Assembly: GCA_016194305.1 (NCBI GenBank)
Contig: JACQBW010000005.1
Coordinates: forward strand, 1-64,000
Length of the DNA: 64,000 nucleotides
Direction of reading: 5' to 3'
Origin: Nitrospirota bacterium
Lineage (GTDB): Bacteria; Nitrospirota; Nitrospiria; JACQBW01
Both the position numbers and the translations under genes were made by a program. A model generated the notes under the pieces. The model made no database searches. It had not been told where the DNA came from and saw only the letters and a program-made list of their open reading frames with translations. This document shows positions 1 through 64,000 of the stretch, in pieces. The stretch's first letter is position 1. Every line of letters starts with the position of its first letter.

Positions 1-86
1 AAGACAAAGTTGCCCACTTTGACTGCCCTGGAATATCCGATAATCGGTTCCCATTTTGTCCCTGTTGCAATATTTTTTCTATCCAA
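1..86 (-). CDS. ridA: RidA/YjgF family protein, N-terminal fragment (runs off left edge)
   Basis: The reverse strand from a TTG at 86 reads M-D-R-K-N-I-A-T-G-T-K-W-E-P-I-I-G-Y and then S-R-A-V-K-V-G-N-F-V to the window edge. This is the characteristic beginning of the RidA (YjgF/UK114) family, in which a WEP..GYSRAV..GN stretch opens the first beta strands. RidA proteins deaminate reactive enamine/imine intermediates from pyridoxal-phosphate enzymes. The TTG start is supported by an AAGGGG ribosome-binding site six bases upstream, and no in-frame ATG is nearby. Only about 28 residues are visible, so activity cannot be judged. The following MazF-type pair is on the same strand but upstream, with a 38-base gap. 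Confidence 0.75.
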   Translation of the reverse strand, partial: MDRKNIATGTKWEPIIGYSRAVKVGNFV

Positions 87-124
87 GCCTGCCCCTTTTC
101 TTAGCCATTTTAATGTGTGGGCTC

Positions 125-451
125 TTACGATATCCCCAATACCTTTTTTACACCCTCGTCAACGCTTTTCAATTCGGAATGAGAAAGTCGACCGATCTTT
201 CTCTTTAATCGTGATTTATGCACAGGTCCTAACGATTCGCACTTCGCGTAGCTTTCGGACATTAGGCCAGTTTTCTCAGAATTTTCGGAGAGTTGGATCC
301 TAAGCGGCCCAGGTTTGGTGGTAATTGGAATAAGGAGAATGTCTGGGCATAAATCATTAACCGGGTTGATACTGATAATTAATGCTGGTCTCGGCTTAGG
401 ATGGGAAGCGGGTTCAACAATCCAAATTTCTCCTCGGCTTATTCGCTCCAT
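125..451 (-). CDS. MazF/PemK-type toxin (endoribonuclease)
   Basis: This 108-residue protein is the usual size for a type II toxin of the MazF/PemK family, which cleaves mRNA. It opens with R-G-E-I-W-I-V and continues P-K-P-R-P-A-L-I-I-S, the two beta strands carrying the conserved GE(I/V)W and RP.(L/V)(I/V) signatures, followed by LLIPITTKP and later LGPVHKSRLKRKIG. The gene starts inside the 3' end of the antitoxin gene, overlapping by 13 bases, the normal antitoxin-first order for translational coupling. An A/G-rich GGAAG lies just before the ATG. The family is clear from motifs; the RNA target sequence cannot be predicted. Confidence 0.88.
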   Translation of the reverse strand: MERISRGEIWIVEPASHPKPRPALIISINPVNDLCPDILLIPITTKPGPLRIQLSENSEKTGLMSESYAKCESLGPVHKSRLKRKIGRLSHSELKSVDEGVKKVLGIS

Positions 452-669
452 ATTCCTTCTTCCATGGTCTGTTCCCAGGCTTCCCTTTCCGTACGTTCGT
501 CATCATCTTCCTGATATTGCGACAATAACTTTCGAAGCAGTCTTTCTTCATCAAGTTTCTTAAACTTTAATATCAGAGCCTCGAGTTTTTCCGATCGTGA
601 TTCTCCGGGCAAGGTGTCAAGGTACTTAAGCAAAGGTTTGTCTATGGTGGCAGAAAGTTTGCCTTTCAT
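439..669 (-). CDS. Antitoxin partner of the MazF-type toxin
   Basis: This 76-residue acidic protein lies immediately upstream of the toxin gene and overlaps it by 13 bases. The N terminus (KGKLSATIDKPLLKYLDTLPGESRSEKLEALI) fits a beta strand plus two helices, as in ribbon-helix-helix DNA-binding antitoxins. The C terminus is very charged (EDDDERTEREAWEQTMEEGIW) and probably wraps the toxin. A good ribosome-binding site (AAGGGGG) precedes the ATG. The promoter directly upstream carries a palindrome in its spacer, as expected for autoregulation by the antitoxin or the toxin-antitoxin complex. The exact antitoxin family is less sure than its role. Confidence 0.82.
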   Translation of the reverse strand: MKGKLSATIDKPLLKYLDTLPGESRSEKLEALILKFKKLDEERLLRKLLSQYQEDDDERTEREAWEQTMEEGIWSE

Positions 670-704
670 TTTTATCCCCCTTAAGATATTCTCATCTGTC
701 CTAT

Positions 705-733
705 AGTGTATCTTCTTTCAAAGAAGATGTCAA
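705..733 (-). promoter_or_regulatory. Promoter with palindromic operator of the MazF-type module
   Basis: On the reverse strand TTGACA (728-733) and TACACT (705-710) are separated by exactly 17 bases. The whole spacer (711-727) is TCTTCTTTGAAAGAAGA, two perfect 8-base arms around one central base. A repressor bound here would cover both promoter elements, so this is a strong candidate for the autoregulatory operator of the toxin-antitoxin pair 36 bases downstream. Confidence 0.72.
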
Positions 734-766
734 CACATGGGCATAGAAGGTATCTAGGAAAACCAG

Positions 767-1717
767 TTATCTAAGGAGTTTGTCGAAGTAGGAAATGGTC
801 GATTTCAAGCCTTCGTCGAGCTGGATTTTGGGTTCCCAATCGAGGTTTTTTTTGGCGAGGGAGATGTTCGGACAGCGCTGGGTTGGGTCATCGGTTGGGA
901 GCGGTTTGAATTGAAGATTTGACTTTGAGCCGGTCAGAACAATCACCTTTTCAGCCAGTTCGCGAATCGTAAATTCATTCGGGTTGCCGAGATTGACCGG
1001 CCCGGTGAAATCATCCGGCGTCTGCATGAGTTTGATAAAAGCCTCGATCAAATCGCTGACGTAGCAGAACGAACGGGTCTGTTTTCCATCGCCATAAATG
1101 GTGATCGGCTTGTTCTGCAGGGCCTGGACAATGAAGTTGGAAACAACTCGTCCATCGTTGGGATGCATGTGGGGCCCGTACGTGTTGAAAATCCGAGCGA
1201 CTTTAATTTTAAGATGGTGCTGACGAAAATAGTCAAAAAAGAGGGTTTCAGCACAACGCTTTCCTTCATCATAACAGGAACGGATACCAACCGGGTTCAC
1301 ATGGCCCCAATATTCTTCCGTTTGAGGATGTACTTCGGGGTCGCCGTAGATTTCACTGGTGGAGGCCTGGAAGATTTTCGCTTTGACCCTCTTCGCCAAC
1401 CCTAGCATATTAATCGCTCCGTGGACACTGGTCTTGGTGGTCTGCACCGGGTCGAACTGGTAATGAATGGGAGAGGCGGGACAGGCGAGATTGTAGATTT
1501 CGTCTACTTCAATATATAAAGGAAAAGTCACATCGTGGCGGATCAGCTCGAAACGCGGATTTTGCATTAAGGAGAGAATATTGTCTTTGGTTCCGGTAAA
1601 GAAGTTATCGACGCAGATGACGTCACTTCCTTCAGAAATAAGTCTTTGGCAGAGGTGGGAGCCTAGAAAACCCGCACCACCGGTCACCAAAACGCGCTTT
1701 TTTACCAAACCTCCCAT
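767..1717 (-). CDS. UDP-glucuronate decarboxylase / NAD-dependent sugar-nucleotide epimerase
   Basis: This short-chain dehydrogenase of about 316 residues most resembles UDP-glucuronic acid decarboxylases (UXS), which make UDP-xylose for surface polysaccharides. The Rossmann motif [12 protein letters not shown] is at the N terminus. Further on are [12 protein letters not shown] and a Y-D-E-G-K catalytic Tyr-Lys pair (CYDEGKR), [13 protein letters not shown], and [12 protein letters not shown], all typical of the UXS group. I chose the ATG at 1717 because AAAGG lies eight bases before it; a GTG nine bases earlier is possible. It is flanked by unrelated genes, so no polysaccharide cluster confirms the substrate. 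Confidence 0.86.
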
Positions 1718-1984
1718 GGATGACACCTTTAGAGGTTGGTGAAAACGGCCATTTGCTGCGTTCTCGTTTCTCGATCTCCTTCAACGTACCCGATATTGTA
1801 CGCCTCAGTCGCTCTCAAAACTGCGGCCTGGCAAATGAACCCTTTTGACCAACCTTTTGCGCTAATATTCATATAATTTCGATTTTTATTTTTAATCTTT
1901 ATCACCCGAAATTGCAACTTATTTTCTGGATTTCCGATAAGATCATTCGGGAATGACGAGAATAGATTGCGGGAAAGACAAAAT

Positions 1985-4900
1985 TCAGATCGATTTAATG
2001 AGACTTTTTTCATGGAGAAATGCTTTAAACACTTCCGGGGGAAGAGGCGGACTGATATAGTATCCCTGAATTTCATTACAACCATGGGATCTGAAAAATT
2101 CGAGTTGTTCCGCCGTTTCAACCGCTTCGGCAATCACCTTGAGATTCAGACTATGCGCCATGGCAATAATTGCCGTGGACAGCGCCGCATCGTCTTTGTT
2201 CGTGATGACATCACGCACAAAGGACTGGTCAATTTTTAAGGTATCGATCGGGAATTTCTTAATATAGCTGAGCGAAGAGTACCCGGTTCCAAAATCATCC
2301 AGCGAGATATGAATTCCCATCTGATGAAGTTCTCCCAGCGTGGAGACCATTTCATCTGTTTTTTGCATCAAGATACTTTCGGTCAGTTCCAGTTCAAGAT
2401 GCCGTGGAGATAGCCCAGATTCCTGAATGCTTTTCTTGATCATCTCGACGATACCGGTGCGTTGGAACTGTCTGGCCGAGAGATTAATTGCCACCCGGAT
2501 CGGCGGAAGACCCATGTTTTGCCACGCTTTATTCTGTTCGCAAGCCGTTTTTAATACCCATTCCCCGATCTGAACAATCAGACCTGTTTCTTCCGCCAGC
2601 GAGATAAACTTTCCGGGCGGCACCATCCCCAGCGTAGGATGATTCCAGCGGATCAGCGCCTCCGCTCCAACAATCTTATCGGTCTTCAGATCGACAAAGG
2701 GCTGGTAATGAAGAATAAATTCCTTTCTTTCGATCGCATAACGGAGCTGGTTCTCCAATTCGAGCTTGTTCGACGAATCTTTGCTCATCTCCTGCGAGTA
2801 GAATTGAAAGGTATTTCTCCCTTTTTCTTTCGCCCGGTACATGGCAATATCGGCATTTTTGAGGAGAAGTTCGGCATTATCCCCATCCAAGGGAGAGATG
2901 GTGATTCCGATACTGGTGGAGAGGTGCAGTTCCTTCTCTTCGATCAGGATCGGCTGCGAAATGGCATCCAGAACCTTGTGGCAAATTCGAACCAGGTTAT
3001 CGACTTTGGTGATGTTTTCAAATAAGAGGGTGAATTCATCCCCTCCCCATCGGGCAACGGTATCACCTGCTCTCACGCAATCCTGGAGCCGTTTTGCGAC
3101 TTCCCGCAGGGCTATGTCTCCCAAAGTATGTCCGAGCGTATCATTAATCCGTTTGAATTGATCTAGATCGACAAAGAAGACCGCGGCCATACTCCCATTT
3201 CGCTTGGCATTCAAGATCGCCTGTTCCAGCCGGTCTGAAAAAAGCGTCCTGTTCGGCAGATGAGACAAGGGATCGTGTGTCGCCGTAAAATCAAGTTCCT
3301 CCTTCGCCTTTTTCCTTTCAATGACTCTTCCCAGTTGGGTGCCGATATGGGCCATCACCTCCAGTGTTGAGGCATCCGTCTCAACCACCCGCTTTGAAAA
3401 AAATTCCAGTACCGCGACCACCTCATCTTTTACCAATAGCGGGATTGCAAATCCCGACTTGATCCCGGACAATATCGCAGAGCGGTTTCTTTTGGATTCG
3501 GATTCTCCGGAAGTGATCAAAAGACAAATCGGCTCACCGCTCTCCAGGACCATTCCGGGAATTCCCTCTCCCGATTTAAGAAATGTCATTTCTGATTCCG
3601 TTTTGAATTCCAGGTAATTTGCAGGATTGTCGAAATGCCAGATTGTCGATGGGAAAAGGCTTTTTCCCTCATCCTCAGATTTGAAATAGACATGCCCGAC
3701 CGACCAGTTCATATGTCCGCATATTTCACTGAGACAGGTTTCAAGAGCCTCCTCCAGAGTGGAAGACTCATTTGCCGCGACCGTCACCACGTAGAGGAGC
3801 TGAACAAACGCATTTTTCTGCGTCAGGCTCTGTTCCGTCTTTTTGCGTTCGGTAATATCCCGGATAATGGCGGTAAAGAACGTCCCTTTTTCATTTTTCC
3901 AGCGCGTCAAAGACAGCTCTACCGGGATCTCGGTCTGATTCTTGCGCAATCCCACCATTTCAATAGATTTTCCACTTCGCGAAGCTGTTTTTAATGACAT
4001 CTCCTTCAAAAAATCACCCGGCCGAGTTTCGCGATATCGTTCTGGAATCAGATTTGAAAAATGGGTTCCGACCAATTCTCCGGAGGAAAATCCGGTGAGT
4101 TGCATCGCTCCCTCATTGGCATAGATAATCTGTCCTTCTCCATCTGTCGTAATAATCGCATCCGATGCGGTTTCCGTAAATGAGCGGAATTTTTCTTCAC
4201 TTTCTCTCAATTCGGAGGTCATCGCGCCGGCAATCTTGACCGCCCGTTTCTGAGAGGTGACAAGCGTCCAGGTCATGCCAAAGAAGAGGCCGCTGATCAG
4301 CAGCCCCGCGATAAGAACTACAAAAGGAAAATAATGTTCAGATCCGATCCTGAACCCGGGACCGGCTGTGAGATAGAATAACCACCATTCTCCAGCGATG
4401 TCGTACTGTTGGGTCAGCCGATAGGATGGATTGTAATTTGCGTTTTCGAAATGTACGACGCCATCGCCATCATAGAGAAGGGAGGCATCTAAGTCCGATT
4501 GGATCACCGGGATAGGGCGAGGAGATTGTGCCGGACCCAGATCGAATATCTCCAGATCGATCTCTTTTTTCGAGCTGTTCTCAAGCACAGATTTAATGAA
4601 AGTATCCATTGAAAAGACGACTGAAACGATTCCTTGCAGCGCGTTGAATCTCTCCTGCTCGGTTCGACGTGGAAGCCCTGATTTAAAGATCGGAATACGA
4701 ATGCAAAATCCGCTTTTATTGGCCGATCGGATAAATGTTTTTCCCGTCGCAGTCGGCTCACCGCTTTGAATGGCGCGAATTAACGCTTCGCGCCGTACCG
4801 GATCTCCGCCGATATCAAACCCGTAATCATTGTTTTCTGAATAGGTGAATGCAAGATATTCAATCGGGAAATAGTCATCTCGGTTGCCGGGCGGATAAAT

Positions 4901-5326
4901 CTTGTACGCTTCCTGACGCAGCTCGGTACGAATTCTATTTTCATACGCTATTTTTTGATCCTTCGGAACATATCGGGCATAGGAGAAGTTGTGCATGCCA
5001 GGAAATCGTCTTTTTAAGTCCAGCGACTGGATATATTTGTCCCATTGCGCTCTGGTCAAATTCCCGGTCGCCATAAAAAGGCCCTTGAGGTCATATAGGG
5101 CTTGGTAATAATCTTCAACCCCATGAATGACCTCTTCTTGAGAGCGCATTGCCTGTTGTTCAAAATAGCTTTGCGTTCTCTGTTCGATCTTTTTGCGAGT
5201 ATAATTCCACGCTAGAAAGGTGATCACCAGAGAAAGAAACAGGATCAGAAATGGAAGCCATTTTAGATAGATATTTTGTCGATCCAGTTTTGATTCAATT
5301 TTCTTGTTCGAAGGTGGCTTCGACAT
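1985..5326 (-). CDS. Membrane sensor with CHASE, PAS, GAF, GGDEF and EAL domains
   Basis: This 1113-residue cyclic-di-GMP enzyme is anchored by a helix near residues 23-42 and another near 345-370. Between them lies a periplasmic CHASE-type ligand-binding domain (PGMHNFSYARYVP, GFDIGGDP.RR.A, ATGKTF). Cytoplasmic PAS and GAF domains follow. The GGDEF domain keeps the active-site sequence WGGDEF and, five residues before GGDEF, an RAGD inhibitory site. The EAL domain keeps EALIRW, NLSARQF, ELTES, DDFGTGYSSL and KIDQSF. Both halves therefore look catalytically competent, so the protein may switch between making and degrading the messenger. It is transcribed alone, divergent from DUF302. The ligand is unknown. 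Confidence 0.93.
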   Translation of the reverse strand: MSKPPSNKKIESKLDRQNIYLKWLPFLILFLSLVITFLAWNYTRKKIEQRTQSYFEQQAMRSQEEVIHGVEDYYQALYDLKGLFMATGNLTRAQWDKYIQSLDLKRRFPGMHNFSYARYVPKDQKIAYENRIRTELRQEAYKIYPPGNRDDYFPIEYLAFTYSENNDYGFDIGGDPVRREALIRAIQSGEPTATGKTFIRSANKSGFCIRIPIFKSGLPRRTEQERFNALQGIVSVVFSMDTFIKSVLENSSKKEIDLEIFDLGPAQSPRPIPVIQSDLDASLLYDGDGVVHFENANYNPSYRLTQQYDIAGEWWLFYLTAGPGFRIGSEHYFPFVVLIAGLLISGLFFGMTWTLVTSQKRAVKIAGAMTSELRESEEKFRSFTETASDAIITTDGEGQIIYANEGAMQLTGFSSGELVGTHFSNLIPERYRETRPGDFLKEMSLKTASRSGKSIEMVGLRKNQTEIPVELSLTRWKNEKGTFFTAIIRDITERKKTEQSLTQKNAFVQLLYVVTVAANESSTLEEALETCLSEICGHMNWSVGHVYFKSEDEGKSLFPSTIWHFDNPANYLEFKTESEMTFLKSGEGIPGMVLESGEPICLLITSGESESKRNRSAILSGIKSGFAIPLLVKDEVVAVLEFFSKRVVETDASTLEVMAHIGTQLGRVIERKKAKEELDFTATHDPLSHLPNRTLFSDRLEQAILNAKRNGSMAAVFFVDLDQFKRINDTLGHTLGDIALREVAKRLQDCVRAGDTVARWGGDEFTLLFENITKVDNLVRICHKVLDAISQPILIEEKELHLSTSIGITISPLDGDNAELLLKNADIAMYRAKEKGRNTFQFYSQEMSKDSSNKLELENQLRYAIERKEFILHYQPFVDLKTDKIVGAEALIRWNHPTLGMVPPGKFISLAEETGLIVQIGEWVLKTACEQNKAWQNMGLPPIRVAINLSARQFQRTGIVEMIKKSIQESGLSPRHLELELTESILMQKTDEMVSTLGELHQMGIHISLDDFGTGYSSLSYIKKFPIDTLKIDQSFVRDVITNKDDAALSTAIIAMAHSLNLKVIAEAVETAEQLEFFRSHGCNEIQGYYISPPLPPEVFKAFLHEKSLIKSI

Positions 5327-5519
5327 TCGCTTCGTCCAGTGACAGTTTTGGATTATGATAATAATGCTTATTTTAGTGTAACACGTCGATGGGGTCCGTC
5401 AAGCTGCCGGGCAATGCCAGAGCGGGTGCGAAAACGCTTGCCTGTTTCACAACAACGATTTAACATAACTAGAGATTTTCGTCATAAAAAACAGGTTCAC
5501 TTTACGAAAGGGGCATTTT

Positions 5520-5915
5520 ATGAGTCAGGATTATGGCATTCGTAAAACAATTCATCTTTCTTATGAAGAGGCGGTGCCGAAAGTCACTGAAGCTCTGAAA
5601 AAAGAGGGATTCGGCGTCTTGACCGAGATCAATGTCAAAGAGACTCTCAAGAAGAAACTGGATAAAGAGTTCAAGAAATACCTGATTCTGGGGGCCTGTA
5701 ATCCCCAGCTTGCCTATCAGGCCCTTCTAAATGAAACCGAAATGGGGCTCCTCCTTCCCTGCAATGTCATTATCTACGAAGAAAAGGCGAATGAATGCGT
5801 GGTTTCTGCTCAAGATCCGGCCATTTTCCTCAATATAGTCGGAGATAAGAAGGAGCTTGCGGCGGTGGCGAAAGAAGCGCGTGAAAGGCTGGTGCGGGTC
5901 ATTGGATCGCTTTAA
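5520..5915 (+). CDS. DUF302 domain protein
   Basis: This 131-residue soluble protein matches the DUF302 family across its whole length: HLSYEEAVPKVTEALKKEGFGVLTEI at the start, the central KKLDKEFKKYLILGACNP and the AL..E.E.GLLLPCN motif. DUF302 proteins are small alpha/beta proteins of unclear biochemical role, often found near redox or metal-related genes. A GAAAGGGG ribosome-binding site precedes the ATG. The gene stands alone, divergent from the GGDEF-EAL gene, and is followed by an inverted-repeat element rather than by a partner gene. Confidence 0.9.
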   Translation: MSQDYGIRKTIHLSYEEAVPKVTEALKKEGFGVLTEINVKETLKKKLDKEFKKYLILGACNPQLAYQALLNETEMGLLLPCNVIIYEEKANECVVSAQDPAIFLNIVGDKKELAAVAKEARERLVRVIGSL

Positions 5916-5930
5916 AAAAAACCAATCGTA

Positions 5931-6072
5931 AACCGGAAACTAGTAAGGACTCTCCGGCACGGTCGGTTGCGCTTACGGTGCTCACCTCCCTCCGCTCCCA
6001 GCCGACATGGCATCAATAACCATAGAAATGTCGGCCGGCAGAGGGCCGGTTCGTCCTTACTAATCTCCGGTT
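5931..6072. repeat. 142-bp inverted-repeat element (MITE- or REP-like)
   Basis: The ends at 5931-5950 (AACCGGAAACTAGTAAGGAC) and 6053-6072 are inverted repeats matching at 18 of 20 positions. The interior holds further self-complementary segments (CCGACAT/ATGTCGG at about 6002-6034; GGCCGG and CCGGCA near 6034-6049), so the whole element could fold into one structured hairpin. It has no coding potential. I saw no second copy in this window and no convincing target-site duplication. It lies between DUF302 and marR and might also act as a terminator or mRNA-stability element. Confidence 0.6.
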
Positions 6073-6111
6073 AAATTTTAAAGATCTTAAATTACGATAA
6101 AGCTTATTATC

Positions 6112-6140
6112 TTGACAATTACCTCATATTGAGTTAGATT
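6112..6140 (+). promoter_or_regulatory. Promoter and likely operator of the marR gene
   Basis: TTGACA (6112-6117) and TAGATT (6135-6140) are separated by 17 bases. The spacer contains CTCATATTGAG (6123-6133), an inverted repeat with CTCA/TGAG arms. MarR regulators usually repress their own promoters, so this position suits autoregulation. The start codon lies 28 bases beyond the -10 element. Confidence 0.6.
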
Positions 6141-6167
6141 AATATTAAATCACTTAGTAGGAAAGCT

Positions 6168-6626
6168 TTGCATTTAGAATGTCACGAAAATTACCAGGCG
6201 GGAATGGCGCTCTCTTCCTATTTATCTCTCATCAGAGCGAGCGACTTTCTGACGTCACAGATCAGTTTTAAGTGTGAAAATCAAGGGCTGACGATCAGTC
6301 AGTTTGGGATTCTCGACGCGCTTTATCGTGGAGGCGCCCAGTGTCAGAAGGAGCTGGGAGAGAAGATTTTTAAAAGCAGTGGGAATATCACGCTTGTCAT
6401 TGATAATCTTGAGAAAAGAGGATTTGTCCGGCGCGAACGAATGGGTGACGATCGAAGATTCATCAGTATTCATCTCACCGATGATGGGAGAAAGGTGATC
6501 AGCGAAGTTCTGCCGAAAGTGGCGAACTTTATTCAGGAAGAGCTCAAAGTGTTGTCGGGAGAAGAACAGCAGTTCTTAAGATCGATTTGCCGAAAGCTAT
6601 CGGGTTTGCCCACTGAAGTAAAATAG
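6168..6626 (+). CDS. MarR family transcriptional regulator
   Basis: This 152-residue protein has the MarR winged-helix layout. The recognition region is LTISQFGILDALYRGGAQCQKELGEKIFKSSGNITLVIDNLEKRGFVRRER, followed by the wing DDRRFISIHLTDDGRKV. These regulators dimerise and respond to phenolic, oxidative or metal signals. I took the TTG at 6168 because AGGA sits five bases upstream; an ATG at 6204 would shorten the N terminus by 12 residues. The promoter just upstream carries a palindrome in its spacer. The zinc-ribbon gene downstream is on the same strand after an 85-base gap. No effector can be named. Confidence 0.9.
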   Translation: MHLECHENYQAGMALSSYLSLIRASDFLTSQISFKCENQGLTISQFGILDALYRGGAQCQKELGEKIFKSSGNITLVIDNLEKRGFVRRERMGDDRRFISIHLTDDGRKVISEVLPKVANFIQEELKVLSGEEQQFLRSICRKLSGLPTEVK

Positions 6627-6711
6627 TTTTTTTGTTTAAGTAGTTTAACATTAAAACTTTTAAACTGAATTGAACTCATTTTGAAATTATTTTTTGAAAG
6701 GGGTGGATATT

Positions 6712-6915
6712 ATGGAATGTCCAAAATGTAAAGGCCTCATGGCATATGAACAGTTTTTCGATTGGCAGGATGATACGGGCAAGAACAGTTTTTCCGGCTG
6801 GAGATGTCTGATCTGCGGAAAGGTGCTTGATCCGCTCATTGATGCCCATCGAAAAAAACATTCTCCTGTCATCGCCTCCAAAGCCAGACGAAAACTCGTT
6901 TCAAGAGCGATTTAA
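6712..6915 (+). CDS. Small zinc-ribbon protein
   Basis: This protein of about 67 residues begins MECPKCKGLM and later has CLICGKVLD, giving two CxxC pairs that can bind one zinc ion. The C terminus is basic (HRKKHSPVIASKARRKL), compatible with nucleic-acid contact. The ATG at 6712 is preferred over a TTG 18 bases upstream because AAGGGG lies eight bases before it. Similar short zinc-ribbon proteins are common and functionally undefined. It ends 28 bases from the convergent phospholipase D gene. Confidence 0.72.
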   Translation: MECPKCKGLMAYEQFFDWQDDTGKNSFSGWRCLICGKVLDPLIDAHRKKHSPVIASKARRKLVSRAI

Positions 6916-6943
6916 ATCTTTTCCGCGTAAAGGCTTTCGCATT

Positions 6944-8362
6944 TTATTCTCCATTTGAATGAGTGCGATAGGCGTTGACGAGGAGTTTTGTTCCGATCCA
7001 GCCGAAAATAATGGCAAGCGGGATCGTTAGAAGGAGAGGCCATAGGAGTCCCAGGAGTCCCATGGACAAGAGGAGAATTCCAATTCCCGTCATCAGTTTT
7101 ATCCCCGCCGGTCCCAGCTCTTTCTGATTCTTGACGACCGACCCGACTACATATCCAAGCCGGATTGCTCCGACGCCCACCTGGCTTGCCTTTCCGCCTC
7201 TTAAAGTCCTCTCCTGATCCGCTTCAACTCGCCTTTTCCGGACCGGATTGACCCGATACTGCTCGCTTAAGATGATTTCAGTCGAGTGGGAAAGATCTTC
7301 CAGATAAATTTCTTCCATCTTTTTAGCCAGTTCGGGGTCCTCAATGGCCACATCCAGTTCGTAATTTCCAATCCAGCTTGCGAGGTTTAAGTTCGTCGAT
7401 CCGATTCTTGCCCATTTTCCATCGACCACTGCGGTTTTTGCATGGAGCATCGATCCGTTCCATTCAAAGATGCGAACGCCTGCTTCCAGCAGGAGCTTAT
7501 ACCCCATTCGGGAGATCGCCTGAAGCACCGGGATATCGGTCGTCCCGGGAACCAGGAGCCGGACATCCACGCCATCAACGACGGCCGCCTTTAAGGCCTG
7601 CAAGTACGGACTGACCCCTACAAAATAAGCATCGGTTAACCAGAGGGTCCGGGTCGCTATCCCTGCAATCAATTGATCTAAACGGTAGACGCCTGCCCGG
7701 TTTGGAATGGTTGCAATCACTCTGAGCGCCGTGTTTCCTTCCTGACCCGATGGCGCTCTTTTTTCAAGTTCTTCTTTCGGAATGGGCGTACCGGTCGTCT
7801 CCCAGACCGACGCAAAAGCCCGTTCCAGTTCCGACACGGCGGGGCCCTGAATTCTCACCCCCGTATCTCGCCAGGGCTCGATGGCCCGTTCGCGATTCCC
7901 GACCCATTTTTGACCGAGACAGAGTCCGCTGACAAATCCGACCCTACCGTCCACAGTCAACATCTTTCGATGGTCCCGGGTAAAAAATCCGATTTCAGAA
8001 CGCCACTGCGGCGGATTAAAACAGCGGACTTCCACTCCGGCGGATCTCAATCGTTTCCAAAATCGGCTGGAATTCCGTCCGAACGCGCCGACCCAGTCAT
8101 AAATCAACCGGACCCGTATTCCGTTTTTAACTTGCGCAATCAGAAGATCGGTAAAATGATTTCCGATTTCGTCATCAAAAATGATATAGCTTTCAAAGAA
8201 AATATGACTTTTCGCGGAACGAATCGCTGCCTCCCAGGCCGGATAATTCTCTTTTGCGTCCATGAGAATATCTACCCGATTCCCTTGAATCAAAGGAGCT
8301 CCCGAAGCCCGTTCGAAAATCTGCCCGTCAAGCGCGCCGTTTATAAAAGGTTGAGAAGTCAT
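6944..8362 (-). CDS. Phospholipase D family protein / cardiolipin synthase-like
   Basis: This 472-residue protein contains two HKD motifs, H-R-K-M-L-T-V-D in the first half and H-A-K-T-A-V-V-D in the second, the catalytic signature of the phospholipase D superfamily. The surrounding RVGFVSGLCLG and RIGSTNLNLASW are typical of cardiolipin synthases. Unusually, the hydrophobic region is at the C terminus (about residues 425-465, with GIGILLLSMGLLGLLW and a second helix) rather than the two N-terminal helices of classical ClsA, so this resembles ClsB/C-like enzymes with an added anchor. Likely role: making cardiolipin from phosphatidylglycerol. It is transcribed alone. Confidence 0.86.
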   Translation of the reverse strand: MTSQPFINGALDGQIFERASGAPLIQGNRVDILMDAKENYPAWEAAIRSAKSHIFFESYIIFDDEIGNHFTDLLIAQVKNGIRVRLIYDWVGAFGRNSSRFWKRLRSAGVEVRCFNPPQWRSEIGFFTRDHRKMLTVDGRVGFVSGLCLGQKWVGNRERAIEPWRDTGVRIQGPAVSELERAFASVWETTGTPIPKEELEKRAPSGQEGNTALRVIATIPNRAGVYRLDQLIAGIATRTLWLTDAYFVGVSPYLQALKAAVVDGVDVRLLVPGTTDIPVLQAISRMGYKLLLEAGVRIFEWNGSMLHAKTAVVDGKWARIGSTNLNLASWIGNYELDVAIEDPELAKKMEEIYLEDLSHSTEIILSEQYRVNPVRKRRVEADQERTLRGGKASQVGVGAIRLGYVVGSVVKNQKELGPAGIKLMTGIGILLLSMGLLGLLWPLLLTIPLAIIFGWIGTKLLVNAYRTHSNGE

Positions 8363-8417
8363 CTGCGTGAGTATAGATCCCTTTGGAAAACCTTGTCAAT
8401 TTCGGGAACGGCTTAAA

Positions 8418-8514
8418 AATAAAAAAAAGAGGGACTCCCATCCTCATTCCGGTCAGTCATCCCATTTACCAAGGTAAACAGAGTGGAAATTCGGAATGAG
8501 AGAGCGAGTCCCTC
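8418..8514 (-). terminator. Strong terminator of the multicopper oxidase gene
   Basis: Arms GAGGGACTC (8429-8437) and GAGTCCCTC (8506-8514) pair perfectly, an inner pair CTCATTCCG (8443-8451) and CGGAATGAG (8492-8500) extends the stem, and TTTACC/GGTAAA forms a small inner hairpin. On the reverse strand this is followed by eight consecutive T residues (8421-8428). It lies about 50 bases beyond the oxidase stop codon. Confidence 0.85.
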
Positions 8515-8527
8515 AAGATATCTGCTG

Positions 8528-8545
8528 CAGGGAGGTACCTCCCTG
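8528..8545. other. Perfect 18-bp palindrome in the oxidase 3' region
   Basis: CAGGGAGGTACCTCCCTG is a perfect palindrome lying between the oxidase stop codon and the terminator. With no loop bases it is a poor terminator on its own. It could protect the mRNA 3' end or bind a dimeric protein; nothing else supports either role. Confidence 0.5.
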
Positions 8546-8566
8546 ATTTACTGCTGAATCACCTTT

Positions 8567-11500
8567 CTATTCGTTTTTCTTCTCCAGCATTGAGACCGGC
8601 ACAGAAGCCGGGGGAGCCTTTGGCTCTTCAGCTGTTTTCATCCCCATCGACCCGGCACCCGTATTGATCGGAAGAAGACTCTTGTCTCCCACCGGCAGGA
8701 CTCTCAGGTAGCCCCACTGTCCGGCTTCCGCGTAAGGCATGCGGTGGTTTTGCCAGACGTAGGTGCCCGGAAGATGGTAAGGCCCTCCCGCCCCTTCCTT
8801 GATGAAGACATCCAGATTTTCCGACCCGCCAAACTCTTCCGAGCTCAACATATCGGCACCGACCATATTCGGCTTGAGCGGAAATTCATGACCCTCAAGA
8901 CTGAAGATTTGATTCTGTTCATCAAATGCTCCGAATACATGGATCCGAACCGGGTCTCCGGCATGGGCGGAAATAGTCGGCGTCACGGGATCTTTCTCGT
9001 CGGCAACGCAGGCGGAATAGAGATTCCCCAACTCACACCCCTTGTCCTGTCTCCAGCTCCAGGGTTCGATCCGGTAGTTGACACCCGTCAACCCGGCAAT
9101 ATGCTGAAGATACGGCATAAAGGAGGTTCCGATAATGTTGTCTTCTTCCTGGAAGAAGAGTGACGCGTCGCGATAGTCGGCACGGCTCGCATTCTCCGGG
9201 ACCGAACGATCGATGATCACATCGACATTCCATGCATTTTTCAAGCTGACATCTTCGCCGCTTTTCGGATCGCGATAGGTGGAACCTCGCGGACCGACGA
9301 TGATTCCGCCGAAGAGTCCGTCTCTCACGTTATTGAGAATATTGGCCCAGTCGTAAACCAGCGCGGCCGTTTCGCCATATTCAGCCGGTGCATAATACAT
9401 ATAGGTCTTATGCTCACCCGGGCCGATGGTCTGGTCTCCCGGATTCATGCCGACGTTGATCCCCTGCGAATCTTTTGGATCGAACGCCAGCATATCGGCA
9501 CTGAACGAAGCGCGGCTTGCCTTCATTTCGTTTTTCAAGTTGATCTTGATACAGTCACCGATGTTGACATGGAGCGTCAGCGGATTAGGCTGGCTGTCCA
9601 GCGCAACCCTGCTCTTGTCCCCTTCGAGCATGAAGATCTTCCCTTTGGGGTTGGCAACCTGCAGTTTCCGGTCGAAATCGACTTCGATCGTATCCGGCGC
9701 CTGATTATTGAATTTTAACGAACGATCCACCGCAATCACATTGAATGCCTTGACCGGCGCATCCGATGGACAGACCGACTTGGCTGACTGTGGTATTTCT
9801 TCATGTCCCGGAAGCGGCTTCAGATCGGCGGTTTTTTTGTCCAGCACCCGCATAATGCCCCAACTCCCTTCGGAGAGGTGAGACGCCCGGCCATTGTAAT
9901 GAAGGTAATCGCCTGCCATCTGCTGGGCTCCGCCCGCGGTGGTGACCAGGTCATACCGTTCGGCGATTCCCACATGATAGGCATTTCTCAGGTCGGAGAA
10001 TTGCGCATAACGTTCTGTTCTGAAGGCATGGCCTGCAATATGCCAGGTATGCGATTCGTTCATCATCACATGCATCAGGCGGAAGACGACCGTATCCCCC
10101 AGATAGGCTCTCAAGAGCGGGGTGTCCGGATCCTGATTGTGGTGCGCAAGACTCGAGAAGACGAGCTCCGATTTTGAATTGTCCGCAAGCCTTCGGGCCA
10201 GCGATTCCGCACGGAAGAACATTCCTCCGCCTGTCGTATGGGTTCCTCCGTTGATCGACGTGTTGGTGACCTTCAGAAGATCCTCAGGCATCACAAACGA
10301 GATGGTCTGTCCGGCGTCAATCGAGGCTTTGAGCGACTGTCCGGGAGGATTCCCTTCCGTAACCACCTGTGCGGTAAAGGGAACGGTGTCATGGAGATAC
10401 ACCACCATCTCTCTGAAACTGCCGCTCCGGTTGTAACCAATCGGTTCCGTGGAATGAATATCCGCAATCGGTCCGCTGCGGATCTCCTTGCCGGTTTTCG
10501 GATCGTGATAGGTGGCCCCTACCGGTTCCACAATCATGCCGCCGACCCCGCCGTGAGGCCAGGTGGTCGCGCCCAGCGCGTGGTCATGCCAAAAGACCGT
10601 CCCGAGGTCCGAATCGACCCAGTAGCGGTAGCGGACATATTCAGCCGAGGTAATCTCGCCTTTCTTATGGGCATGTTTCAGGGGTTCGGTAAAGGTGATC
10701 GTGTCGCCATTGATCGCCTTGATCCACCGGACTTCCGAAGAATTAAGCTCGTGCATGCCGATCATAATGTCGGTGCCGACATGGAACGCTGTTGCGCCAT
10801 CGCCCATTTTAATTTTAATGGAATCGGCTTTGGCTGCGGCATCCGAAGTCAACAGCGCGTTCATCGGCGCGGGCATCCCTTTATGTTCTTTTTTCCCGAT
10901 CATGGTGAACGGGCGGACCGACTGTTCATACGAAAATCCACTCATCACCCCGTCTGAGGCCTGATTGTCAAACTGGATGAAATGAGGGTGGATGTTGATC
11001 TTCGACATCTGGAAATTCGTATTATCGTTGTCGTTCCACTCACTTTTCAGAATCACATCAACGCAATCATAGACATTGGCGCGATAGACCAGCGGGCGAG
11101 CCAGGTCTGAATTTGCCCGGATTGCGGCTTCTTCCTCCTGAAGGACGTAAATCGTTCCATGCTGATCGACAATCGGTTTTTGACTTCCGATGGCGGTCTC
11201 CATGGTAATCGGCGTCTCGATAAAATGAATGGTGTATTGTTTACGCCCGGCCCCTTCGGGACAAAGGCTCCATTTTCCCTGTTCGCCCGGTTTTGCCGGA
11301 AGGGAGGTCTCCTGACCTAATGCCCCTTCACTTCCCGGATCGGTTGCCAGCGCGCCTGCGTTTTTGGCCACGTGGATCGGTTCCAGCCAGGGGGCAGGAC
11401 CATGGTGGCGGGCAAACGGAATTCGTTTTCCAAAGTGCGGTTTAAGATGGGGCCAGGAAAGTTTTCCGGTCTTCTCTTCGAATAAAAGAGGAGGTCGCTT

Positions 11501-13504
11501 TCCGGGAATGGGAGACTTGAATTTCGGAAACGCGAACTGATCGGTCATTTCCGGTTCGCCCATCGCCTTATTCCCGTCCCAACTCCAGTCCCACACCGTC
11601 GCGTCATAAGCCATTATCTGGCCTTTTTCATCGGCGGTATGGCCCGGCTGCCCGGCAGGGGGGAGCATCATCTTCACCCATTCCTTGATTGAAATGTCGG
11701 GAATCGGTTTTGACCAATCGGTTTTGTCGGCCGTAATATGCCATTTCTTGTTATACCAGTCGACTGTTTTGTCCACAAGCTGGTCGGAAGTCACCGGCGG
11801 TTTCATTCTCCCTTTCCGTTCCGGAAGTTCCTGAAGCGCGGGCATAATGTCGGTGCTTCCATAGGGATAGTTCCCCGTCTGAAGCGTGTTATAGACGCGC
11901 CAGTAAGACCACATGCCGGCCACATAATGATGCGCCACATGGCAATGCATCAGAAAATCTCCGGCTAGTTGCTGACAAAGACCCGAACCGCATTCGACCT
12001 GAAGATCGAGCGCTTCGGTCGGTCCGATCACTTCCACATCGACGCGGTCTGAAGTGGTCCGAATGACCGGATATTTCATCGGGCCGTCCGTCCCGGCCAA
12101 AAAGAGCTCTTCGGCTTTCGCATCGGCTTTCGGCTGACGCAGCCAGCGGATCGTTCCTCCGTGCGGATGATGGGAATGGAAAACTTCTCCGCCGCCATGA
12201 ATCAAACGATATTTGGTTGGATCCCCCATATAGGACCTGGGGAGCGCCGTGGGAGGGTCACCAAAGGTATAGGCACTGTAACTGTGGGATTCATCTTCAA
12301 AATGGAAATATTTTTCTTGTTGGGCTAAATTATTGATTCCAAACGGTTCGCTTCTGAAATTGATCGCGCGGGCCGCGGGGCGATAAGCATCCGAGTTTGG
12401 ATCGCGCTGGGGAATCATTTCTCCATGACGATTGAGCGGACGGAAGGATTCATCGCCGATCTCATGGTAATACATGACAAATTCACGGAAGTCATGCGTG
12501 GTGGGGTATCTTTTCTGGTCAAAAGTAATCATCATCTGCCAGCCGCTCATGTTGACTTTTCCGGTGATCGAGTCGAGGTAAACGGCTCCCATCTGCTCCA
12601 CGATAAACGAACCGATCATCCCGAGACTGCTCGATTCACGCCCGACATGGCTGTGAAACATATGAGCCCCTTCCTGTTCATCAGGACGGATATACCATTC
12701 AAATGCCTGTGATTTTCCCGGTTTGACATTGGAATCCGGATTCACCATCGTTGCCGGCTGTCCGGTTGATTTGACAATAAAGCTGGAGCCATGAATATGG
12801 AGTCCGACATCTTCGTCCTTCATCGTATTCCGGAGGGTCAAGATCACGCAATCTCCCTGATTCCCGCGCAGGGTCAGCGGCTGAATCACGTCGGTCTGTA
12901 ATCCGTTGGTTACCGCACCCGGATCGTTATCGTGGCCTCGTGCTTCCTTGTTCTTTTTCTCTTCTTCTCGGACTTTCGAAAGATTTTCGGTTAAAACATA
13001 CATATAGCCGGGATGATAATCACCCCATTGATTCAAAGTGATCTCAACGGTAATGGCCGAGACATCATACTCTTTTCGAGGAGCGTTTGCGGGACAACGG
13101 CCTCCCTGTGTGACGGTCTCGCTGACGGTCCCGGGTCCCAGGAAGAAACTTCGATCCATCTGCTGCATGGTCGACATATCCTGAAAGGGACCTGCTGCAG
13201 CTTGATGCGGGTGTTTCCCGCCGGAGATCTCTTCCATTAACTTGTTCATCGCGGCATCAATTTTATCGTTATTGCCCGACTTCCCTTCCATGGACTCTTC
13301 CTGCTCAATCTGTTTCTTGAGCTTCGTCTGCCAGGAGCCTTCGGAATCCGCCGCCGCGACGACGGTACTCCCATGCTGATGGCCTTCTTCGGCAAAAACG
13401 GCCTGAGTCATCCAGAGGAAACCGATACCCAGAATCAGAAAAAGCAAGATAAGCCTTTTATGATTTGAAAATGTTTCTGCGACCTTCATTCGTAAATAAT
13501 TCAT
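8567..13504 (-). CDS. Giant exported multicopper oxidase, MofA-like; candidate Mn(II) oxidase
   Basis: From the ATG at 13504 (GAGGAGAT ahead of it) the protein has 1645 residues, far more than ordinary laccases and close to MofA of Leptothrix, a proposed Mn(II) oxidase. A signal helix (LILLFLILGIGFLWM..AVFA) exports it. Copper motifs, in residues from this start: HIHG (about 236), H-M-F-H-S-H-V-G (about 281-288), HSHHPHGG (about 443-450) and HCHVAHHYVAGM (about 520-531). The last holds the type 3 and type 1 ligands including the axial Met, so the first half has a full copper set. The second half has HPHF (about 839), FWHDHALG (about 971) and HTWHIAGHAF (about 1152), but its fourth site is degenerate (YLHYNGRASHLSEGSWG). 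The C terminus carries another cupredoxin-like domain ending WQNHRMPYAEAGQWGYLRV. Substrate is inference. Confidence 0.88.
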   Translation of the reverse strand: MNYLRMKVAETFSNHKRLILLFLILGIGFLWMTQAVFAEEGHQHGSTVVAAADSEGSWQTKLKKQIEQEESMEGKSGNNDKIDAAMNKLMEEISGGKHPHQAAAGPFQDMSTMQQMDRSFFLGPGTVSETVTQGGRCPANAPRKEYDVSAITVEITLNQWGDYHPGYMYVLTENLSKVREEEKKNKEARGHDNDPGAVTNGLQTDVIQPLTLRGNQGDCVILTLRNTMKDEDVGLHIHGSSFIVKSTGQPATMVNPDSNVKPGKSQAFEWYIRPDEQEGAHMFHSHVGRESSSLGMIGSFIVEQMGAVYLDSITGKVNMSGWQMMITFDQKRYPTTHDFREFVMYYHEIGDESFRPLNRHGEMIPQRDPNSDAYRPAARAINFRSEPFGINNLAQQEKYFHFEDESHSYSAYTFGDPPTALPRSYMGDPTKYRLIHGGGEVFHSHHPHGGTIRWLRQPKADAKAEELFLAGTDGPMKYPVIRTTSDRVDVEVIGPTEALDLQVECGSGLCQQLAGDFLMHCHVAHHYVAGMWSYWRVYNTLQTGNYPYGSTDIMPALQELPERKGRMKPPVTSDQLVDKTVDWYNKKWHITADKTDWSKPIPDISIKEWVKMMLPPAGQPGHTADEKGQIMAYDATVWDWSWDGNKAMGEPEMTDQFAFPKFKSPIPGKRPPLLFEEKTGKLSWPHLKPHFGKRIPFARHHGPAPWLEPIHVAKNAGALATDPGSEGALGQETSLPAKPGEQGKWSLCPEGAGRKQYTIHFIETPITMETAIGSQKPIVDQHGTIYVLQEEEAAIRANSDLARPLVYRANVYDCVDVILKSEWNDNDNTNFQMSKINIHPHFIQFDNQASDGVMSGFSYEQSVRPFTMIGKKEHKGMPAPMNALLTSDAAAKADSIKIKMGDGATAFHVGTDIMIGMHELNSSEVRWIKAINGDTITFTEPLKHAHKKGEITSAEYVRYRYWVDSDLGTVFWHDHALGATTWPHGGVGGMIVEPVGATYHDPKTGKEIRSGPIADIHSTEPIGYNRSGSFREMVVYLHDTVPFTAQVVTEGNPPGQSLKASIDAGQTISFVMPEDLLKVTNTSINGGTHTTGGGMFFRAESLARRLADNSKSELVFSSLAHHNQDPDTPLLRAYLGDTVVFRLMHVMMNESHTWHIAGHAFRTERYAQFSDLRNAYHVGIAERYDLVTTAGGAQQMAGDYLHYNGRASHLSEGSWGIMRVLDKKTADLKPLPGHEEIPQSAKSVCPSDAPVKAFNVIAVDRSLKFNNQAPDTIEVDFDRKLQVANPKGKIFMLEGDKSRVALDSQPNPLTLHVNIGDCIKINLKNEMKASRASFSADMLAFDPKDSQGINVGMNPGDQTIGPGEHKTYMYYAPAEYGETAALVYDWANILNNVRDGLFGGIIVGPRGSTYRDPKSGEDVSLKNAWNVDVIIDRSVPENASRADYRDASLFFQEEDNIIGTSFMPYLQHIAGLTGVNYRIEPWSWRQDKGCELGNLYSACVADEKDPVTPTISAHAGDPVRIHVFGAFDEQNQIFSLEGHEFPLKPNMVGADMLSSEEFGGSENLDVFIKEGAGGPYHLPGTYVWQNHRMPYAEAGQWGYLRVLPVGDKSLLPINTGAGSMGMKTAEEPKAPPASVPVSMLEKKNE

Positions 13505-13646
13505 AAAATGATCTCCTCTTGTTATTTTTCGCTGAACCAATCTAAATTGATTGATTCATCTCCACTCTATATAAAAAACCTGAAATCGATTTGTTGCCGA
13601 AGGAACCACTCGAAGAAAACTTCCCTTTATAGAAACGTGCTACTGT

Positions 13647-13660
13647 GCAATGTTCATACC
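13647..13660 (-). promoter_or_regulatory. Sigma-54-like -24/-12 promoter of the multicopper oxidase
   Basis: The reverse strand reads TGGTAT-GAACA-TTGCA, with GG and GC separated by exactly ten bases as in the TGGCAC-N5-TTGCW consensus. The -12 half is a full match; the -24 half keeps TGG but has TAT for CAC. Transcription would start near 13635 and leave a leader of about 130 bases. Confidence 0.5.
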
Positions 13661-13817
13661 ATGCATTTTTAATTTAAAATTCCCGCCATTTTTCAACGGA
13701 TTAGAATAGAAGCTTTCATAACCGAAATAATCCATTCTCCTGATGCTTCCCGTTTCACGTCTCTTTTTACGGTTCGGATGTCTAATTTAATGGACAGTTT
13801 TGTTTGAAAATCGGGGG

Positions 13818-13833
13818 TGTGAGGTTTCTCACA
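13818..13833. promoter_or_regulatory. CRP/FNR-superfamily-type binding site upstream of the oxidase
   Basis: TGTGA-GGTTTC-TCACA is a perfect match to the TGTGA-N6-TCACA operator of CRP-like regulators. Its centre is about 190 bases upstream of the predicted oxidase transcription start. The same arrangement occurs upstream of the metal-uptake operon at 36968-36983. No regulator of this family is encoded in the window. Confidence 0.6.
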
Positions 13834-14072
13834 AAGAAAGAAACCCTTTTATTCTGAAGAAACATTGGATTCTAAACTCTTACCCAACGCTGTATAAATA
13901 AATAGACAGTTGAACCAATTTGAATGAGCTATCTTTTCTATTGCACTCAAATCTCAGGGATTTTCAGTTAGACATTATCATTCAACACCTTTGTCCATCT
14001 GGAACATAAAAGGGATTCGGAGAATTGACGAAAGGAAAGATCTTTTTGAAAAAAGGAAAAACCCTTTTTAAT

Positions 14073-14444
14073 TTATTTTGATGAGACGAGGGTAAGCTGT
14101 ATCGCTTGTTTAAGTTCAGGAATCTCAAGAGGTTTGGTGAGGAATCGGTCAGCACCCAGTTGGAGAGATCGGGTCTCTGTGTCGATGGCGGCGAAGGCAG
14201 TTATCATGATCACTTTCATCTTTGGATAGTCTTTTTTAACTCTTTCCAATATTGAAAATCCATCTATCGGGGACATTTTGATATCGATCAGGGCAAGATC
14301 AAAGGGTTCTTTTTGCAGAAGATGATAAGCCTCTTCCCCGTTTTCAGCAGTCTGGACTTGATAACCTTCTTTGCGTAAGGTCTGTAAAAACAGTTGGCGA
14401 AAATTGACTTCATCATCAATTACAAGTATTTTGCCCAATGCCAT
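14073..14444 (-). CDS. Single-domain response regulator (CheY-like receiver)
   Basis: This 123-residue protein is a receiver domain only: the acidic pair D10-D11 (LVIDDE), the phosphorylation site D54 (LALIDIKM), the switch Thr region (VIMITAFAA) and the Lys in FLTKP. There is no output domain, so it must act by protein contact or in a phosphorelay. It lies between the flavoprotein gene and the multicopper oxidase, all on the same strand but with long gaps (202 and 568 bases). No histidine kinase is adjacent. GAGGAGGAG lies somewhat far (about 13 bases) before the ATG. Confidence 0.92.
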   Translation of the reverse strand: MALGKILVIDDEVNFRQLFLQTLRKEGYQVQTAENGEEAYHLLQKEPFDLALIDIKMSPIDGFSILERVKKDYPKMKVIMITAFAAIDTETRSLQLGADRFLTKPLEIPELKQAIQLTLVSSK

Positions 14445-14646
14445 CTTGCGTGCGAACTCCTCCTCAAAACAAGTTTATTAACCCGCTCTGGAAAGAATGC
14501 AAGATGAGTGCCTACTCTACACGAAGCCGGTACCCCACACCGACCTCTGTCATCAGATAACAGTTTAAAAATTGGCCAGAAAGAAATAAAAATAACGTCG
14601 AAGCGACCTGACAAATTCGACAAGGAATGGAAGCTAAATTTGAGAG

Positions 14647-16164
14647 CTAACGGCTCAAAGAGAACCATCTTTTGAGAAGATTTCTCTTGCTCTCAGTCAG
14701 GCCCTTCTTTCGCCATAGGTTCGCCGCTTTACGAATCGCTTCGGCTTGGGTGGGGTAAGGATGGATGCTTCCGCCTATCAGGCTAATCCCTGCTCCTGAT
14801 TTCATTGCCATGGTGATTTCATTGATCATTTCACCTGCGTGGGAGGCTACCAAAGTAGCCGCAACAATTTGATTGGAACCTTTTTTCAAATGGATTCGGA
14901 CAAAACCTTCTTCCTCCCCATCGAGAATCGCCCGGTCTACTTCACTTAAGGGCACGGTGACCGTTTCAACCTCTTCTGTTTTTCCAAATTCAGTCTCGTC
15001 AAAACGCCCGACAAAGGCGATTTCAGGGTCGGTATACGTACATCGCGGGATCACCAGATCGCCGGTTTTGGCATAGCCGATCCCGAAGGGATGGGGAAAG
15101 AGCGCATTTTGAATCAGAATTTGAGCAGTCGCATCCGCGGCGTGGGTAAAGTGGTAAGGAAAACAGACATCTCCCGCCGCATAGACCCTTGGATTGGTTG
15201 TTTGGAGCCGTGTATTCACATGAATGCCAGACCTGGAATCGTATTTGATACCGGCCTCTTCCAATCCCAGACCATTCACATTGGGTGTCCTGCCCGTACT
15301 GACCAGTATCTTATCAATCCGCTGTTCCTTTTTTTCTCCCTTCCACTCGTAATGAATGACCTTATCGCTTCCGTCTGATTCTACATTCACTATTTTCGAA
15401 CCCAGGTAAAGACGAACCCCTTCACGGATCAGCTTTTCCTGCAGGAGTATCGCGGCCTCTTTGTCTTCTCTCGGCAGAATCCTCGTTGCGCCATCAAAAA
15501 GGAATACCTCGCTTCCAAATCGTCGAAAGGCCTGGGCCATTTCAGATCCAATCGGACCGGCACCGATAATGGCAAGCCTTGCAGGAAGCGTTGTCAAATT
15601 GAACAGGTTTTCACTCGTCAAGGCTTCTTCCCGATTGAGCCCCGAAATGGCAGGGATTGCCGGACGGGCTCCGGTACAGATCGCCCCCTTCGAAAAGTTT
15701 AAGGTTGTTCCGGAAACCTGTATGCTCTGCCGGTCCAGAAATTTTCCTTCACCCAGGAAGACGTCGACGCCCATCTGACGAAATCGTTCCACAGAATCGT
15801 TCTGACTGATTTCTGCTCTCAACTTCCGCATCCGTTCCATCGCTTTTGGGAAATCAACCGCTACCCCTCCCGGAATCTGAATCCCGAAGGATGAGGAGCG
15901 CCGGATCTCTCCGACGCCTTTTGATACCCGGAGTATCCCCTTGGAAGGGACGCAACCGGTATTGAGGCAATCTCCTCCCGTACGATTCTTTTCAATCAAC
16001 GCCACTTTCGCTCCGAGCGCTGAAGCAATCGCCGCGGAAACAAGACCTGCCGTTCCACCTCCCAAAACCACCAGATTATATCTTCCAGCTGGGGTCGGAT
16101 TGATCCAGCCTGGAGGATGCACATTTTGAATCAAGGCCTGATCATGTTTGTCCAGTTCCGGCAT
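14647..16164 (-). CDS. Mercuric-reductase-like FAD/NAD(P) disulfide oxidoreductase
   Basis: This 505-residue protein belongs to the class I pyridine nucleotide-disulfide oxidoreductases. It has an FAD-binding GGGTAGLVSA, the redox-active disulfide GGDCLNTGCVPSK, an NAD(P)-binding IGAGPIGSEMAQAF, FAD contact YAAGDVC and the C-terminal HPYPTQAEA active-site His. The overall type is close to mercuric reductase, but the N-terminal heavy-metal domain is absent and the C terminus (RWFSLSR) lacks the paired cysteines that hand over Hg(II). True mercury reduction is therefore unlikely; a thiol or quinone substrate is possible. The TVP38 gene is six bases upstream, a pairing often seen for this group. 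Confidence 0.86.
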   Translation of the reverse strand: MPELDKHDQALIQNVHPPGWINPTPAGRYNLVVLGGGTAGLVSAAIASALGAKVALIEKNRTGGDCLNTGCVPSKGILRVSKGVGEIRRSSSFGIQIPGGVAVDFPKAMERMRKLRAEISQNDSVERFRQMGVDVFLGEGKFLDRQSIQVSGTTLNFSKGAICTGARPAIPAISGLNREEALTSENLFNLTTLPARLAIIGAGPIGSEMAQAFRRFGSEVFLFDGATRILPREDKEAAILLQEKLIREGVRLYLGSKIVNVESDGSDKVIHYEWKGEKKEQRIDKILVSTGRTPNVNGLGLEEAGIKYDSRSGIHVNTRLQTTNPRVYAAGDVCFPYHFTHAADATAQILIQNALFPHPFGIGYAKTGDLVIPRCTYTDPEIAFVGRFDETEFGKTEEVETVTVPLSEVDRAILDGEEEGFVRIHLKKGSNQIVAATLVASHAGEMINEITMAMKSGAGISLIGGSIHPYPTQAEAIRKAANLWRKKGLTESKRNLLKRWFSLSR

Positions 16165-16170
16165 GGTGGA

Positions 16171-16842
16171 TTATTTTCCCTTTCGTTTTTGAACTTTCTT
16201 GATGACAAATGGCAGGGCCGAAACAAGAAGAATCAAAAGAAACCCGATGACCATCTCCCCGGAGACTCTCCCCTGTAATAACCCGAGCAGAGAACTGCTG
16301 AAAATAACATAGGCTGCAGTCGCGGGCAACATGCAGATCCAGGAGGTCAGGAGATATTCCAGGAATCTGATCTTGGATAATCCAAACGCGTAGTTCAAAA
16401 GATTATAGGGAAAGAGAGGAATAAGACGGGTGGTCGCGACGTAAATCCAGCCCCTTTTTTGGACCCCTTCGTCAACAGCCTGAAACCGCGGACCCAATAG
16501 CGCTTCGATCTGTTTTCTCGCAAAATAACGGGCTATCAAAAACGCGATTCCGGCTCCAAGCGTTGATCCGATTGAGGCATAAACCGTTCCCCAGAGCGGG
16601 CCAAAGATCACCCCACCGGCAAGGGTAATCGGAAGTCCAGGCAAGAAAAGAGAAGGGGCGGTTGCAAATATCAAGATATAGATCAACGGCGCAATGCCCC
16701 CGAAGCTATCGACCCACTCTTTGAGCCTCTCCTGCTCCAGATATTGCATCAAACCAAAATATCTCGAAAGCGTTCCTGCAACCGCAAGGATGAGAACAAA
16801 AATGAGAAGTCTTAAAAAACTTTTTGTCCGGGGCCTCATCAT
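16171..16842 (-). CDS. TVP38/TMEM64 (DedA-like) membrane protein
   Basis: This 223-residue inner-membrane protein has about five helices and the SNARE-associated Golgi/DedA signature, here F-L-P-G-L-P-I-T-L-A-G-G with FGPLWGTVYASIGSTLGAGIAFLIARYF, followed by RLIPLFPYNLLNYAFGL. Family members act in lipid transport or envelope homeostasis. It precedes the flavoprotein gene by six bases, so the two are co-transcribed. It is divergent from the CPBP protease gene, with 161 bases between them. Confidence 0.9.
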   Translation of the reverse strand: MMRPRTKSFLRLLIFVLILAVAGTLSRYFGLMQYLEQERLKEWVDSFGGIAPLIYILIFATAPSLFLPGLPITLAGGVIFGPLWGTVYASIGSTLGAGIAFLIARYFARKQIEALLGPRFQAVDEGVQKRGWIYVATTRLIPLFPYNLLNYAFGLSKIRFLEYLLTSWICMLPATAAYVIFSSSLLGLLQGRVSGEMVIGFLLILLVSALPFVIKKVQKRKGK

Positions 16843-17003
16843 CTGGTTTTGATTCTCCCATGAACCGGTTGAGGACTCAAGATTAATTTGGACGAAAGGT
16901 TCAGATGTCCCGATTTTCGATTGGAAGATGCTATTTCTGAAAATGTCGGGTATAATAAGAACTGCGTTACCTATTCTCTTGATCTAAAAAGAGGAGTGCC
17001 GAT

Positions 17004-17957
17004 ATGAAAATTCTGGACTTATTTTCACTTTTCCTCCTTTTTCTGGGCTGTTTTGGTTCCGTCTACTATCTCCCACCGGAAAGTTTCGTTCTCGGAAAAA
17101 CCTTTTTCTCCTACTTTCTCATCCTGGGGGGCTACGGGCTCTTTCTGTTTTCGATCACCCTTTCGTTTTCAAAATGGGACATTGAAAAAGATTCCTTTCG
17201 ACTGAAAGGGATTTTATTCGGAGTCGGCGGGGGACTCTATCTCCTTTATGGATACCTGGGCTCCGCACCTTTCGTCCAGATCATGGGCGCACTGATCCTC
17301 TTCTTCATTCTGGTTTATTATGGACAGGTGCTTTCCGACGGGTTGGTCATCCTGATCGGTTTTGCTGCCGTCAAAAGCCAGCTCTTTTCTGCGCCGCTGG
17401 CCCGGTATACCATTTCGCAAATTCCGATGGACGGTATCGATCTTTTTTATTTCACAATCGGGGCAATTATCATTTTTCAGTTCTTTGTTCTAAGCAAGAA
17501 CCTCAAAACGAATCTTGATTTTTCGGTAGCGGGAAAAGATTTGCTATGGATCGCCTCAGGGGTCTTATTTGTCATTGGACTTTTAGTTCCGGTTGGATTT
17601 TCGTTACAATGGCTTCAATTCCGACCCCAGACTTTCGGGATTCAACAATGGATTCCCCTCTTATTTTATTTTTTCGGAATTGTCGCTCCGCTCGAGGAGA
17701 TTTTTTTCAGAGGGATTATTCTGGACCGTTTAAGATTTATCCTGTTTGACAGCAATCCCTACTGGATTCCTCTGGCACTCAGTTCCCTTGCTTTTGGATT
17801 GGCCCACCTTCCCACTCTTTCACTTTTCGCTTTCGCGACGATCGCGGGCTTTTTTTACGGCGCCGGATATCTTTTGACCAAACGGATTTCCACCCCCATT
17901 ATCATTCATGGCCTGATCAATACCCTTTGGGTGGCTTTCTTCTCCCTCCCCCGATAA
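17004..17957 (+). CDS. CPBP family intramembrane metalloprotease
   Basis: This 317-residue protein has eight or so membrane helices and the three CPBP (Abi/CAAX protease) motifs: APLEEIFFRG (EExxxR), FGLAHLPT (FxxxH) and IIIHGLINTLW (HxxxN), the Glu/His residues expected to hold the metal. Bacterial members process or protect membrane peptides; some mature bacteriocins. A GAGGAG site precedes the ATG at 17004. The quinone oxidoreductase gene follows 61 bases after the stop, with a short CCCC/GGGG hairpin (about 17983-18002) between them. No bacteriocin-like gene is nearby, so substrate is unknown. Confidence 0.9.
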   Translation: MKILDLFSLFLLFLGCFGSVYYLPPESFVLGKTFFSYFLILGGYGLFLFSITLSFSKWDIEKDSFRLKGILFGVGGGLYLLYGYLGSAPFVQIMGALILFFILVYYGQVLSDGLVILIGFAAVKSQLFSAPLARYTISQIPMDGIDLFYFTIGAIIIFQFFVLSKNLKTNLDFSVAGKDLLWIASGVLFVIGLLVPVGFSLQWLQFRPQTFGIQQWIPLLFYFFGIVAPLEEIFFRGIILDRLRFILFDSNPYWIPLALSSLAFGLAHLPTLSLFAFATIAGFFYGAGYLLTKRISTPIIIHGLINTLWVAFFSLPR

Positions 17958-18018
17958 CAAGAACGTTCCACTATAAATGGCTTTCCCCCCGCATGGGGAA
18001 GAAACACGGAGATTCACA

Positions 18019-18996
18019 ATGCCTTTTGCGATGCGAGTATACGAGACCGGCGGCCCTGAAAAAATGATTTGGGAAGAAACTGGTGATCAGATCAAACCTG
18101 GCTCCAGAGACGTTCTCATCAGAAACCGGGCCATTGGTGTCAATTATCTGGATACCTATTTTCGCAACGGATTGTACCCGGCCCCACTTCCTTTCGTTCC
18201 CGGTGCGGAAGGAGCCGGCGTCGTGGAAAAGATCGGTGCCGAGGTAAAAGATTTCAAAGTGGGTGACCGGGTGGCTTACGCGGAGGGGCTGGGCTCCTAT
18301 TCGGAATTGATCGTTCGCCCCGCGTCACGACTCCTCAAGATTCCGAATCATATCGACGATCGGACCGCAGCGGCCATTCTGCTCAAGGGAATGACGGCGG
18401 AATATTTGATTCGGCGCACTTACCCCGTGAAGAAAGGGGAAACGATTTTGGTCCATGCCGCCGCAGGCGGGGTGGGCCAGCTCCTCTGCCAGTGGGCTTC
18501 GCACCTGGGGGCAATCGTGATTGGAACGGTGGGGAGCGACGAAAAAGCAAAGGTGGCATTTCATTCGAAATGTGCCCATGTCATTGTCTCGGCGAAGGAA
18601 AAAGTCTCCGTCCGGGTTCGTGAAATCACGCGAGGTGAGGGCGTCTCCGTCGTCTATGACGGAATTGGGAAAGACACTTTTGCGGATTCTCTCGACTGCC
18701 TTGCTCCGCGCGGACTTATGGTGAGCTATGGAAACGCTTCCGGTGCGGTTCCTCCGTTTCAGATTATCACGCTCTCTCAAAAGGGATCGCTTTATCTCAC
18801 CCGGCCCACACTCATGACTTATGTCGCCAAACGAACGGAACTTGAAAAGAGCGCAGGAGATCTGTTCAGAGCCGTCGAAGTTGGGATCGTCAAGGTCTCA
18901 ATCCATCAGACCTATCCCCTGCGCGAAGCGGTACAAGCCCACAGAGACCTCGAAGCCCGAAAAACAACCGGTTCCATCCTGCTCCTGCCGGGGTAA
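18019..18996 (+). CDS. Quinone oxidoreductase (zeta-crystallin type, NADPH)
   Basis: This zinc-free medium-chain dehydrogenase of 325 residues has an N-terminal GroES-like domain (VNYLDTYFRNGLYPAPLPFVPG.EGAG) and the NADPH-binding VHAAAGGVGQLLCQWA. The 2-hydroxy tail RDLEARKTTGSILL is typical of QorA. It reduces quinones by one electron or alkenals. I selected the ATG at 18019 because CGGAG lies before it; an upstream in-frame ATG would add 14 residues unlike the family. The gene follows the CPBP protease in the same direction. Confidence 0.9.
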   Translation: MPFAMRVYETGGPEKMIWEETGDQIKPGSRDVLIRNRAIGVNYLDTYFRNGLYPAPLPFVPGAEGAGVVEKIGAEVKDFKVGDRVAYAEGLGSYSELIVRPASRLLKIPNHIDDRTAAAILLKGMTAEYLIRRTYPVKKGETILVHAAAGGVGQLLCQWASHLGAIVIGTVGSDEKAKVAFHSKCAHVIVSAKEKVSVRVREITRGEGVSVVYDGIGKDTFADSLDCLAPRGLMVSYGNASGAVPPFQIITLSQKGSLYLTRPTLMTYVAKRTELEKSAGDLFRAVEVGIVKVSIHQTYPLREAVQAHRDLEARKTTGSILLLPG

Positions 18997-19214
18997 CCTA
19001 ACGGCTGTTTATCACTGACAATCCGTGTCTATGAACAATCCGAATCCTGGTTCAATCAGTAGGTATTCCTTCTTTCAATCAGATGCTTTTAAATTTAGAT
19101 TCATTTTACCTCTTTATTATTTTTTCTCGCATTTATCAAATCAAAAACCTATAATGCCTGAATTGGTGACTAAAATGGATGGAAATCAGATTTTCTACTT
19201 AAGAGGAGATTTAG

Positions 19215-19940
19215 ATGATCATAAAGGCAATGAGGAACATTCTATCGGGCGCACTATTATCAGGGTTGGTCGTAATCATGGGATGCGCAAGTTCACTGCA
19301 GACCCTAAAAAACGTCAAACAGGGAGAATCAATTGCCGGATCCCAAAACGGACTTTTGGTGGGCGCATTTTTGTTACGTCAGGGTGAAAAGACGGTCACT
19401 CTTACCGGCGCTCAGGGGTCAGGAGAAACGTTTCAGATCAAGAATATCGCGACGGGTCAGACCTATTCCCATAAAATCGAAGGGACGGCGGATGTAAAAG
19501 ATATAGATGGGTATGATTTTCGTTTGCCGTTAACCGCCGGTCAATATAGTTTGCTTTCCTTGACCGCAACAGGCGTCAATGTCAATGAAACCACAATGTC
19601 AAAGGCTTCTCCCTGGCTTATGAACATTCTCACTCTTCCCCTGGGCGTCGTGTCAGTGCCAGGCAATTCGTCAATTAATCTTCCAACACCCTTTTCAAGT
19701 TTTGAGATCAAACCTCGCGAAGTGACTTATATTGGAACTTTGATTATTGAAATTCCAGACCCGCTCCCGAATGGTCGTTTTAGACCACAATATAAAGTTC
19801 TTAATGAAGAAACTCAGACCACTGCAGAATTGAGAACTCGTATTCCAGGAATCGAAAAAGTAGTCACTGCACTGGTTGCCGTTCAATTGCCGGCACAGAC
19901 TCCTGGAGCCATTCCAGATTCGAACCCAAAAACTAAATAG
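19215..19940 (+). CDS. Putative lipoprotein of unknown function
   Basis: This 241-residue protein has a signal peptide ending in the lipobox VIMGC with the lipidated Cys at residue 24. The rest is predicted to be beta-rich (KTVTLTGAQGSGETFQIKNI, YDFRLPLTAGQYSLLSL, PFSSFEIKPREVTYIGTLIIEI), with an IgG-like or carboxypeptidase-regulatory feel. I do not recognise a family. AGAGGAG lies seven bases before the ATG. TATAAT at 19150-19155 could be the -10 element, though no good -35 accompanies it. The small membrane protein gene follows after eight bases and is probably co-transcribed. Confidence 0.72.
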   Translation: MIIKAMRNILSGALLSGLVVIMGCASSLQTLKNVKQGESIAGSQNGLLVGAFLLRQGEKTVTLTGAQGSGETFQIKNIATGQTYSHKIEGTADVKDIDGYDFRLPLTAGQYSLLSLTATGVNVNETTMSKASPWLMNILTLPLGVVSVPGNSSINLPTPFSSFEIKPREVTYIGTLIIEIPDPLPNGRFRPQYKVLNEETQTTAELRTRIPGIEKVVTALVAVQLPAQTPGAIPDSNPKTK

Positions 19941-19948
19941 GATAGTTA

Positions 19949-20365
19949 TTGGGCAAAACCATGATTAATTTCTTCATCAACTTTATGGCGGCCTTCTATG
20001 GACTCATCGGTGTTTTTTCGCTTATTCCCTTTCTTCTTTTCAGTTTCTTCCTGTCTTTCAGCCTTGTTGAATCCTCTCAGGTGAATGAGCAGATCTATTT
20101 GATCCTCGTTTTAGGCGGGATCTCCTCATTGGGCATTTCAATCATCTTTCTGGTTTACCGATTGAATGATTTAGGACGAAAACTGATGATTGTCTTTAGC
20201 GTTGCGATTCTATCCCTATTGCTCGGTCTCATATGGCGGGGAAAGATCGGTTCCAGGGTCTTAACCCATTACAACACGATAGGTCTGGAAGTCTTTATTC
20301 TAGTCTTTGGTGGCGTGACTTTATTTCTTTTCCATCCCAAGGTTAGACAATTCTTTACGGGTTAA
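19949..20365 (+). CDS. Small hypothetical inner-membrane protein
   Basis: The 138-residue sequence consists almost entirely of four hydrophobic helices (FFINFMAAFYGLIGVFSLIPF, LILVLGGISSLGISIIFLVY, LMIVFSVAILSLLLGLIW, GLEVFILVFGGVTLFLF). I recognise no family. A TTG at 19949 has AGGA six bases upstream; an ATG at 19961 is the alternative start. It follows the lipoprotein gene by eight bases, and its 3' end overlaps the convergent gene on the other strand by 11 bases. Confidence 0.65.
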   Translation: MGKTMINFFINFMAAFYGLIGVFSLIPFLLFSFFLSFSLVESSQVNEQIYLILVLGGISSLGISIIFLVYRLNDLGRKLMIVFSVAILSLLLGLIWRGKIGSRVLTHYNTIGLEVFILVFGGVTLFLFHPKVRQFFTG

Positions 20366-20690
20366 AATAGGGAGAGGTCATGACAGGATTTCGATCCATG
20401 GCAATGACCTTTCCTTTTTTTATGGTGATCACCGTGATGTGAGGATCCTCCTGATCGGGATAGGGGATGTAAGTAAGTTCTCGCACGACAGAATAAGTAT
20501 CGTCATTTTCTTTTTCAATACGGACTTCGATCTCCCTATCCGGCGGTCCTGCGCGAGCCAAAACCTCCCCTTCTGACGTCCCAATTTCCAACATGCGATA
20601 GGCGTCGAAGTCCATCATGCCGGCCGACGCTTGAAGCGATATCAGACTGAACATCACCATCACGGTAAATATCAGTTTTGTCATTCCCAT
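20355..20690 (-). CDS. Small secreted protein, DUF2845/SmpA-like
   Basis: This 111-residue protein has a signal peptide (LIFTVMVMFSLISLQASA) and a short domain beginning FDAYRMLEIGTSEGEVLARAGPPD. The pattern of a helix, then G-x-x-x-x-E-V-L-x-x-x-G-x-P-D, is the BLIP/SmpA-OmlA-like fold also seen in DUF2845 proteins. Two beta strands follow (YSVVRELTYIPYP, ITVITIKKGKVIAM). Such proteins are periplasmic or outer-membrane associated. Either of two close ATG codons (20690, 20684) may start it; neither has a clear ribosome-binding site. Confidence 0.68.
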   Translation of the reverse strand: MGMTKLIFTVMVMFSLISLQASAGMMDFDAYRMLEIGTSEGEVLARAGPPDREIEVRIEKENDDTYSVVRELTYIPYPDQEDPHITVITIKKGKVIAMDRNPVMTSPYFNP

Positions 20691-20893
20691 AAACGTCTAG
20701 TCCGGTGTCATTTCCACTGACTTGCTCCCCCAGTTAAGCACCGGTTTCTAGAAAAAGTTGCTTGTTCCTATCCAGATTCTTGAAAAGAAATGGCGAGACC
20801 CATCAATTTTCAAACAGATTTGCGTTTCGATATCTAATTTGAATTCCTTTAAATGCAAGCAATCCACTTACAACCGAATTTGGGACGGAATAC

Positions 20894-21370
20894 TTATTTG
20901 CCCGATTTCCACATTCTGGCATCAAAATAAAAGGGTTTGGGTTCGGAAAACTTTATTTTGCGAAAATCCGGGTGAGCGGGATTGAGGAGATAATTGACTT
21001 CTTCAGGAATTAATACGGAAGGCACTTGAAGCAGGACCGTTTCCTTCTGTTCTGCCCAGCGCGTCCCCATATCTTTCGTAGTATCCGGAGCCGGGAATTC
21101 TTGCCAATTCGGCGGAAGGGATTCCCGTTCAATTTTCTTGATCGTGACATCTTCGGAAATGCGCGCCGAGATAGAAAAATATTTTTGGTTAAATGGGACA
21201 ATACTGCTGATGTGTACAAAAACTTCAAGGGAAGCGAGAGCCAGCGAACCACCCAGATAGATTAAAGGGATTCCTTTATGGTTCCATCGACCCCCGTAAA
21301 GACGGGATCCCTCGCCTGTCAAGGCCTCGACTCGCTGAGACGCCTGAATAATTCTCCAGGCCAAGATCAA
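20894..21370 (-). CDS. RES-domain toxin (NAD+ phosphorylase family)
   Basis: This protein carries the RES domain: WRIIQASQRVEALTGEG followed by S-R-L-Y-G-G-R-W-N-H-K-G-I-P and L-I-Y-L-G-G-S-L-A-L-A-S-L-E-V, with the conserved Arg, Glu and Ser. RES toxins degrade cellular NAD+. The open frame extends far upstream into the antitoxin gene, but the true start is probably the TTG at 21370, which overlaps the antitoxin stop as TTGA. That gives 158 residues beginning M-I-L-A-W-R-I-I, exactly where the RES domain begins. It pairs with the Xre/DUF2384 antitoxin upstream. Confidence 0.85.
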   Translation of the reverse strand: MILAWRIIQASQRVEALTGEGSRLYGGRWNHKGIPLIYLGGSLALASLEVFVHISSIVPFNQKYFSISARISEDVTIKKIERESLPPNWQEFPAPDTTKDMGTRWAEQKETVLLQVPSVLIPEEVNYLLNPAHPDFRKIKFSEPKPFYFDARMWKSGK

Positions 21371-21816
21371 GCAAAGACACCATGCTCGATTCGACCCAGG
21401 AGATCCTTCACTTCCTGTGATCCTGCTTCGGTAGAAATAAGATCCAGAGGAAGCCGGTGATTGAGCCCCATCTGCGGAGAATGAAGCCATTTTTTCGCCT
21501 GATCTATTCCACCCAGAACTTCGGAGGCCATCGCATAAATCCTGGCAAGGCGGTATAGACGATCACTGGTCACCGGGTCTAATTTTGCCGGCTTTCTTTC
21601 AGTCTTCCTGGACCGCATAAGCGTTTTGGTGCTGACACCGAGGCTTTTCGAAAGCTCCAGATCACTGAGGCCGAGTAATTTCTTGAAGTAATTCAGCACA
21701 GAAGCGGAAAATCCCTCCTTGATGATTTTGTCGAGATCCAATCCGGTACGAATTGCCCTTCCGAGGAGTTTCTTTCCTCCGAGAATGTTCATCGTTTCTT
21801 CTGTCAGTTCAAACAT
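21367..21816 (-). CDS. Xre/MbcA/ParS-type (DUF2384) antitoxin
   Basis: This 149-residue protein has an Xre-like helix-turn-helix (FKKLLGLSDLELSKSLGVSTKTLMRS) and then the DUF2384 toxin-binding domain (RLYRLARIYAMASEVLGGIDQAKKWLHSPQMGLNHRLPLDLI, ending LLGRIEHGVFA). These are the standard partners of RES toxins. The gene ends in the TTGA overlap with the toxin start. The promoter directly upstream contains a palindromic operator in its spacer, which fits negative autoregulation. Together the two genes form a complete RES-Xre module. Confidence 0.9.
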   Translation of the reverse strand: MFELTEETMNILGGKKLLGRAIRTGLDLDKIIKEGFSASVLNYFKKLLGLSDLELSKSLGVSTKTLMRSRKTERKPAKLDPVTSDRLYRLARIYAMASEVLGGIDQAKKWLHSPQMGLNHRLPLDLISTEAGSQEVKDLLGRIEHGVFA

Positions 21817-21840
21817 TTGAATTCCATTACATTTATCCTA

Positions 21841-21869
21841 ATGATACAGGACAATTGTCCCATTGTCAA
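21841..21869 (-). promoter_or_regulatory. Promoter with palindromic operator of the RES-Xre module
   Basis: On the reverse strand TTGACA (21864-21869) and TATCAT (21841-21846) are 17 bases apart. The spacer contains the perfect 12-bp palindrome GGACAATTGTCC (21849-21860). The layout is the same as that of the MazF-type module near position 719, though the palindromes differ in sequence, as expected for independent autorepressors. Confidence 0.72.
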
Positions 21870-21903
21870 ATCGGGAGAAGTGATAGAAGAAATGTTCAAG
21901 GGA

Positions 21904-24900
21904 TCAAGCTTCCCGGTTCGAGGGAGATAACTTTCTCCCTTCTTTCCATTTTTCAAGTTTCTCCAGACCTTCTTCAAAATAAAGATAGATGACCGGGGTG
22001 ATATACAGGGTCACCAATTGAGAGACCAGGAGCCCACCCACCACGGCCATACCGAGGGGCCGCCGCACTTCAGATCCTGCACCAAATCCGATGGCGATCG
22101 GAAGCGTCCCCATCAAGGCGGCCAGCGTCGTCATCATGATCGGCCTAAACCGGACCAGGCACCCCTGATAGATTGCATCGTGCGCTTTCTTACCTTCATT
22201 TCTTTGCGCGTGAAGGGCAAAATCTATCATCATAATCGCGTTCTTCTTGACAATACCGAGCAACATCAAAAGTCCGACAAACCCGAGAATATTGAGCTCC
22301 AGATGAAAAAGAGTCAATGTTAATAAAGCACCAAAGGCCGCGGAAGGGAGGCCTGCCAGAATGGTGATCGGATGAACAAAGCTCTCGTACAGAATCCCCA
22401 GAACAATATAAATCACACCGATTGCCAAAAACAGGAGGAGAGAAAATCCCTGAAACGAAGACTGGAAAGCCTGTGCAACCCCTTGAAAGCTCCCGGTTAG
22501 CGTGACGGGAACATTCATTTCCCGAGCCGCAGATTGAACCTCTGAAACCGCGTCGCTCAGAGAAACGCCGGGTTGAAGGTTAAAGGAGATGGTCACTGAC
22601 GGGAGCTGTCCCAGATGCGCAACGGAAAGTGGACCTACAGACCGGTTCAACCGGGCTACCGCATTTAACGGGATTAACTGTCCGGTGGACGATCGAATGT
22701 AAAGGAGCGATAGCGCGTTGGGATCCAACTGATACCGGGACTCCAGCTCCATGATGACCCAGTACTGGTCCGAAGGGGTGTAAATTGTCGAAACCTGCCG
22801 GGACCCGTATGCGTTGTAAAGGGTTGTTTCAATCTGATCCGCCGTCACGCCCAATGAAGAGGCCTTATCCCTGTTGATATCCACCATAATCTGCGGTGTG
22901 GTTATTTCCAGATCGCTGTTCACATCCTGAAATCCGGGCAATGTTCTCAATTTGGCTTCAAGCAGAGGCGCCCAATGGTAGAGTTCCCTCAAATCCACAT
23001 CTTGAAGGGTGTACTGGTAAAGGCTCTTGGTCAACTGGCCTCCGATCCGAATCATCGGAAGGTTTTGGGGAAATGCCCTGATCCCGGGGACTGTTGAAAG
23101 TTTTACCCGCAGTTCCTGTATCACTTTATCGACATCCGGTCTTTCGGAACGGGGCTTCAACCGCATGAAAATACGTCCCGTGTTGCCCGTAACATTCGGT
23201 CCTCCCGCTCCGACAGCGGACATGAAGGACTCCACATAGGGATCGTCCTGAACGATTTTGGCAAGCGCCTGCTGATGCGTCTTCATCGATTCAAACGAGA
23301 TATCCTGGGCGCCTTGGGTAAAGGCAAAGATCATCCCGGTATCTCCGTTCGGAATAAACCCTTTGGGTATGTTGTTGAAAAGATAGATGGAAGCGACAAA
23401 CAAGCCTGTAAAGAGGATCATCACGGCCGGGCGATGTTTCAATGCAAACTGGAGGGTCCGGTCATAGAGCCTGAGCCACCCTTCAAAAAATCGTTCGGAA
23501 AGTATGTAGAGCGCCCCATGTTTTTCCTCATGATGATTCCTGAAAACTCTGGAACAGAGCATCGGCGTCAGGGTCAGTGAAACAATACCCGATACCACGA
23601 TCGCCGTAATAATGGTCACGGAGAATTCATGGAGCAATCTTCCTAAAATCCCCTGCATAAAAAGAACCGGGATAAAAACGGCGGCCAGAGAAATGGTCAT
23701 GGAAAGTATCGTAAACCCGATCTCCCTGGAGCCGGTCAGCGACGCCGTCATGATATCCTCCCCTTTTTCCAGGTGTCGGACGATATTTTCTAGCATCACA
23801 ATGGCGTCATCGACCACAAAACCGACGCAGAGCGTCAGGGCCATGAGTGAGAGATTGTCAATGCTGTAGCCGAGGAGATAGAGAATCGCGAATGTCCCCA
23901 TCAGGGAAATGGGAAGCGCGAGACTCGGAATGACGGTCGCGGAAATCTTACGAAGAAAGAGAAAGATCACCATCACGACCAACGCAATCGCCAGGAGTAA
24001 CGAGAATTTCACATCTTTGATCGAATCCATAATGGACACCGACCGGTCATAAAGAATTTCAAATCTGACCGATGCCGGCATCTGGCTACGGAAATCGGGC
24101 AATAGTTTCTTGATCGCCTCTGCCACCTGAACGGTATTGGTACCGGGCTGGCGTTGAATCGCCAGCACAATGGCCCGCGTATCCTTGTACCAGCTTGCGA
24201 TTTTATCGTTCTGGACGCTGTCGATCACCCGGCCCACTTCCTCCAGCCGGATCGGCGATCCGTTTCGATAGGCTACAATCAGTTTGCGGTATGCCGCGGC
24301 GTTGGTCAGCTGTCCCGTCGCCTGGATCGAAAATGCCTGATGATGACCATAGAGCGTCCCGGTCGGAATATTGACATTGCCTCCGCTGATTGCGGTCGCC
24401 ACTTCGTCAATACCGATTCCGCGAGAGGCCAGCGCATTGGGATCAAGCTGGGCTCGTACCGCATATTTTTGGGAACCAAATACCTGAACCTGGGCCACCC
24501 CTTCAATCGTTGATATCCGCTGGGCAATCATATTCTGGGCATAGCTGTCGATTTGGGAGAGTGGAAGATAGGGAGAACTCAATGCAAGAAAAAGAATCGG
24601 CTGATCTGCCGGGTTTACTTTTTGATAAGTCGGCGGTACCGGCATTCCGACCGGAAGGTTTTTCTGCGAGGCAACAATCGCTGACTGAATATCCTGAGCG
24701 GCGGCGTCGATATTCCGGTCGAGCGCAAATTGAACGGTGATCTGGGTCATTCCGATCGCATTGAGCGAATTCATGGAATCGATTCCGGCGATCGTGGAGA
24801 ATTGCTTTTCGAGAGGCGTCGCCACCGATGAGGCCATCGTCTCGGCACTTGCGCCGGGTAGGTTGGCGGAAACCAGAATGGTTGGAAAATCGACGTTGGG

Positions 24901-25011
24901 AAGTTCGCTGACCGGCAGAGCCCGGTATCCGATGACGCCAAAGAGAAAAATCCCGACCATCAAAAGCGTGGTCATGACCGGACGCCGGATACAAAACTCG
25001 GGAATGGTCAT
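21904..25011 (-). CDS. RND efflux pump inner-membrane transporter (MdtB/MdtC, HAE1 type)
   Basis: This 1035-residue protein is a full-length RND transporter. It begins MTIPEFCIRRPVMTTLLMV, has the usual two six-helix halves each preceded by a large periplasmic loop, and carries the paired proton-relay aspartates in helix 4 (VGFVVDDAIVMLENI). The sequence is closest in character to MdtB/MdtC-like drug and bile-salt exporters rather than to CusA metal pumps, because the Met-rich copper path is not apparent. It overlaps the membrane-fusion gene by four bases (ATGA). No TolC gene is present in the window, so the outer channel must be encoded elsewhere. Confidence 0.94.
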   Translation of the reverse strand: MTIPEFCIRRPVMTTLLMVGIFLFGVIGYRALPVSELPNVDFPTILVSANLPGASAETMASSVATPLEKQFSTIAGIDSMNSLNAIGMTQITVQFALDRNIDAAAQDIQSAIVASQKNLPVGMPVPPTYQKVNPADQPILFLALSSPYLPLSQIDSYAQNMIAQRISTIEGVAQVQVFGSQKYAVRAQLDPNALASRGIGIDEVATAISGGNVNIPTGTLYGHHQAFSIQATGQLTNAAAYRKLIVAYRNGSPIRLEEVGRVIDSVQNDKIASWYKDTRAIVLAIQRQPGTNTVQVAEAIKKLLPDFRSQMPASVRFEILYDRSVSIMDSIKDVKFSLLLAIALVVMVIFLFLRKISATVIPSLALPISLMGTFAILYLLGYSIDNLSLMALTLCVGFVVDDAIVMLENIVRHLEKGEDIMTASLTGSREIGFTILSMTISLAAVFIPVLFMQGILGRLLHEFSVTIITAIVVSGIVSLTLTPMLCSRVFRNHHEEKHGALYILSERFFEGWLRLYDRTLQFALKHRPAVMILFTGLFVASIYLFNNIPKGFIPNGDTGMIFAFTQGAQDISFESMKTHQQALAKIVQDDPYVESFMSAVGAGGPNVTGNTGRIFMRLKPRSERPDVDKVIQELRVKLSTVPGIRAFPQNLPMIRIGGQLTKSLYQYTLQDVDLRELYHWAPLLEAKLRTLPGFQDVNSDLEITTPQIMVDINRDKASSLGVTADQIETTLYNAYGSRQVSTIYTPSDQYWVIMELESRYQLDPNALSLLYIRSSTGQLIPLNAVARLNRSVGPLSVAHLGQLPSVTISFNLQPGVSLSDAVSEVQSAAREMNVPVTLTGSFQGVAQAFQSSFQGFSLLLFLAIGVIYIVLGILYESFVHPITILAGLPSAAFGALLTLTLFHLELNILGFVGLLMLLGIVKKNAIMMIDFALHAQRNEGKKAHDAIYQGCLVRFRPIMMTTLAALMGTLPIAIGFGAGSEVRRPLGMAVVGGLLVSQLVTLYITPVIYLYFEEGLEKLEKWKEGRKLSPSNREA

Positions 25012-26114
25012 TTCTTGACCGTCACTTTGGAACCAGGCACAAGCCTCGATTGACCATCGATAACGACCTCTTCTCCCGGCGCGATCCCTTTTTCAATGAC
25101 ACTCTCTTCTTCCATGACTCTCGAAACGGTCACCGTTCGGGATTCGACCGTTTGATCCGGCTTAACGACAAAAAGGTATTGTCCGAACTGTCCCGTCTGA
25201 ACCGCCTGCGTAGGTACCACCACGGCATCGTCCAAATGAGAAAGGAACAGGTCCACATTCACAAACTGTCCCGGCCACAACGATTTAGTTCCATTTTGAA
25301 ATACTCCTTTGAGCTGGATCGTTCCGGTTTGAAGATCGACCATATTATCGACAAAAACCAGCTCTCCCGTCACCGGACGAGATTCTTTGTCCGTGGGTAA
25401 AGCCTCCACCTTTAGGGGAGCCTTCGACATAAATTTTTTAATTTCGGGCAGATTTTGTCCCGGAACGGAAAAAGAGACAAAAACCGGTCGAACCTGATTG
25501 ATCACGACGAGTGAAACATCATTGGCCTTGACCAGATTCCCTTCATGAACCAAAAGATTTCCTGTCACGCCGTCAATCGGAGACTGGATATAGCAGTACT
25601 CCAGCTGAAGTTTCGCATTTTCGACAGCGGATTCATCCGCCAGTAACGTGGCTTCCTCGGCCTGGGCATTCGCAAAAATCTGATCATACTGTTCCTTGGC
25701 GACATAACCATTGGCAACCAGCTCCTTGTATCGAACCGCTTGCTGTCGGGCGTTCTCCGCCTGCGCTTTGTCCCGGGCCAGATTCGCCTCCATCTGTCTT
25801 AATTGCACTTCAAAGGGCCGGGAGTCGAGTCTGAATAGAAGTTCTCCTTTCGAAACAAATTGCCCTTCTTTAAAATTCACATGGGTTAATGTTCCTCCAA
25901 CCATGGCCTTCACCGTGACGGTGGAATAGGCCTGAACATTTCCAATGGCATGAAGTTTGACAGGAACGCTTTTCTGAACGGCACGGGCTGACATGACCGG
26001 AACCGGAGCGGGAACGATTTTGACCGCACCCTTCGGAGGCGCCGAGCCGGTGGAGGGCGACGAACAGCTGGTCGCCAGTAGAAAGAGGAGAGATAAAAAA
26101 GCATTTATTTTCAT
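25008..26114 (-). CDS. RND efflux periplasmic adaptor (membrane fusion lipoprotein)
   Basis: This 368-residue MdtA/AcrA-type adaptor has a lipobox (LLATSC, Cys 17), a lipoyl-like domain (TVTVKAMVGGTLTHVNFKEGQFVSKGELLFRLD), an alpha-helical hairpin (about residues 105-170, LRQMEANLARDKAQAENARQQ), a second lipoyl half (YCYIQSPIDGVTGNLLVHEGNLV) and beta-barrel and membrane-proximal domains. It links the RND transporter to an outer-membrane channel. The four-base overlap with the transporter gene shows co-translation. About 88 bases separate it from the DUF3443 gene upstream. Confidence 0.93.
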   Translation of the reverse strand: MKINAFLSLLFLLATSCSSPSTGSAPPKGAVKIVPAPVPVMSARAVQKSVPVKLHAIGNVQAYSTVTVKAMVGGTLTHVNFKEGQFVSKGELLFRLDSRPFEVQLRQMEANLARDKAQAENARQQAVRYKELVANGYVAKEQYDQIFANAQAEEATLLADESAVENAKLQLEYCYIQSPIDGVTGNLLVHEGNLVKANDVSLVVINQVRPVFVSFSVPGQNLPEIKKFMSKAPLKVEALPTDKESRPVTGELVFVDNMVDLQTGTIQLKGVFQNGTKSLWPGQFVNVDLFLSHLDDAVVVPTQAVQTGQFGQYLFVVKPDQTVESRTVTVSRVMEEESVIEKGIAPGEEVVIDGQSRLVPGSKVTVKK

Positions 26115-26202
26115 CGTGTTCTCACGGGGATCATTAAAATATCCAATAATTGTCAGGTATGAAGCGCCACTTTGTCAAATATTTTCAGGCCAAATGATTG
26201 AC

Positions 26203-27444
26203 CTAATAGGCGTAAAAGGGACCGGTTCCCAGAGGGGTGGACTGTCCTTGATAGCCAAAATAGACGGTCCGTCCCAGGAAAAAGGGAAATCCCCAGATAA
26301 ATCCAAAGGAAGGGGTCGACACAATGCCGAGGTTATTGAAAACCAGATTATTGGTACTAAACAGATTCAACTCGTTGCCCATTTTGAAGGAGATGAGTTG
26401 CGGAATATTACCTGAAGCCAAATTGATCGCTGTCAGGGAAAGGGTTGTCGTAGGGCAAAAGAATCCGTTCGGGACACTATTGACGATACAGTGCGGGATC
26501 ACGGAATCTGGAACCATAAATCCGTTGGTTCCGCTGTCGATATACGCCGAATATTGGTTAGTACTGGTCGTTCCATAATCAGCGTAGGTCGTGTCCAGAT
26601 AACCGTAATTTGGATCGACGGGATAGCGCAACGCTCCCGAGGCAACCCCGTTGTTGGTCTCCGTTCCAATACCGAGAACGAGGGCGCCGGTCAAATAGGG
26701 AGCCCCATTATCCGCCACCTGCGGGAACATGAGAGCGATACCGTTAGAATCAGTCGGAAGGAGAAATACGGGATTCCAAACCGGAGAAGATGGAATGGTC
26801 GAGTAGACAGGACCCGAATTAAAGGCCGCACAACTGTTGTTCCCTGTCGAACAGGAATAATAAATGCCGGCATCGAAAGGAAAGAAATCCAGTCCCAGGA
26901 TTCCGTTAGCCGCCAATTGATTTTGCTGAGCGCCAGGAGAGGTGATTAATGTCACAAAGCTGGTTCCGCATTGGGTGTTTGGAATGGCGCTATTGAAAAA
27001 AGTTGAATCGATGACCTGAATGGGTACGGTTACCGCCGGTTCCCCGCCCAGAATGACATCCGTAATTTGAACCGGTCCCCAGAGAGCGGAGCCATCGCCA
27101 AAAAGCGCGCATTGTGCAACATTCCGTCCAGATGAGTCGTAAGTATAAGGGAGCGTAATTGAAGGAGGAATTTTACTCTTGAAAATTCTTAATCCGATCG
27201 AGCCGGTATCGACAAGGATATCCGGGATCATCTGACAGATGGAGGTGCCCGGCTGGCAAATTTTTATACTAACGCAAGGGGCGTCCGGAACGGAGCCCTG
27301 TCCGGCGCAAAGACCGCTTCCCCCCGCTGTCACGCTCAAAACATTGGGACCCTGGGGTCCGAACGAAGGGAGATTGGTATTAGATCCGCTCCCGCAGCTG
27401 ACTGCAAACCAGACAACCGCTCCCCAGGTGAGCCCACGTTTCAT
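26203..27444 (-). CDS. DUF3443 lipoprotein with pepsin-like motifs
   Basis: The ATG at 27444 has AAGGAGAT before it and gives 413 residues with a lipobox (FAVSC, Cys 17). The family is DUF3443, adjacent as usual to DUF2844. Residue by residue it shows, in the correct order for an A1 aspartic protease: DTGS (79-82, ILVDTGSIGLRIF), a flap-like FGDGS (115-119), GILGL (181-185) and DSGT (303-306, YIDSGTNGFMVP). Pepsins have DTGS, YGTGS, DGILGLG and DTGT at equivalent places. I infer a periplasmic or outer-membrane aspartic peptidase fold. Several Cys pairs suggest disulfides. It is last in the operon with the pilus ATPase and CheY-like genes. Confidence 0.85.
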   Translation of the reverse strand: MKRGLTWGAVVWFAVSCGSGSNTNLPSFGPQGPNVLSVTAGGSGLCAGQGSVPDAPCVSIKICQPGTSICQMIPDILVDTGSIGLRIFKSKIPPSITLPYTYDSSGRNVAQCALFGDGSALWGPVQITDVILGGEPAVTVPIQVIDSTFFNSAIPNTQCGTSFVTLITSPGAQQNQLAANGILGLDFFPFDAGIYYSCSTGNNSCAAFNSGPVYSTIPSSPVWNPVFLLPTDSNGIALMFPQVADNGAPYLTGALVLGIGTETNNGVASGALRYPVDPNYGYLDTTYADYGTTSTNQYSAYIDSGTNGFMVPDSVIPHCIVNSVPNGFFCPTTTLSLTAINLASGNIPQLISFKMGNELNLFSTNNLVFNNLGIVSTPSFGFIWGFPFFLGRTVYFGYQGQSTPLGTGPFYAY

Positions 27445-27448
27445 CGAA

Positions 27449-27922
27449 CTACCGGATCTCCTTTTCAGTGACACCGGTCGGGAAAAGCGAGGGGACGAAG
27501 GCTCTTCCCATGAGCGACCTTCTCCTTCCACCGGTTTCGACCACAAGATGATCTGTCTTCATGACAATCGGAACGCGCCTTAAACGATTGTCTTTTCTTC
27601 GTTCGACCCATCCTTTTTGAAATTCTTCAAAATATTTTCCAAACAGCTTCTCGAAATCAGGAAAACCCGCTCCCTTCCAGGTTACTGCAAAGATCGTCCC
27701 GTTCGAATCAACATATTCTTCCAGGGTCATCGAGGGGCTTTTGAGTGTCTCCAGCCTGTACCCGTTTTTCTCTCTTGCGGGTTTTCTCTCGCCAGAGAGC
27801 CTTTGACGATCCGATTCAATGCTATTTTGGTCTTCTCCCAATACCGCCAGGGCAGGAACTGCCGCAAGCCCCAGGAGACTGACTAAAATTGAAAAACCGA
27901 GGATCTTGGGTCTGATAGGCAT
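27449..27922 (-). CDS. DUF2844 family secreted protein
   Basis: This 157-residue protein has a signal peptide (ILGFSILVSLLGLAAVPALAVLG) and the DUF2844 pattern YRLETLKSPSMTLEEYVDSNGTIFAVTWKGAGFPDFEKLFGKYF, reduced here to its key parts T-L-x-E-Y-V-x-x-x-G-x-I-F-A-V-x-W-x-G. The stop lies four bases before the DUF3443 start, and these two families are regularly neighbours, so they probably act together. The function is unknown. If DUF3443 is a protease, this protein could be its partner, inhibitor or substrate; that is inference. Confidence 0.85.
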   Translation of the reverse strand: MPIRPKILGFSILVSLLGLAAVPALAVLGEDQNSIESDRQRLSGERKPAREKNGYRLETLKSPSMTLEEYVDSNGTIFAVTWKGAGFPDFEKLFGKYFEEFQKGWVERRKDNRLRRVPIVMKTDHLVVETGGRRRSLMGRAFVPSLFPTGVTEKEIR

Positions 27923-27964
27923 TTTTATTTAAGGGTTGAAGGTGGCTGACAAAAACTGTTGAAT

Positions 27965-28342
27965 TTAGGAGAAAGTCTCCATGACCTGCTTGATTTTTTC
28001 TTCGTCGTAGGGTTTTAATATGTAATGTTTCGCACCTTCCTTCAGACAAGAAAGGACCGTCTCCTGAGAAGAGACTGAACTGACCATGATAGCGGCCACT
28101 GCCGGATCAACCTGTTTGAGGAGCCTTAAACATTCCAGTCCCCCCAGTTGCGGCATGATCATATCGATCATGACGATATCCGGTTTGGTCTCTTTGTATT
28201 TGGTAATGGCCATTATCCCGTTTTCTGCCATGCCTGCCACTTCGAATCCGAGTCCTTCCAATATCTTTTTGAGGTGGTTTCTTAACGCGCTCGAATCGTC
28301 CACGATCAAAATCGATTTCTTGCCTTTCTTTTTTTCGGCCAT
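27965..28342 (-). CDS. CheY-like single-domain response regulator
   Basis: This 125-residue receiver domain has an acidic pair (ILIVDDSS), a phosphorylation-site Asp (IVMIDMIMPQLGG), a switch Ser (IMVSSVSSQE) and the conserved Lys in ILKPYDEEK. The form is close to chemotaxis CheY. It is located 31 bases after the pilus ATPase gene on the same strand, which suggests a role in controlling pilus motility (compare PilG/PilH), although no kinase or methyl-accepting protein is nearby. A lysine-rich MAEKKKGKKS tail precedes the domain. Confidence 0.92.
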   Translation of the reverse strand: MAEKKKGKKSILIVDDSSALRNHLKKILEGLGFEVAGMAENGIMAITKYKETKPDIVMIDMIMPQLGGLECLRLLKQVDPAVAAIMVSSVSSQETVLSCLKEGAKHYILKPYDEEKIKQVMETFS

Positions 28343-28373
28343 GCTTAAGAACTTCTCCTTTTTTCCTGTTCGT

Positions 28374-30089
28374 CTAAGTAATTTCGGATCGGGTGGCGCG
28401 GAGGACCTCTTCCGAAGTGGTTAAGCCCGACAAGATTTTTTTGATGCCGTCCACTCTCATCTCGGCAAAACGGTTCTGAAAGGCCGCTTCCTTCATGGTT
28501 TCGATGGAAGCCCCTTCAATGATTAATTCTCTCAGCTGTTCGTCTATGAGCAGAACTTCATGTATACCGATTCTTCCCTTATATCCTTTCTTCTTACACT
28601 GACTACACCCTTTTCCCTTATAAAAGAGGACTCCTTCCGTTTCCAGGTCCTCCAGTCCAAACCGCGCTAGTTCGGCCGTTTTGGGTCGATACGATTCTTT
28701 GCATTCCTGGCAAATCTTCCGGACCAGACGCTGGGCAACCACGCCGAGAATCGACGGAGCGAGTAGAAACGGCTCAATCCCCATATCCACCAGACGGGTA
28801 ATGGACGAGAGGGCGTCATTGGTGTGGAGGGTGCTAAACACCAGATGTCCCGTCAGAGCTGATTCGGTTGCGATTTGACCCGTTACGGTATCCCGGATTT
28901 CGCCGATCATGATCACGTCCGGATCCTGCCTCAAAATCGCACGCAGGGCCGTCGCAAAGGTCAGGTCTTTCTTTAAATTGACCTGAACCTGGTTGACTAA
29001 AGCAAGCTGATATTCAACCGGATCTTCAACCGTAATGATATTTTTCTCGATCGATCGAATCGTATTGAGTATCGCATATAAGGTCGTGCTTTTTCCACTC
29101 CCGGTCGGTCCGGTAACCAGCACAATGCCATGCGGCTGAAAGATAATCTGGGACAGCCGGTCATAATTATCCTCCGAAAATCCGAGATCTTCGAGCTTGA
29201 CCTGAATTTTTGAACGGTCCAGTAACCGGAGGACGATTTTTTCACCGAAATGGGTCGGCAGCGTCGAGACTCTCAAATCGATCTCTTTCTTCTGGTGAAA
29301 AAACTGGATTCTCCCGTCCTGGGGCTTTTGTCTCTCCGAAATATCGAGATTCGACAAAATTTTAAACCGGGAGACCACTGCCGGATGAAGACTCATCACA
29401 AAAGAGGCCTGTTCTTTGAGAACGCCATCAATCCGATATCGAATCATCAGTTTGGTTTCGGCCGGCTCGACATGAATGTCGCTCGCGCCTTCTTCAACCG
29501 CTTCCATCAGGATTTTGTCGACCAATTTAATGATCGGAGTCTCTTTGCCCGCCTTTTTTAACTTTTCGACATACCCGGCAGTTCCTTCAGACGCGCCGTT
29601 TTCCTGGAGATCCGTTTCAACCGAAATCGATCTCGGTCCTTCGGTATAGTTTAATTCGATAAATTTTTCCAGCTGGGACCTTAACGCCAGAACCGTCTGG
29701 ATCTTGTACTTGTTATCCAGCCCCAGGGCGGTCAGCGTATCCAGCGAAGTCGGATCGGCCAGGGCGATGGTCAGCTCCTTTTCAAATAAAAACAGGGGAA
29801 GAAACAAAAATTTGGTGGCCACGCTCTCCGGAATGATCTTGATCAACTCTTTCGAAATGGTCACATCATCCAGATCGACGACGGCCATATTAAACTGGAC
29901 ACCTAACGCTTCCGTGACATCTTTCTCAGATGCAAATCCCAGATCAATCAAGAACGACCCGATCGGTCTGGACGGATCTCCGCTTTTGGCCTGTTCCTCG
30001 AGAGAATGGTTTAAATCTGCTTCGGTAATAATTTTTTTGTCGATCAGAATTTTGCCCAGCTTTTGTTCAACCGCTCTAGCGACCTTCAC
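28374..30089 (-). CDS. pilB: Type IV pilus extension / type II secretion ATPase (PilB/GspE family)
   Basis: This 571-residue ATPase has an N-terminal MshEN-like c-di-GMP-binding domain (LGKILIDKKIITEADL, IGSFLIDLGFASEKDV) followed by the secretion ATPase core. That core holds Walker A GPTGSGKST, an Asp box, Walker B IMIGEIRD, a His box (GHLVFSTLHTNDA) and the tetracysteine zinc site (CQEC and CSQCKKKGYKGR). It starts with GTG, overlapping the upstream zinc-ribbon gene as GTGA. A second homologue at 54758 has zinc ribbons fused to its C terminus. Whether this one drives pili or type II secretion cannot be decided from the window alone. Confidence 0.92.
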   Translation of the reverse strand: MKVARAVEQKLGKILIDKKIITEADLNHSLEEQAKSGDPSRPIGSFLIDLGFASEKDVTEALGVQFNMAVVDLDDVTISKELIKIIPESVATKFLFLPLFLFEKELTIALADPTSLDTLTALGLDNKYKIQTVLALRSQLEKFIELNYTEGPRSISVETDLQENGASEGTAGYVEKLKKAGKETPIIKLVDKILMEAVEEGASDIHVEPAETKLMIRYRIDGVLKEQASFVMSLHPAVVSRFKILSNLDISERQKPQDGRIQFFHQKKEIDLRVSTLPTHFGEKIVLRLLDRSKIQVKLEDLGFSEDNYDRLSQIIFQPHGIVLVTGPTGSGKSTTLYAILNTIRSIEKNIITVEDPVEYQLALVNQVQVNLKKDLTFATALRAILRQDPDVIMIGEIRDTVTGQIATESALTGHLVFSTLHTNDALSSITRLVDMGIEPFLLAPSILGVVAQRLVRKICQECKESYRPKTAELARFGLEDLETEGVLFYKGKGCSQCKKKGYKGRIGIHEVLLIDEQLRELIIEGASIETMKEAAFQNRFAEMRVDGIKKILSGLTTSEEVLRATRSEIT

Positions 30090-30475
30090 GACTCTTTGCC
30101 TTCTTTTAGACTTTCATGAATCAGGCGCTCAATCTCGTCCTGACTGACCTGCTTCTTTTCGTCTCTGGACGGTTTTCTCTTCCCCTTCGAGATTTTTTCG
30201 CTGTTGAGAAATTCCTGGATCGCTTTACTGGAGGAATACGAAGAGGTTTTCTTAACCTGGGAAGCGGAATTTTCTGAAGAAGAATCGGTTTCCTTCAAAA
30301 ACTCTTTGGGCGATGGACGGACGGCAAACGAACTCCCGCAGCTTCCACAATAATGGTCGCCCGAGAGATTGATAAAATGGCACTGTGGACAGGAAAAAAC
30401 CATTTTTATTCCACACTGGCCGCAGAAATGACGGCTTTCCAGATTAGAGGCATTACATTGTGCGCAGGTAATCAT
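30086..30475 (-). CDS. Double zinc-ribbon protein, pilus ATPase partner
   Basis: The ATG at 30475 yields 129 residues beginning M-I-T-C-A-Q-C-N. Two tandem zinc ribbons follow, CAQC..HFCGQC and CPQC..HYCGSC, then a low-complexity Ser/Lys-rich linker (SSSENSASQVKKTSSYSSSK) and a basic C-terminal helix. The stop overlaps the start of the PilB/GspE gene, so the products are co-translated. In the second pilus ATPase of this window a comparable pair of ribbons is part of the ATPase itself. A regulatory or scaffolding role for the ATPase is therefore likely. An upstream in-frame start would add 24 unrelated residues. Confidence 0.75.
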   Translation of the reverse strand: MITCAQCNASNLESRHFCGQCGIKMVFSCPQCHFINLSGDHYCGSCGSSFAVRPSPKEFLKETDSSSENSASQVKKTSSYSSSKAIQEFLNSEKISKGKRKPSRDEKKQVSQDEIERLIHESLKEGKES

Positions 30476-30519
30476 AACGAGGCTTTCCGCTAAAAATGTG
30501 AATAAGGGAGATCTCTCTA

Positions 30520-30547
30520 AGGATAACAAAGGACCTTGATTTGTCAA
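30520..30547 (-). promoter_or_regulatory. Candidate promoter of the pilus ATPase operon
   Basis: The reverse strand has TTGACA (30542-30547), a 16-base spacer and TATCCT (30520-30525), a sigma-70-type match about 45 bases ahead of the zinc-ribbon start. It lies in the gap after the metal-uptake operon, so the pilus operon need not depend on readthrough. Confidence 0.45.
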
Positions 30548-30581
30548 ATTCCGGAATACTGAGAATGGATGACGAAAGTCG

Positions 30582-31550
30582 TTATTTTAAAACGGAAGTC
30601 AGACTGTGATACATGGCGTCAAAATAGGAGATAATGTCTCCCCGCCTACTGGATGGATTCATTGATTCAGAAAGAATGACGGTATGCGCATGGAGTCTCA
30701 CCGCCAGGTCCGTTACCCGATCGAAATCGACAAAAGGAGGGCGCTCCGTAGCCGAAATGAGTACCAATGCGACGCGTTGATCTTTAAATCGCCGGGCCAA
30801 TTCTTTAAAACGCGCTTCATCGGGCCGATTCATCTCTTTGGGTTCAATGTAACTGACGATTTCCAACCCATGCCTTAGGGCCAGATAGTTCCAGCTTCGG
30901 TGGTAGGCAATGATCTTTTTTCCCCTGAAAGGGGCCATACTGTCGTCCCACTCCTTGATCTTGTTTTTTAACCGTGAGATCAATCCTTCTGCGGTCGAGT
31001 CATAGATTTTGGAATTGGCGGGGTCCACCCGGATAAAAGCATTCTTGATCTGTTCAATCATCGGTATCGTATTGGCGGGGTCCAGCCAATAGTGGTGATT
31101 CTTCACATTTTGATTTAAGCCGTTTTTTAACAGGAGTTCCTGAAATCGACTTCCGGCAAGTTCCTGATCCGGATAAGGCAAGAGAACCACCCCGTGAGAA
31201 AGGGTAATATACCCTCCCGCTCCCTGCTGGATTTTCTTGTTCTTGACCTCCTTAATCAAGGGACCTAACCAGCCTGCTTCAAGCTGTTCCCCATTGACAA
31301 AGAAGAGATCCGCCTGCTCAAGCCATGGAAGATGGCTGAGATCGGGTTCGACGCTATGAGGATCAATATCGGCGCCGACAATCCAGCGCGCGTCAATGAA
31401 CTCGCCCCCGACCTCTTTCGCCAAAAGAGCCTCATGTTCCGTGGTCGCCATGACTAAAATTTTACCTTCCGCCAGGCCTTGATAGCTCAAGACCGACAGA
31501 AAAAAAAGGGAAAATAACTTTACGACCAGACGATTTTTATCCTTCGCCAT
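30582..31550 (-). CDS. Metal ABC transporter substrate-binding protein 1 (cluster A-I, ZnuA/MntC type)
   Basis: This periplasmic protein of about 322 residues has a signal peptide (LFSLFFLSVLSYQGLAEG). Likely metal ligands are the His in G-A-D-I-D-P-H-S-V-E-P, the His in N-H-H-Y-W-L-D-P and the His in A-Y-H-R-S-W, all at the positions of the ZnuA/PsaA family. The family binds Zn(II), Mn(II) or Fe(II). The flexible His-rich loop of classical zinc proteins is absent. GGAG lies eight bases before the ATG at 31550. It is the last gene of a six-gene operon and one of three paralogues there; it is closer in sequence to the copy at 34407 than to that at 33375. Confidence 0.9.
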   Translation of the reverse strand: MAKDKNRLVVKLFSLFFLSVLSYQGLAEGKILVMATTEHEALLAKEVGGEFIDARWIVGADIDPHSVEPDLSHLPWLEQADLFFVNGEQLEAGWLGPLIKEVKNKKIQQGAGGYITLSHGVVLLPYPDQELAGSRFQELLLKNGLNQNVKNHHYWLDPANTIPMIEQIKNAFIRVDPANSKIYDSTAEGLISRLKNKIKEWDDSMAPFRGKKIIAYHRSWNYLALRHGLEIVSYIEPKEMNRPDEARFKELARRFKDQRVALVLISATERPPFVDFDRVTDLAVRLHAHTVILSESMNPSSRRGDIISYFDAMYHSLTSVLK

Positions 31551-31601
31551 CAATGGACTCCAAAACGATTTCTTTCATTATGTTTGTTTCTTGAAATTCG
31601 C

Positions 31602-32513
31602 CTATTTAATAAAATACCGCCTGAGAAGACCTGGCAGCAGGAAGAAGGAAGAAACGGTCAACATGGCTGATCCGGTTGGCAGAGAGTAGACAAAAGAAAA
31701 ATAAAACCCGAATAACGCTGACAAAAGGCCAAATATCGTGGCCAGAACAAAAACCCGCTTGATGTGGTCAGAAACCAAAAGGGCCGAAGTCGCCGGTATC
31801 ACCATAAATGAAAAGACCGGCAAGGCACCGATTGCACTGATGGATATTGAAATCGCCAGAGCAAATGTAAAGTAGAGCAGCTGATTGAACGCGACCGCTT
31901 TGATACCCATTGCCCTGGCGGACTCGGCATCGAAAGAGGAAAAGAGAAATTCCTTATGGAGCAAGGCATGAATCGCAAAGATCAACAATGAAGCCCCTGC
32001 CAAAAGAAACAGCTGTTTATCGGAAACAAAAACCGCGTTTCCGAATAAAATATTATCGATTTCATGAGTCTCCACAGCGACCTTGTCGAGGATCAGCAGG
32101 ACGAGACCCGCAGGCAGGACATAGCTGATCCCGACAATGGATTCCCGTGTAATCTTCCTTTCCCCGACCTGAATGGCCAACAGGAGCGCGGCGACCACTG
32201 CAAAAAGAAACGATACCAACGCAGGAACTGAAAGAAATCCGCTCTGTTCTCCCTCGGTAAAATGTACTCCGAAAAAGAGTCCCATGACGATGGAGATCGC
32301 AATTCCCAAGGCGGAAACTTGCGACAGTGCGGCACTGACGAAGACGATCCGCTTGAGAACAATGAACACCCCGAGAAATGAACTCACCAGAGCCGCCAGC
32401 GTACAGGCCAGAATGCCGCTATAAAGGAGCGGCATCGCATCGAGGAAGCTCATGCCATTGCTTTCGACGAGAAGAATTCTGGAGAGAAGCGGAATATGAC
32501 GAAGCCAGTCCAT
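31602..32513 (-). CDS. Metal ABC transporter permease (ZnuB/MntB type)
   Basis: This 303-residue integral membrane protein has about eight helices and the ABC-3 permease family features, with ISISAIGALPVFSFMVIPATSALL near the C terminus and FLGVFIVLKRIVFVSAALSQVSALGIA near the N terminus. Both fit the coupling region of ZnuB/MntB. It begins three bases after the ATPase stop codon and is the only permease in the operon, so it must serve all three binding proteins. Helix-internal His and Glu residues cannot distinguish zinc from manganese. Confidence 0.91.
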   Translation of the reverse strand: MDWLRHIPLLSRILLVESNGMSFLDAMPLLYSGILACTLAALVSSFLGVFIVLKRIVFVSAALSQVSALGIAISIVMGLFFGVHFTEGEQSGFLSVPALVSFLFAVVAALLLAIQVGERKITRESIVGISYVLPAGLVLLILDKVAVETHEIDNILFGNAVFVSDKQLFLLAGASLLIFAIHALLHKEFLFSSFDAESARAMGIKAVAFNQLLYFTFALAISISISAIGALPVFSFMVIPATSALLVSDHIKRVFVLATIFGLLSALFGFYFSFVYSLPTGSAMLTVSSFFLLPGLLRRYFIK

Positions 32514-32516
32514 TAG

Positions 32517-33353
32517 TTAATAAGGCCTCTTTTTAACCGGTGCGGGACGCTGCGGGTGGGGATGGGGGTGAGAGTGGTTTTGGTGGGCATGGCTATGTTT
32601 GACTTCGTGGCTATGTACCACGACATATTTTTGCCCATGAAGATTGTGGACATCGAGATCAATTTTATAGATCTTTTTCAGATTTTCATCTGTCAGTAGA
32701 CCTTCTGTGTCCCCTGATTCAAAAATTCCATCGCCATGGATAATAATCAAATTCTTGGCATAATTCGCAATCAGATTCAAAATATGGGTAATCATCAAGA
32801 TGGTAATATTCGATTCTTCATGCAGCGACATGATCAACTTCATGATATTACTTTCCCCTTCGATATCCATCGCATCGGTTGGCTCATCCAGAATGAGAAT
32901 GTTGGGGTCCGTTGCAAGCCCCCTGGCGATGAGAACCCGCTGTTTCTGCCCTCCCGAAAGCTCCCGGAACGGTTTTCTGGCCAACTGCGGAATGCCGACT
33001 TTTTCAAGAAGATCTGATGCAATCTGCCGGTCTTTTGGCCCTACCCTTTTGAAGAGTCCAATTTTGGAGTAGCGCCCCATCAGAACAACATCGAGCGCCG
33101 TCAGAGGGAAAATATCGTCTAACGTTCCCCGCTGGGGAACATAACCGACGATCAGATCCGGACTCTTCTCAATGGTTCCGTCGATCGGCGGCACCGATCC
33201 GAGAATGGTCTTGATAAATGTGGTCTTTCCGGCACCATTTGGACCGACAATTCCCCAGAAATCGCCATCCTTGATTTCCAACGAAATTCCGGACAGCAGA
33301 GACTTTTTGTGGTAGCCAATGGATAAATTTTTAAGGTGTATCTGCGCAGTCAT
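32517..33353 (-). CDS. Metal ABC transporter ATPase with His-rich C-terminal tail
   Basis: This 278-residue ATPase has Walker A GPNGAGKTT, signature LSGGQKQR, Walker B ILILDEPT and a switch His region typical of ZnuC/MntA. After the normal end of the family the chain continues about 40 residues into a His-rich tail with 11 His residues in the last 43, including HSHEVKHSHAHQNHSHPHPH. This resembles the metal-sequestering loops normally found in zinc-binding periplasmic proteins, here moved to the cytoplasmic ATPase. It could hold or sense incoming Zn(II), Ni(II) or Mn(II). It follows the second binding-protein gene by 21 bases. Confidence 0.92.
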   Translation of the reverse strand: MTAQIHLKNLSIGYHKKSLLSGISLEIKDGDFWGIVGPNGAGKTTFIKTILGSVPPIDGTIEKSPDLIVGYVPQRGTLDDIFPLTALDVVLMGRYSKIGLFKRVGPKDRQIASDLLEKVGIPQLARKPFRELSGGQKQRVLIARGLATDPNILILDEPTDAMDIEGESNIMKLIMSLHEESNITILMITHILNLIANYAKNLIIIHGDGIFESGDTEGLLTDENLKKIYKIDLDVHNLHGQKYVVVHSHEVKHSHAHQNHSHPHPHPQRPAPVKKRPY

Positions 33354-33374
33354 TGCTTAGTTCACTTTTAGGAA

Positions 33375-34334
33375 TCAACTATCTCCATGATTCGCGTTTT
33401 TAAATGCTTTTGAAAACTCTCCAAAAATCTTGTCAAAGAGAGCAAATACATCCGGTACGCCGAGCTCTTTACTGACCGAAGAGGGAACATTGACGATTTC
33501 CGCATGAGCCCGCTCTCCGATGGATCTTGCGATCTGGAGATTCTGGTAGTTTTCCATCAATATAATTTTGACATGGTCTTTCTTCATTTTTTCGACCAGC
33601 GCTGCCATGTAGGAGGCGCTAGGCGGGATCGTTTCATGCGGTTCGACATAATCTTCTATCTTCCAATGATAGCGTTCGGAAAGATAGGTCCAGCTCCGGT
33701 GATAACTGACTATTTTCTCTCCCCGGTAAGGGGCCATCATTTCATCCCATTCTTTAATCTTTTGAGTCAGTTTATCCGAAAATGTCTTCAAATTTGCCTG
33801 GTAAAAAGGCGCATTCCCGGGATCGGACTCTTCCAGAGCCTGTTCAATATTCTTTGCCATAATCAAATTGTTGGAAGGTTCCATCCAGTAATGATGATTC
33901 CCGATTTTCCCGGCGCTTAACAAGACCAGGAGACGGGCAAAAGGGGAATCCTTTAAGTCGTCCGCGTCATATTCGAGGAGAGGGACCTCTTTCGAGACGT
34001 CGACATAACCATGCTCGCCTTTCTGAATTCTTTGATTCCGGCAGAGGATCAGTGCCTGGGGAAGCCAGTTCAATTCCAGTTCCTGGCCATTGACCAGCAA
34101 AAGATCGGCTTTGTTTAGCAGGGGAACAAAGGCCGGGGTCGATGGAATTTCATGCGGATTCTGATAACCCTTTCCCAGAAAACGAGACTCGATCTTGTCG
34201 CCGCCAATCTGATGAGCCAGGTCTGCCCAATGCTCAAAGGTCGCCAGAACAAGCATTTTGGCCTGAACTTCCCGGGCAAGACTCGTCAGTAAAATAATGA
34301 ATAAAAATAGGTTTAAACTGCGTTTTTTCATCAT
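33375..34334 (-). CDS. Metal ABC transporter substrate-binding protein 2
   Basis: The 319-residue protein has a signal peptide (LNLFLFIILLTSLAREVQA) and the family's metal site: the His in Y-Q-N-P-H-E-I-P, N-H-H-Y-W-M-E-P and S-Y-H-R-S-W, then D-Y-V-E-P-H-E-T-I-P. Compared with its two paralogues it has W-M-E-P in place of W-L-D-P, and FEHWADLAHQIGG in place of TEHEALLAKE.GG, so its specificity may differ. It lies between the third binding protein and the ATPase on the same strand with short gaps. No typical zinc-loop is present. Confidence 0.9.
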   Translation of the reverse strand: MMKKRSLNLFLFIILLTSLAREVQAKMLVLATFEHWADLAHQIGGDKIESRFLGKGYQNPHEIPSTPAFVPLLNKADLLLVNGQELELNWLPQALILCRNQRIQKGEHGYVDVSKEVPLLEYDADDLKDSPFARLLVLLSAGKIGNHHYWMEPSNNLIMAKNIEQALEESDPGNAPFYQANLKTFSDKLTQKIKEWDEMMAPYRGEKIVSYHRSWTYLSERYHWKIEDYVEPHETIPPSASYMAALVEKMKKDHVKIILMENYQNLQIARSIGERAHAEIVNVPSSVSKELGVPDVFALFDKIFGEFSKAFKNANHGDS

Positions 34335-34406
34335 TTTAGGTTAAATTTAATCATGCCCGATTAGTGAACAAAGGTCAACTCTAATAGTAGGGGCTTGCGT
34401 CGGACA

Positions 34407-35378
34407 TTATTTAAGCGCAGAAGCCAATTCGTCATATATCCGGTCAAAAAAGGCGACGATATCGGTTTGCTTTCCGGACTCACTCAAACTGTCCGGGAGC
34501 ACTACAATTTTAGAATGGATTTTTAATGCCAGATTTTTCACCGCCTCGATATCGACATAGGGAGGTTTCTGATTCTCGGACATCAAGATTGCCGAAACCC
34601 CTTTATTTTGACTCCGGTTAGCCAGATTGTTCAAATCCCCCTCGGCCGGCCGGGTCATCTCTCTCGGTTCCACGTATCCGACAATGGACAGACCATGGCG
34701 ATGGGCGAGATAAGTCCAGTCCCGATGGTAGGAGATGATTTTTTTCCCTTTAAAAGGAACCATTTTGGCATCCCATTCCTTGATTTTTTCTTCCAAGCGG
34801 TTAATCAATCCCTGGGCGTTGGACTCATAGGTCTTTGAATTGGAGGGATCCACGCTGATCAGACCTTTCTTAATATTGTTGATCATCGGAATCTCATTGG
34901 CCGGATCAAGCCAGTAATGGTGGTTACCCACCGTCTTCCCCAGCCCCATGCCGAGGATGACGGTATAGAATTTAGTCTGTCTCAACTCTTCCGCAGCATA
35001 AGGGAGTATCGTTGCCTCTTCCGAGAGATTGATATAGTTGTCCTGATCCCTCATAATTTTCCCATTCCGGGTATCGACCAAAAGAAATCCCAGCCAGCCG
35101 ACCTCAATGTCCTGCCCGTTCACCAACAGAAGATCCGCCTTGTTTAAGATCGGAACCATTGTTTTGTTCGGCTCCACAAAATGTGGATCTTCTTCTGCGC
35201 TAACCAGTGACCGTACGTCGATCAGGCCGCCACCGATTTCTTTCGCCAGGAGAGCTTCGTGTTCCGTCGTTCCGACCACAAACGGTTTAGCTTCTGAAGA
35301 AATATTCATTCCCGCTATTGAAATGGCGATGACACCGAGTGTCAGCCCTTTTTTGATTAAACCAGTGATATTAAACAT
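34407..35378 (-). CDS. Metal ABC transporter substrate-binding protein 3
   Basis: This 323-residue exported protein is preceded by an excellent ribosome-binding site (AAGGAGAT). The mature part opens VVGTTEHEALLAKEIGGGLIDVRSL and keeps the presumed ligands E-D-P-H-F-V-E-P, N-H-H-Y-W-L-D-P and S-Y-H-R-D-W, with G-Y-V-E-P-R-E-M-T-R-P after it. It is clearly paralogous to the first binding protein (same TEHEALLAKE and REM/KEM.RP pattern), which suggests a duplication within the operon. It follows the porin gene by 38 bases. The metal cannot be told from sequence. Confidence 0.9.
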   Translation of the reverse strand: MFNITGLIKKGLTLGVIAISIAGMNISSEAKPFVVGTTEHEALLAKEIGGGLIDVRSLVSAEEDPHFVEPNKTMVPILNKADLLLVNGQDIEVGWLGFLLVDTRNGKIMRDQDNYINLSEEATILPYAAEELRQTKFYTVILGMGLGKTVGNHHYWLDPANEIPMINNIKKGLISVDPSNSKTYESNAQGLINRLEEKIKEWDAKMVPFKGKKIISYHRDWTYLAHRHGLSIVGYVEPREMTRPAEGDLNNLANRSQNKGVSAILMSENQKPPYVDIEAVKNLALKIHSKIVVLPDSLSESGKQTDIVAFFDRIYDELASALK

Positions 35379-35416
35379 GGATATCTCCTTAAATAAAATT
35401 CTTGATGATATTCAAT

Positions 35417-36742
35417 TTAGAATAAGGTCAGAAACTTACCGACTCCGGGGGTTACCGTACCCAATCCCATATTTAACTGAACGATCAAAATATCGCTATC
35501 CTGTTGTAAACCGCTCGCATTCAAATGGTCATACTCAAAGGTCCATCGGGCTACGGGACTGACATAATACCGATACGCCGCAGCATATCGAACACGGGAA
35601 TCTTCCTGCTTTCCAATGATCTGGGAAGAAGCGGGATCCACATAATCCTGACTGGACGGGGCGACATAATCTAACCGAGCCGCCAATTCATGTCGGTAAG
35701 CATAACGATAACTTGCTTCAGTATACGCACCCCATAGGGTATCGCTTTTGCCAGGAAGTGCGGTCGAAGTGAGCATCCCATAATTGTTGAGATCCTTTTG
35801 ATTGATGATCGGGTGATCCCGCTTGGCGAGGATACCTTCAATTGTCCATCGGACATTCGGGAATATCGGCGAAGTAGGCGGTTTCCAAAAGAGCGTCGAT
35901 TCCAGGTCGATTAACGTGGTCTTATCGTCCGGATTGCATTCCGTACAGCCTGATGCTGCAATCATGTCTGCATTCTTATTATTTCCAAATGCCCCGGAAA
36001 TTCCAGGTTCCCAGGTCATCGCATCGTTAATCCCGATCACCGATGAGATCTTCGGAATTATGACAAATTGATTGGTATCCGTACCCGCGTCATCCGCTGC
36101 ATTATTTCTTGTGTCGATCGGTCTCACAAAGGTGGAAAAACGATTCACATTTCCAAAATCACCCTGCAATTGAGCATTCTGAACGTCCAATGAAAATTCT
36201 ACGAAAGTCTCGATGGGCGGCTGCCAGGTTAATTCCATTCCCAGCTTGTGAATTCCGTCTTCCCCCAGCATGATATTGGTAATGATCGGAGGGGTGGCAA
36301 AATTCCATTCATGGTCGTGAACCGGATTGATCTTTCCAATATTCGATCTGAAAATACCCGCTTTTAACGCCAGATTAAAAGGCATTTTATGGAAATAAAC
36401 AAAGGACTCTTCAATGGAGGAACCGGATTCCGCTCCGGTGATAAAGAGAGCGAATTTCGCGGGAAATTGGAATAGTTCCGCGGAAAAAGAAAGATCCGCG
36501 CTCTTTAACGTAAATCCGCGCGGAATGGAGCCGCCCACCACATCCTGGTTATATCCTTCCGCATAGTGAGTCATATTGGCATACATCAAATTGATGTTGA
36601 GAGACATATCAATCAGGCCATACTGGCTCAAAGTCACCCCTTTGACATGGGCTTCTGCCGGAGGGGCCCAAGCAAGAACCGGCATGAGGGAAATAGTCCC
36701 TAACCCCACATAAAGAAAAAATTTTCTAATTGAAAACATCAT
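35417..36742 (-). CDS. Outer-membrane porin leading the metal-uptake operon
   Basis: This 441-residue protein has a signal peptide (GTISLMPVLAWAPPAEA) and then alternating beta strands ending in an aromatic residue (KFLTLF), as for an outer-membrane barrel. It contains a motif G-x-F-R-S-N-I-G-K-I-N-P-V-H-D-H-E-W-N-F with a following GEDGIHKLGMEL, like those in barrels found beside zinc transporters. The His cluster could guide metal entry. With the three binding proteins, ATPase and permease downstream (gap 38 bases) it gives an outer-to-inner membrane uptake route. Its start follows a leader with two terminator-like hairpins. Confidence 0.8.
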   Translation of the reverse strand: MMFSIRKFFLYVGLGTISLMPVLAWAPPAEAHVKGVTLSQYGLIDMSLNINLMYANMTHYAEGYNQDVVGGSIPRGFTLKSADLSFSAELFQFPAKFALFITGAESGSSIEESFVYFHKMPFNLALKAGIFRSNIGKINPVHDHEWNFATPPIITNIMLGEDGIHKLGMELTWQPPIETFVEFSLDVQNAQLQGDFGNVNRFSTFVRPIDTRNNAADDAGTDTNQFVIIPKISSVIGINDAMTWEPGISGAFGNNKNADMIAASGCTECNPDDKTTLIDLESTLFWKPPTSPIFPNVRWTIEGILAKRDHPIINQKDLNNYGMLTSTALPGKSDTLWGAYTEASYRYAYRHELAARLDYVAPSSQDYVDPASSQIIGKQEDSRVRYAAAYRYYVSPVARWTFEYDHLNASGLQQDSDILIVQLNMGLGTVTPGVGKFLTLF

Positions 36743-36786
36743 GCATTCCTCCCTGACTAATAAAACTTAATAATCCCGTCTCTCGC

Positions 36787-36841
36787 AAAAAAGGCCATGA
36801 TGCGGAGTTGGGATTGATCCCATCTCGACCTTCATGGCCTT
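36787..36841 (-). terminator. Terminator-like hairpin close to the porin start (candidate attenuator)
   Basis: AAGGCCATGA (36791-36800) pairs perfectly with TCATGGCCTT (36832-36841), the inner part pairs imperfectly up to TGGGAT/ATCCCA, and on the reverse strand six T residues follow. It ends about 45 bases before the porin start codon. So near a start codon it is better explained as a leader attenuator than as a simple terminator. Confidence 0.6.
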
Positions 36842-36862
36842 ACCATTCAATCTATTTTTTGC

Positions 36863-36927
36863 AAAAAAAAACCACGAATACCGCGGATCTCCTCTTAGTC
36901 GATGAGAATCCTCTTAACCTTCGTGGT
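36863..36927 (-). terminator. Terminator of the cytochrome operon (or first leader hairpin)
   Basis: On the reverse strand ACCACGAA and TTCGTGGT (36920-36927 and 36871-36878) form an 8-bp stem over a structured 41-base loop, followed by nine T residues (36863-36871). It lies about 134 bases after the 27-haem gene stop. Confidence 0.65.
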
Positions 36928-36966
36928 CTGCTGTTTTGAAACTGACTCTGGTCTGACAGATGAACT

Positions 36967-36984
36967 TTGTGACTTCAATCACAA
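36967..36984. promoter_or_regulatory. CRP/FNR-superfamily-type binding site upstream of the metal-uptake operon
   Basis: TTGTGA-CTTCAA-TCACAA is a perfect inverted repeat with the CRP core TGTGA-N6-TCACA. It lies 225 bases before the porin start and 77 bases after the 27-haem gene. It matches, half-site for half-site, the palindrome upstream of the multicopper oxidase at 13818. Confidence 0.62.
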
Positions 36985-37060
36985 TTTAATGTTGAGTTCA
37001 GTTAATCATTTCTTGTTTTAAAAGTCAACGATAATATCACCGAATCATTTATCTCAAAAG

Positions 37061-39022
37061 TTATCGCGTCAGAGAAGAGTCTTTTTTAATCACCTTAAAA
37101 TCGATTTCACTGTGACAGATTTCACATCGCTGGCCCAATTCTCCGTCATGAATATCATCTCTCCGATGACAGCTGACACACATTCTGGAGGTTTTTGCCA
37201 CAAACATGGTCTGGGTATGGCATTCGGGGCATTTCACATTTCTATGTTTATCAAGAAGCGGATACCCGGTCTCTTTGAAATGATTAAAATCTTCTCTTTC
37301 CCAGGTCTTTGCCGTATGGCAGGCTTCGCATTTCTTCCCGAATAACCCTTTGTGCTCGTCATCTTTCTTGTGACAATCGATACAGAGCCTGGGCGCATCT
37401 TTAAAGAGCTGGGTTTTGTGGCAAAGCGCGCATTTGGTCTCGATATGTTTCCCTTCGAGAGGGAAATTGGTCTTTTTGTGATTGAATTTGTCGATCTCTT
37501 TCCAGGAATTTTCCGTATGGCATCGCGCACAGGATTCACCCAGCTTTCCCCGATGCTTATCATCTTTTTGGTGGCAAGAAATACAATCGATGGAAATCTT
37601 ATATTTCTCATTCGCATGGCATTTACTGCAGAGTACCGGAATATGCTTCCCAACCAAGGGATATTTTGTCGTGGAATGGTCAAATCTAATCTCCTTCCAC
37701 TTGGGCACAATCTGATGACAGCGATCGCATTTCGGCCCCAATTTTTCTTTATGGTAATCATCTTTCTTATGGCAGTCGTAACAGAGTTTCGGTGTCTGTT
37801 TAAGCTGGGGAGTCTGGTGGCATTTGATACATTCGACCTTTTGATGGGTTCCGACTAATTTGTACTCAAATTTATTGTGGTCAAAGTTTTGTTCCTTCCA
37901 CGTTTTTGCGGTATGGCAGGTCTCACAATCCTTGCCGAGGTTTCCTTTATGTTTATCCTCTTTTAAATGGCAACCGATACAGGTCTTGGGCGCTTCCTTG
38001 ACTTTTTTAAGAGGAAGATGGCATTTTTCGCATTTCGTATCGATATGTTTGCCTTCAAGCTTAAAGTCTGTCTTGTTATGGTCGAATTTAATTTCTTTCC
38101 ATTCCCGGGCGGTATGGCAGGTTTCACAATTCTTGCCCAATGATCCTTTGTGCTTGTCCTCTTTCTGATGACAGCTGAAACAGGCCTTGGGGGTCTCTTT
38201 AAATTTCTTCTGGGGTTGATGGCATTTTTCGCATTTGGCTTCTTCGTGCTTACCCACGAGCGGAAAATCGGTTTTGGAATGGTCGAATTTGATCTCTTTC
38301 CATTCCCGAGCTGTATGGCAACTTTCACATACTTTTCCCAATGACCCTTTATGTTTGTCTTCTTTTTCATGACATGAAAAACACTCTTTGGGCGTTTTGG
38401 TAAAATTTTGAGCGGTATGGCATTTTTCACAGACGACAGGACCCTGTTTTCCGGTGACATGTCGCCCGATCAGGGGAAAATGGGTCGTTGCGTGATCAAA
38501 TTTCGCCTCTTTCCAGCTTTTCGCGTTGTGGCACTCCTTGCAGTTCTTTCCGAGCGCCTCTTTATGGTAGTCATCCTTAATATGACAGGGAGAGCACTCT
38601 TTCTGTGTTTCACGGTATTTCGGCTTTTTGTGGCATTTATCGCAGTCTGCCTTTTGATGTTTCCCTTCGAGATCAAATTCCGTTTTACGATGATCAAACT
38701 CATCTTTTTTCAGATCGACCAGTTCAAAGACTCTCCCTTTGTGGTCGCTGTGGCAGATTTCGCATTTGGTGGCATCGATTTTTCCATGAAATCCTCTCTT
38801 CTGGTCGACATCTCGTTTTGCCTCTTTGTGGCAGACGAGGCATTTGTCAAAAAAGAATTTCTGGCCGATGGTGTGGCATTCCAGACAGTTTCCTTCAATC
38901 TTCTGATGGAGAGAGGCAACTTCGCCCGGCATGACCCCTTTGAGGAGGTCAAATGAGTGGACTTTGGACGGAGTCAATAAGAAAAGAACGAGAATGGATA
39001 GAAATAGAAGCTGTTTCTTCAA
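37061..39022 (-). CDS. 27-haem c-type cytochrome built from three-haem repeats
   Basis: This exported 653-residue protein (signal peptide MKKQLLFLSILVLFLLTPS) contains 27 CXXCH motifs; summing motifs and gaps reproduces the full length, so the count is firm. From the middle on, three-haem modules of 66-67 residues repeat: a WKE.KFDH.KT.F.L.GKH stretch, CXXCH, 11-12 residues, CXXCH, then KEDKHKG.LGK and CXXCH. The many extra His residues (FDH, GKH, DKH) can serve as distal ligands for bis-His haems. Lysine richness implies a basic, soluble periplasmic or fibre-forming protein. The start seems to be TTG. It follows the di-haem b protein gene by 45 bases, and I infer that it carries electrons across the periplasm. 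Confidence 0.92.
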   Translation of the reverse strand: MKKQLLFLSILVLFLLTPSKVHSFDLLKGVMPGEVASLHQKIEGNCLECHTIGQKFFFDKCLVCHKEAKRDVDQKRGFHGKIDATKCEICHSDHKGRVFELVDLKKDEFDHRKTEFDLEGKHQKADCDKCHKKPKYRETQKECSPCHIKDDYHKEALGKNCKECHNAKSWKEAKFDHATTHFPLIGRHVTGKQGPVVCEKCHTAQNFTKTPKECFSCHEKEDKHKGSLGKVCESCHTAREWKEIKFDHSKTDFPLVGKHEEAKCEKCHQPQKKFKETPKACFSCHQKEDKHKGSLGKNCETCHTAREWKEIKFDHNKTDFKLEGKHIDTKCEKCHLPLKKVKEAPKTCIGCHLKEDKHKGNLGKDCETCHTAKTWKEQNFDHNKFEYKLVGTHQKVECIKCHQTPQLKQTPKLCYDCHKKDDYHKEKLGPKCDRCHQIVPKWKEIRFDHSTTKYPLVGKHIPVLCSKCHANEKYKISIDCISCHQKDDKHRGKLGESCARCHTENSWKEIDKFNHKKTNFPLEGKHIETKCALCHKTQLFKDAPRLCIDCHKKDDEHKGLFGKKCEACHTAKTWEREDFNHFKETGYPLLDKHRNVKCPECHTQTMFVAKTSRMCVSCHRRDDIHDGELGQRCEICHSEIDFKVIKKDSSLTR

Positions 39023-39067
39023 ATGTTTCTTAAATGGGCCTTTAGTTTTTATGGGGTAGGGCAGGAC

Positions 39068-39976
39068 CTAGAATATCATAACTGCAGCAATATGGATAAT
39101 AAAAGTGACAATCAGAATCCATATAAAAGGAACATGGAGTTTGTGCCAGATCGAGAAGAGCTTCGCCGCCGACTCGAGAACGGTCACATGTTTTTCCAGA
39201 GAGATGAGTTTAATGACCATCTCTTCAAGCGATCCTTCCAAAACATGGTACTTTCTCTCCTTTAAATATTTAATCACCTCTTTTTTGACCTTTTTTTCCA
39301 GTAAATCGATCTTGATCATCAGGTAAAGAGATTTTAAAAGTCCTGCAGAAGACTTGCTCTCTCTTAAACCAAAGAACCGGTTGATACTGTCCAAAGTTTT
39401 CTGGGAATCGGAGAACTGGGTTTTTATCTTTTCACTGAGCTGGCTGATCTCTTCGTTCATTTCCCTTAACGTCGCTCTTTCTCCAGAAAGGGAGAATTGG
39501 AAATGTCGGTAAATATAACGCCCCACAATGCCGCTCCCCACCACGATCATCATCGAATAGTAGGCAATGGCCGAATTGGTCGCGGTGACCGTAAAACCGC
39601 TGTGGTATACGATCAACATCGGACCAAAAAGACAGAATAAGATATGAATGTCGAGCCAATCCTTGATTTTTCCAAAATGACTTAATCTTCTGACCTTTTT
39701 CCGGATCACATAAAAAGAGGCCCCGACAAACATCATGGCTGAACCAATAATTCCGATCAGCCGGGAAAAGTCATCGCCGACTTTGTAGGGAAATATCGCC
39801 ATATAAATGGGAACCCCGACGGCCGCAGAGAGTCCCAGTATTAACATGATCCATTTGGCCCATTTCATCGGATTGAACTCTTTGGAAACAGCATCCGCTC
39901 TATTTTTTGGAGGAGCCGAGTTTTCCTTGGCTGGCATATTCTGATACGCTTTCGGCTGGGCGATATTAATCTGCAT
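39068..39976 (-). CDS. Membrane protein with two H-X13-H helices (predicted di-haem cytochrome b)
   Basis: From the ATG at 39976 (AAAGGA eight bases upstream) the protein has 302 residues and five hydrophobic segments. Two of them, counting from this start, carry His pairs with the spacing of bc1-type cytochrome b: H111 and H125 in DIHILFCLFGPMLIVYHSGF, and H281 and H295 in KLHVPFIWILIVTFIIH. In such proteins each helix supplies one ligand to each of two stacked haems. A charged coiled-coil-like segment of about 100 residues lies between these helices. I recognise no named family. Position between the barrel and the 27-haem gene suggests a quinone:cytochrome c link. Haem binding is inference. 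Confidence 0.7.
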   Translation of the reverse strand: MQINIAQPKAYQNMPAKENSAPPKNRADAVSKEFNPMKWAKWIMLILGLSAAVGVPIYMAIFPYKVGDDFSRLIGIIGSAMMFVGASFYVIRKKVRRLSHFGKIKDWLDIHILFCLFGPMLIVYHSGFTVTATNSAIAYYSMMIVVGSGIVGRYIYRHFQFSLSGERATLREMNEEISQLSEKIKTQFSDSQKTLDSINRFFGLRESKSSAGLLKSLYLMIKIDLLEKKVKKEVIKYLKERKYHVLEGSLEEMVIKLISLEKHVTVLESAAKLFSIWHKLHVPFIWILIVTFIIHIAAVMIF

Positions 39977-40030
39977 TAATAAATCCTTTCTGTTCTGACT
40001 TGTCAAGATCCGGGCAGTTCTTAAAATGAA

Positions 40031-42127
40031 TTAAAACGGAATTGAGACGCTGGTGCGGGTCTGGATGGTATTGTTCCAACCCGAGGAGAAGCTATTGTCT
40101 TCCATCAAATAATCCCCTTCCAGACTCGCTTCCACACCATTCTTTAACGAATATCTCATCACAAACCCCGGAACATACCGGGTTAAGGAGCTCCCCGCTG
40201 ACAGATTGAAAACGGTGTTTTCATATCGAAATCTAAGCCCCCCCTGGAAACCACTGGGCCAAATTCGAAGCATATTGGCGACGATGGAAGTATTCGTGGA
40301 GTCCGTCCCGGGAGAATAGAGAAAAAGGGTAGAAATAATCTCGTTCTGATTGAAATAATTCCTCTCCAAAATAAACGCCGAATAGCGGTCTGCAATCTTC
40401 TCCGAATCGACCATGGGAAAAGTGATCATATGGCTTGCGAGATCGGTTGGATTATAAAATGTCTTCCCATACCTGAAATCGACTCGCCAGATAAGGGAGA
40501 GGTCGATCGAAAGTCCAAGACTGTAATCGAGCGTCGTTTGCGTCGCAGCCAGGGCGCTGGCCATAATTTCCTCCCGCGACTTGGTTGCGATCAGATCATC
40601 CATCGTCGTAATAGGAGGAGTCGCGAGGAAATTTGCCGGGTCTGCAAGCGCCGTGTTGAAATCCAGAAAAGGATTTCTCCGGTACTCCACCAGACCGGAA
40701 TAGTGAAAGATGGACCGGGTATAGTCGAAATTAACCATGGCATCATTTATTTTATTGAAATCGATATCCCGATCGAGGAGCGTCGTCAAATTAAAGTTTT
40801 CATACATCCAGAATGCATTGAGACCAACGGCTCTTCGGGTTGAAAATTCTTGAAAATACTCCTGAGTAAAGTAGATCTTACCCGTGATATGATAATAGTC
40901 GACCACCGATAAATAGCTTTCATAGAATTTTCGCTCGGATTCAATCGCGAGCGTATCGGTCGCAAAAATATCGACTGGAGCTCCGACGCTGTTCGTCCAG
41001 GTCACGGAAGAAACCGGAAGACCAAAAGACAATCCGTCAAACCGGTTAAATAACGTACTTCCGGAGCTCGGCTGTCTTCCCAAACGGAAATTCGAAAACC
41101 AGCCGACATTATTCCCTTCAAGATATAACTTATTGAGTCGGGTCCGGTCATTTCGATTGACCAAAAAGTCGTTTGCGTTCATCCCGGAAAAGTTGAAACG
41201 GAGATCGGGACCGGATCCCTTCCGCCATCTGAAATCCAGAAATTCGCTCAGGCGGCTCTGGGTATTCGAAGACATCCCTTCAGGAACACCTGCGAGGGCA
41301 TAATCGTAAAGATATTCGGTAATGAGTGAGCCGGAGATTCTGTCCGGACCTGTTCGAACCGGAACCCGCTTTGCCGGGGTTTCTTTCTTCTCCGCGCCTT
41401 CCTTCCCTTTAAGATCCCCGGTTGCCGTACCCGATTTTGCCAGGAGCTGGCTCTTTTCTTCCGCATCTTTTTTATGAAGTGAAGCGGGGAAACTTTTCAA
41501 AAAGCGCTTGAAACTTTCCAGGGCTAGAGCCGGCTTCTCCGTCTTTTCGCTGATCAAAGCAAGATACCAATACGCTTCTTCCACAGATGACGTACCATTG
41601 CCGCTTTGAATCAGGCGATAAAAGAGCGATTTCGCCTGATTATACTCTTCTTGCTGAAAGAGCTGGATTGCTTTGGCCAGTTCATCAGATTGATCTTTAG
41701 GGGATGGATGTGCCTGGACGGAACTGGCGGCGCCAGAAGTGACCGAACTAGATGGCAACTTCTGATCAAGAAGGACTAATTTGCCCTCCGCCGCTTTCTT
41801 GTGAGAACTGCCGGGATAACTTTTTACAAATAATCTGATTTTCTGCCGAATGATATTCGGTTTGTCTGATTTCTCGCTGATCAGAACCAGGTACCACTGC
41901 GCATCTTCAATTTCCGGAGAACCAATTCGCGTTTCAATCAGATGCAAAAACAGTTTTTTGGCTTTGACGAAGTCCGATTGCTCATAAAAACGAATCGCGT
42001 TAGCCATTTCATCCGAATGGCCCCTTAGATTCAGGAACGACGGTCCCCATGAACAGCCGCTCAGTAAAAAAAAAACGACGGAAAAAATCAAACCTTTGTT
42101 AATCAATTCATACCCTTTCTCAACCAT
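40031..42127 (-). CDS. Outer-membrane lipoprotein: TPR domain plus beta barrel
   Basis: This 698-residue protein has a lipobox (FLLSGC, Cys 25), then two similar tetratricopeptide-like blocks (ANAIRFYEQSDFVKAKKLFLHLIE and KAIQLFQQEEYNQAKSLFYRLIQ, each followed by an EDAQWYLVLISEKS-type helix), a Lys/Pro-rich linker, and from about residue 255 a long run of amphipathic beta strands ending in a Phe (TRTSVSIPF). It has no CXXCH motif. I infer the outer-membrane pore of a porin-cytochrome conduit, with the TPR part on the periplasmic side docking cytochromes. It starts three bases after the 11-haem gene and 25 bases before the b-type gene region, so it is part of the same operon. Confidence 0.75.
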   Translation of the reverse strand: MVEKGYELINKGLIFSVVFFLLSGCSWGPSFLNLRGHSDEMANAIRFYEQSDFVKAKKLFLHLIETRIGSPEIEDAQWYLVLISEKSDKPNIIRQKIRLFVKSYPGSSHKKAAEGKLVLLDQKLPSSSVTSGAASSVQAHPSPKDQSDELAKAIQLFQQEEYNQAKSLFYRLIQSGNGTSSVEEAYWYLALISEKTEKPALALESFKRFLKSFPASLHKKDAEEKSQLLAKSGTATGDLKGKEGAEKKETPAKRVPVRTGPDRISGSLITEYLYDYALAGVPEGMSSNTQSRLSEFLDFRWRKGSGPDLRFNFSGMNANDFLVNRNDRTRLNKLYLEGNNVGWFSNFRLGRQPSSGSTLFNRFDGLSFGLPVSSVTWTNSVGAPVDIFATDTLAIESERKFYESYLSVVDYYHITGKIYFTQEYFQEFSTRRAVGLNAFWMYENFNLTTLLDRDIDFNKINDAMVNFDYTRSIFHYSGLVEYRRNPFLDFNTALADPANFLATPPITTMDDLIATKSREEIMASALAATQTTLDYSLGLSIDLSLIWRVDFRYGKTFYNPTDLASHMITFPMVDSEKIADRYSAFILERNYFNQNEIISTLFLYSPGTDSTNTSIVANMLRIWPSGFQGGLRFRYENTVFNLSAGSSLTRYVPGFVMRYSLKNGVEASLEGDYLMEDNSFSSGWNNTIQTRTSVSIPF

Positions 42128-42130
42128 ACT

Positions 42131-43096
42131 TTATTTAGAAAAAGTGGAGGTACTATGGCAATTTCCACAAACCAGGCCGACGTTATGATTCGATTTATAG
42201 ACCGCACCCATCGGATTTCCCGCTTTGTGGCAGTTCTGGCAGGTCGATGAATAATTAAAAATCGCCGAATGGACCATTTTATAGCTGGAAAAACCACCCG
42301 ATTTGGTACTGGTGTGACATGAGTTACAATCGGTGATGATGTTCGAAAGAGGATTGTGAATCAGGTTTCCTGCCGTGGTTGGGGGTACCATTGCCCCACT
42401 GGAGTTTCCGGAAAAATGACAACTTTTACATTGCTGACCGGCAAGATTGGTATGGTCAAATGCCGCACCCGCAAAGGAGCTCGTGCTCTTGTGACATTGA
42501 CTGCAATCCTGACTTCCTAAATTGCTATGGGTGGCATTCGTGGGCGGAGGCATTCCCGGACCTCCTATCTTATGACAGGAGGAACAGAGCTGGCCCATCA
42601 GATTTGCATGGTTGAATCCCGCTGGCACCCAAGCCGTGGTTCGATGGCAGGTGTCACATTGGCTCGTTGTCGGGACATGATTGGAAGGTTTCCCCGTGGC
42701 TTTCTGGCCATTGTGACAGTTGGAACACTGGCCTGCTGTCGAGGGGTCGTGCGTAAAAGTAGAAGGGATCCAGGCGTTTTGGCTATGGCAGAACATGCAG
42801 CTCTGATTGGTCATGAGATGGCTAGCCGGTTTACCATAGGAGATCTGTCCATTATGACATTCCTCACAGGTGCGGGGGGTCCCTTTATATCTTCCTCCGG
42901 AATGGCATTGCTTGCAGTCCAGAATCCGGTGTGCCCCTTGAAGCTGAAAAGAGGTGGAGTCATGGTTAAAGTTGGGACGAGGCGTCGTTTGAGCCTGGGC
43001 AGATATTGGGAAATAAAAGAACAATATTCCTGTTGCCAGGCAGATCCATACTTTGGAAAGATAACTTCGACGATTAACCTTTGAATCCGTAGTCAT
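42131..43096 (-). CDS. 11-haem c-type cytochrome, paralogue of the 33-haem protein
   Basis: I chose the ATG at 43096, preceded by GGAGGAG, giving 321 residues with a signal peptide (LATGILFFYFPISAQA). There are 11 CXXCH motifs. The N-terminal part (PRPNFNHDST.FQL.GAHR.L followed by six haems) and the C-terminal part (GAM.PP.TAGNLIHNPLSNI.. and three haems, ending CGNCHSTSTF) match the 33-haem protein closely. The low-complexity, Ser/Thr/Gly-rich spacers and few basic residues suggest a surface-exposed chain-like cytochrome. It leads an operon with the barrel, the b-type protein and the 27-haem gene, behind a sigma-54-like promoter. Confidence 0.92.
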   Translation of the reverse strand: MTTDSKVNRRSYLSKVWICLATGILFFYFPISAQAQTTPRPNFNHDSTSFQLQGAHRILDCKQCHSGGRYKGTPRTCEECHNGQISYGKPASHLMTNQSCMFCHSQNAWIPSTFTHDPSTAGQCSNCHNGQKATGKPSNHVPTTSQCDTCHRTTAWVPAGFNHANLMGQLCSSCHKIGGPGMPPPTNATHSNLGSQDCSQCHKSTSSFAGAAFDHTNLAGQQCKSCHFSGNSSGAMVPPTTAGNLIHNPLSNIITDCNSCHTSTKSGGFSSYKMVHSAIFNYSSTCQNCHKAGNPMGAVYKSNHNVGLVCGNCHSTSTFSK

Positions 43097-43177
43097 TTGA
43101 ACTCCTCCTGTAAGGTCTATCGAGGTCTCAGTCTGACCTGGTCTGAAAATGATAAAACAAGTCACCTGAATTCAAAT

Positions 43178-43191
43178 GCAATAAAAATGCC
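43178..43191 (-). promoter_or_regulatory. Sigma-54-like -24/-12 promoter of the cytochrome operon
   Basis: The reverse strand reads AGGCAT-TTTTA-TTGCA. GG and GC are ten bases apart and the -12 half is a perfect TTGCA. Predicted start near 43166, giving a leader of about 70 bases to the 11-haem ATG. Confidence 0.58.
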
Positions 43192-43194
43192 TGA

Positions 43195-43233
43195 GTGTAA
43201 ACACGTCCATGCAGTTCGGAGTGTTTGTAAACA
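43195..43233. promoter_or_regulatory. Two TGTAAACA sites 30 bp apart, likely activator sites
   Basis: TGTAAACA occurs at 43196-43203 and 43226-43233, both in the same orientation, start to start exactly 30 bp (about three helical turns). The first is embedded in GTGT-AA-ACAC and the second in TGTTT-GT-AAACA, both with palindromic arms. They lie just upstream of the -24 element. Confidence 0.5.
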
Positions 43234-43492
43234 AAGGATAATTTAATTGAACAATTCTGTCGTCATGGTACATACGGTAAAGGTAGTACAAAAACCTGCC
43301 ATGGATCCGGGTCGCATTCCAGCCGCGGAAATGCCTAAACGCAATTGCACAATAAGTCAGGATTTGGTATTTGACAAAGACAGTAATAGGACTTGATCTG
43401 AAGGCACTCAGGTCATACCCCTTTTACGAATGAAGTTGTCCGAAGATTAAGTTTTCCATTATCGCATTTCTAACTTTTCTTTCATCGTCCTA

Positions 43493-46162
43493 TTATTTGT
43501 CAAAGGTGGAAGTGCTATGACAATTTCCACAAATGACACCGACGTTATGGTTAGATTTAAATTCGGCACCCATTGGATTTCCCGATTTGTGGCAATTCTG
43601 ACAGGTTGTCGCATAATTCAAGATCGCCGTATGAACCATTCTATAGCTGGAAAAACCACCCGATTGCGTGCTGGTATGACAGGAATTACAATCGGTAATA
43701 ATATTTGAAAGCGGATTGTGAATCAGGTTTCCTGCCGTCATCGGGGGAGCCATCGCCCCGGTCGTATTTCCCGCAAAATGACAGGTCTTGCAAGTCGTTA
43801 CACCGGTATGATTGAAGGAGGCCCCCGAAAATGTGGTAAAACCGGTATGACATTGGCTGCAATCACTATTGGCCGCCGCATAGGGATGCGGATTCGGTGT
43901 TGAAACCGCTCCTACCGTATTCCCGGCAATATGACAGGTCGCGCAAGAAGTCGGAGGAGAAATACCCGTGTGATTCATCGTCACGGTGGTAAAGGTCGTC
44001 GTACTTGAATGGCAACCATTGCAATCCTTCCCGTTGAGATTACTGTGCACGACATCATTTTTCGGCGCCATCCCGGACCCTCCGGTCTTGTGACAGGAAT
44101 TACAAAGTTGGCCGGTCAGGGTAGAATGATTAAAGATTCCGTTCGCAAAAGTTGCTGTGCCTGCATGGCAGAGATTGCATTCCTGGGTCGTCACCATATG
44201 ATTCGACGGTTTGGCCACCGCTCCGACCGCATTGCCGACAGAGTGACAGGTGGAACAGACCGCAACAATTCCGGTGTGATTCATGGTCGCCGTGGTAAAG
44301 GTCGTCGTACTCGCGTGACAGCTCTTGCAGTCCTGGCCTGCCAGATTGCTGTGCACAACATCATTTTTAGGCGCCATCCCGGATCCGCCGGTCTTGTGAC
44401 AGGAATTGCAAAGCTGACCGGTCAAGGTGGAGTGATTAAAGACCCCGTTCGCAAAAGTGGTTGTCCCCGCATGGCAGAGATTACATTCCTGAGTCGTCGC
44501 CATATGATTCGAGGACTTGGCCACCGCGCCAACCGAATTGCCGACATAATGACAGGTGGAACAGGCCGCAACTACTCCGGCGTGATTCATAGTCGCCGTG
44601 GTAAAAGTGGTGGTGCTGGCGTGGCAACTGCTGCAATCCTGTCCGCCCAGATTACTATGGACCACATCGCTCTTCGGCGCCATCCCGGAGCCGCCCGATT
44701 TGTGACAGGAGGAACAGAGCTGACCAGTTAAACTTGAGTGATTAAAAATGCCGTTGGCAAACGTAGACGTTCCGGCATGGCAGAGATTACATTCCTGAGT
44801 CGTCGTCATATGATTCGAGGACTTAGCCACCGCACCGACCGAATTGCCGACATAGTGACACGTGGAACAGGCCGCAACAATTCCAGCGTGGTTCATCGTC
44901 GATCCGGTAAAAGTGACCGTTCCGGTATGGCAGCTGCTGCAATCCTGTCCGCCCAGATTACTATGAACGACATCGCTCTTCGGCGCCATCCCGGAGCCGC
45001 CCGATTTATGACAGGAAGAGCAAAGTTGTCCGGTCAGACCCGAGTGATTAAAAATGCCGTTGGCAAACGTGGAGGTTCCGGCATGGCAGAGATTGCATTC
45101 CTGAGTCGTCACCATATGATTTGACGGCTTGACCATTGCTCCCACGGCATTAGCTGCTATGTGACAAGTCGAACAGGGGATGACGATGCCAGCATGGTTC
45201 ATGGTCGATCCGGTAAAAGTGACCGTTCCGGAATGACAACTTTTGCAATCCTGACCGCCCAGATTACTATGAACAACATCGCTCTTCGGCGCCATCCCGG
45301 TGCCGCCTGATTTGTGACAGGAGGAACAGAGCTGGCCGGTCAGACCTGAGTGATTAAAAATGCCGTTGGCAAAAGTGGAGGTTCCGGCATGGCAGGAACT
45401 GCATTCCTGTGTCGTCGCCATATGATTCGACGGCTTGACCATCGCTCCCACAGTATTCCCTGTCGCGTGACAGGTCGAACAAGGTGCGACGATACCGGTA
45501 TGATTCATGGTTAAAGTGGTAAAGGTCGTGGTGCTGGCGTGACAGCTTTTACAATCCTGTCCGCCCAGATTACTATGTACGGCATCTGACGTCGGCGCCA
45601 TGCCGGTGCCCCCCGCCTTATGACAGGAAGAACAGAGCTGATTTCCCAGATTGGCATGATTAAACCCTGCAGGGATCCAGGCAGAAGTCCGGTGGCAGGT
45701 ATCGCATTGGCTGTTTGTGCTGATATGATTTGCGGACTTTCCAGTTGCCTTTTGACCATTGTGACAGGTTGAACATTGACCCGCCGAAGAGGCATCGTGT
45801 GTAAAGGTCGTCGGGAGCCAGCTATTTTGACTATGGCAGAGCGTGCAGGCCTGAGTGGTCATGATATGGTCAGCCGGTTTGCCATAGGTGATCTGGCCAT
45901 TGTGGCAATCCGAACAATTTCGAGGCGTCCCTTTATACCTTCCGGCAAGATGGCATTTATTACATTCGAGCCCCCGATGCGCTCCTAACAGTTGAAACGT
46001 CGTCGAATCATGGTTGAAATTGGGCCGAGGGATATTTTGCACCACTTTGGTGCTATTTCCAATTTCCGTGCTGCTGGCAATAGATGAGGTTGAGAATAGA
46101 GCACTGTTGATCAATAGTAATTGAAAGAGGAAAAAAACCAATGTTTTTAAATGTTTAGTCAT
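43493..46162 (-). CDS. 33-haem c-type cytochrome with tandem four-haem repeats
   Basis: This exported 889-residue protein has 33 CXXCH motifs; motifs plus gaps add up exactly to the length. Residues 254-661 are four exact-length copies of a 102-residue unit with four haems, residues 662-767 a slightly longer fifth copy, and residues 153-253 a related partial one. In each unit the spacers read AGTSTFANGIFNHSGLTGQL, K.GG.GMAPK.DVVHSNL.GQD, then TFT..TMNH.GIV and VGA..K.SNHM.TTQE. Each spacer carries a His that could be a distal ligand. The ends match the 11-haem protein. The likely job is long-range electron transfer at the cell surface, perhaps as a filament. A sigma-54-like promoter and two palindromes precede it. 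Confidence 0.93.
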   Translation of the reverse strand: MTKHLKTLVFFLFQLLLINSALFSTSSIASSTEIGNSTKVVQNIPRPNFNHDSTTFQLLGAHRGLECNKCHLAGRYKGTPRNCSDCHNGQITYGKPADHIMTTQACTLCHSQNSWLPTTFTHDASSAGQCSTCHNGQKATGKSANHISTNSQCDTCHRTSAWIPAGFNHANLGNQLCSSCHKAGGTGMAPTSDAVHSNLGGQDCKSCHASTTTFTTLTMNHTGIVAPCSTCHATGNTVGAMVKPSNHMATTQECSSCHAGTSTFANGIFNHSGLTGQLCSSCHKSGGTGMAPKSDVVHSNLGGQDCKSCHSGTVTFTGSTMNHAGIVIPCSTCHIAANAVGAMVKPSNHMVTTQECNLCHAGTSTFANGIFNHSGLTGQLCSSCHKSGGSGMAPKSDVVHSNLGGQDCSSCHTGTVTFTGSTMNHAGIVAACSTCHYVGNSVGAVAKSSNHMTTTQECNLCHAGTSTFANGIFNHSSLTGQLCSSCHKSGGSGMAPKSDVVHSNLGGQDCSSCHASTTTFTTATMNHAGVVAACSTCHYVGNSVGAVAKSSNHMATTQECNLCHAGTTTFANGVFNHSTLTGQLCNSCHKTGGSGMAPKNDVVHSNLAGQDCKSCHASTTTFTTATMNHTGIVAVCSTCHSVGNAVGAVAKPSNHMVTTQECNLCHAGTATFANGIFNHSTLTGQLCNSCHKTGGSGMAPKNDVVHSNLNGKDCNGCHSSTTTFTTVTMNHTGISPPTSCATCHIAGNTVGAVSTPNPHPYAAANSDCSQCHTGFTTFSGASFNHTGVTTCKTCHFAGNTTGAMAPPMTAGNLIHNPLSNIITDCNSCHTSTQSGGFSSYRMVHTAILNYATTCQNCHKSGNPMGAEFKSNHNVGVICGNCHSTSTFDK
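43874..45403. repeat. Tandem repeat array, 306-bp period, inside the 33-haem gene
   Basis: Five consecutive DNA units of about 306 bp encode the four-haem modules. For example the TGGCAGAGATT(G/A)CATTCCTG segment recurs near 44164, 44470, 44776 and 45082. The high nucleotide identity points to recent amplification, so copy number may vary between cells and may be misassembled from short reads. Confidence 0.9.
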
Positions 46163-46228
46163 CTCAGTTTGACTCCTCTTCGAAAGATCAAGAAATCTGA
46201 TCTCTATTCACTAAAGAGGGATAAATAA

Positions 46229-46242
46229 GCAAGAATAGTGCC
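46229..46242 (-). promoter_or_regulatory. Sigma-54-like -24/-12 promoter of the 33-haem gene
   Basis: The reverse strand reads GGGCAC-TATTC-TTGCT, matching TGGCAC-N5-TTGCW at all but the first base. GG and GC are exactly ten bases apart. Transcription would begin near 46217, leaving a leader of about 55 bases that contains GAGGAG ahead of the ATG. Confidence 0.68.
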
Positions 46243-46252
46243 CTATCTAAAA

Positions 46253-46300
46253 TACACTATATATAGTATATTATAGTTATAAACAACTATATATAGTGTA
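46253..46300. promoter_or_regulatory. Paired ACTATATATAGT palindromes, likely activator sites
   Basis: The perfect 12-bp palindrome ACTATATATAGT occurs at 46256-46267 and 46286-46297, centres 30 bp apart. With flanking bases the two form a perfect 15-bp inverted repeat (46253-46267 and 46286-46300). They lie 11-58 bases upstream of the -24 element of the 33-haem gene. Confidence 0.62.
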
Positions 46301-46364
46301 AATATCCGTTTTTTGATCAAGTATCCAGGGTAAGGAATGTACAGAATACTGGCAGTTTGTAAAT

Positions 46365-46389
46365 CCCTCTTTTGGCATCAAAAAGAGGG
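46365..46389 (-). terminator. Hairpin downstream of the pseudouridine synthase gene
   Basis: CCCTCTTTT (46365-46373) and AAAAGAGGG (46381-46389) form a perfect 9-bp stem with a 7-base loop, 26 bases past the gene's stop. The reverse strand continues ATTTAC, so the T-tract is poor and termination may depend on the U residues inside the stem. Confidence 0.5.
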
Positions 46390-46414
46390 CAAAATTGTCG
46401 GGTTTTTTTGAAGT

Positions 46415-47437
46415 TCAGGAACTGGGAAGGGATTTCTGGTCTAATTCGAGCTGGTCAATGATGAATTTCATATCGGAATGGATGGGCGCCGTAAATACCA
46501 GTCTCTCTCTAAGCACGGGATGAACGAAACTAATGGTCGAGGCATGAAGCATCTGCCGTGCGGCTTTCAATTCAACGTTTCTCTCTGATTTTCCTCCATA
46601 GGTCTTGTCTCCGACAACCGGATGTCCCAGCGATGCCATATGGACGCGGATTTGATGGGTCCGGCCTGTCTCTGGCTTGACTTCAATCAGCGAGATAAAA
46701 TCCCCGTCTTTGGGCGAAAGCTGAAATCTCTTCAAAACCGTATAATGTGAGAGCGCTTCTTTGGGCCTTTCGGTATTGGCCGAGATCTTTTTCCGATCCC
46801 TCTTGTCTCTACCAATAGAAAGTTCCACTTTTCCCCGATTGAGTTTGACTTTTCCCCAAACTAAAGCAAGATAGGTTTTTTCAATCGTATGGGCCTTAAA
46901 CTGTTTCATCAGATGGGTTAAAACATAATCCGATTTGGCAATCAGCACCACTCCGGAGGTCTCTTTATCCAGGCGATGGACAATTCCAGGCCGCTCTTCT
47001 CCTCCAATCCCCTTCAGATCTTTGACATGATGCAAAAGTGCATGGACCATGGTCCCGGTGTAGTTTCCAGGAGCCGGATGCATGACCAACCCGGCACTTT
47101 TATTGACCACCAGGAGATCGGAATCCTGGTAAAGAATTTCAAGCGGGATGGGTTCAGGTTCAATGAGGATCTGGCGAGGCGTTGGGACGGTCAGGACAAT
47201 CTTGTCGCCGGGTCGAATCTTATGACCGGGTTTTACGGCTCTGTCATTAACGCGAACTCTCTCTTCTTCAATCAGGCTCTGGATTCGGGTCCGGGACAGA
47301 GGAATCCCTCTCTTGATGAGATAAAGGTCCAGCCGGCAGGGAGACACGCTTTTCGAAACGAAAAATTCAACTTGCTGGAAGGGGTCTAATTCAGTCGGAC
47401 TCATTTCCTCTGAATTATAGATTAAAATGGAACTCAT
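46415..47437 (-). CDS. rluD: RluD-family 23S rRNA pseudouridine synthase
   Basis: This 340-residue enzyme has an N-terminal S4 RNA-binding domain (RLDLYLIKRGIPLSRTRIQSLIEEERVRVNDR) and the catalytic motif HRLDKETSGVVLIAK, whose Asp is the nucleophile. Further family signatures are VNKSAGLVMHPAPGNYTGTMVHALLHH and KPETGRTHQIRVHMASLGHPVVGD. RluD modifies helix 69 of 23S rRNA. The start at 47437 lies inside the end of lspA (23-base overlap); an in-frame ATG at 47404 would avoid the overlap but has its purine-rich stretch too close. The order ileS-lspA-rluD is widely conserved in bacteria. Confidence 0.93.
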   Translation of the reverse strand: MSSILIYNSEEMSPTELDPFQQVEFFVSKSVSPCRLDLYLIKRGIPLSRTRIQSLIEEERVRVNDRAVKPGHKIRPGDKIVLTVPTPRQILIEPEPIPLEILYQDSDLLVVNKSAGLVMHPAPGNYTGTMVHALLHHVKDLKGIGGEERPGIVHRLDKETSGVVLIAKSDYVLTHLMKQFKAHTIEKTYLALVWGKVKLNRGKVELSIGRDKRDRKKISANTERPKEALSHYTVLKRFQLSPKDGDFISLIEVKPETGRTHQIRVHMASLGHPVVGDKTYGGKSERNVELKAARQMLHASTISFVHPVLRERLVFTAPIHSDMKFIIDQLELDQKSLPSS

Positions 47438-47945
47438 TCTCCCGGGATTTCTTGAAAAAAGAGCTTAGTATTAAAATCGAAATCCCCACTGTAATCGCGG
47501 AATCTGCGAAATTGAAGATCCACCAATGATAGCGGCCGATGTAAAAGTCGAGGAAATCGATCACCTCCCCGCTTCGAACACGGTCCAAAAAATTTCCGAC
47601 TGCACCACCCATGATCAGCGAGAGCGCCACGATTGAAAGCGTATCCGCCGAGGGGGTTTTCATGAAAATGTAGATCAGAAAAGCCAATGCCACCGTGGAA
47701 ATAACGAGAAAAAAGACGGTACGCAATGGACCGTTCTGGTCGGCCAGGAACCCAAACGCGGCACCGGGATTGCGCGTATAGGTCAGACTAAAAAAATTCC
47801 GAATGACCACAATCGAGTCATAAAGATTGAGCCATTTCGCAATGTACGATTTCGTCACCTGATCAATCAGAATCACGCCCGAAACAATTGCAATCAATAA
47901 GAAATACGATTTTGGGGGTTTTTTGTTTTCCAATGGCGTCAACAA
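47415..47945 (-). CDS. lspA: Lipoprotein signal peptidase (signal peptidase II)
   Basis: This 176-residue aspartic membrane protease has four helices and its two catalytic aspartates in GAVGNFLDRVRSGEVIDFLDF and WWIFNFADSAITVG. It removes signal peptides at lipoboxes, which the window uses at least in the TPR-barrel protein, the RND adaptor, the DUF3443 protein and the 19215 lipoprotein. NPGAAFGFL is also diagnostic. It begins 10 bases after ileS and overlaps rluD. The N terminus (NKKPPKSYFLLIAIVSGVILIDQVTKSYIAK) is the standard first helix. Confidence 0.96.
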   Translation of the reverse strand: MLTPLENKKPPKSYFLLIAIVSGVILIDQVTKSYIAKWLNLYDSIVVIRNFFSLTYTRNPGAAFGFLADQNGPLRTVFFLVISTVALAFLIYIFMKTPSADTLSIVALSLIMGGAVGNFLDRVRSGEVIDFLDFYIGRYHWWIFNFADSAITVGISILILSSFFKKSRENEFHFNL

Positions 47946-47955
47946 AATTTCTCCA

Positions 47956-50760
47956 TTAAGCAGACACTATTGAGGAAACGACAGGGGCACACCGCTCGCA
48001 CAATTCCGGATAGTCCCTGTTTTCGCCGACCCGGTGACTGTAGTTCCAGCAACGTTCACATTTTATTCCGGCGGCCCGGGTAATTCCAACGGCCAGGCGT
48101 CCCTGAGGCGTCTCCCTGATTTCATCGGTCATCGTTTCAGAAAGGTCGACCTGGGAGACAATAAATAACATCGGGAGATCTTTCTGAACCTCTTTGAGAA
48201 ATAGATAGAGTTCCCCTGTCGCACCAAGACGAACCGCCGCTTCAAGCGATGAACCGATCTCCTTTCGCGCCCTTGCATTTTCGAGCGATTTCGCCACTTC
48301 ATTCCTGATCTGAATCAATTGATCCCACCGGTTCGAAAGGGCCTGATCCATTTCCGAGTCATTTTCTCTTGGAATGCGGGAAAGCAGCACCGATTTTTCC
48401 TTTTTCAGATCTCCGGGGAGGTGAACCCAGATTTCTTCTGCAGTAAATGAGAGAATGGGGGCCATGAGCTGAGCCAGTTTGACGACGACTTGCGACATCA
48501 CCCATTGAGCCGCTCTTCTTTCTTTCGAGTCTTTTTTAAAAGTATAGAGGCGGTCTTTAAGTATATCGAGATAAAATGAGCTCATATCTACCGCGCAAAA
48601 ATTATTAATGGAATGGAAGACGCCATGAAATTCATACTCTCGATAAGCTTTTCGTACTTTTTTGATCAATAGATTCAGCCGGTGGAGCGCCCACCGGTCG
48701 ATTTCCGTCAAATCCTGCGGAGAAACAGAGTTCTCTGCCATTTTAAAATCATAGAGATTCCCCAGCAGGAACCGGCAGGTATTTCTGATTTTTCGATACG
48801 CTTCAGATAATTGACTGATAATCTGAGACGAAATGCGGACATCATCACGGTAATCCTCCGCGGCAACCCATAACCTCAGGATCTCAGCGCCGTATTGCCG
48901 GATGATCTCCTGAGGGGCAACAACGTTACCTGCGGATTTCGACATTTTCTTTCCCGAGCCGTCCACGGTGAAGCCATGGGTCAGGACCGCTTTGTAGGGC
49001 GGTTCTCCTTCAATACCGACGGCGGTCAAGAGTGAGCTGTGAAACCAACCCCGGTGCTGATCGCTACCCTCCAGATAAAGGTCAGCCGGCCATTTTAACT
49101 CGTCACGTTTTCGAAGCACCGTGGCATGGCTGACTCCCGAATCAAACCAGACGTCGAGAATATCCATCTCTTTTCCAAATTTCCGGCTTTGACAGACCTC
49201 GCAGGTGGCACCCTGTGGGAGAAGTTCCTCTGTCGATTTGCTAAACCAGATGTCTGCCCCCTCCTTTTCCATCAACGAGGCAACATGTTCCACCCACTCC
49301 TCTTTTAAGGAGACCTGTTTGCAGTCAAGACAGTGAAAAAGGGCAATGGGAACTCCCCAGACACGCTGTCTCGAAATGCACCAGTCGGGCCTCCCCTCCA
49401 CCATCCCATAGATACGGTCGCGTCCCCATTTCGGAATCCACTGGACCTTGTCAATCCACTGCAGCGCTTTCTTTCTCAGGTCACCCGTTTCCATTGAGAT
49501 AAACCACTGTTCTGTCGCCCGGAAAATGACTTTATTCTTGCATCTCCAGCAGTGAGGATAGGAATGGGTAATCGGCTCTTCTTTTATGAGAGCTCCCTTT
49601 TCTCTTAATTTTTGAATGATGGCAGGATTCGCATCGAAGACTTTCATCCCCTGATATTCAGGAACTTCGGAGGTAAATTCTCCTTTTCCATTCACGGGGG
49701 TATAAATATCCAGATTATATTTCAGGCCCATCTCATAGTCTTCCTGGCCATGCCCCGGCGCAGTGTGAACGATACCCGTTCCCTGGTCGAGCGTCACATG
49801 CTCACCTGTAATCAAGGGAGACTTCCTGGAAATAAAGGGATGCCGGGCCGTCGCGCCTTCAAGATCGCGTCCGAGGTAATATCCTTTCCGAATCTTAAAA
49901 TCGGCGATACCCCAGGCGTTCATACAAGATTCGATTCTCTTTTCAGCCAGGATAAATATTTCCCCCCCCGTTTCAACCTCCTTATACTGGTATTCCGGAT
50001 GAAGACAGAGCGCGATATTGGCCGGAAGAGTCCAGGGCGTCGTGGTCCAAATGACGAGGGATCTTTTTATTTCCGGATCCTCCCATTTTTTTTCGTAGGA
50101 GGAGGGGAGTTCGATCAGTTCAAACTTGACGTAAACGGACGGGGAGGTTTCGTCGTGGTACTCCACTTCAGCCTCTGCGAGAGCGGTTTCACAATACATA
50201 CACCAGAGAACCGGCTTCTTCCCTTTATAGACGCCTCCTTTTCCGATAAATTTTCCAAGCTCTTTGAGTATGCCGGCTTCATATTTGAAATCCATCGTGA
50301 GATAGGGATGGTCCCAGTCTCCTAAAACACCCAGGCGTTTGAATTCCTCTTTTTGAATATGAATATACTTTTCAGCGTATTGGCGACACCGCTGGCGGAT
50401 TTCCAGAGTGGTCAGCTCTTTTTTCTTCGACCCCAGCTCCTTGAGGACCTGGTGCTCAATGGGAAGACCATGACAGTCCCAGCCTGGTATATAGGGAGCT
50501 TGATACCCCTCCATCGATTGAAATTTAATGATAATATCTTTTAGAATTTTGTTCAACGCGTGGCCGATATGAATATGACCGTTTGCGTAGGGAGGTCCAT
50601 CGTGGAGAATATAATCCGGCTGACCCTCGTTAACCCGGCGCAATTCCTGATAAATCTTTTCCGTTTCCCAAAAGGAGAGGGTATCAGGTTCCTTTTGGGT
50701 CAGGCTGGCTTTCATCGGAAATTGCGTCTGGGGGAGGTTAAGCGTCTCTTTATAGTTCAT
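47956..50760 (-). CDS. ileS: Isoleucyl-tRNA synthetase
   Basis: This 934-residue class I synthetase is the usual bacterial length. Its class signatures are HIHIGHALNKILKD (HIGH motif, around residue 70) and GKKMSKSAGN (KMSKS, around residue 610). The editing domain is recognisable from TTTPWTLPANIAL and ITGEHVT.DQGTGIVHTAPGHG. The C-terminal zinc finger CERCWNY...CERCAPVV is intact. It charges tRNA-Ile and edits valine. It heads the conserved ileS-lspA-rluD cluster. Confidence 0.97.
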   Translation of the reverse strand: MNYKETLNLPQTQFPMKASLTQKEPDTLSFWETEKIYQELRRVNEGQPDYILHDGPPYANGHIHIGHALNKILKDIIIKFQSMEGYQAPYIPGWDCHGLPIEHQVLKELGSKKKELTTLEIRQRCRQYAEKYIHIQKEEFKRLGVLGDWDHPYLTMDFKYEAGILKELGKFIGKGGVYKGKKPVLWCMYCETALAEAEVEYHDETSPSVYVKFELIELPSSYEKKWEDPEIKRSLVIWTTTPWTLPANIALCLHPEYQYKEVETGGEIFILAEKRIESCMNAWGIADFKIRKGYYLGRDLEGATARHPFISRKSPLITGEHVTLDQGTGIVHTAPGHGQEDYEMGLKYNLDIYTPVNGKGEFTSEVPEYQGMKVFDANPAIIQKLREKGALIKEEPITHSYPHCWRCKNKVIFRATEQWFISMETGDLRKKALQWIDKVQWIPKWGRDRIYGMVEGRPDWCISRQRVWGVPIALFHCLDCKQVSLKEEWVEHVASLMEKEGADIWFSKSTEELLPQGATCEVCQSRKFGKEMDILDVWFDSGVSHATVLRKRDELKWPADLYLEGSDQHRGWFHSSLLTAVGIEGEPPYKAVLTHGFTVDGSGKKMSKSAGNVVAPQEIIRQYGAEILRLWVAAEDYRDDVRISSQIISQLSEAYRKIRNTCRFLLGNLYDFKMAENSVSPQDLTEIDRWALHRLNLLIKKVRKAYREYEFHGVFHSINNFCAVDMSSFYLDILKDRLYTFKKDSKERRAAQWVMSQVVVKLAQLMAPILSFTAEEIWVHLPGDLKKEKSVLLSRIPRENDSEMDQALSNRWDQLIQIRNEVAKSLENARARKEIGSSLEAAVRLGATGELYLFLKEVQKDLPMLFIVSQVDLSETMTDEIRETPQGRLAVGITRAAGIKCERCWNYSHRVGENRDYPELCERCAPVVSSIVSA

Positions 50761-50815
50761 AAGCGAGTTAGTGTATCATTCGCTATAAAGAGCTGTCAAC
50801 AGAGGTGAAAACCGA

Positions 50816-51256
50816 TTACTTTCTCCGGAGTTTGAGAATGAGAAGAGCAAACGCAGCCCCCGCGGAGTCAATTCCCACATCGACAAACGAAGGGCCTCGT
50901 GAAGGGACAAAGGACTGATGAAATTCATCCGTCAAGGCATAAAGCGACGATAAAAGAAAGGCCATCAGGGCGGATCGGGTAGACCAGGTGAGATCTCTCG
51001 CCTGCAGGGTCCGGAACCAGAGCCAGGAAAGGACTGCATATTCTGTAAAATGACCCAATTTTCGCAAAAAGGTATGTAAATCATGAATAGTTTTCAATGA
51101 GAAGAAGGGGAAAATCGCATGGAGCAAGGGAATCACATATTTGCTCGTCCGGCTAAATGAAAAGGATTCCGTGGACATAAAAAAGATAACGGCCATCCAA
51201 ATGATCAATATTCCCCACTCTGAAAAGGTGATTTTAAATTTGGACGATTTTGCCAT
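50816..51256 (-). CDS. VanZ-like family membrane protein
   Basis: The VanZ domain is shown by four hydrophobic helices and the conserved LRKLGHFTEYAVLSWLWFRTL, followed by YALTDEFHQSFVPSRGPSFVDVGIDSAGA with the typical D-E-x-x-Q and D-x-x-x-D patterns. The family is associated with low-level teicoplanin resistance in VanZ but most members have unknown function. I use the ATG at 51256, giving 146 residues; a TTG at 51292 would add 12 residues and is part of a possible TTGACA promoter element. The gene is divergent from the four-haem protein gene. Confidence 0.85.
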   Translation of the reverse strand: MAKSSKFKITFSEWGILIIWMAVIFFMSTESFSFSRTSKYVIPLLHAIFPFFSLKTIHDLHTFLRKLGHFTEYAVLSWLWFRTLQARDLTWSTRSALMAFLLSSLYALTDEFHQSFVPSRGPSFVDVGIDSAGAAFALLILKLRRK

Positions 51257-51387
51257 AGTCAGGGAGTTTAACAGACCTGAATGTTTTGTCAACTTTTCGC
51301 TGATATTTCCGCATCTTCTTTACAAAATTCTCTGTTTTTGTTATTCTCGAGAGAACAGTTTTTGCGTTCCAGTCCTCTTCGGTGATA

Positions 51388-52110
51388 ATGAAAACCAGGT
51401 TATTCCCCTCTCTTTGGCTCCTGATTCTGATCGCTTCTCCCGCTTTCGGCGATGAACCGCGTTCTCTATACGAAGAAGTCATCAGCAGCAGTCATAATAT
51501 GATTCCAAAAGGCGAAACGCCGACCTCGCCGCACCAGGTCTGCCTCACTTGCCACACCCTGGACGAAGTTCAAAATTACCTGGAACCTGCAGTGCAGACA
51601 CCTCCGGAACTCGCCGCTATCTTTGAACCGGTCCCTCAAAAAAGACCGGAAAACTCCAGGATTCTCTGGAGCGCGTCCAATCACCAGGTAAGCTATTCCC
51701 CTGCACGTTCCGGGATCCTGAAAAATGAACCTTCCGCTGCCTGTCTGGCTTGTCATGATGGAGCGATAGGTGCCGATATTTATGGAATGAAACAGAATCA
51801 CGGGAAGTTTCAAGATCATCCTGTTGACATTCTCTATCCAAGAGAATCGAACGGACATTATGTCCCCGCGCTCCCCCTCCCCACGGAGCTTCGATATTGG
51901 TCAATTCCAGATCAGAACGGACATGGCATTACCCTGCCGACCGGTCCGACATCGGATTACTATTCGAAACAGACCCTCCCGGCGATGGCAGTCCGCACCT
52001 CCTACGGTAAAATCAATTGCGGGAGTTGTCATAATCCCCATTCTTCAAAAATTTCAGCCTATCTGAGAGAATCACCCAAAACCCTCTGCCTGGTCTGTCA
52101 TATTCGATAA
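51388..52110 (+). CDS. Four-haem c-type cytochrome (doubled CXXCH type)
   Basis: This protein of about 240 residues has a signal peptide (LWLLILIASPAFG) and four CXXCH motifs: CLTCH, CLACH, CGSCH and CLVCH. The pattern CLACHDGAIGADIYG followed later by CGSCHNPHSS..YLRESPKTLCLVCH is that of the doubled CXXCH domain found in NrfB/Shewanella-like carriers and in many lithotrophs. Haem ligands HDPV-like His in DHPVDILYP are also present. It stops ten bases before comEC, so co-transcription with a competence gene is likely, though an obvious functional link is missing. The start is either ATG 51388 or the GTG six bases before. Confidence 0.87.
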   Translation: MKTRLFPSLWLLILIASPAFGDEPRSLYEEVISSSHNMIPKGETPTSPHQVCLTCHTLDEVQNYLEPAVQTPPELAAIFEPVPQKRPENSRILWSASNHQVSYSPARSGILKNEPSAACLACHDGAIGADIYGMKQNHGKFQDHPVDILYPRESNGHYVPALPLPTELRYWSIPDQNGHGITLPTGPTSDYYSKQTLPAMAVRTSYGKINCGSCHNPHSSKISAYLRESPKTLCLVCHIR

Positions 52111-52119
52111 GGATAGGCA

Positions 52120-54675
52120 ATGACTAGAGCTCCCCTTCTCTGGATGGCGCTCTCTTTCATTGCGGGCGTTTTCTCGGGTGATTTCTTTTGTTACTATCCC
52201 TGGACGACTCTAACTCTTCTTCTCCTCCTGTTTGGCGCTGAAGCCCTTTTCTCCTGGTTCCATCTGGAGTTCTACCATACGATATTGATTCTCCTCTCTT
52301 TTTGGAGCGGATTTCTTTCTATTGAATGGAAAGAGATTCACCTCTCCGAAAATGATATCTCACAATGGCAGGGTCAAACCGTTCTCTATACCGGTACCAT
52401 TGATGAAGCGGTCGCACATTACCCTGATCACACGACCCTGATTCTTCAATCAAGCCAGCTGGAAAAAGATTCGAAAAATTTTCCAACTTCGGGAAGAATC
52501 AAACTGAATATCAATCGGGCTATCCCGTTTCCCCTTTCTTACGGCGATGAAATCCGCGCCTCTTTGACACTCCGGGAACCACATGGATTTAGAAACGCCT
52601 TCGGATTTGACTATGGTCAATATCTCTGGCGACATGGCATCCACGCCACGGCCAGTCTGACTCATCCTGAAGAAATGACCCTGACGGAAAAAAAGGGGGG
52701 AAACCTCATTTTCAGGAAAGTTTATCCCTGGCGAGAGGAGATCCGGGAAAAAGCCTCTCAATCATTATCCGGAAACAGCCTTGCACTCTTTCTTGCCATG
52801 ATTATCGGAGAATCAGGCTATTTGACCAACCCGATCCGGGACACTTTTATGGCTTCAGGAACAACCCATATTCTTTCGATCTCGGGGTCTCATCTCGCTT
52901 TGGTTGCCTTTCTCTCCTTTCACGGCGTGCGATGGCTGATTCTACAGCTTCCATCTTCCGTTCTCCTGCAAGTGGGTAGAACCATTCTCCCGTCGCGGCT
53001 TGCCTTATTTCTCTCCATCCCTCCGGTTTTTATTTACGGACTCCTTGCGGGAAATCAAGTTGCGACAAACCGCTCCATGATGATGATTGCGATCTTTCTC
53101 ATCGGTCAGATGATCCATCGAAAACAAAACCTTCTCAATCCGCTTGGACTTTCTGCACTCTTCATCCTCATTCCGGATCCTTTTCAGGCCTATGATATCT
53201 CGTTTCAACTCTCGTTTGGATCCGTACTTGCCATCGCTATGGCATTGAACCGGAATCCCCTTCCTCTCCCTTCCGGGAATAAGAACGAGCAGGATCAAAC
53301 TTCTTCTCTTCATCAAAAAATCCGCAGTCACTTTCTTTACAAAAAGATCCTTCAGGGGACTCAGAATTACCTGTGGATCTCTCTTGCGACAACGCTCGGG
53401 ACCGCACCGCTCGTTGCTTATCACTTCAATCAGTTCAACTGGGTTGGGATTCTTGCAAACAGCGTTATCATTCCATTCGTCGGATTTCTGGTCGTCCCTA
53501 TTGGCCTCGTACTCTCTTTTTGCACGCTTCTCTTTAAGACTGATTTCCTGCTTGGAGGATCGCTCATTCAGTCTGTGATGACAGGGTTCTACAAAATGGT
53601 TCAATTCTTTGCGCGATTTCCCTACGCGGAGCTTCATCTTGCCGCTCCCTCTATTATTTATCTCGTTCTCTTTTACACCAGCCTGATCATCGCTTACGTT
53701 TTCCGAAAAAACCGAAAAGTCACCGGAATATTCCTCATGGTCATTCTTCTCCTTCCGGTCTGGTGCTTCTGGGGACCACGCATCCACCTTCCCTCCAGAG
53801 AACTCCAGGTGACCTTTCTGGACGTGGGACAGGGAGATTCTGCCTTGATTGAATTTCCGGACCGGACGACGATTTTAGTGGATGGCGGGGGCAAATATCA
53901 TGAGTTTGATCTCGGACGACTGGTCGTTGCGCCATTTCTCTGGAACAAAGGGATTCAAAAAATTGACACGCTGATCGCGACCCATCCCCAGGCGGATCAT
54001 ATCGGAGGGTTAATCTATGTGATGAAAAAGTTCCCGGTCAAAGAAGTCTGGACGAATGGCGCCGTCAAAGAATCGCATATTTCAGAAGAATTCGACGATA
54101 CCCTGCGAGAAATGCAACTCAAATCAAAAGTTGTCCAGAACGGTGACACGTCCCAAATTGGAAATCTGAAACTGACCGTTCTCAATCCCGACCTGAAAAA
54201 TCCGACACTCTCGCGATCTCACTCCCATGAGAATAACGAGGGGATCGTCCTGAAGGTTGATTACAATCTGAGATCTCTTTTACTGACCGCCGACATAGAA
54301 AAGGAAGCCGAACAGAAAATGATGCGGGAGCATCCCGGAATGAAAGTGACCCTCTTGAAAGTCCCCCATCATGGAGGAAAAAGTTCGGCTGATCCCGACT
54401 TTATCGGAGGTCTTTCCCCCGAGATCGCCCTCTTTTCCGTCGGATTGCACAATCCCTATCATCATCCCAGTACTGAAGCCCTTCGACTCTATCATCAAAT
54501 TCAGTCCCGCATCTACCGGACTGACCGGGATGGGAGCCTCCTTTTCAGAACAGACGGAACCCGTTTCGAAACCCTTTCCGCTTTAGATGTATTGCCTGAG
54601 AAAATCACCCCCGGAAAGGAGATCTGGAAGCAGGAAAGGGAAAATTGGCTGCGTATTCTCGATATACAGTATTAA
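52120..54675 (+). CDS. comEC: ComEC/Rec2 DNA-uptake channel
   Basis: This 851-residue protein has an N-terminal DUF4131-type OB-like domain, the Competence domain with many helices (GTTHILSISGSHLALVAF is the signature), and a C-terminal metallo-beta-lactamase domain beginning VTFLDVGQGDSALIEFP with zinc ligands in THPQADHIGGL and VPHHGGKSS. ComEC moves single-stranded DNA across the inner membrane during natural transformation. Together with two PilB-type ATPases and pili it suggests competence, but ComEA, ComF and DprA are not in the window. GGATAGG precedes the ATG. Confidence 0.95.
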   Translation: MTRAPLLWMALSFIAGVFSGDFFCYYPWTTLTLLLLLFGAEALFSWFHLEFYHTILILLSFWSGFLSIEWKEIHLSENDISQWQGQTVLYTGTIDEAVAHYPDHTTLILQSSQLEKDSKNFPTSGRIKLNINRAIPFPLSYGDEIRASLTLREPHGFRNAFGFDYGQYLWRHGIHATASLTHPEEMTLTEKKGGNLIFRKVYPWREEIREKASQSLSGNSLALFLAMIIGESGYLTNPIRDTFMASGTTHILSISGSHLALVAFLSFHGVRWLILQLPSSVLLQVGRTILPSRLALFLSIPPVFIYGLLAGNQVATNRSMMMIAIFLIGQMIHRKQNLLNPLGLSALFILIPDPFQAYDISFQLSFGSVLAIAMALNRNPLPLPSGNKNEQDQTSSLHQKIRSHFLYKKILQGTQNYLWISLATTLGTAPLVAYHFNQFNWVGILANSVIIPFVGFLVVPIGLVLSFCTLLFKTDFLLGGSLIQSVMTGFYKMVQFFARFPYAELHLAAPSIIYLVLFYTSLIIAYVFRKNRKVTGIFLMVILLLPVWCFWGPRIHLPSRELQVTFLDVGQGDSALIEFPDRTTILVDGGGKYHEFDLGRLVVAPFLWNKGIQKIDTLIATHPQADHIGGLIYVMKKFPVKEVWTNGAVKESHISEEFDDTLREMQLKSKVVQNGDTSQIGNLKLTVLNPDLKNPTLSRSHSHENNEGIVLKVDYNLRSLLLTADIEKEAEQKMMREHPGMKVTLLKVPHHGGKSSADPDFIGGLSPEIALFSVGLHNPYHHPSTEALRLYHQIQSRIYRTDRDGSLLFRTDGTRFETLSALDVLPEKITPGKEIWKQERENWLRILDIQY

Positions 54676-54757
54676 CCACAGGCTGGCCCGTCCGGTTGAC
54701 AAACTCCGGGTTCTTGATAACCTTTATGAATAATACCCTTTCGAAACGGAGCACGTC

Positions 54758-56695
54758 ATGGCAGCCAAACCCCAGGTTAACGGCAACTCTTTAAAACTTC
54801 AGAAAAGAAAATTAGGGGAACTCCTTCTCCAAAGCGGAGTCCTCACTGAAGAACAGCTTCTCAAGGCTCTGGACAAACAGAAGAAGAGCGGGAAAAGACT
54901 GGGTGAAGTGCTCGTTGAATCTAAATTTACCTCTGAAATCGAGATCGCGCAGACCGTGGGCTCCCAACTGGGATATCAGTTTGTGGAAACCATTAGCGCT
55001 GTCGATAAAGAGGTTTTGCTCCTCGTTCCCGAAACCCTCGTAAAAAAGCATTCGATCATCCCGTTAAGACTTGAAAAAGGGGAACTGGTCATTGCGATGG
55101 CGGATCCCCTCGACTTTAATACCATTCAGGATTTGAGTTTTTATTGCGGCTTTATTATTCAGCCTGCGGTGGCTACTCCCACGCTTCTCCAGGAGTCGAT
55201 TAAAAAATTTTACGGAAATATTCATGGCCAGACCGATGAAAAACTGATCAAAAAAATTATCAATGAAAGCCAAAAGGACTTTTCAGCCTCGGCGCTTCAG
55301 ATTATTCCTGAAATCAGAGATGACGGTTCGGAAGGAATGGCCGAACAAAGACATCAGCTTGCCCCTATTATTGAAATGGCAAACCTGATTCTCGCCAAGG
55401 CACTGAAACTCAATACCAGCGATATCCATATCGAACCTTTCGCAAATGATTCGATCGTTCGCTACCGGGTGGACGGTCTCCTCCATGAAAGCATGCGATT
55501 TCCAAAATGGATTCATGGTGCGCTCGTTTCAAGAATCAAAGTCCTGGCGAATCTTGACATTTCGGTGAAACGAATTCCCCAGGACGGGGATATCCGGTTG
55601 AAAGCCAACGGAAGGGAGATCACGTTAAGAATATCCTCCCTCCCCTCCTATTATGGTGAAAAAGTGGTCATCCGGATTCTGGACGAAACGACCGATCTCC
55701 TCCGGCTGGAATCGCTCGGCCTCTCGAAGGACGAACAGGCTAAAATCAGGGAAATGCTCTCTCACCGCAAGGGATTAATCCTGGTCACCGGACCCACCGG
55801 GAGCGGGAAAACCACCTCTCTTTACGCCATGTTAAACCAGATCAATCAAAACACCGTCAATATCATTACCGTCGAAAATCCTATCGAATATCACCTTCCG
55901 GGGGTCACCCAGGTCCAGATCAATCCGGAATCAGGTCTGACTTTTGCCACTGCGCTCCGCTCCATATTAAGACAAGACCCCAATGTCATTCTGATCGGAG
56001 AGATTCGTGATTCCGAAACGGCACAGATCGCCATGAGAGCCGCGTTAACAGGACATCTCGTCATTTCAACCCTTCATACCAATGACGCCCCTTCCGCGGT
56101 TAACCGCTTATTCGATCTTGGGATTCCAAATTTCATGGTCTCTTCGCTCCTGATCGGCGTAATCGCCCAACGCCTGGTCCGGAATATCTGTCCCGAATGC
56201 AAAAGTCCGGTTCAACCTACGGAAGAAGAGAAAATCATCTTTAATCTGAATGAAAACAAAAGCAAAGCCTTTCAATTCTACAAAGGAAAAGGCTGCAAAC
56301 TCTGCCATCAATCCGGACTCAAGGGAAGGAGCGCCGTCTATGAAATTCTTCAAATGAATTCCAAACTGAGAGAAGTCCTCTCGCTGAATCCCACGGAACA
56401 GCAATTTAAATCTGCCTGCAGAGACGCCGGTTTTGTCTCCATGAATGAAAATGCGCTTCAGAAGGTCAGAGAAGGCGTCACCACCTGCAGCGAAGTGACG
56501 CGATGTATCGGAATCGATGAAAATCTGGAAACCTTTTGCGGAAAATGCAATCATCATTACAGGGCAGAGTACCTCCTCTGTCCCGTCTGCGGTGAAAAAC
56601 CGAATAACAAGTGCCGTCATTGCAATCAAATGATTCAGCCTAACTGGAACTACTGTCCTTATTGCGAAAAAAGGCTGGCGAAGTCCCTGGCATAG
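54758..56695 (+). CDS. pilB: Pilus/secretion ATPase (PilB/GspE family) with C-terminal zinc ribbons
   Basis: This 645-residue ATPase has an MshEN-like N terminus (LGELLLQSGVLTEEQLLKALDKQKKSGKRLGEVLVES), Walker A GPTGSGKTT, Walker B ILIGEIRDSET, a His box and the usual zinc site (CPECKSP..CKLCHQSGLKGR). After the normal end it carries another 60 residues with two more zinc ribbons (CGKCNHHYRAEYLLCPVCG and CRHCNQMIQPNWNYCPYC). TTGACA lies upstream at 54696 with a weak -10. The gene follows comEC in the same direction after 82 bases. Its 3' end overlaps the convergent lipocalin-like gene by 37 bases. Confidence 0.92.
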   Translation: MAAKPQVNGNSLKLQKRKLGELLLQSGVLTEEQLLKALDKQKKSGKRLGEVLVESKFTSEIEIAQTVGSQLGYQFVETISAVDKEVLLLVPETLVKKHSIIPLRLEKGELVIAMADPLDFNTIQDLSFYCGFIIQPAVATPTLLQESIKKFYGNIHGQTDEKLIKKIINESQKDFSASALQIIPEIRDDGSEGMAEQRHQLAPIIEMANLILAKALKLNTSDIHIEPFANDSIVRYRVDGLLHESMRFPKWIHGALVSRIKVLANLDISVKRIPQDGDIRLKANGREITLRISSLPSYYGEKVVIRILDETTDLLRLESLGLSKDEQAKIREMLSHRKGLILVTGPTGSGKTTSLYAMLNQINQNTVNIITVENPIEYHLPGVTQVQINPESGLTFATALRSILRQDPNVILIGEIRDSETAQIAMRAALTGHLVISTLHTNDAPSAVNRLFDLGIPNFMVSSLLIGVIAQRLVRNICPECKSPVQPTEEEKIIFNLNENKSKAFQFYKGKGCKLCHQSGLKGRSAVYEILQMNSKLREVLSLNPTEQQFKSACRDAGFVSMNENALQKVREGVTTCSEVTRCIGIDENLETFCGKCNHHYRAEYLLCPVCGEKPNNKCRHCNQMIQPNWNYCPYCEKRLAKSLA

Positions 56696-57753
56696 CCGGT
56701 TAACTCAAGATATCCGTTCCCCGAAGCGGGAAATCCGGTGACGGCGACACTCCCTTCCCAGTATCTCATTTTTCCCCCGAATACCGTCAATTCCTGGTCT
56801 TGAAATATCGGAACCACACTGAGAGAGATATTCCAGTCCGGTATCAAGACATCCCATCCGACAGGATATATTCCCCCACCGGATGATTTCCACTGGAGTT
56901 TCGGTCTTAGAGTAAAATCCTTCTGCCGAAGGGAAATGACAGAACCATCGGATTCTATTAAAGTGCCAAAAGAGAAGGGCGCAGAACCGTTTTTGTTTCG
57001 AATTTGATAAAGCATCAGTTCCGTCTGGTTGTTGAGCTGGATCGAAAACCAGTCCCATCCGGATTGACTGGGAAGAAGAGGATGGGATCCAAATTCATGG
57101 TCCATCCAGCTGATCCCTTCGACTTCTTTTTCCTCGCCATTCCAAATCACTCTTCCCGACGTTTTAAGCCGGGTCAGCGAATAGTAATGAGAACGGTTCA
57201 GGTCCGCTTCGTCCTTTGGACTTACACCCTTTTCGCCGTGTATCACGGCGGGTTTTTGCGTAGTCAGGAGAAGTTCAATCTCTTTTCTGTTCTTTCCGAA
57301 ACCCTCTGAAGCCGAGAGACGAAAGTCCCCCTTTTTCTCTTCGCCTTTCCATCGATCGATCCAGACCTCGAAATGGTCCTGTTTCACTCCCGCCCTGCCG
57401 AGTGCATCACGCGACATCTTCTCGCTAAACCAGAATTTTTTCGTAGCCCCATGAGACAGGGCAAAATGAGCCGAATAGATATTATCAACCTTCCACCTGG
57501 AAGGGTTCCGGCGGATCGCATCATCGGCGATGCCGGTTCTGAAAAAGGTCAATTCAAATCCGGTTTGATTTCCTTTCTTATCATAGAGGTGACCTGTGAA
57601 ATACCACCATTCGATTTGATAAGATTCATGCGATCCATGATCAGCGGGGAAATGATAAATATAGCCCGGTTCTGCTGTCTTAAATTCTTTTTCCCATCCC
57701 ATTTTCGGAAAAACAAGAATCAGAATCACGGACATCATCCAGGTCAGCCGCAT
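56659..57753 (-). CDS. AttH/CrtC-like lipocalin-domain protein
   Basis: With the ATG at 57753 (GGGGAGAG upstream, signal peptide MRLTWMMSVILILVFPKMGW) the protein has 364 residues. It shows the AttH/hydroxyneurosporene synthase (CrtC) family pattern: FPADHGSHESYQIEWWYFTGHLYD.. near the N terminus, GFELTFFRTGI, and SWMDHEFGSHPLLPSQSGWDWFSIQL in the middle. In carotenoid producers the family hydrates lipids; here it is next to a LolD-like ATPase and a FtsX-like permease, as in AttEFGH clusters, and probably acts in export or modification of a lipid. An upstream ATG overlapping the FtsX stop is the alternative start. Confidence 0.87.
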   Translation of the reverse strand: MRLTWMMSVILILVFPKMGWEKEFKTAEPGYIYHFPADHGSHESYQIEWWYFTGHLYDKKGNQTGFELTFFRTGIADDAIRRNPSRWKVDNIYSAHFALSHGATKKFWFSEKMSRDALGRAGVKQDHFEVWIDRWKGEEKKGDFRLSASEGFGKNRKEIELLLTTQKPAVIHGEKGVSPKDEADLNRSHYYSLTRLKTSGRVIWNGEEKEVEGISWMDHEFGSHPLLPSQSGWDWFSIQLNNQTELMLYQIRNKNGSAPFSFGTLIESDGSVISLRQKDFTLRPKLQWKSSGGGIYPVGWDVLIPDWNISLSVVPIFQDQELTVFGGKMRYWEGSVAVTGFPASGNGYLELTGYARDFASLFSQ

Positions 57754-57787
57754 CACGTTCTTGCGCTCTCCCCTTACTCCAGACACC

Positions 57788-60358
57788 TTACTCATATTGC
57801 ACCGCTTCCCGAATGTTCTCTCCCGCCTTATTTTTGGCCGGTATAAACGCGGCCAAAAGTGCGGTGGCGGTGACAATCATAAAAGTCCTGAAGTAAATCA
57901 TCGGCGACAGATCAAATTGAATGGTCCAGAAAAAAGATTGTTTGTTGATCACATGAATCAGAATTAGCGAAAGCGCTGTTCCTCCAACTCCGCCCAAAAG
58001 ATTGGCCACGAGGATGATCCACAGCGCTTCCATCAGAACCAATACGCCGATCTGGTTGCGGGAAGCGCCGATCGATCTCAAAATGCCGATTTCCCTCTTC
58101 TGATCCAAAAGGTTCGCCATCAGCATATTAATGACCCCCAGGAGAGAGATGAGAATCGTAATCCATTCCAGAACGCGGGTCACCGAAAATGTCTGATCAA
58201 AGATTTCAAGGACTTTGGATCGAATTTCCTGGTTGGAGATGACAATCATCTCCTCGCCGTTTAGAATCGATTCTAATTTCTCTTTAACTTCGCTTTCTCT
58301 CTTATGAAGGTCCCCCTTCTTTACAAGATAGACCGCCAGAATATTGAGCCGTTCATCTTTCCAATATTTTAGATATGCCGAACGGTCCATGACGACTTTT
58401 CCTCCCTGGGTCGTATAGTCATAAAAAATACCTCCAATCCGGAACGGAATCGATCCCGCAGGGCTGTTTAATTTCAGAATGTCGCCTTCATTTAAATGAT
58501 GTTGCAATGAAAAACTTTCAGAAATCAAAATCACTTTACCCTGAATGGCTTCTTCCATTTTTTGGGAAGCATTCCCGCTTGTAAAGAGATATTGACTCTG
58601 TTCAAGGTGAACCTGGAGAAGTCTCGAATCCAGACGAAAGGGTCTGTTCTGATACATCAGATGTTCTTCGCGGAAAAGATCAACCGCCGCCACCCCGTTT
58701 ACTCTTTTTATCTTTTCGGCAAGATCAGGCAAAATCAGGGGTAAGTCACCCGGATTGAGCCACTCTTTCGGTTCAACAATCAGATCCGCTTTGACCGTCT
58801 GATTAAACCAGATCTCAAGGGTTTTCCGAAAGCTCGAGATCATCAAAGTGACGCTGATGACCAGGCTGACGCTGATCATCAGGGTCGCAATCCCGATTCC
58901 ATTGCGGGTCGATTGCTGGAAAAAACCTGAACCAGCCACCTTGAGAAAGACCATTTTCTCATTTAAAAATGGAGAACGGAGTATCCTGTAAAGAACGTAA
59001 AGGGTCGATGGGATCATCAATGAAGTCCCGGCCAGGAGAAAGAGGGCTGAGAGATAACCAAAAACCGGAACCTGATGATAGGGAGGAAGTTTCGAAAAAA
59101 ACCAGGAAAATATCAAAAGAATCCCTCCCGCGGCCAGGAGCGATAGGGAGAGTCGAGGAGGCCGGATCTCTCCAGCCCGGTTTAAATTATCCCGGAGTTT
59201 TACCCGGGACGCTTCCCATGCCGGGAAAGCCGCTGCAAGGAGTGAAACGCACAGACCGATCGAAAGGCTGAGTAATCCGGTAGTGAAAGAAACAGAGATA
59301 CTTTGAGTAAAGACCTTGAGATAGAGCGAAGTAATCGTCAGCGCGACTGCTTTTAAGACAAAATGGGCGATCCATATACCCAGGCCAATCCCCAAAACCG
59401 AACCGATAAATCCGATGACAAAGGCTTCCATGAGAATGAGACGGAAGACTTCCCGTCCGGATACGCCAAGCATTCTGATGATGCCGATTTCAACTTTTCT
59501 CCGGACGACCAGGAACGACATGGTGTTATAAATTAAAAACATTCCGACCAGAATTGAAATCTCGCTCAGCGCTTTAATGTTGAGATTAAACGATCCGAGA
59601 AGACTGTCGATCATTTGCTTCTCATCACCCGGACTCTGAATCTGAAGGCCTGGCAATGCAGTCGTCAGCGCTTCTTTCATCGCTTCGCCTGAAACCCCCT
59701 CGTCAAGTTGAATGTGAATACGGTCCAGCCGACCCAGTTTGTGAAAGAGGAGCTGGGAAGCAGCGATATCCATCATGACAAAATAACCTCCGTACGGGGG
59801 AGGGAGCTCATTTTCAAATTGAATGATCCCGACCACCCGGGTTTCGACGACTTCGGAACCCAGATGGAGCACAAAAGTGGAACCGGTATTGAGATGGAAT
59901 CGCTTGGCCAGAAACGGAGTAATCATGATGGCGGCGGGTTTTAACAAAACGTTCAACCCGGGAGTCTCGGGAGAATTCTCCTGACCTGGTTTTTCTGGAT
60001 GACCCAGCGCATCCGAAACCATGTCGCGCCCAAGCACCATCACTTCCTCTTTCTCCTTCTTTTCCCCGACCCAAACAGATTGAAGTGTGACCGGCATCGC
60101 TCCTTTTACCCCCGGCAGATGCCTCACTTTGACAATCTCCTCTTCGGAAAATCCGGCGACACCCCCTTTCACTTCCAGTTCACCGTGACCGGCAACCTGT
60201 TCGATCGTCCATTTGAAGGAATCGCGGATATTTTGGTTGGCGATTTGAACCGAAGTAAATAGAGCAACCCCAAAGGCAATTCCCGTAAGGGTCAGGAGCG
60301 CATTCAGCTTGAGAAGTTTGTAGTGGGAAAAACTCCAGATTTTCAGGAGTGGAATCAT
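57788..60358 (-). CDS. ABC transporter permease with two FtsX domains
   Basis: This 856-residue permease has an N-terminal helix, a periplasmic MacB-like domain, a first FtsX core (SILVGMFLIYNTMSFLVVRRKVEIGIIRMLGVSGREVFRLILMEAFVIGFIGSVLGIGLGIW), and after a second periplasmic domain another FtsX core (LEWITILISLLGVINMLMANLLDQKREIGILRSIGASRNQIGVLVLMEALW). Such double-FtsX permeases belong to the AttF/LolCE-like group. It starts 14 bases after the ATPase gene ends and is followed by the lipocalin-like gene. Likely role: extracting a lipid or lipoprotein from the inner membrane. Confidence 0.9.
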   Translation of the reverse strand: MIPLLKIWSFSHYKLLKLNALLTLTGIAFGVALFTSVQIANQNIRDSFKWTIEQVAGHGELEVKGGVAGFSEEEIVKVRHLPGVKGAMPVTLQSVWVGEKKEKEEVMVLGRDMVSDALGHPEKPGQENSPETPGLNVLLKPAAIMITPFLAKRFHLNTGSTFVLHLGSEVVETRVVGIIQFENELPPPYGGYFVMMDIAASQLLFHKLGRLDRIHIQLDEGVSGEAMKEALTTALPGLQIQSPGDEKQMIDSLLGSFNLNIKALSEISILVGMFLIYNTMSFLVVRRKVEIGIIRMLGVSGREVFRLILMEAFVIGFIGSVLGIGLGIWIAHFVLKAVALTITSLYLKVFTQSISVSFTTGLLSLSIGLCVSLLAAAFPAWEASRVKLRDNLNRAGEIRPPRLSLSLLAAGGILLIFSWFFSKLPPYHQVPVFGYLSALFLLAGTSLMIPSTLYVLYRILRSPFLNEKMVFLKVAGSGFFQQSTRNGIGIATLMISVSLVISVTLMISSFRKTLEIWFNQTVKADLIVEPKEWLNPGDLPLILPDLAEKIKRVNGVAAVDLFREEHLMYQNRPFRLDSRLLQVHLEQSQYLFTSGNASQKMEEAIQGKVILISESFSLQHHLNEGDILKLNSPAGSIPFRIGGIFYDYTTQGGKVVMDRSAYLKYWKDERLNILAVYLVKKGDLHKRESEVKEKLESILNGEEMIVISNQEIRSKVLEIFDQTFSVTRVLEWITILISLLGVINMLMANLLDQKREIGILRSIGASRNQIGVLVLMEALWIILVANLLGGVGGTALSLILIHVINKQSFFWTIQFDLSPMIYFRTFMIVTATALLAAFIPAKNKAGENIREAVQYE

Positions 60359-60371
60359 GACTGAAGGCCTT

Positions 60372-61061
60372 TTACTTTGAAATCTGGATTTCCCCGTCTT
60401 TCATCGAAAATATCCGATCTCCAAATGACGCAGCCTCCTGACTATGGGTCGCCATCAGAAGAGTCATTTGCCGCTCTTTCGAAAGGGACTGGATTAACCC
60501 CAGAATCTCGTTCCCCATTCTTGAATCCAGATTTCCGGTCGGCTCATCCGCAAGGAGAAGAGTCGGAGAATGAACGAGAGCCCGTGCGATTGCCACCCGC
60601 TGCTGTTCTCCCCCGGAAAGCTCCCGTGGCAGGGCATTGCTCTTTTCCGTGAGCCCCAGCCGGTCAAGAAATTCTGCAACTTTTCGATGGATCTCTTTCC
60701 GGAACATTCTATTCAGAACAAGCGGAAGGGAAATATTTTCATGGACGGTCAGGGTGGGAAGAAGATTGAAGAACTGGAATATGACCCCAATTTTCGTTCT
60801 GCGGTATAATGTCCAGTTTTGGTCGGTGAATTGCTCTGTGGATTTTCCCTCAAGCCAGATTTCTCCCGAGTCGGGAAGATCCAGACCTCCGATCAGATTG
60901 ATGAGAGAGCTTTTTCCGCATCCACTCGGACCCATGAGTATACAGAATTCGCCAGAATCAATGGAGAGGGTAATATTTTTGAGGGCATGAATTTTCTCCG
61001 ATCCCTGGAGGTAGTTCCGGGAGACGTTTTTCAATTCAATTATTTTGGATCGAGATACCAA
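60372..61061 (-). CDS. LolD-like ABC transporter ATPase
   Basis: The 229-residue ATPase has Walker A GPSGCGKSS, the signature LSGGEQQR, Walker B LLLADEPT and the typical LolD/MacB end DRIFSMKDGEI. It probably powers the double-FtsX permease downstream. The start appears to be a TTG at 61061. It begins 13 bases after the HD protein gene stop, and the group (HD protein, ATPase, permease, lipocalin-like) is on one strand with short gaps. Confidence 0.92.
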   Translation of the reverse strand: MVSRSKIIELKNVSRNYLQGSEKIHALKNITLSIDSGEFCILMGPSGCGKSSLINLIGGLDLPDSGEIWLEGKSTEQFTDQNWTLYRRTKIGVIFQFFNLLPTLTVHENISLPLVLNRMFRKEIHRKVAEFLDRLGLTEKSNALPRELSGGEQQRVAIARALVHSPTLLLADEPTGNLDSRMGNEILGLIQSLSKERQMTLLMATHSQEAASFGDRIFSMKDGEIQISK

Positions 61062-61073
61062 AAGATTCTCAGA

Positions 61074-62480
61074 TTAAACATTGGTTGGAATGGAAGCGTC
61101 ACCGCCTCCCAATACTTTTTCGATGGCTTCGGAGAGTTGTTCGTCATAATCATGGCTGAGCGTAAAAATCCTGCATTGGTAAATTCGGGCAGGGATATAG
61201 TCAAAAAATTCCCACAAGGCCTCTTTAGAGACCCTTTTATTGGAAGGATTATAGATATAGATCTGCTGTTCCCCCATCATGAGCGGATTGATCGGCCTGG
61301 GATCCTGACCCGGCATATCCACTTGAAAAATTAAATCTTTCAGTGCGGGAGGGAGCACTTTTCGTATCTTTCTCTCCAGTTCTTCGGATTCGATCATCCG
61401 ATTCCCTTTTTCAGGACTTTTCATCGATAAGGTCGTTTCGAACGCCATTTTCCATTTGATCTGCCGGTTGAGAATTTTTTCCCATTCCAAACCGAGTCTT
61501 CGTTTTTCTTTTTCCTTTGAAACTTTCCATTTTCGGACCTCTTCGATCAAATACCAGTCCGTGAGGGTAAGATAGTCGCTCATCTGCTCAATCGGGTTCT
61601 TGGGGAGAATCTGCTGGATGGTCGGCTGAAAAATCTCCTTGAGATGAAGGTCGATCGCGCGGGTCGTCCGGTGATAATAGACATTGGAATACATGTAGAG
61701 ACGGCAGTTCAAAAACATGTTGAGTGCCGGAAAACCAGACCGGTGCAATGTCAGACCTTTTTCGGTAAAAAAAGTGTAATAAATCAACCTGTCCAGATCG
61801 ACCGGCCCTATTGCGACGCCGCACATGTACGCGTCTCTTAAAACATAATCGAGATTGTCGGCCGTATATATTCCCCCCAGTAGCGGCTGAAGGAAGGTCA
61901 GCCACTGTGGAAAGTTCTTCTTGTCCTTTTGGTAATCTTTCTTTATCAGAAACGCAATTTGTTCAGGAATCAGTTTTTCTCCCGGTCGAAAAGGCCCCGT
62001 AGGACTTCGTCGTATTTTCTTGATAAGCGGTCCGAGCTCCTGGGTAATAATTTTCTGACTGATATCTTCGTGGGTCAGATGAAATTGTTCCAGAAAATTA
62101 TGATCAAAAAAATGGCAAAAGGGACCATGTCCGGAATCATGCAGTAGCGCCGCGACTCTCAAGACCTCCTCCACATACTCGAAAGAAGGAGGATTCTTGA
62201 TCACGGTCTTCAGGGAGGGGTACAGGCGTTTTGCAAAGCGGCTGGCAATATGCATCGCTCCGAGAGAGTGCGGAAATCGGGTATGTTCGGCGGAAGGATA
62301 GACCCATCGCGCGCTCTGGAGCTGATAAACATATCTTAACCGTTGTACCCAGGGGGTATCGATCAGATCTTTTTCAGTCGATTCTTCGACGCTTCCTGAA
62401 CCAGGAATGGTAAAGGGAATATATTCATGAACCGGGTCTGCAAACATCGCTACCCCTTCGTATGATTTTTTCCAGGTCAT
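61074..62480 (-). CDS. HD-domain phosphohydrolase (SAMHD1/dGTPase-like)
   Basis: This protein of 468 residues (ATG at 62480; GGGAG upstream) has the H...HD...D metal site: TRFPHSLGAMHIA, LLHDSGHGPFCHFFDH and later DNLDYVLRDAYM. The order QRLRYVYQLQSARWVYPSAEHTRFPHSLG is typical of SAMHD1-type dNTP triphosphohydrolases and their bacterial relatives. Substrate may be a dNTP or another phosphorylated nucleotide; some family members are anti-phage. It is the first gene of the group with the LolD-like ATPase, though the functional link is unclear. Confidence 0.88.
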   Translation of the reverse strand: MTWKKSYEGVAMFADPVHEYIPFTIPGSGSVEESTEKDLIDTPWVQRLRYVYQLQSARWVYPSAEHTRFPHSLGAMHIASRFAKRLYPSLKTVIKNPPSFEYVEEVLRVAALLHDSGHGPFCHFFDHNFLEQFHLTHEDISQKIITQELGPLIKKIRRSPTGPFRPGEKLIPEQIAFLIKKDYQKDKKNFPQWLTFLQPLLGGIYTADNLDYVLRDAYMCGVAIGPVDLDRLIYYTFFTEKGLTLHRSGFPALNMFLNCRLYMYSNVYYHRTTRAIDLHLKEIFQPTIQQILPKNPIEQMSDYLTLTDWYLIEEVRKWKVSKEKEKRRLGLEWEKILNRQIKWKMAFETTLSMKSPEKGNRMIESEELERKIRKVLPPALKDLIFQVDMPGQDPRPINPLMMGEQQIYIYNPSNKRVSKEALWEFFDYIPARIYQCRIFTLSHDYDEQLSEAIEKVLGGGDASIPTNV

Positions 62481-62644
62481 ATCGAAAATCACTCCCGATT
62501 AAATGAATAGGTTCTTAAATAGCAAATAGCGCTATTATGTATCAATTTTTTGAATTGTCAACTTGACTGATTCCCGGAAGTTTTTATCGAAAAAAGACCT
62601 CTCTGCCGGTGGAGGAATAAAAAGAGTAAAAGGTTGGGGAAAAA

Positions 62645-62694
62645 TGAAACATGAAACAAATGTTTTAGTGTTGAAACAAATAGAACATGAAATA
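62645..62694. promoter_or_regulatory. TGAAACA repeat array, likely activator sites
   Basis: TGAAACA occurs at 62645-62651, 62652-62658 and 62672-62678, with TGAAATA at 62688-62694. The second copy and TGTTTTA (62661-62667) form a near-inverted repeat. The array ends about 50 bases upstream of the -24 element, a normal distance for an enhancer-binding protein. Confidence 0.55.
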
Positions 62695-62742
62695 AATTTT
62701 ATAAATATTTGATTTAATTAACTATTATATAAAATAAAATTC

Positions 62743-62756
62743 GGCACATTTATTGC
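62743..62756 (+). promoter_or_regulatory. Sigma-54-like -24/-12 promoter of the CBS gene
   Basis: CGGCAC-ATTTA-TTGCA matches TGGCAC-N5-TTGCW at all but the first base, with GG and GC ten bases apart. Transcription would start near 62768, with the AAGGAGG ribosome-binding site at 62791 and the ATG at 62803. Confidence 0.7.
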
Positions 62757-62802
62757 ATTACTTATGGTCACTATCTGATCAACTCTCTTTAAGGAGGAAA
62801 GA

Positions 62803-63192
62803 ATGGTTAAAGTAAAAGAGATCATGACAAAAAACCCGGTCAAGGTGGACGCCAATAAAACCGTGCGGGAAGCCATTAATATCATGTCTGAAAAGAAGAT
62901 CGGCAGTCTCTTGGTTTATAAAGACCATGAAATTGTGGGAATCTTGGAAGAAAACGATATTATCAAGAACGTTTTGGTAAAAGATCTAAACCCCTATGTC
63001 GTTAAAGTGGAAGCAGTAATGTCCGTTCCGTTTGTCATTCACGAGGAAAAAGGGGATAACGAAGCCAGCGATATGATGTTTCAACATAAAGTCCGTCATC
63101 TGGCGGTTTCTGTCAATGGTAAAGTCGGAGGCGTTGTTTCAATGCAGGACCTCCTGAGACCGGTTTACACGGGCCGATCTCTCTGGACTTAA
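62803..63192 (+). CDS. CBS-pair domain protein
   Basis: This 129-residue protein is a stand-alone pair of CBS domains: VKEIMTKNPVKVDANKTVREAINIMSEKKIGSLLVYKDHEIVGILEENDII and VEAVMSVPFVIHEEKGDNEASDMMFQHKVRHLAVSVNGKVGGVVSMQDLLR. CBS pairs bind adenosine nucleotides and act as energy sensors. Because there is no attached enzyme it must regulate a partner. The very good ribosome-binding site and the -24/-12 promoter suggest strong, condition-dependent expression. Confidence 0.93.
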   Translation: MVKVKEIMTKNPVKVDANKTVREAINIMSEKKIGSLLVYKDHEIVGILEENDIIKNVLVKDLNPYVVKVEAVMSVPFVIHEEKGDNEASDMMFQHKVRHLAVSVNGKVGGVVSMQDLLRPVYTGRSLWT

Positions 63193-63243
63193 TTTTTGCC
63201 AAATCTGATTTTGAATATTTATTCTTGAATCTGGAAAAGAGTA

Positions 63244-63369
63244 ATGATACTGATCGATCTTTACGTCATTTTTGGGTTGGGACTTCTTGCGGCCGCATTC
63301 CTCTTGGGCCGTCAGCTAAAAGGTGCCCCGGCGAGAACGGCTTCCCGTCGTAGAAAGATTAAAGGGTAG
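63244..63369 (+). CDS. Small 41-residue membrane protein
   Basis: A short frame from the ATG at 63244 encodes one hydrophobic helix (LIDLYVIFGLGLLAAAFLLG) and a basic tail (KGAPARTASRRRKIKG). AAAGAG precedes the start. It lies 52 bases after the CBS gene in the same direction, and its last codons overlap the 3' end of the convergent TPR gene. Size, topology and position suggest a real small protein, perhaps co-expressed with the CBS protein, but it has no family match that I recognise. Confidence 0.45.
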   Translation: MILIDLYVIFGLGLLAAAFLLGRQLKGAPARTASRRRKIKG

Positions 63370-64000
63370 CCAGTGACCTTCCCGCTTTCCACCTCCATTT
63401 TCGGTCGATCTGCTTCTTGTAAGAAGGCGAAATTTTGTAGGCCTCGATCGACCGCCTGAAGCTTTTTGCCGCGTTCTCCCTGTCTCCCAGCGCAAGCTGA
63501 GCAATCCCCAAATGATAATAGCCCTCCGAACTCGATGTATGAATCGAGCAAAATGTTTCTAACATTTGAAGTCCGCTTTGATATTCTCTTGCATTAAGCA
63601 GGAATTCCCCCAACTTCAAATACGGTTCCCCATACTGGAATCGCGGATCCATTCGAATCGTCGCCATAAGATGATCTTTTCCTTCTTTTTCCCGCCCGCT
63701 CGCAAGATAAGCAAGCCCAAGGTAATAGTGGACATCGGGAAAATCTTTCATTTTTTGAAATGCCGCTTCCAGGGGAGGAATGGCATTCCGGGGATCTCCA
63801 TTTAAAATAAATGCGCGGCCAAGGGCAACCTGTGATGGCGCGTCATGGGGATTAATTCTTAAGACGCGGTTAAGCTCACCGATTTCGAGCTTACGCCGGA
63901 ACCACCGGTTCACTTGAGGGAAAAAGCCAAAATACCGCCAGTCGAGGGCGCCATAGAATAGGAGAAGGAGAACAATGATCAAAACCGGACTCCCGGTTAA
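63359..64000 (-). CDS. TPR-repeat protein, 5' end off the window
   Basis: This protein has an N-terminal helix (VLIIVLLLLFYGALDW) and then five or six tetratricopeptide units (for example PSQVALGRAFILNGDPRNAIPPLEAAFQ and GYYHLGIAQLALGDRENAAKSFRRSIEA). A TTG at 63982 could be a start, but the frame remains open to the window's end (L-T-G-S-P-V before it), so the gene probably begins beyond position 64000. TPR proteins of this sort are periplasmic or inner-membrane scaffolds. Its 3' end overlaps the small forward-strand frame by 11 bases. Confidence 0.8.
   Translation of the reverse strand, partial: LTGSPVLIIVLLLLFYGALDWRYFGFFPQVNRWFRRKLEIGELNRVLRINPHDAPSQVALGRAFILNGDPRNAIPPLEAAFQKMKDFPDVHYYLGLAYLASGREKEGKDHLMATIRMDPRFQYGEPYLKLGEFLLNAREYQSGLQMLETFCSIHTSSSEGYYHLGIAQLALGDRENAAKSFRRSIEAYKISPSYKKQIDRKWRWKAGRSLATL

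Follow-up and report, generated by a model that had tools for sequence, protein, structure and literature searches.

An operon in a Nitrospirota genome that probably represents a divergent lineage of the PCC3 porin-cytochrome conduit

The PCC3 porin-cytochrome c complex was described by He et al. 2017 (PMC5566968). Its sequence features are a periplasmic cytochrome with 21, 24 or 27 haems, a larger surface cytochrome, a porin, and an inner-membrane protein of ~300 residues with five transmembrane segments (TM), a WX3HX13H motif on both TM3 and TM5, and SGXXG on TM4 (PMC5566968). In the Gallionellaceae, 21, 24 or 27 haems are found in the periplasmic partner and 10-35 in the surface partner (PMC10734462), while for PCC3 overall the periplasmic cytochrome has 21-27 haems and the surface cytochrome 10-85 (PMC5566968, PMC10734462). 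No PCC3 complex has been tested biochemically (PMC12442390).

We analysed a stretch of 64,000 nucleotides (the window), which is part of contig C5 of a 2.27-Mb Nitrospirota genome that is 95% complete. Five genes, all on the minus strand, encode proteins with 33, 11, 0, 0 and 27 CXXCH motifs in order of transcription. The initial annotation had read them as a quinone-to-surface conduit made of 33-haem and 11-haem surface cytochromes, a TPR-barrel lipoprotein, an inner-membrane di-haem cytochrome b and a periplasmic 27-haem cytochrome. The genes are indeed present and co-directional, and this layer-by-layer anatomy fits the PCC3 model in the literature. All the published features of PCC3 that can be tested in sequence were found at the window locus. 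We consider it likely, with a probability of about 80%, that the locus is a divergent Nitrospirota lineage of PCC3, given its gene set, its motifs, its homology to PCC3, a predicted barrel with TPR domain, five predicted helices and a conserved gene order.

The clustering typical of PCC3 genes is evident here, as the four layers adjoin both in the window and in its relatives. In transcription order the intergenic gaps are 396, 3, 24 and 45 bp, taking the start of the 11-haem protein as the ATG at 43096, which is most likely, although the frame is also open from a GTG at 43165. The short gaps between 43096 and 37061 had been pointed out before. A perfect 13-bp inverted repeat with a 20-bp spacer (ACACTATATATAG / CTATATATAGTGT, 46254-46299, minus strand) was read from the sequence ~90 bp upstream of the 33-haem start and is a possible operator or regulator site. 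At the other end, a consensus scan found a terminator-like hairpin with a T-run (36872-36886, minus strand) that would mark the end of the operon; it is weak evidence, since the region is no richer in these sites than shuffled sequences are.

The 27-haem protein (37061-39022) is Lys-rich (17%) and compact, at 24 residues per haem. Its haems recur at spacings of 16/18/32-33, which reflects nine copies of a 3-haem unit of ~66 residues. In a comparison with the 24-haem PCC3 cytochrome of Gallionella we observed 43% identity over 605 aa (E 1e-150), and the earlier view that this protein is suited to the periplasm agrees with the PCC3 model. The 33-haem protein (43493-46162; 889 aa, signal peptide) is homologous to the PCC3 surface cytochromes of Gallionella and Nitrospira. 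Its composition (Ser+Thr+Gly 35%) and repeats are those of the Thr/Ser/Ala/Gly-rich PCC3 surface cytochromes, and a surface location is predicted, as it is for the 11-haem protein (42131-43096; Ser+Thr+Gly 31%); both had been judged suited to the surface. A tandem repeat of ~102 aa and four haems occupies the middle of the 33-haem protein, with recurring spacings of 27/24/26/25, and corresponds to a 306-bp repeat at 43970-45641 (5.5 copies, 82% matches); the haem number may reflect a strain-variable or mis-assembled array length. The 11-haem protein matches the 33-haem protein at both termini (122/167 and 87/116 residues identical) and has no repeat array, indicating that the two surface cytochromes are paralogues of different length. 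Composition shuffles of the three cytochromes gave a mean of 0.1-0.4 CXXCH and a maximum of 3. No solved structure related by sequence to the 27- or 33-haem protein was found.

The protein encoded at 40031-42127 was modelled with AlphaFold2 (24 sequences, mean pLDDT 79.8) as a 22-strand barrel at residues 263-697, preceded by TPR-like helical blocks at residues 39-122 and 143-232. The two blocks are a duplication (mutual alignment score 204 versus a shuffle maximum of 47) that is apparently absent from the close relatives G131 (574 residues) and L049 (592 residues). A signal peptide is followed by the lipobox LSGC, whose cysteine is the only one in the porin; thus, the outer-membrane lipoprotein with barrel and TPR domain that had been proposed is supported by the model and the lipobox. 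The PCC3 porins of Gallionella, Burkholderiales and Nitrospira are likewise TPR and barrel proteins homologous to the window porin. Against the Gallionella PCC3 porin the BLAST E value was 9e-14, and 1.9e-39 with an HMM of the window clade; profile-profile alignment (hhalign) with proteobacterial PCC3 porins gave a probability of 100%.

The inner-membrane protein (39068-40006) has both WX3HX13H motifs (W117x3H121x13H135 and W287x3H291x13H305) as well as S158GxxG162, and AlphaFold2 predicts five membrane-length helices (46-71, 79-104, 114-137, 143-174 and 257-311). No substitution occurs at W117, H121, H135, S158, G159, G162, W287, H288, H291 or H305 in 38 homologues, which come from several phyla. 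The initial annotation had made haem binding the test of its di-haem reading; the invariance of the histidines expected to ligate the haems supports that reading, and we predict from these motifs that the protein is a di-haem cytochrome b. It is 31% identical to its counterpart at the Gallionella locus (E 4e-39). Pfam and NCBIfam did not recognise the protein, Foldseek with the model gave no significant match, and a profile search of solved structures gave none.

Because all layers are homologous to those of the Gallionella PCC3 loci, we rejected the idea of a novel five-layer system. The initial annotation had held that known systems combine fewer haems and have no TPR-barrel of this kind. 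Neither statement is correct, given the haem ranges published for PCC3 and the TPR domains of the proteobacterial and Nitrospira porins, and so the TPR-barrel is not a unique feature. The likeness to the PCC3 of Gallionellaceae extends to four homologous layers, the motifs of the inner-membrane protein, haem numbers, a low residue-per-haem ratio, repeats, and a porin with TPR and barrel. MtrCAB, MtoAB and PioAB follow the same logic of inner-membrane donor, periplasmic multihaem cytochrome, porin and surface cytochrome, but their cytochromes have 10 haems and their porin 24-32 strands (PMC5566968), compared with 27 haems and 22 strands in the window. MtrB was not among the 50 structural matches listed for the window porin, and the DmsE/MtrA-family model scored far below its cut-off in the window. 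Ca. Manganitrophus, which belongs to the same class as the window organism, has a porin-multihaem conduit, PCC_1, which differs from the window locus in being described as a porin paired with a dodecahaem cytochrome (PMC9040806).

A scan of the genome collection with the inner-membrane protein returned 318 loci, of which 80 were kept; these include Nitrospirota, Proteobacteria, Bacteroidota and Ignavibacteriota. The protein was matched in 46 of the 270 Nitrospiria genomes searched, a few of the matches being weak, and is present in all three genomes of the window's family. The earlier suggestion to look for the same gene order elsewhere was fruitful, since loci in which no layer is missing were found in relatives. 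In the Nitrospiria families f1, f4, f7 and f8, all genes point the same way: the surface cytochrome(s) come first, then the lipoprotein porin, small redox genes where present, the inner-membrane protein and the 24-/27-haem protein. Family f39 shows this order up to the end of its contig. The PCC3 layers also recur in Nitrospira and Proteobacteria.

In a tree of the inner-membrane protein, the window sequence groups with other Nitrospirota from outside Nitrospira in a clade of six rows (96/87). A long branch (length 1.6) separates this clade from the Proteobacteria-Nitrospira PCC3 clade (100/99), and the Bacteroidota homologues are also separate from it. Depending on the rooting, the window clade is sister or outgroup to PCC3, the deep order being uncertain with such long branches. 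Five families are represented in the separate, deep branch that contains the window. Compared with other PCC3 loci, this branch has co-directional genes with the surface cytochromes first, two surface cytochromes, and a lipoprotein porin that lacks an N-terminal extension; some of the relatives have in addition a ferredoxin, Rieske or flavoprotein gene. A lipobox was found in 8/8 porins of the window branch and a plausible one in 0/14 proteobacterial or Nitrospira porins. The latter begin with an N-terminal extension in which a likeness to AMIN or SPOR was seen by eye but was not confirmed by Pfam on the extension-bearing porins scanned. The Nitrospira loci (L033-L039, L053 and others) have the same layers, including a 24-/27-haem periplasmic protein and a TPR porin, but they are arranged as two divergent operons, one with the inner-membrane protein, a 24-haem protein and a peptidase-like gene and the other with the surface cytochrome and porin. 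Their porin, of ~766 aa, has a start of the signal-peptidase-I type whereas the window porin is a lipoprotein, and their inner-membrane protein groups with proteobacterial PCC3, apart from the window.

The Bacteroidota and Ignavibacteria loci (L057, L073, L077, L083 and others) are related but form a different cluster, consisting of the inner-membrane protein, a fused 4Fe-4S and Pyr_redox_3 protein, a 20-/23-haem cytochrome, a second cytochrome with 13-63 haems and a protein of ~534 aa. The TPR-barrel HMM had no match in these clusters.

What is new here is the occurrence of PCC3 across the Nitrospiria, a deep branch with a lipoprotein porin, and redox-gene inserts in some of its members. Nitrospira is a genus known mainly for nitrification. 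PCC3, which was first listed in Alpha-, Beta- and Gammaproteobacteria, now extends across the class Nitrospiria including this genus. We found no published report of such a distribution in the open-access literature, where PCC3 and a Nitrospira-type name co-occur only in PMC5566968, as an incidental mention. The compact five-gene operon, with its comparatively short porin, should also be useful for structural work.

If the locus works as a PCC3 conduit, the quinone pool (or a cytoplasmic redox carrier) would exchange electrons with the two b haems of the five-helix protein. The electrons would next travel along the 27-haem wire spanning the periplasm, for which the lipid-anchored TPR blocks of the porin, lying at the periplasmic face, would probably be the docking site. 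They would traverse the outer membrane either within the 22-strand barrel or alongside it. At the outer end, the 33-haem and 11-haem cytochromes would stand outside the cell.

Several steps of this scheme can be read differently. TPR domains in front of a barrel are also the architecture of exopolysaccharide exporters such as BcsC and PgaA, and BcsC ranks among the best structural matches of the porin, which would then be a chance resident of a cytochrome operon. However, Foldseek returned only generic barrels for the porin model, with unspecific TM-scores of 0.2-0.3, and the exporters combine TPR with a 16-strand barrel and polysaccharide synthesis genes, whereas here 22 strands are predicted, the neighbours are cytochromes and none of the identified flanking genes is for polysaccharide synthesis. 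Since the porin family moreover co-occurs with PCC3 cytochromes across phyla, we regard an exporter as very improbable. A partner other than quinone for the inner-membrane protein deserves more weight, although it too seems unlikely: in the window lineage its partner could be a ferredoxin or an NAD(P)H flavoprotein of the cytoplasm, in the style of NADPH oxidases or ferric reductases. Between the porin and inner-membrane genes, G131 and L049 have a Pyr_redox_2 flavoprotein, accompanied in L049 by a 4Fe-4S ferredoxin, and two f4 genomes (L040 and L179) have a Rieske ferredoxin without signal peptide (inserts at L031:14641-15882, L049:5253-6762, L040:10443-10748 and L179:10836-11141); Bacteroidota homologues adjoin the fused 4Fe-4S/Pyr_redox_3 protein. 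These neighbours suggest the hypothesis that, in some lineages, carriers in the cytoplasm can exchange electrons with the inner-membrane protein, and the inserts point to a possible cytoplasmic partner for the PCC3 inner-membrane protein. The window operon, on the other hand, has no insert, its genome has no orthologue of the flavoprotein (the best match is a 25%-identical stretch of a NirB fusion), and no such gene lies beside the inner-membrane gene in the proteobacterial and Nitrospira loci examined. Somewhat more doubtful still is the broader proposal that the window belongs to a distinct PCC3-like class, defined by a lipid-anchored TPR porin in place of the usual one and by a transmembrane b-type protein that can have ferredoxin, Rieske or NAD(P)H flavoprotein partners in the cytoplasm. 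If it were true, electrons from outside the cell could supply biosynthetic reductant directly, or could travel the opposite way, with quinone bypassed in either case.

For a conduit of the PCC3 type, electrons might also flow outward, from quinol or NAD(P)H to extracellular Fe(III)/Mn(IV) or another acceptor in a form of respiration. The membrane potential would favour such flow, since it assists the passage of electrons through a ferric-reductase-like b protein from the cytoplasmic to the periplasmic side. Mtr-type conduits are regarded as reversible (PMC10734462). In Sideroxydans ES-1, PCC3 was not induced by Fe(II), and both clusters were expressed at a lower level with Fe(II) than with thiosulfate (PMC8788666). 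The published expression data conflict, as one inner-membrane gene of PCC3 in strain CL21 increased with iron oxidation (PMC12442390). The genome of the window organism speaks for the opposite direction. It contains a bd-like terminal oxidase, over the family cut-off and in a cytochrome-rich cluster, and an ATP-citrate lyase domain, which together indicate an oxygen-respiring autotroph in need of an electron donor, and a search for usual inorganic-donor enzymes, which covered nitrite oxidoreductase and DsrAB, found none. Nitrite oxidoreductase was not among the two molybdopterin (PF00384) matches, which are a fusion of assimilatory nitrate reductase with NirB and a protein encoded within a complex I gene cluster; an AprA-like protein and assimilatory reductases are present, and no DsrAB-type pair was called; and a CcoN-like fragment was found in place of a full haem-copper oxidase. 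These absences are provisional because the draft is ~95% complete. The genome therefore looks like that of an oxygen-respiring autotroph with no obvious donor, and from the oxidase, the lyase and the failure to find nitrite oxidoreductase and DsrAB we judge net flow in this organism more likely to be inward than outward (about two to one), leaving extracellular respiration as a tentative alternative. Along the inward route, an extracellular reduced donor (e.g., Fe(II), a mineral or another cell) would deliver electrons to quinone, from which they would reach the bd-like oxidase as well as CO2 fixation. Mn(II) has too high a potential to reduce quinone unless energy is supplied, and so Fe(II) or another low-potential donor would fit the di-haem b route better.

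The operon holds 24 of the 27 matches to a close-spaced CXXCH pair in the genome, and no other large multihaem protein was found by this pattern, which misses widely spaced haems. As the only large multihaem conduit found in the genome, it is a specific candidate for the route of the organism's electron donor or acceptor. The bd-like oxidase at L165 (G000:C25), of 643 aa, is not recognised by NCBIfam and lies amid mono- and dihaem cytochromes.

The initial annotation had also drawn on two neighbours in the window for direction and function, and neither proved informative. The multicopper oxidase (8567-13540, minus strand; 1657 aa) is weakly MnxG-like (107 bits versus a cut-off of 3100), and copies of it, full-length or partial and 52-87% identical, occurred in 19/19 Nitrospiria genomes tested. 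Because 5 of these 19 genomes had no match to the inner-membrane protein, the oxidase says nothing about the conduit or its direction, and we rejected it as a functional partner. The adjoining metal operon is a separate set of ZnuA-type uptake genes with the terminator-like site between it and the conduit; it is probably unrelated, and Zn/Mn uptake was likewise rejected as a partner. Directly upstream of the ZnuA-type genes, 35417-36742 (minus strand) encodes a 441-aa protein that resembles an outer-membrane porin and has no Pfam or NCBIfam match. A second copy of the multicopper oxidase in the organism's own genome, on contig C7, contains internal stops.

Follow-up and report, generated by a model that had tools for sequence, protein, structure and literature searches.

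Organization of the gene cluster

Within the window, i.e. the whole 64,000-nucleotide stretch of DNA that was analysed, a gene for a probable membrane-bound cytochrome b (b gene, b protein) is embedded among genes for multihaem c-type cytochromes. The order of transcription, on the same strand, is 33-haem cytochrome, 11-haem cytochrome, 698-aa porin-like protein, b gene and 27-haem cytochrome, and according to the coordinates the b gene is flanked by gaps of approximately 50–60 bases each. The features are given below in this order, PCC3 being the type of extracellular electron conduit with which the cluster was compared.

43496..46162, minus strand: c-type cytochrome with 33 haems in 889 aa (26.9 aa per haem), probably the extracellular cytochrome of PCC3
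42134..43165, minus strand: 11-haem c-type cytochrome, 344 aa, 31.3 aa per haem, related to the 33-haem protein
40034..42127, minus strand: porin-like protein, 698 aa, with Cys25 in SGC, a TPR-like N-terminal part and a strand-rich C-terminal part ending in Phe
39071..39976, minus strand: b protein, an inner-membrane protein of PCC3 type with 302 aa and a probable di-haem cytochrome b (conservation; motifs as in He et al. 2017)
37064..39022, minus strand: c-type cytochrome with 27 haems in 653 aa (24.2 aa per haem), probably the periplasmic wire of PCC3

The reading frame of the b gene runs from position 39976 to 39071 plus stop codon on the minus strand, starts with ATG and encodes 302 amino acids; an AGAAAGGA sequence lies a short way 5′ of the ATG. 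On the plus strand, the same interval contains several in-frame stop codons. The adjoining 653-aa gene product contains 27 CxxCH motifs. It is built of three-haem repeats of about 67 aa and the 33-haem cytochrome of four-haem repeats of about 102 aa each; the 11-haem protein resembles the ends of the latter and looks like a shortened copy of it. Judged by likeness in size and composition, an extracellular or periplasmic placing of the multihaem cytochromes is probable.

No Pfam match to a porin family was obtained for the 698-aa protein. In its structure model the TPR-like helical part was predicted well; the strand-rich part had a pLDDT below 50, and its strands could not be counted. Cys25 in the lipoprotein-like SGC was kept in all four aligned relatives. 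The TPR-like part resembles BamD/YbgF models below their cut-offs, and its combination with a lipoprotein-like SGC is unusual for a conduit porin.

The wider flanks comprise housekeeping genes on one side and, on the other, a gene for a secreted-looking 441-aa protein (35420–36742, minus strand) followed by a metal ABC-uptake set (30585–35378, minus strand). The 441-aa protein had no Pfam or NCBIfam match and no homologue in the neighbourhoods fetched. Besides one ATPase and one permease, the uptake set encodes three distinct ZnuA-like binding proteins, and all zinc and manganese models scored below their cut-offs on it.

Four invariant histidines in the b protein

The b protein contains histidines at positions 100, 111, 125, 158, 244, 263, 278, 281 and 295, from which the following candidates were selected.

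Minus strand: haem ligand candidates of the 302-aa protein, H111, H125, H281 and H295

Residue counting and hydropathy analysis confirmed the first-pass annotation in that exactly 13 residues lie inside each of the pairs H111/H125 and H281/H295, both within hydrophobic segments. This spacing alone is weak evidence, since 1.9% of 20,000 shuffles of the same protein held at least two H-x13-H pairs; a chance origin of the spacing was rejected on conservation and not on the spacing itself. In an alignment with 30 relatives, all 30 had His at each of these four positions, and at most 20 of them had His at any of the other five. A wider set was assembled from 97 open-frame hits at E ≤ 1e-5, which gave 53 distinct sequences after removal of duplicates; the four histidines together with S148 and G149 were invariant in all 53, and W277 was kept in 52 and W107 in 48 of them. 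Four named homologues encoded on plasmids of Bacteroidota, Alpha- and Gammaproteobacteria likewise have the four histidines (28-row alignment). The conservation on which the earlier proposal had been made to depend was thus found. It renders the assignment of the b protein as a haem b protein well supported, and a bis-histidine di-haem-b core in the membrane protein is likely.

Predicted membrane topology and the hydrophilic insert

Five hydrophobic segments were recognised in the 302-aa protein, the helices being derived from prediction only. The segments relevant to haem binding and the insert between them are as follows.

39596..39658, minus strand: predicted helix 3, residues 107–127, with W107-x3-H111-x13-H125 (hydropathy, conservation)
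39512..39580, minus strand: predicted helix 4, residues 133–155, with S148-G149-x2-G152 (hydropathy, conservation)
39152..39511, minus strand: hydrophilic insert, residues 156–275, mostly helical, predicted cytoplasmic (alignment, low-confidence model)
39071..39151, minus strand: predicted helix 5, residues 276–302, with W277-x3-H281-x13-H295 (hydropathy, conservation)

The long insertion that had been noted between the histidine-bearing helices is real. It spans about residues 156–275 between helices 4 and 5 (approximately 120 residues with 22 K/R and 17 D/E), is mostly helical in a low-confidence model, and is absent from compact relatives of about 195–205 aa. The numbers of K plus R amount to 6 in the N-terminus, 1 in loop 1–2, 7 in loop 2–3, 0 in loop 3–4 and 22 in the insert. 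From these numbers, the positive-inside rule predicts a cytoplasmic location for both the N-terminus and the insert, with helices 3 and 5 running parallel. In this orientation H111 and H281 would lie near the cytoplasmic and H125 and H295 near the periplasmic side, so that the predicted topology places the members of each would-be ligand pair at the same depth and, as far as it goes, agrees with the earlier proposal. In an ideal helix, the two histidines within each helix are 40 degrees apart, and none of the four deviates by more than about 55 degrees from the conserved face of the helix that bears it. The AlphaFold model of the b protein, based on a four-row alignment, was too poor for haems to be placed (mean pLDDT 53, pTM 0.34), and a fold search of the PDB with it gave no match at E ≤ 0.001; for this reason, the pairing of histidines across the helices is deduced from the sequence only.

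Distribution of the family and its pairing with multihaem cytochromes

Members of the b-protein family were found in 44 of the 116 relatives searched (own genome counted), in 94 of 395 Nitrospirota genomes sampled, and in one plasmid from Bacteroidota. Three of the relatives are named; these are Nitrospirae MAGs from groundwater, and their b proteins share 47–51% identity with that of the window. In a tree of 28 rows, the window protein and eight further long Nitrospirota forms fell together (95/89). Nitrospirota and Proteobacteria were mixed in a clade of the FAD/2Fe-2S type (100/100), a further clade comprised the cNMP type (100/98), and the deepest forks were weak.

The first-pass annotation had tied the b protein to the 27-haem cytochrome, and this tie extends to the equivalents of the latter in relatives: in 25 of 26 loci, the b gene is directly followed on the same strand by one that encodes at least three CxxCH motifs, the exception being L046. 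The count comprises loci in which the b gene was called and H-x13-H was present, including L031 and L033, though contig ends cut their cytochromes (7 and 11 haems). The window itself, the duplicates L035, L038 and L045 (of L031–L033) and L062_10, which is devoid of H-x13-H, were left out, and L040, L041, L052, L055, L057 and L063 are not represented, as the simple gene caller did not recover their b gene whole.

The form of the b protein varies with that of the downstream gene product. Long forms precede cytochromes whose haem number, 24 or 27, is divisible by three in each case (12 complete cases plus the window). Forms of 247 and 254 aa precede 7-haem cytochromes, and compact forms of 194–204 aa without the insert precede 5-haem cytochromes in six loci; in L064 a compact form precedes a 3-haem cytochrome. 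The pairs of compact b protein and 5-haem cytochrome in Nitrospira-like genomes (L053, L054, L056, L058, L059 and L060) are without a porin, and a function for such pairs was not found in the literature searched. In L033, the b gene (8619–9311, identical to L045:875–1567) has an in-frame gap of about 33 residues, which begins at the end of helix 4 and reaches into the insert, yet the four histidines are kept; the gap represents either a real deletion or an assembly fault.

Similarity to the inner-membrane protein of PCC3

The b protein had been proposed to represent a new family. This was not borne out, as the same signature is described for the PCC3 inner-membrane protein by He et al. 2017 (PMC5566968). 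According to the description given there, this protein has about 300 residues and five helices, of which helix 4 carries SGxxG and helices 3 and 5 each carry Wx3Hx13H; the authors saw a likeness to cytochrome b as well as to the ferric reductase domain, and suggested that the protein holds two haems b and communicates with the quinone pool. Shorter proteins with the same histidine motifs are reported to adjoin other multihaem cytochromes. PCC3 itself is described as a porin with a predicted β-barrel and two multihaem cytochromes with 22–39 aa per haem, one extracellular and one periplasmic, and the examples presented are from Alpha-, Beta- and Gammaproteobacteria (PMC5566968).

The window protein, with 302 aa and five hydrophobic segments by helix prediction, corresponds to this description in length and in carrying W107/H111/H125, S148-G149-x2-G152 and W277/H281/H295. 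Its gene lies beside those for a porin-like protein and multihaem cytochromes, and the 27, 33 and 11 haems of the latter are packed at 24.2, 26.9 and 31.3 aa per haem, respectively. The 27 haems also fall within the values of 21, 24 and 27 given for periplasmic PCC3 subunits of Gallionellaceae (PMC10734462). The window differs from the published proteobacterial examples in its Nitrospirota host, in the lipoprotein-like Cys and TPR-like part of the porin-like protein, and in the extra 11-haem cytochrome in the operon. Motifs and gene content, rather than a sequence alignment with the published proteins, lead us to assign the window gene with good confidence as the putative inner-membrane subunit of a PCC3-type extracellular electron conduit.

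In the open-access literature searched, only He et al. 2017 was found to deal with HX13H cytochromes, and no report besides it was found on PCC3 in Nitrospirota or Nitrospira. The passages on PCC3 in later papers still handle it as predicted (PMC10734462, PMC8788666, PMC12442390). In Sideroxydans lithotrophicus ES-1, both PCC3 clusters were reported to be downregulated on Fe(II), so that an Fe(II)-oxidising role is doubtful in this strain (PMC8788666). For Sideroxydans CL21, the inner-membrane gene of one PCC3 copy is described to rise with iron-oxidising activity (PMC12442390).

Partner genes, known haem b families and alternative assignments

In several relatives, the b gene is accompanied by genes for putative cytoplasmic redox proteins. 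In L061 and L066, the gene immediately preceding it codes for FAD, NAD and 2Fe-2S domains; for L044 and L046, the corresponding domains are Pyr_redox, cNMP-binding and 4Fe-4S, and the b domain of L047 forms a fusion with cNMP and 4Fe-4S domains. Among the plasmid homologues, those of Methylophaga and Acetobacter are preceded by a gene for a 2Fe-2S protein and followed by a 7-haem gene, that of Sphingobium is preceded by a gene for a cNMP protein and followed by a 10-haem gene, and that of Emticicia (Bacteroidota) has 23- and 40-haem genes nearby. The domain scan covered few neighbours of the long-form relatives; within the window operon, no flavin or Fe-S gene was found.

With the window b protein, no Pfam or NCBIfam model passed its cut-off. 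The NCBIfam matches of the protein and its relatives revealed nothing meaningful, and the top matches of profile and single-sequence searches of the PDB lay within the insert and look like chance coiled-coil similarity. PF01292 (prokaryotic cytochrome b561/Ni-hydrogenase cytochrome b) hit the last helix of the window protein at E = 0.033 with 14.4 bits versus a cut-off of 30.1, and matched 17 of 24 family members at E ≤ 1 (best 5.2e-5). DUF4405 (PF14358), for which one protein is described to bind haem b (PMC11334425), matched 7 of the 24 members (best 3.3e-6); one relative, L058, passed its cut-off (28.0 versus 26.7 bits), and no match was listed up to E = 10 for the window protein. The similarity of family members to both HMMs is thus weak. 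As to the haem c motifs of NapC/NrfH, the b protein contains no CxxCH.

The first-pass annotation had considered the arrangement of the histidines to be that of cytochrome b in bc1 complexes and the protein to be a quinol:cytochrome c oxidoreductase. The first part holds for the geometry only, as two H-x13-H pairs are located on helices that are predicted to be parallel. In bc1 cytochrome b, the histidines are on helices 2 and 4, whereas the window protein has five helices with histidines on helices 3 and 5, a core that is also found in compact relatives of about 195 aa. Cytochrome_B (PF00033) is not among the families listed for 24 members (25 of 26 families), the genome has its bc1-type cytochrome b at two other places (Cytochrome_B loci), and membership in the bc1 family was rejected on these two grounds. 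A scan of 20 neighbouring genes also revealed neither a Rieske nor a cytochrome c1 gene. Taken together, an electron-bifurcating, bc1-like enzyme operating a Q cycle is very unlikely. A relay resembling ferric reductases and NOX, in which electrons flow outward from a cytoplasmic flavoprotein or Fe-S protein whose gene lies elsewhere and which may dock on the helical insert, appears less remote but still unlikely. It would agree with the reductase-type and cNMP-type proteins encoded beside relatives, with the similar annotations in the named plasmids, and with the layout of helices 3 and 5, which carry two histidine pairs as in the ferric reductase/NOX transmembrane domain (PF01794), with a bis-His di-haem proposed (PMC5566968). 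The window operon differs in lacking the flavin/NAD gene, and Ferric_reduct gave no match for the window protein and matched 2 of the 24 members only (E 0.25–0.26). A role without haem, in anchoring the 27-haem cytochrome to the membrane or in its assembly, would explain the strict pairing of the two genes; however, the four histidines at haem-b spacing were invariant in all distinct relatives examined, and some of these are weakly similar to cytochrome b561 and the haem-binding DUF4405, which renders this function highly improbable.

Proposed path and direction of electron transfer

For the PCC3-type subunit favoured here, one haem b would be held by H111 and H281 near the cytoplasmic side and a second by H125 and H295 near the periplasmic side of the membrane. 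Via these haems, electrons would hop between a quinone in the membrane and the 27-haem cytochrome in the periplasm; the latter would be linked through the porin to the 33-haem cytochrome outside. As the window operon is devoid of a flavin or Fe-S gene, a quinone is the simplest inner partner of the b protein, and we infer that it accepts electrons from the b protein or, as quinol, is oxidised by it. Uptake of electrons from an extracellular donor into the quinone pool is slightly preferred over export, mainly because uptake is the model proposed for PCC3; export would be only somewhat less probable. The genome (95% complete) contains one cytochrome bd-like match above and one NapC-like match just above the respective cut-off, for COX1 only a fragment below the cut-off, and no NrfD. 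This respiratory gene content makes quinone-linked respiration plausible, whichever the direction of flow.

For the way in which PCC3 is joined to the inner membrane, a proposal has existed since 2017. The four conserved histidines and the distinct cytoplasmic partners give clear, testable predictions on haem content and electron source, and the PCC3-type clusters in Nitrospirota together with the similar cluster in Bacteroidota extend this kind of conduit beyond the Proteobacteria. The family itself was already known; the present analysis adds its occurrence in Nitrospirota and in a Bacteroidota plasmid, the pairing with a downstream cytochrome, and the relatives with NAD(P)H/FAD/2Fe-2S or Pyr_redox/cNMP/4Fe-4S partners. 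Tentatively, the five-helix, four-histidine core may be regarded as a general plug-in relay of the inner membrane, for which quinone, an NAD(P)H/FAD/2Fe-2S reductase or a Pyr_redox/cNMP/4Fe-4S protein could serve as inner partner and cytochromes of 3 to 27 or more haems as periplasmic partners. The insert of the long forms might then replace the reductase as a docking, dimerisation or gating element.

In L044, the cNMP-type b gene is followed by a gene for a 10-haem cytochrome with a predicted N-terminal FHA domain (10471–12234), a domain composition that suggests a cytoplasmic signalling part combined with periplasmic haems.
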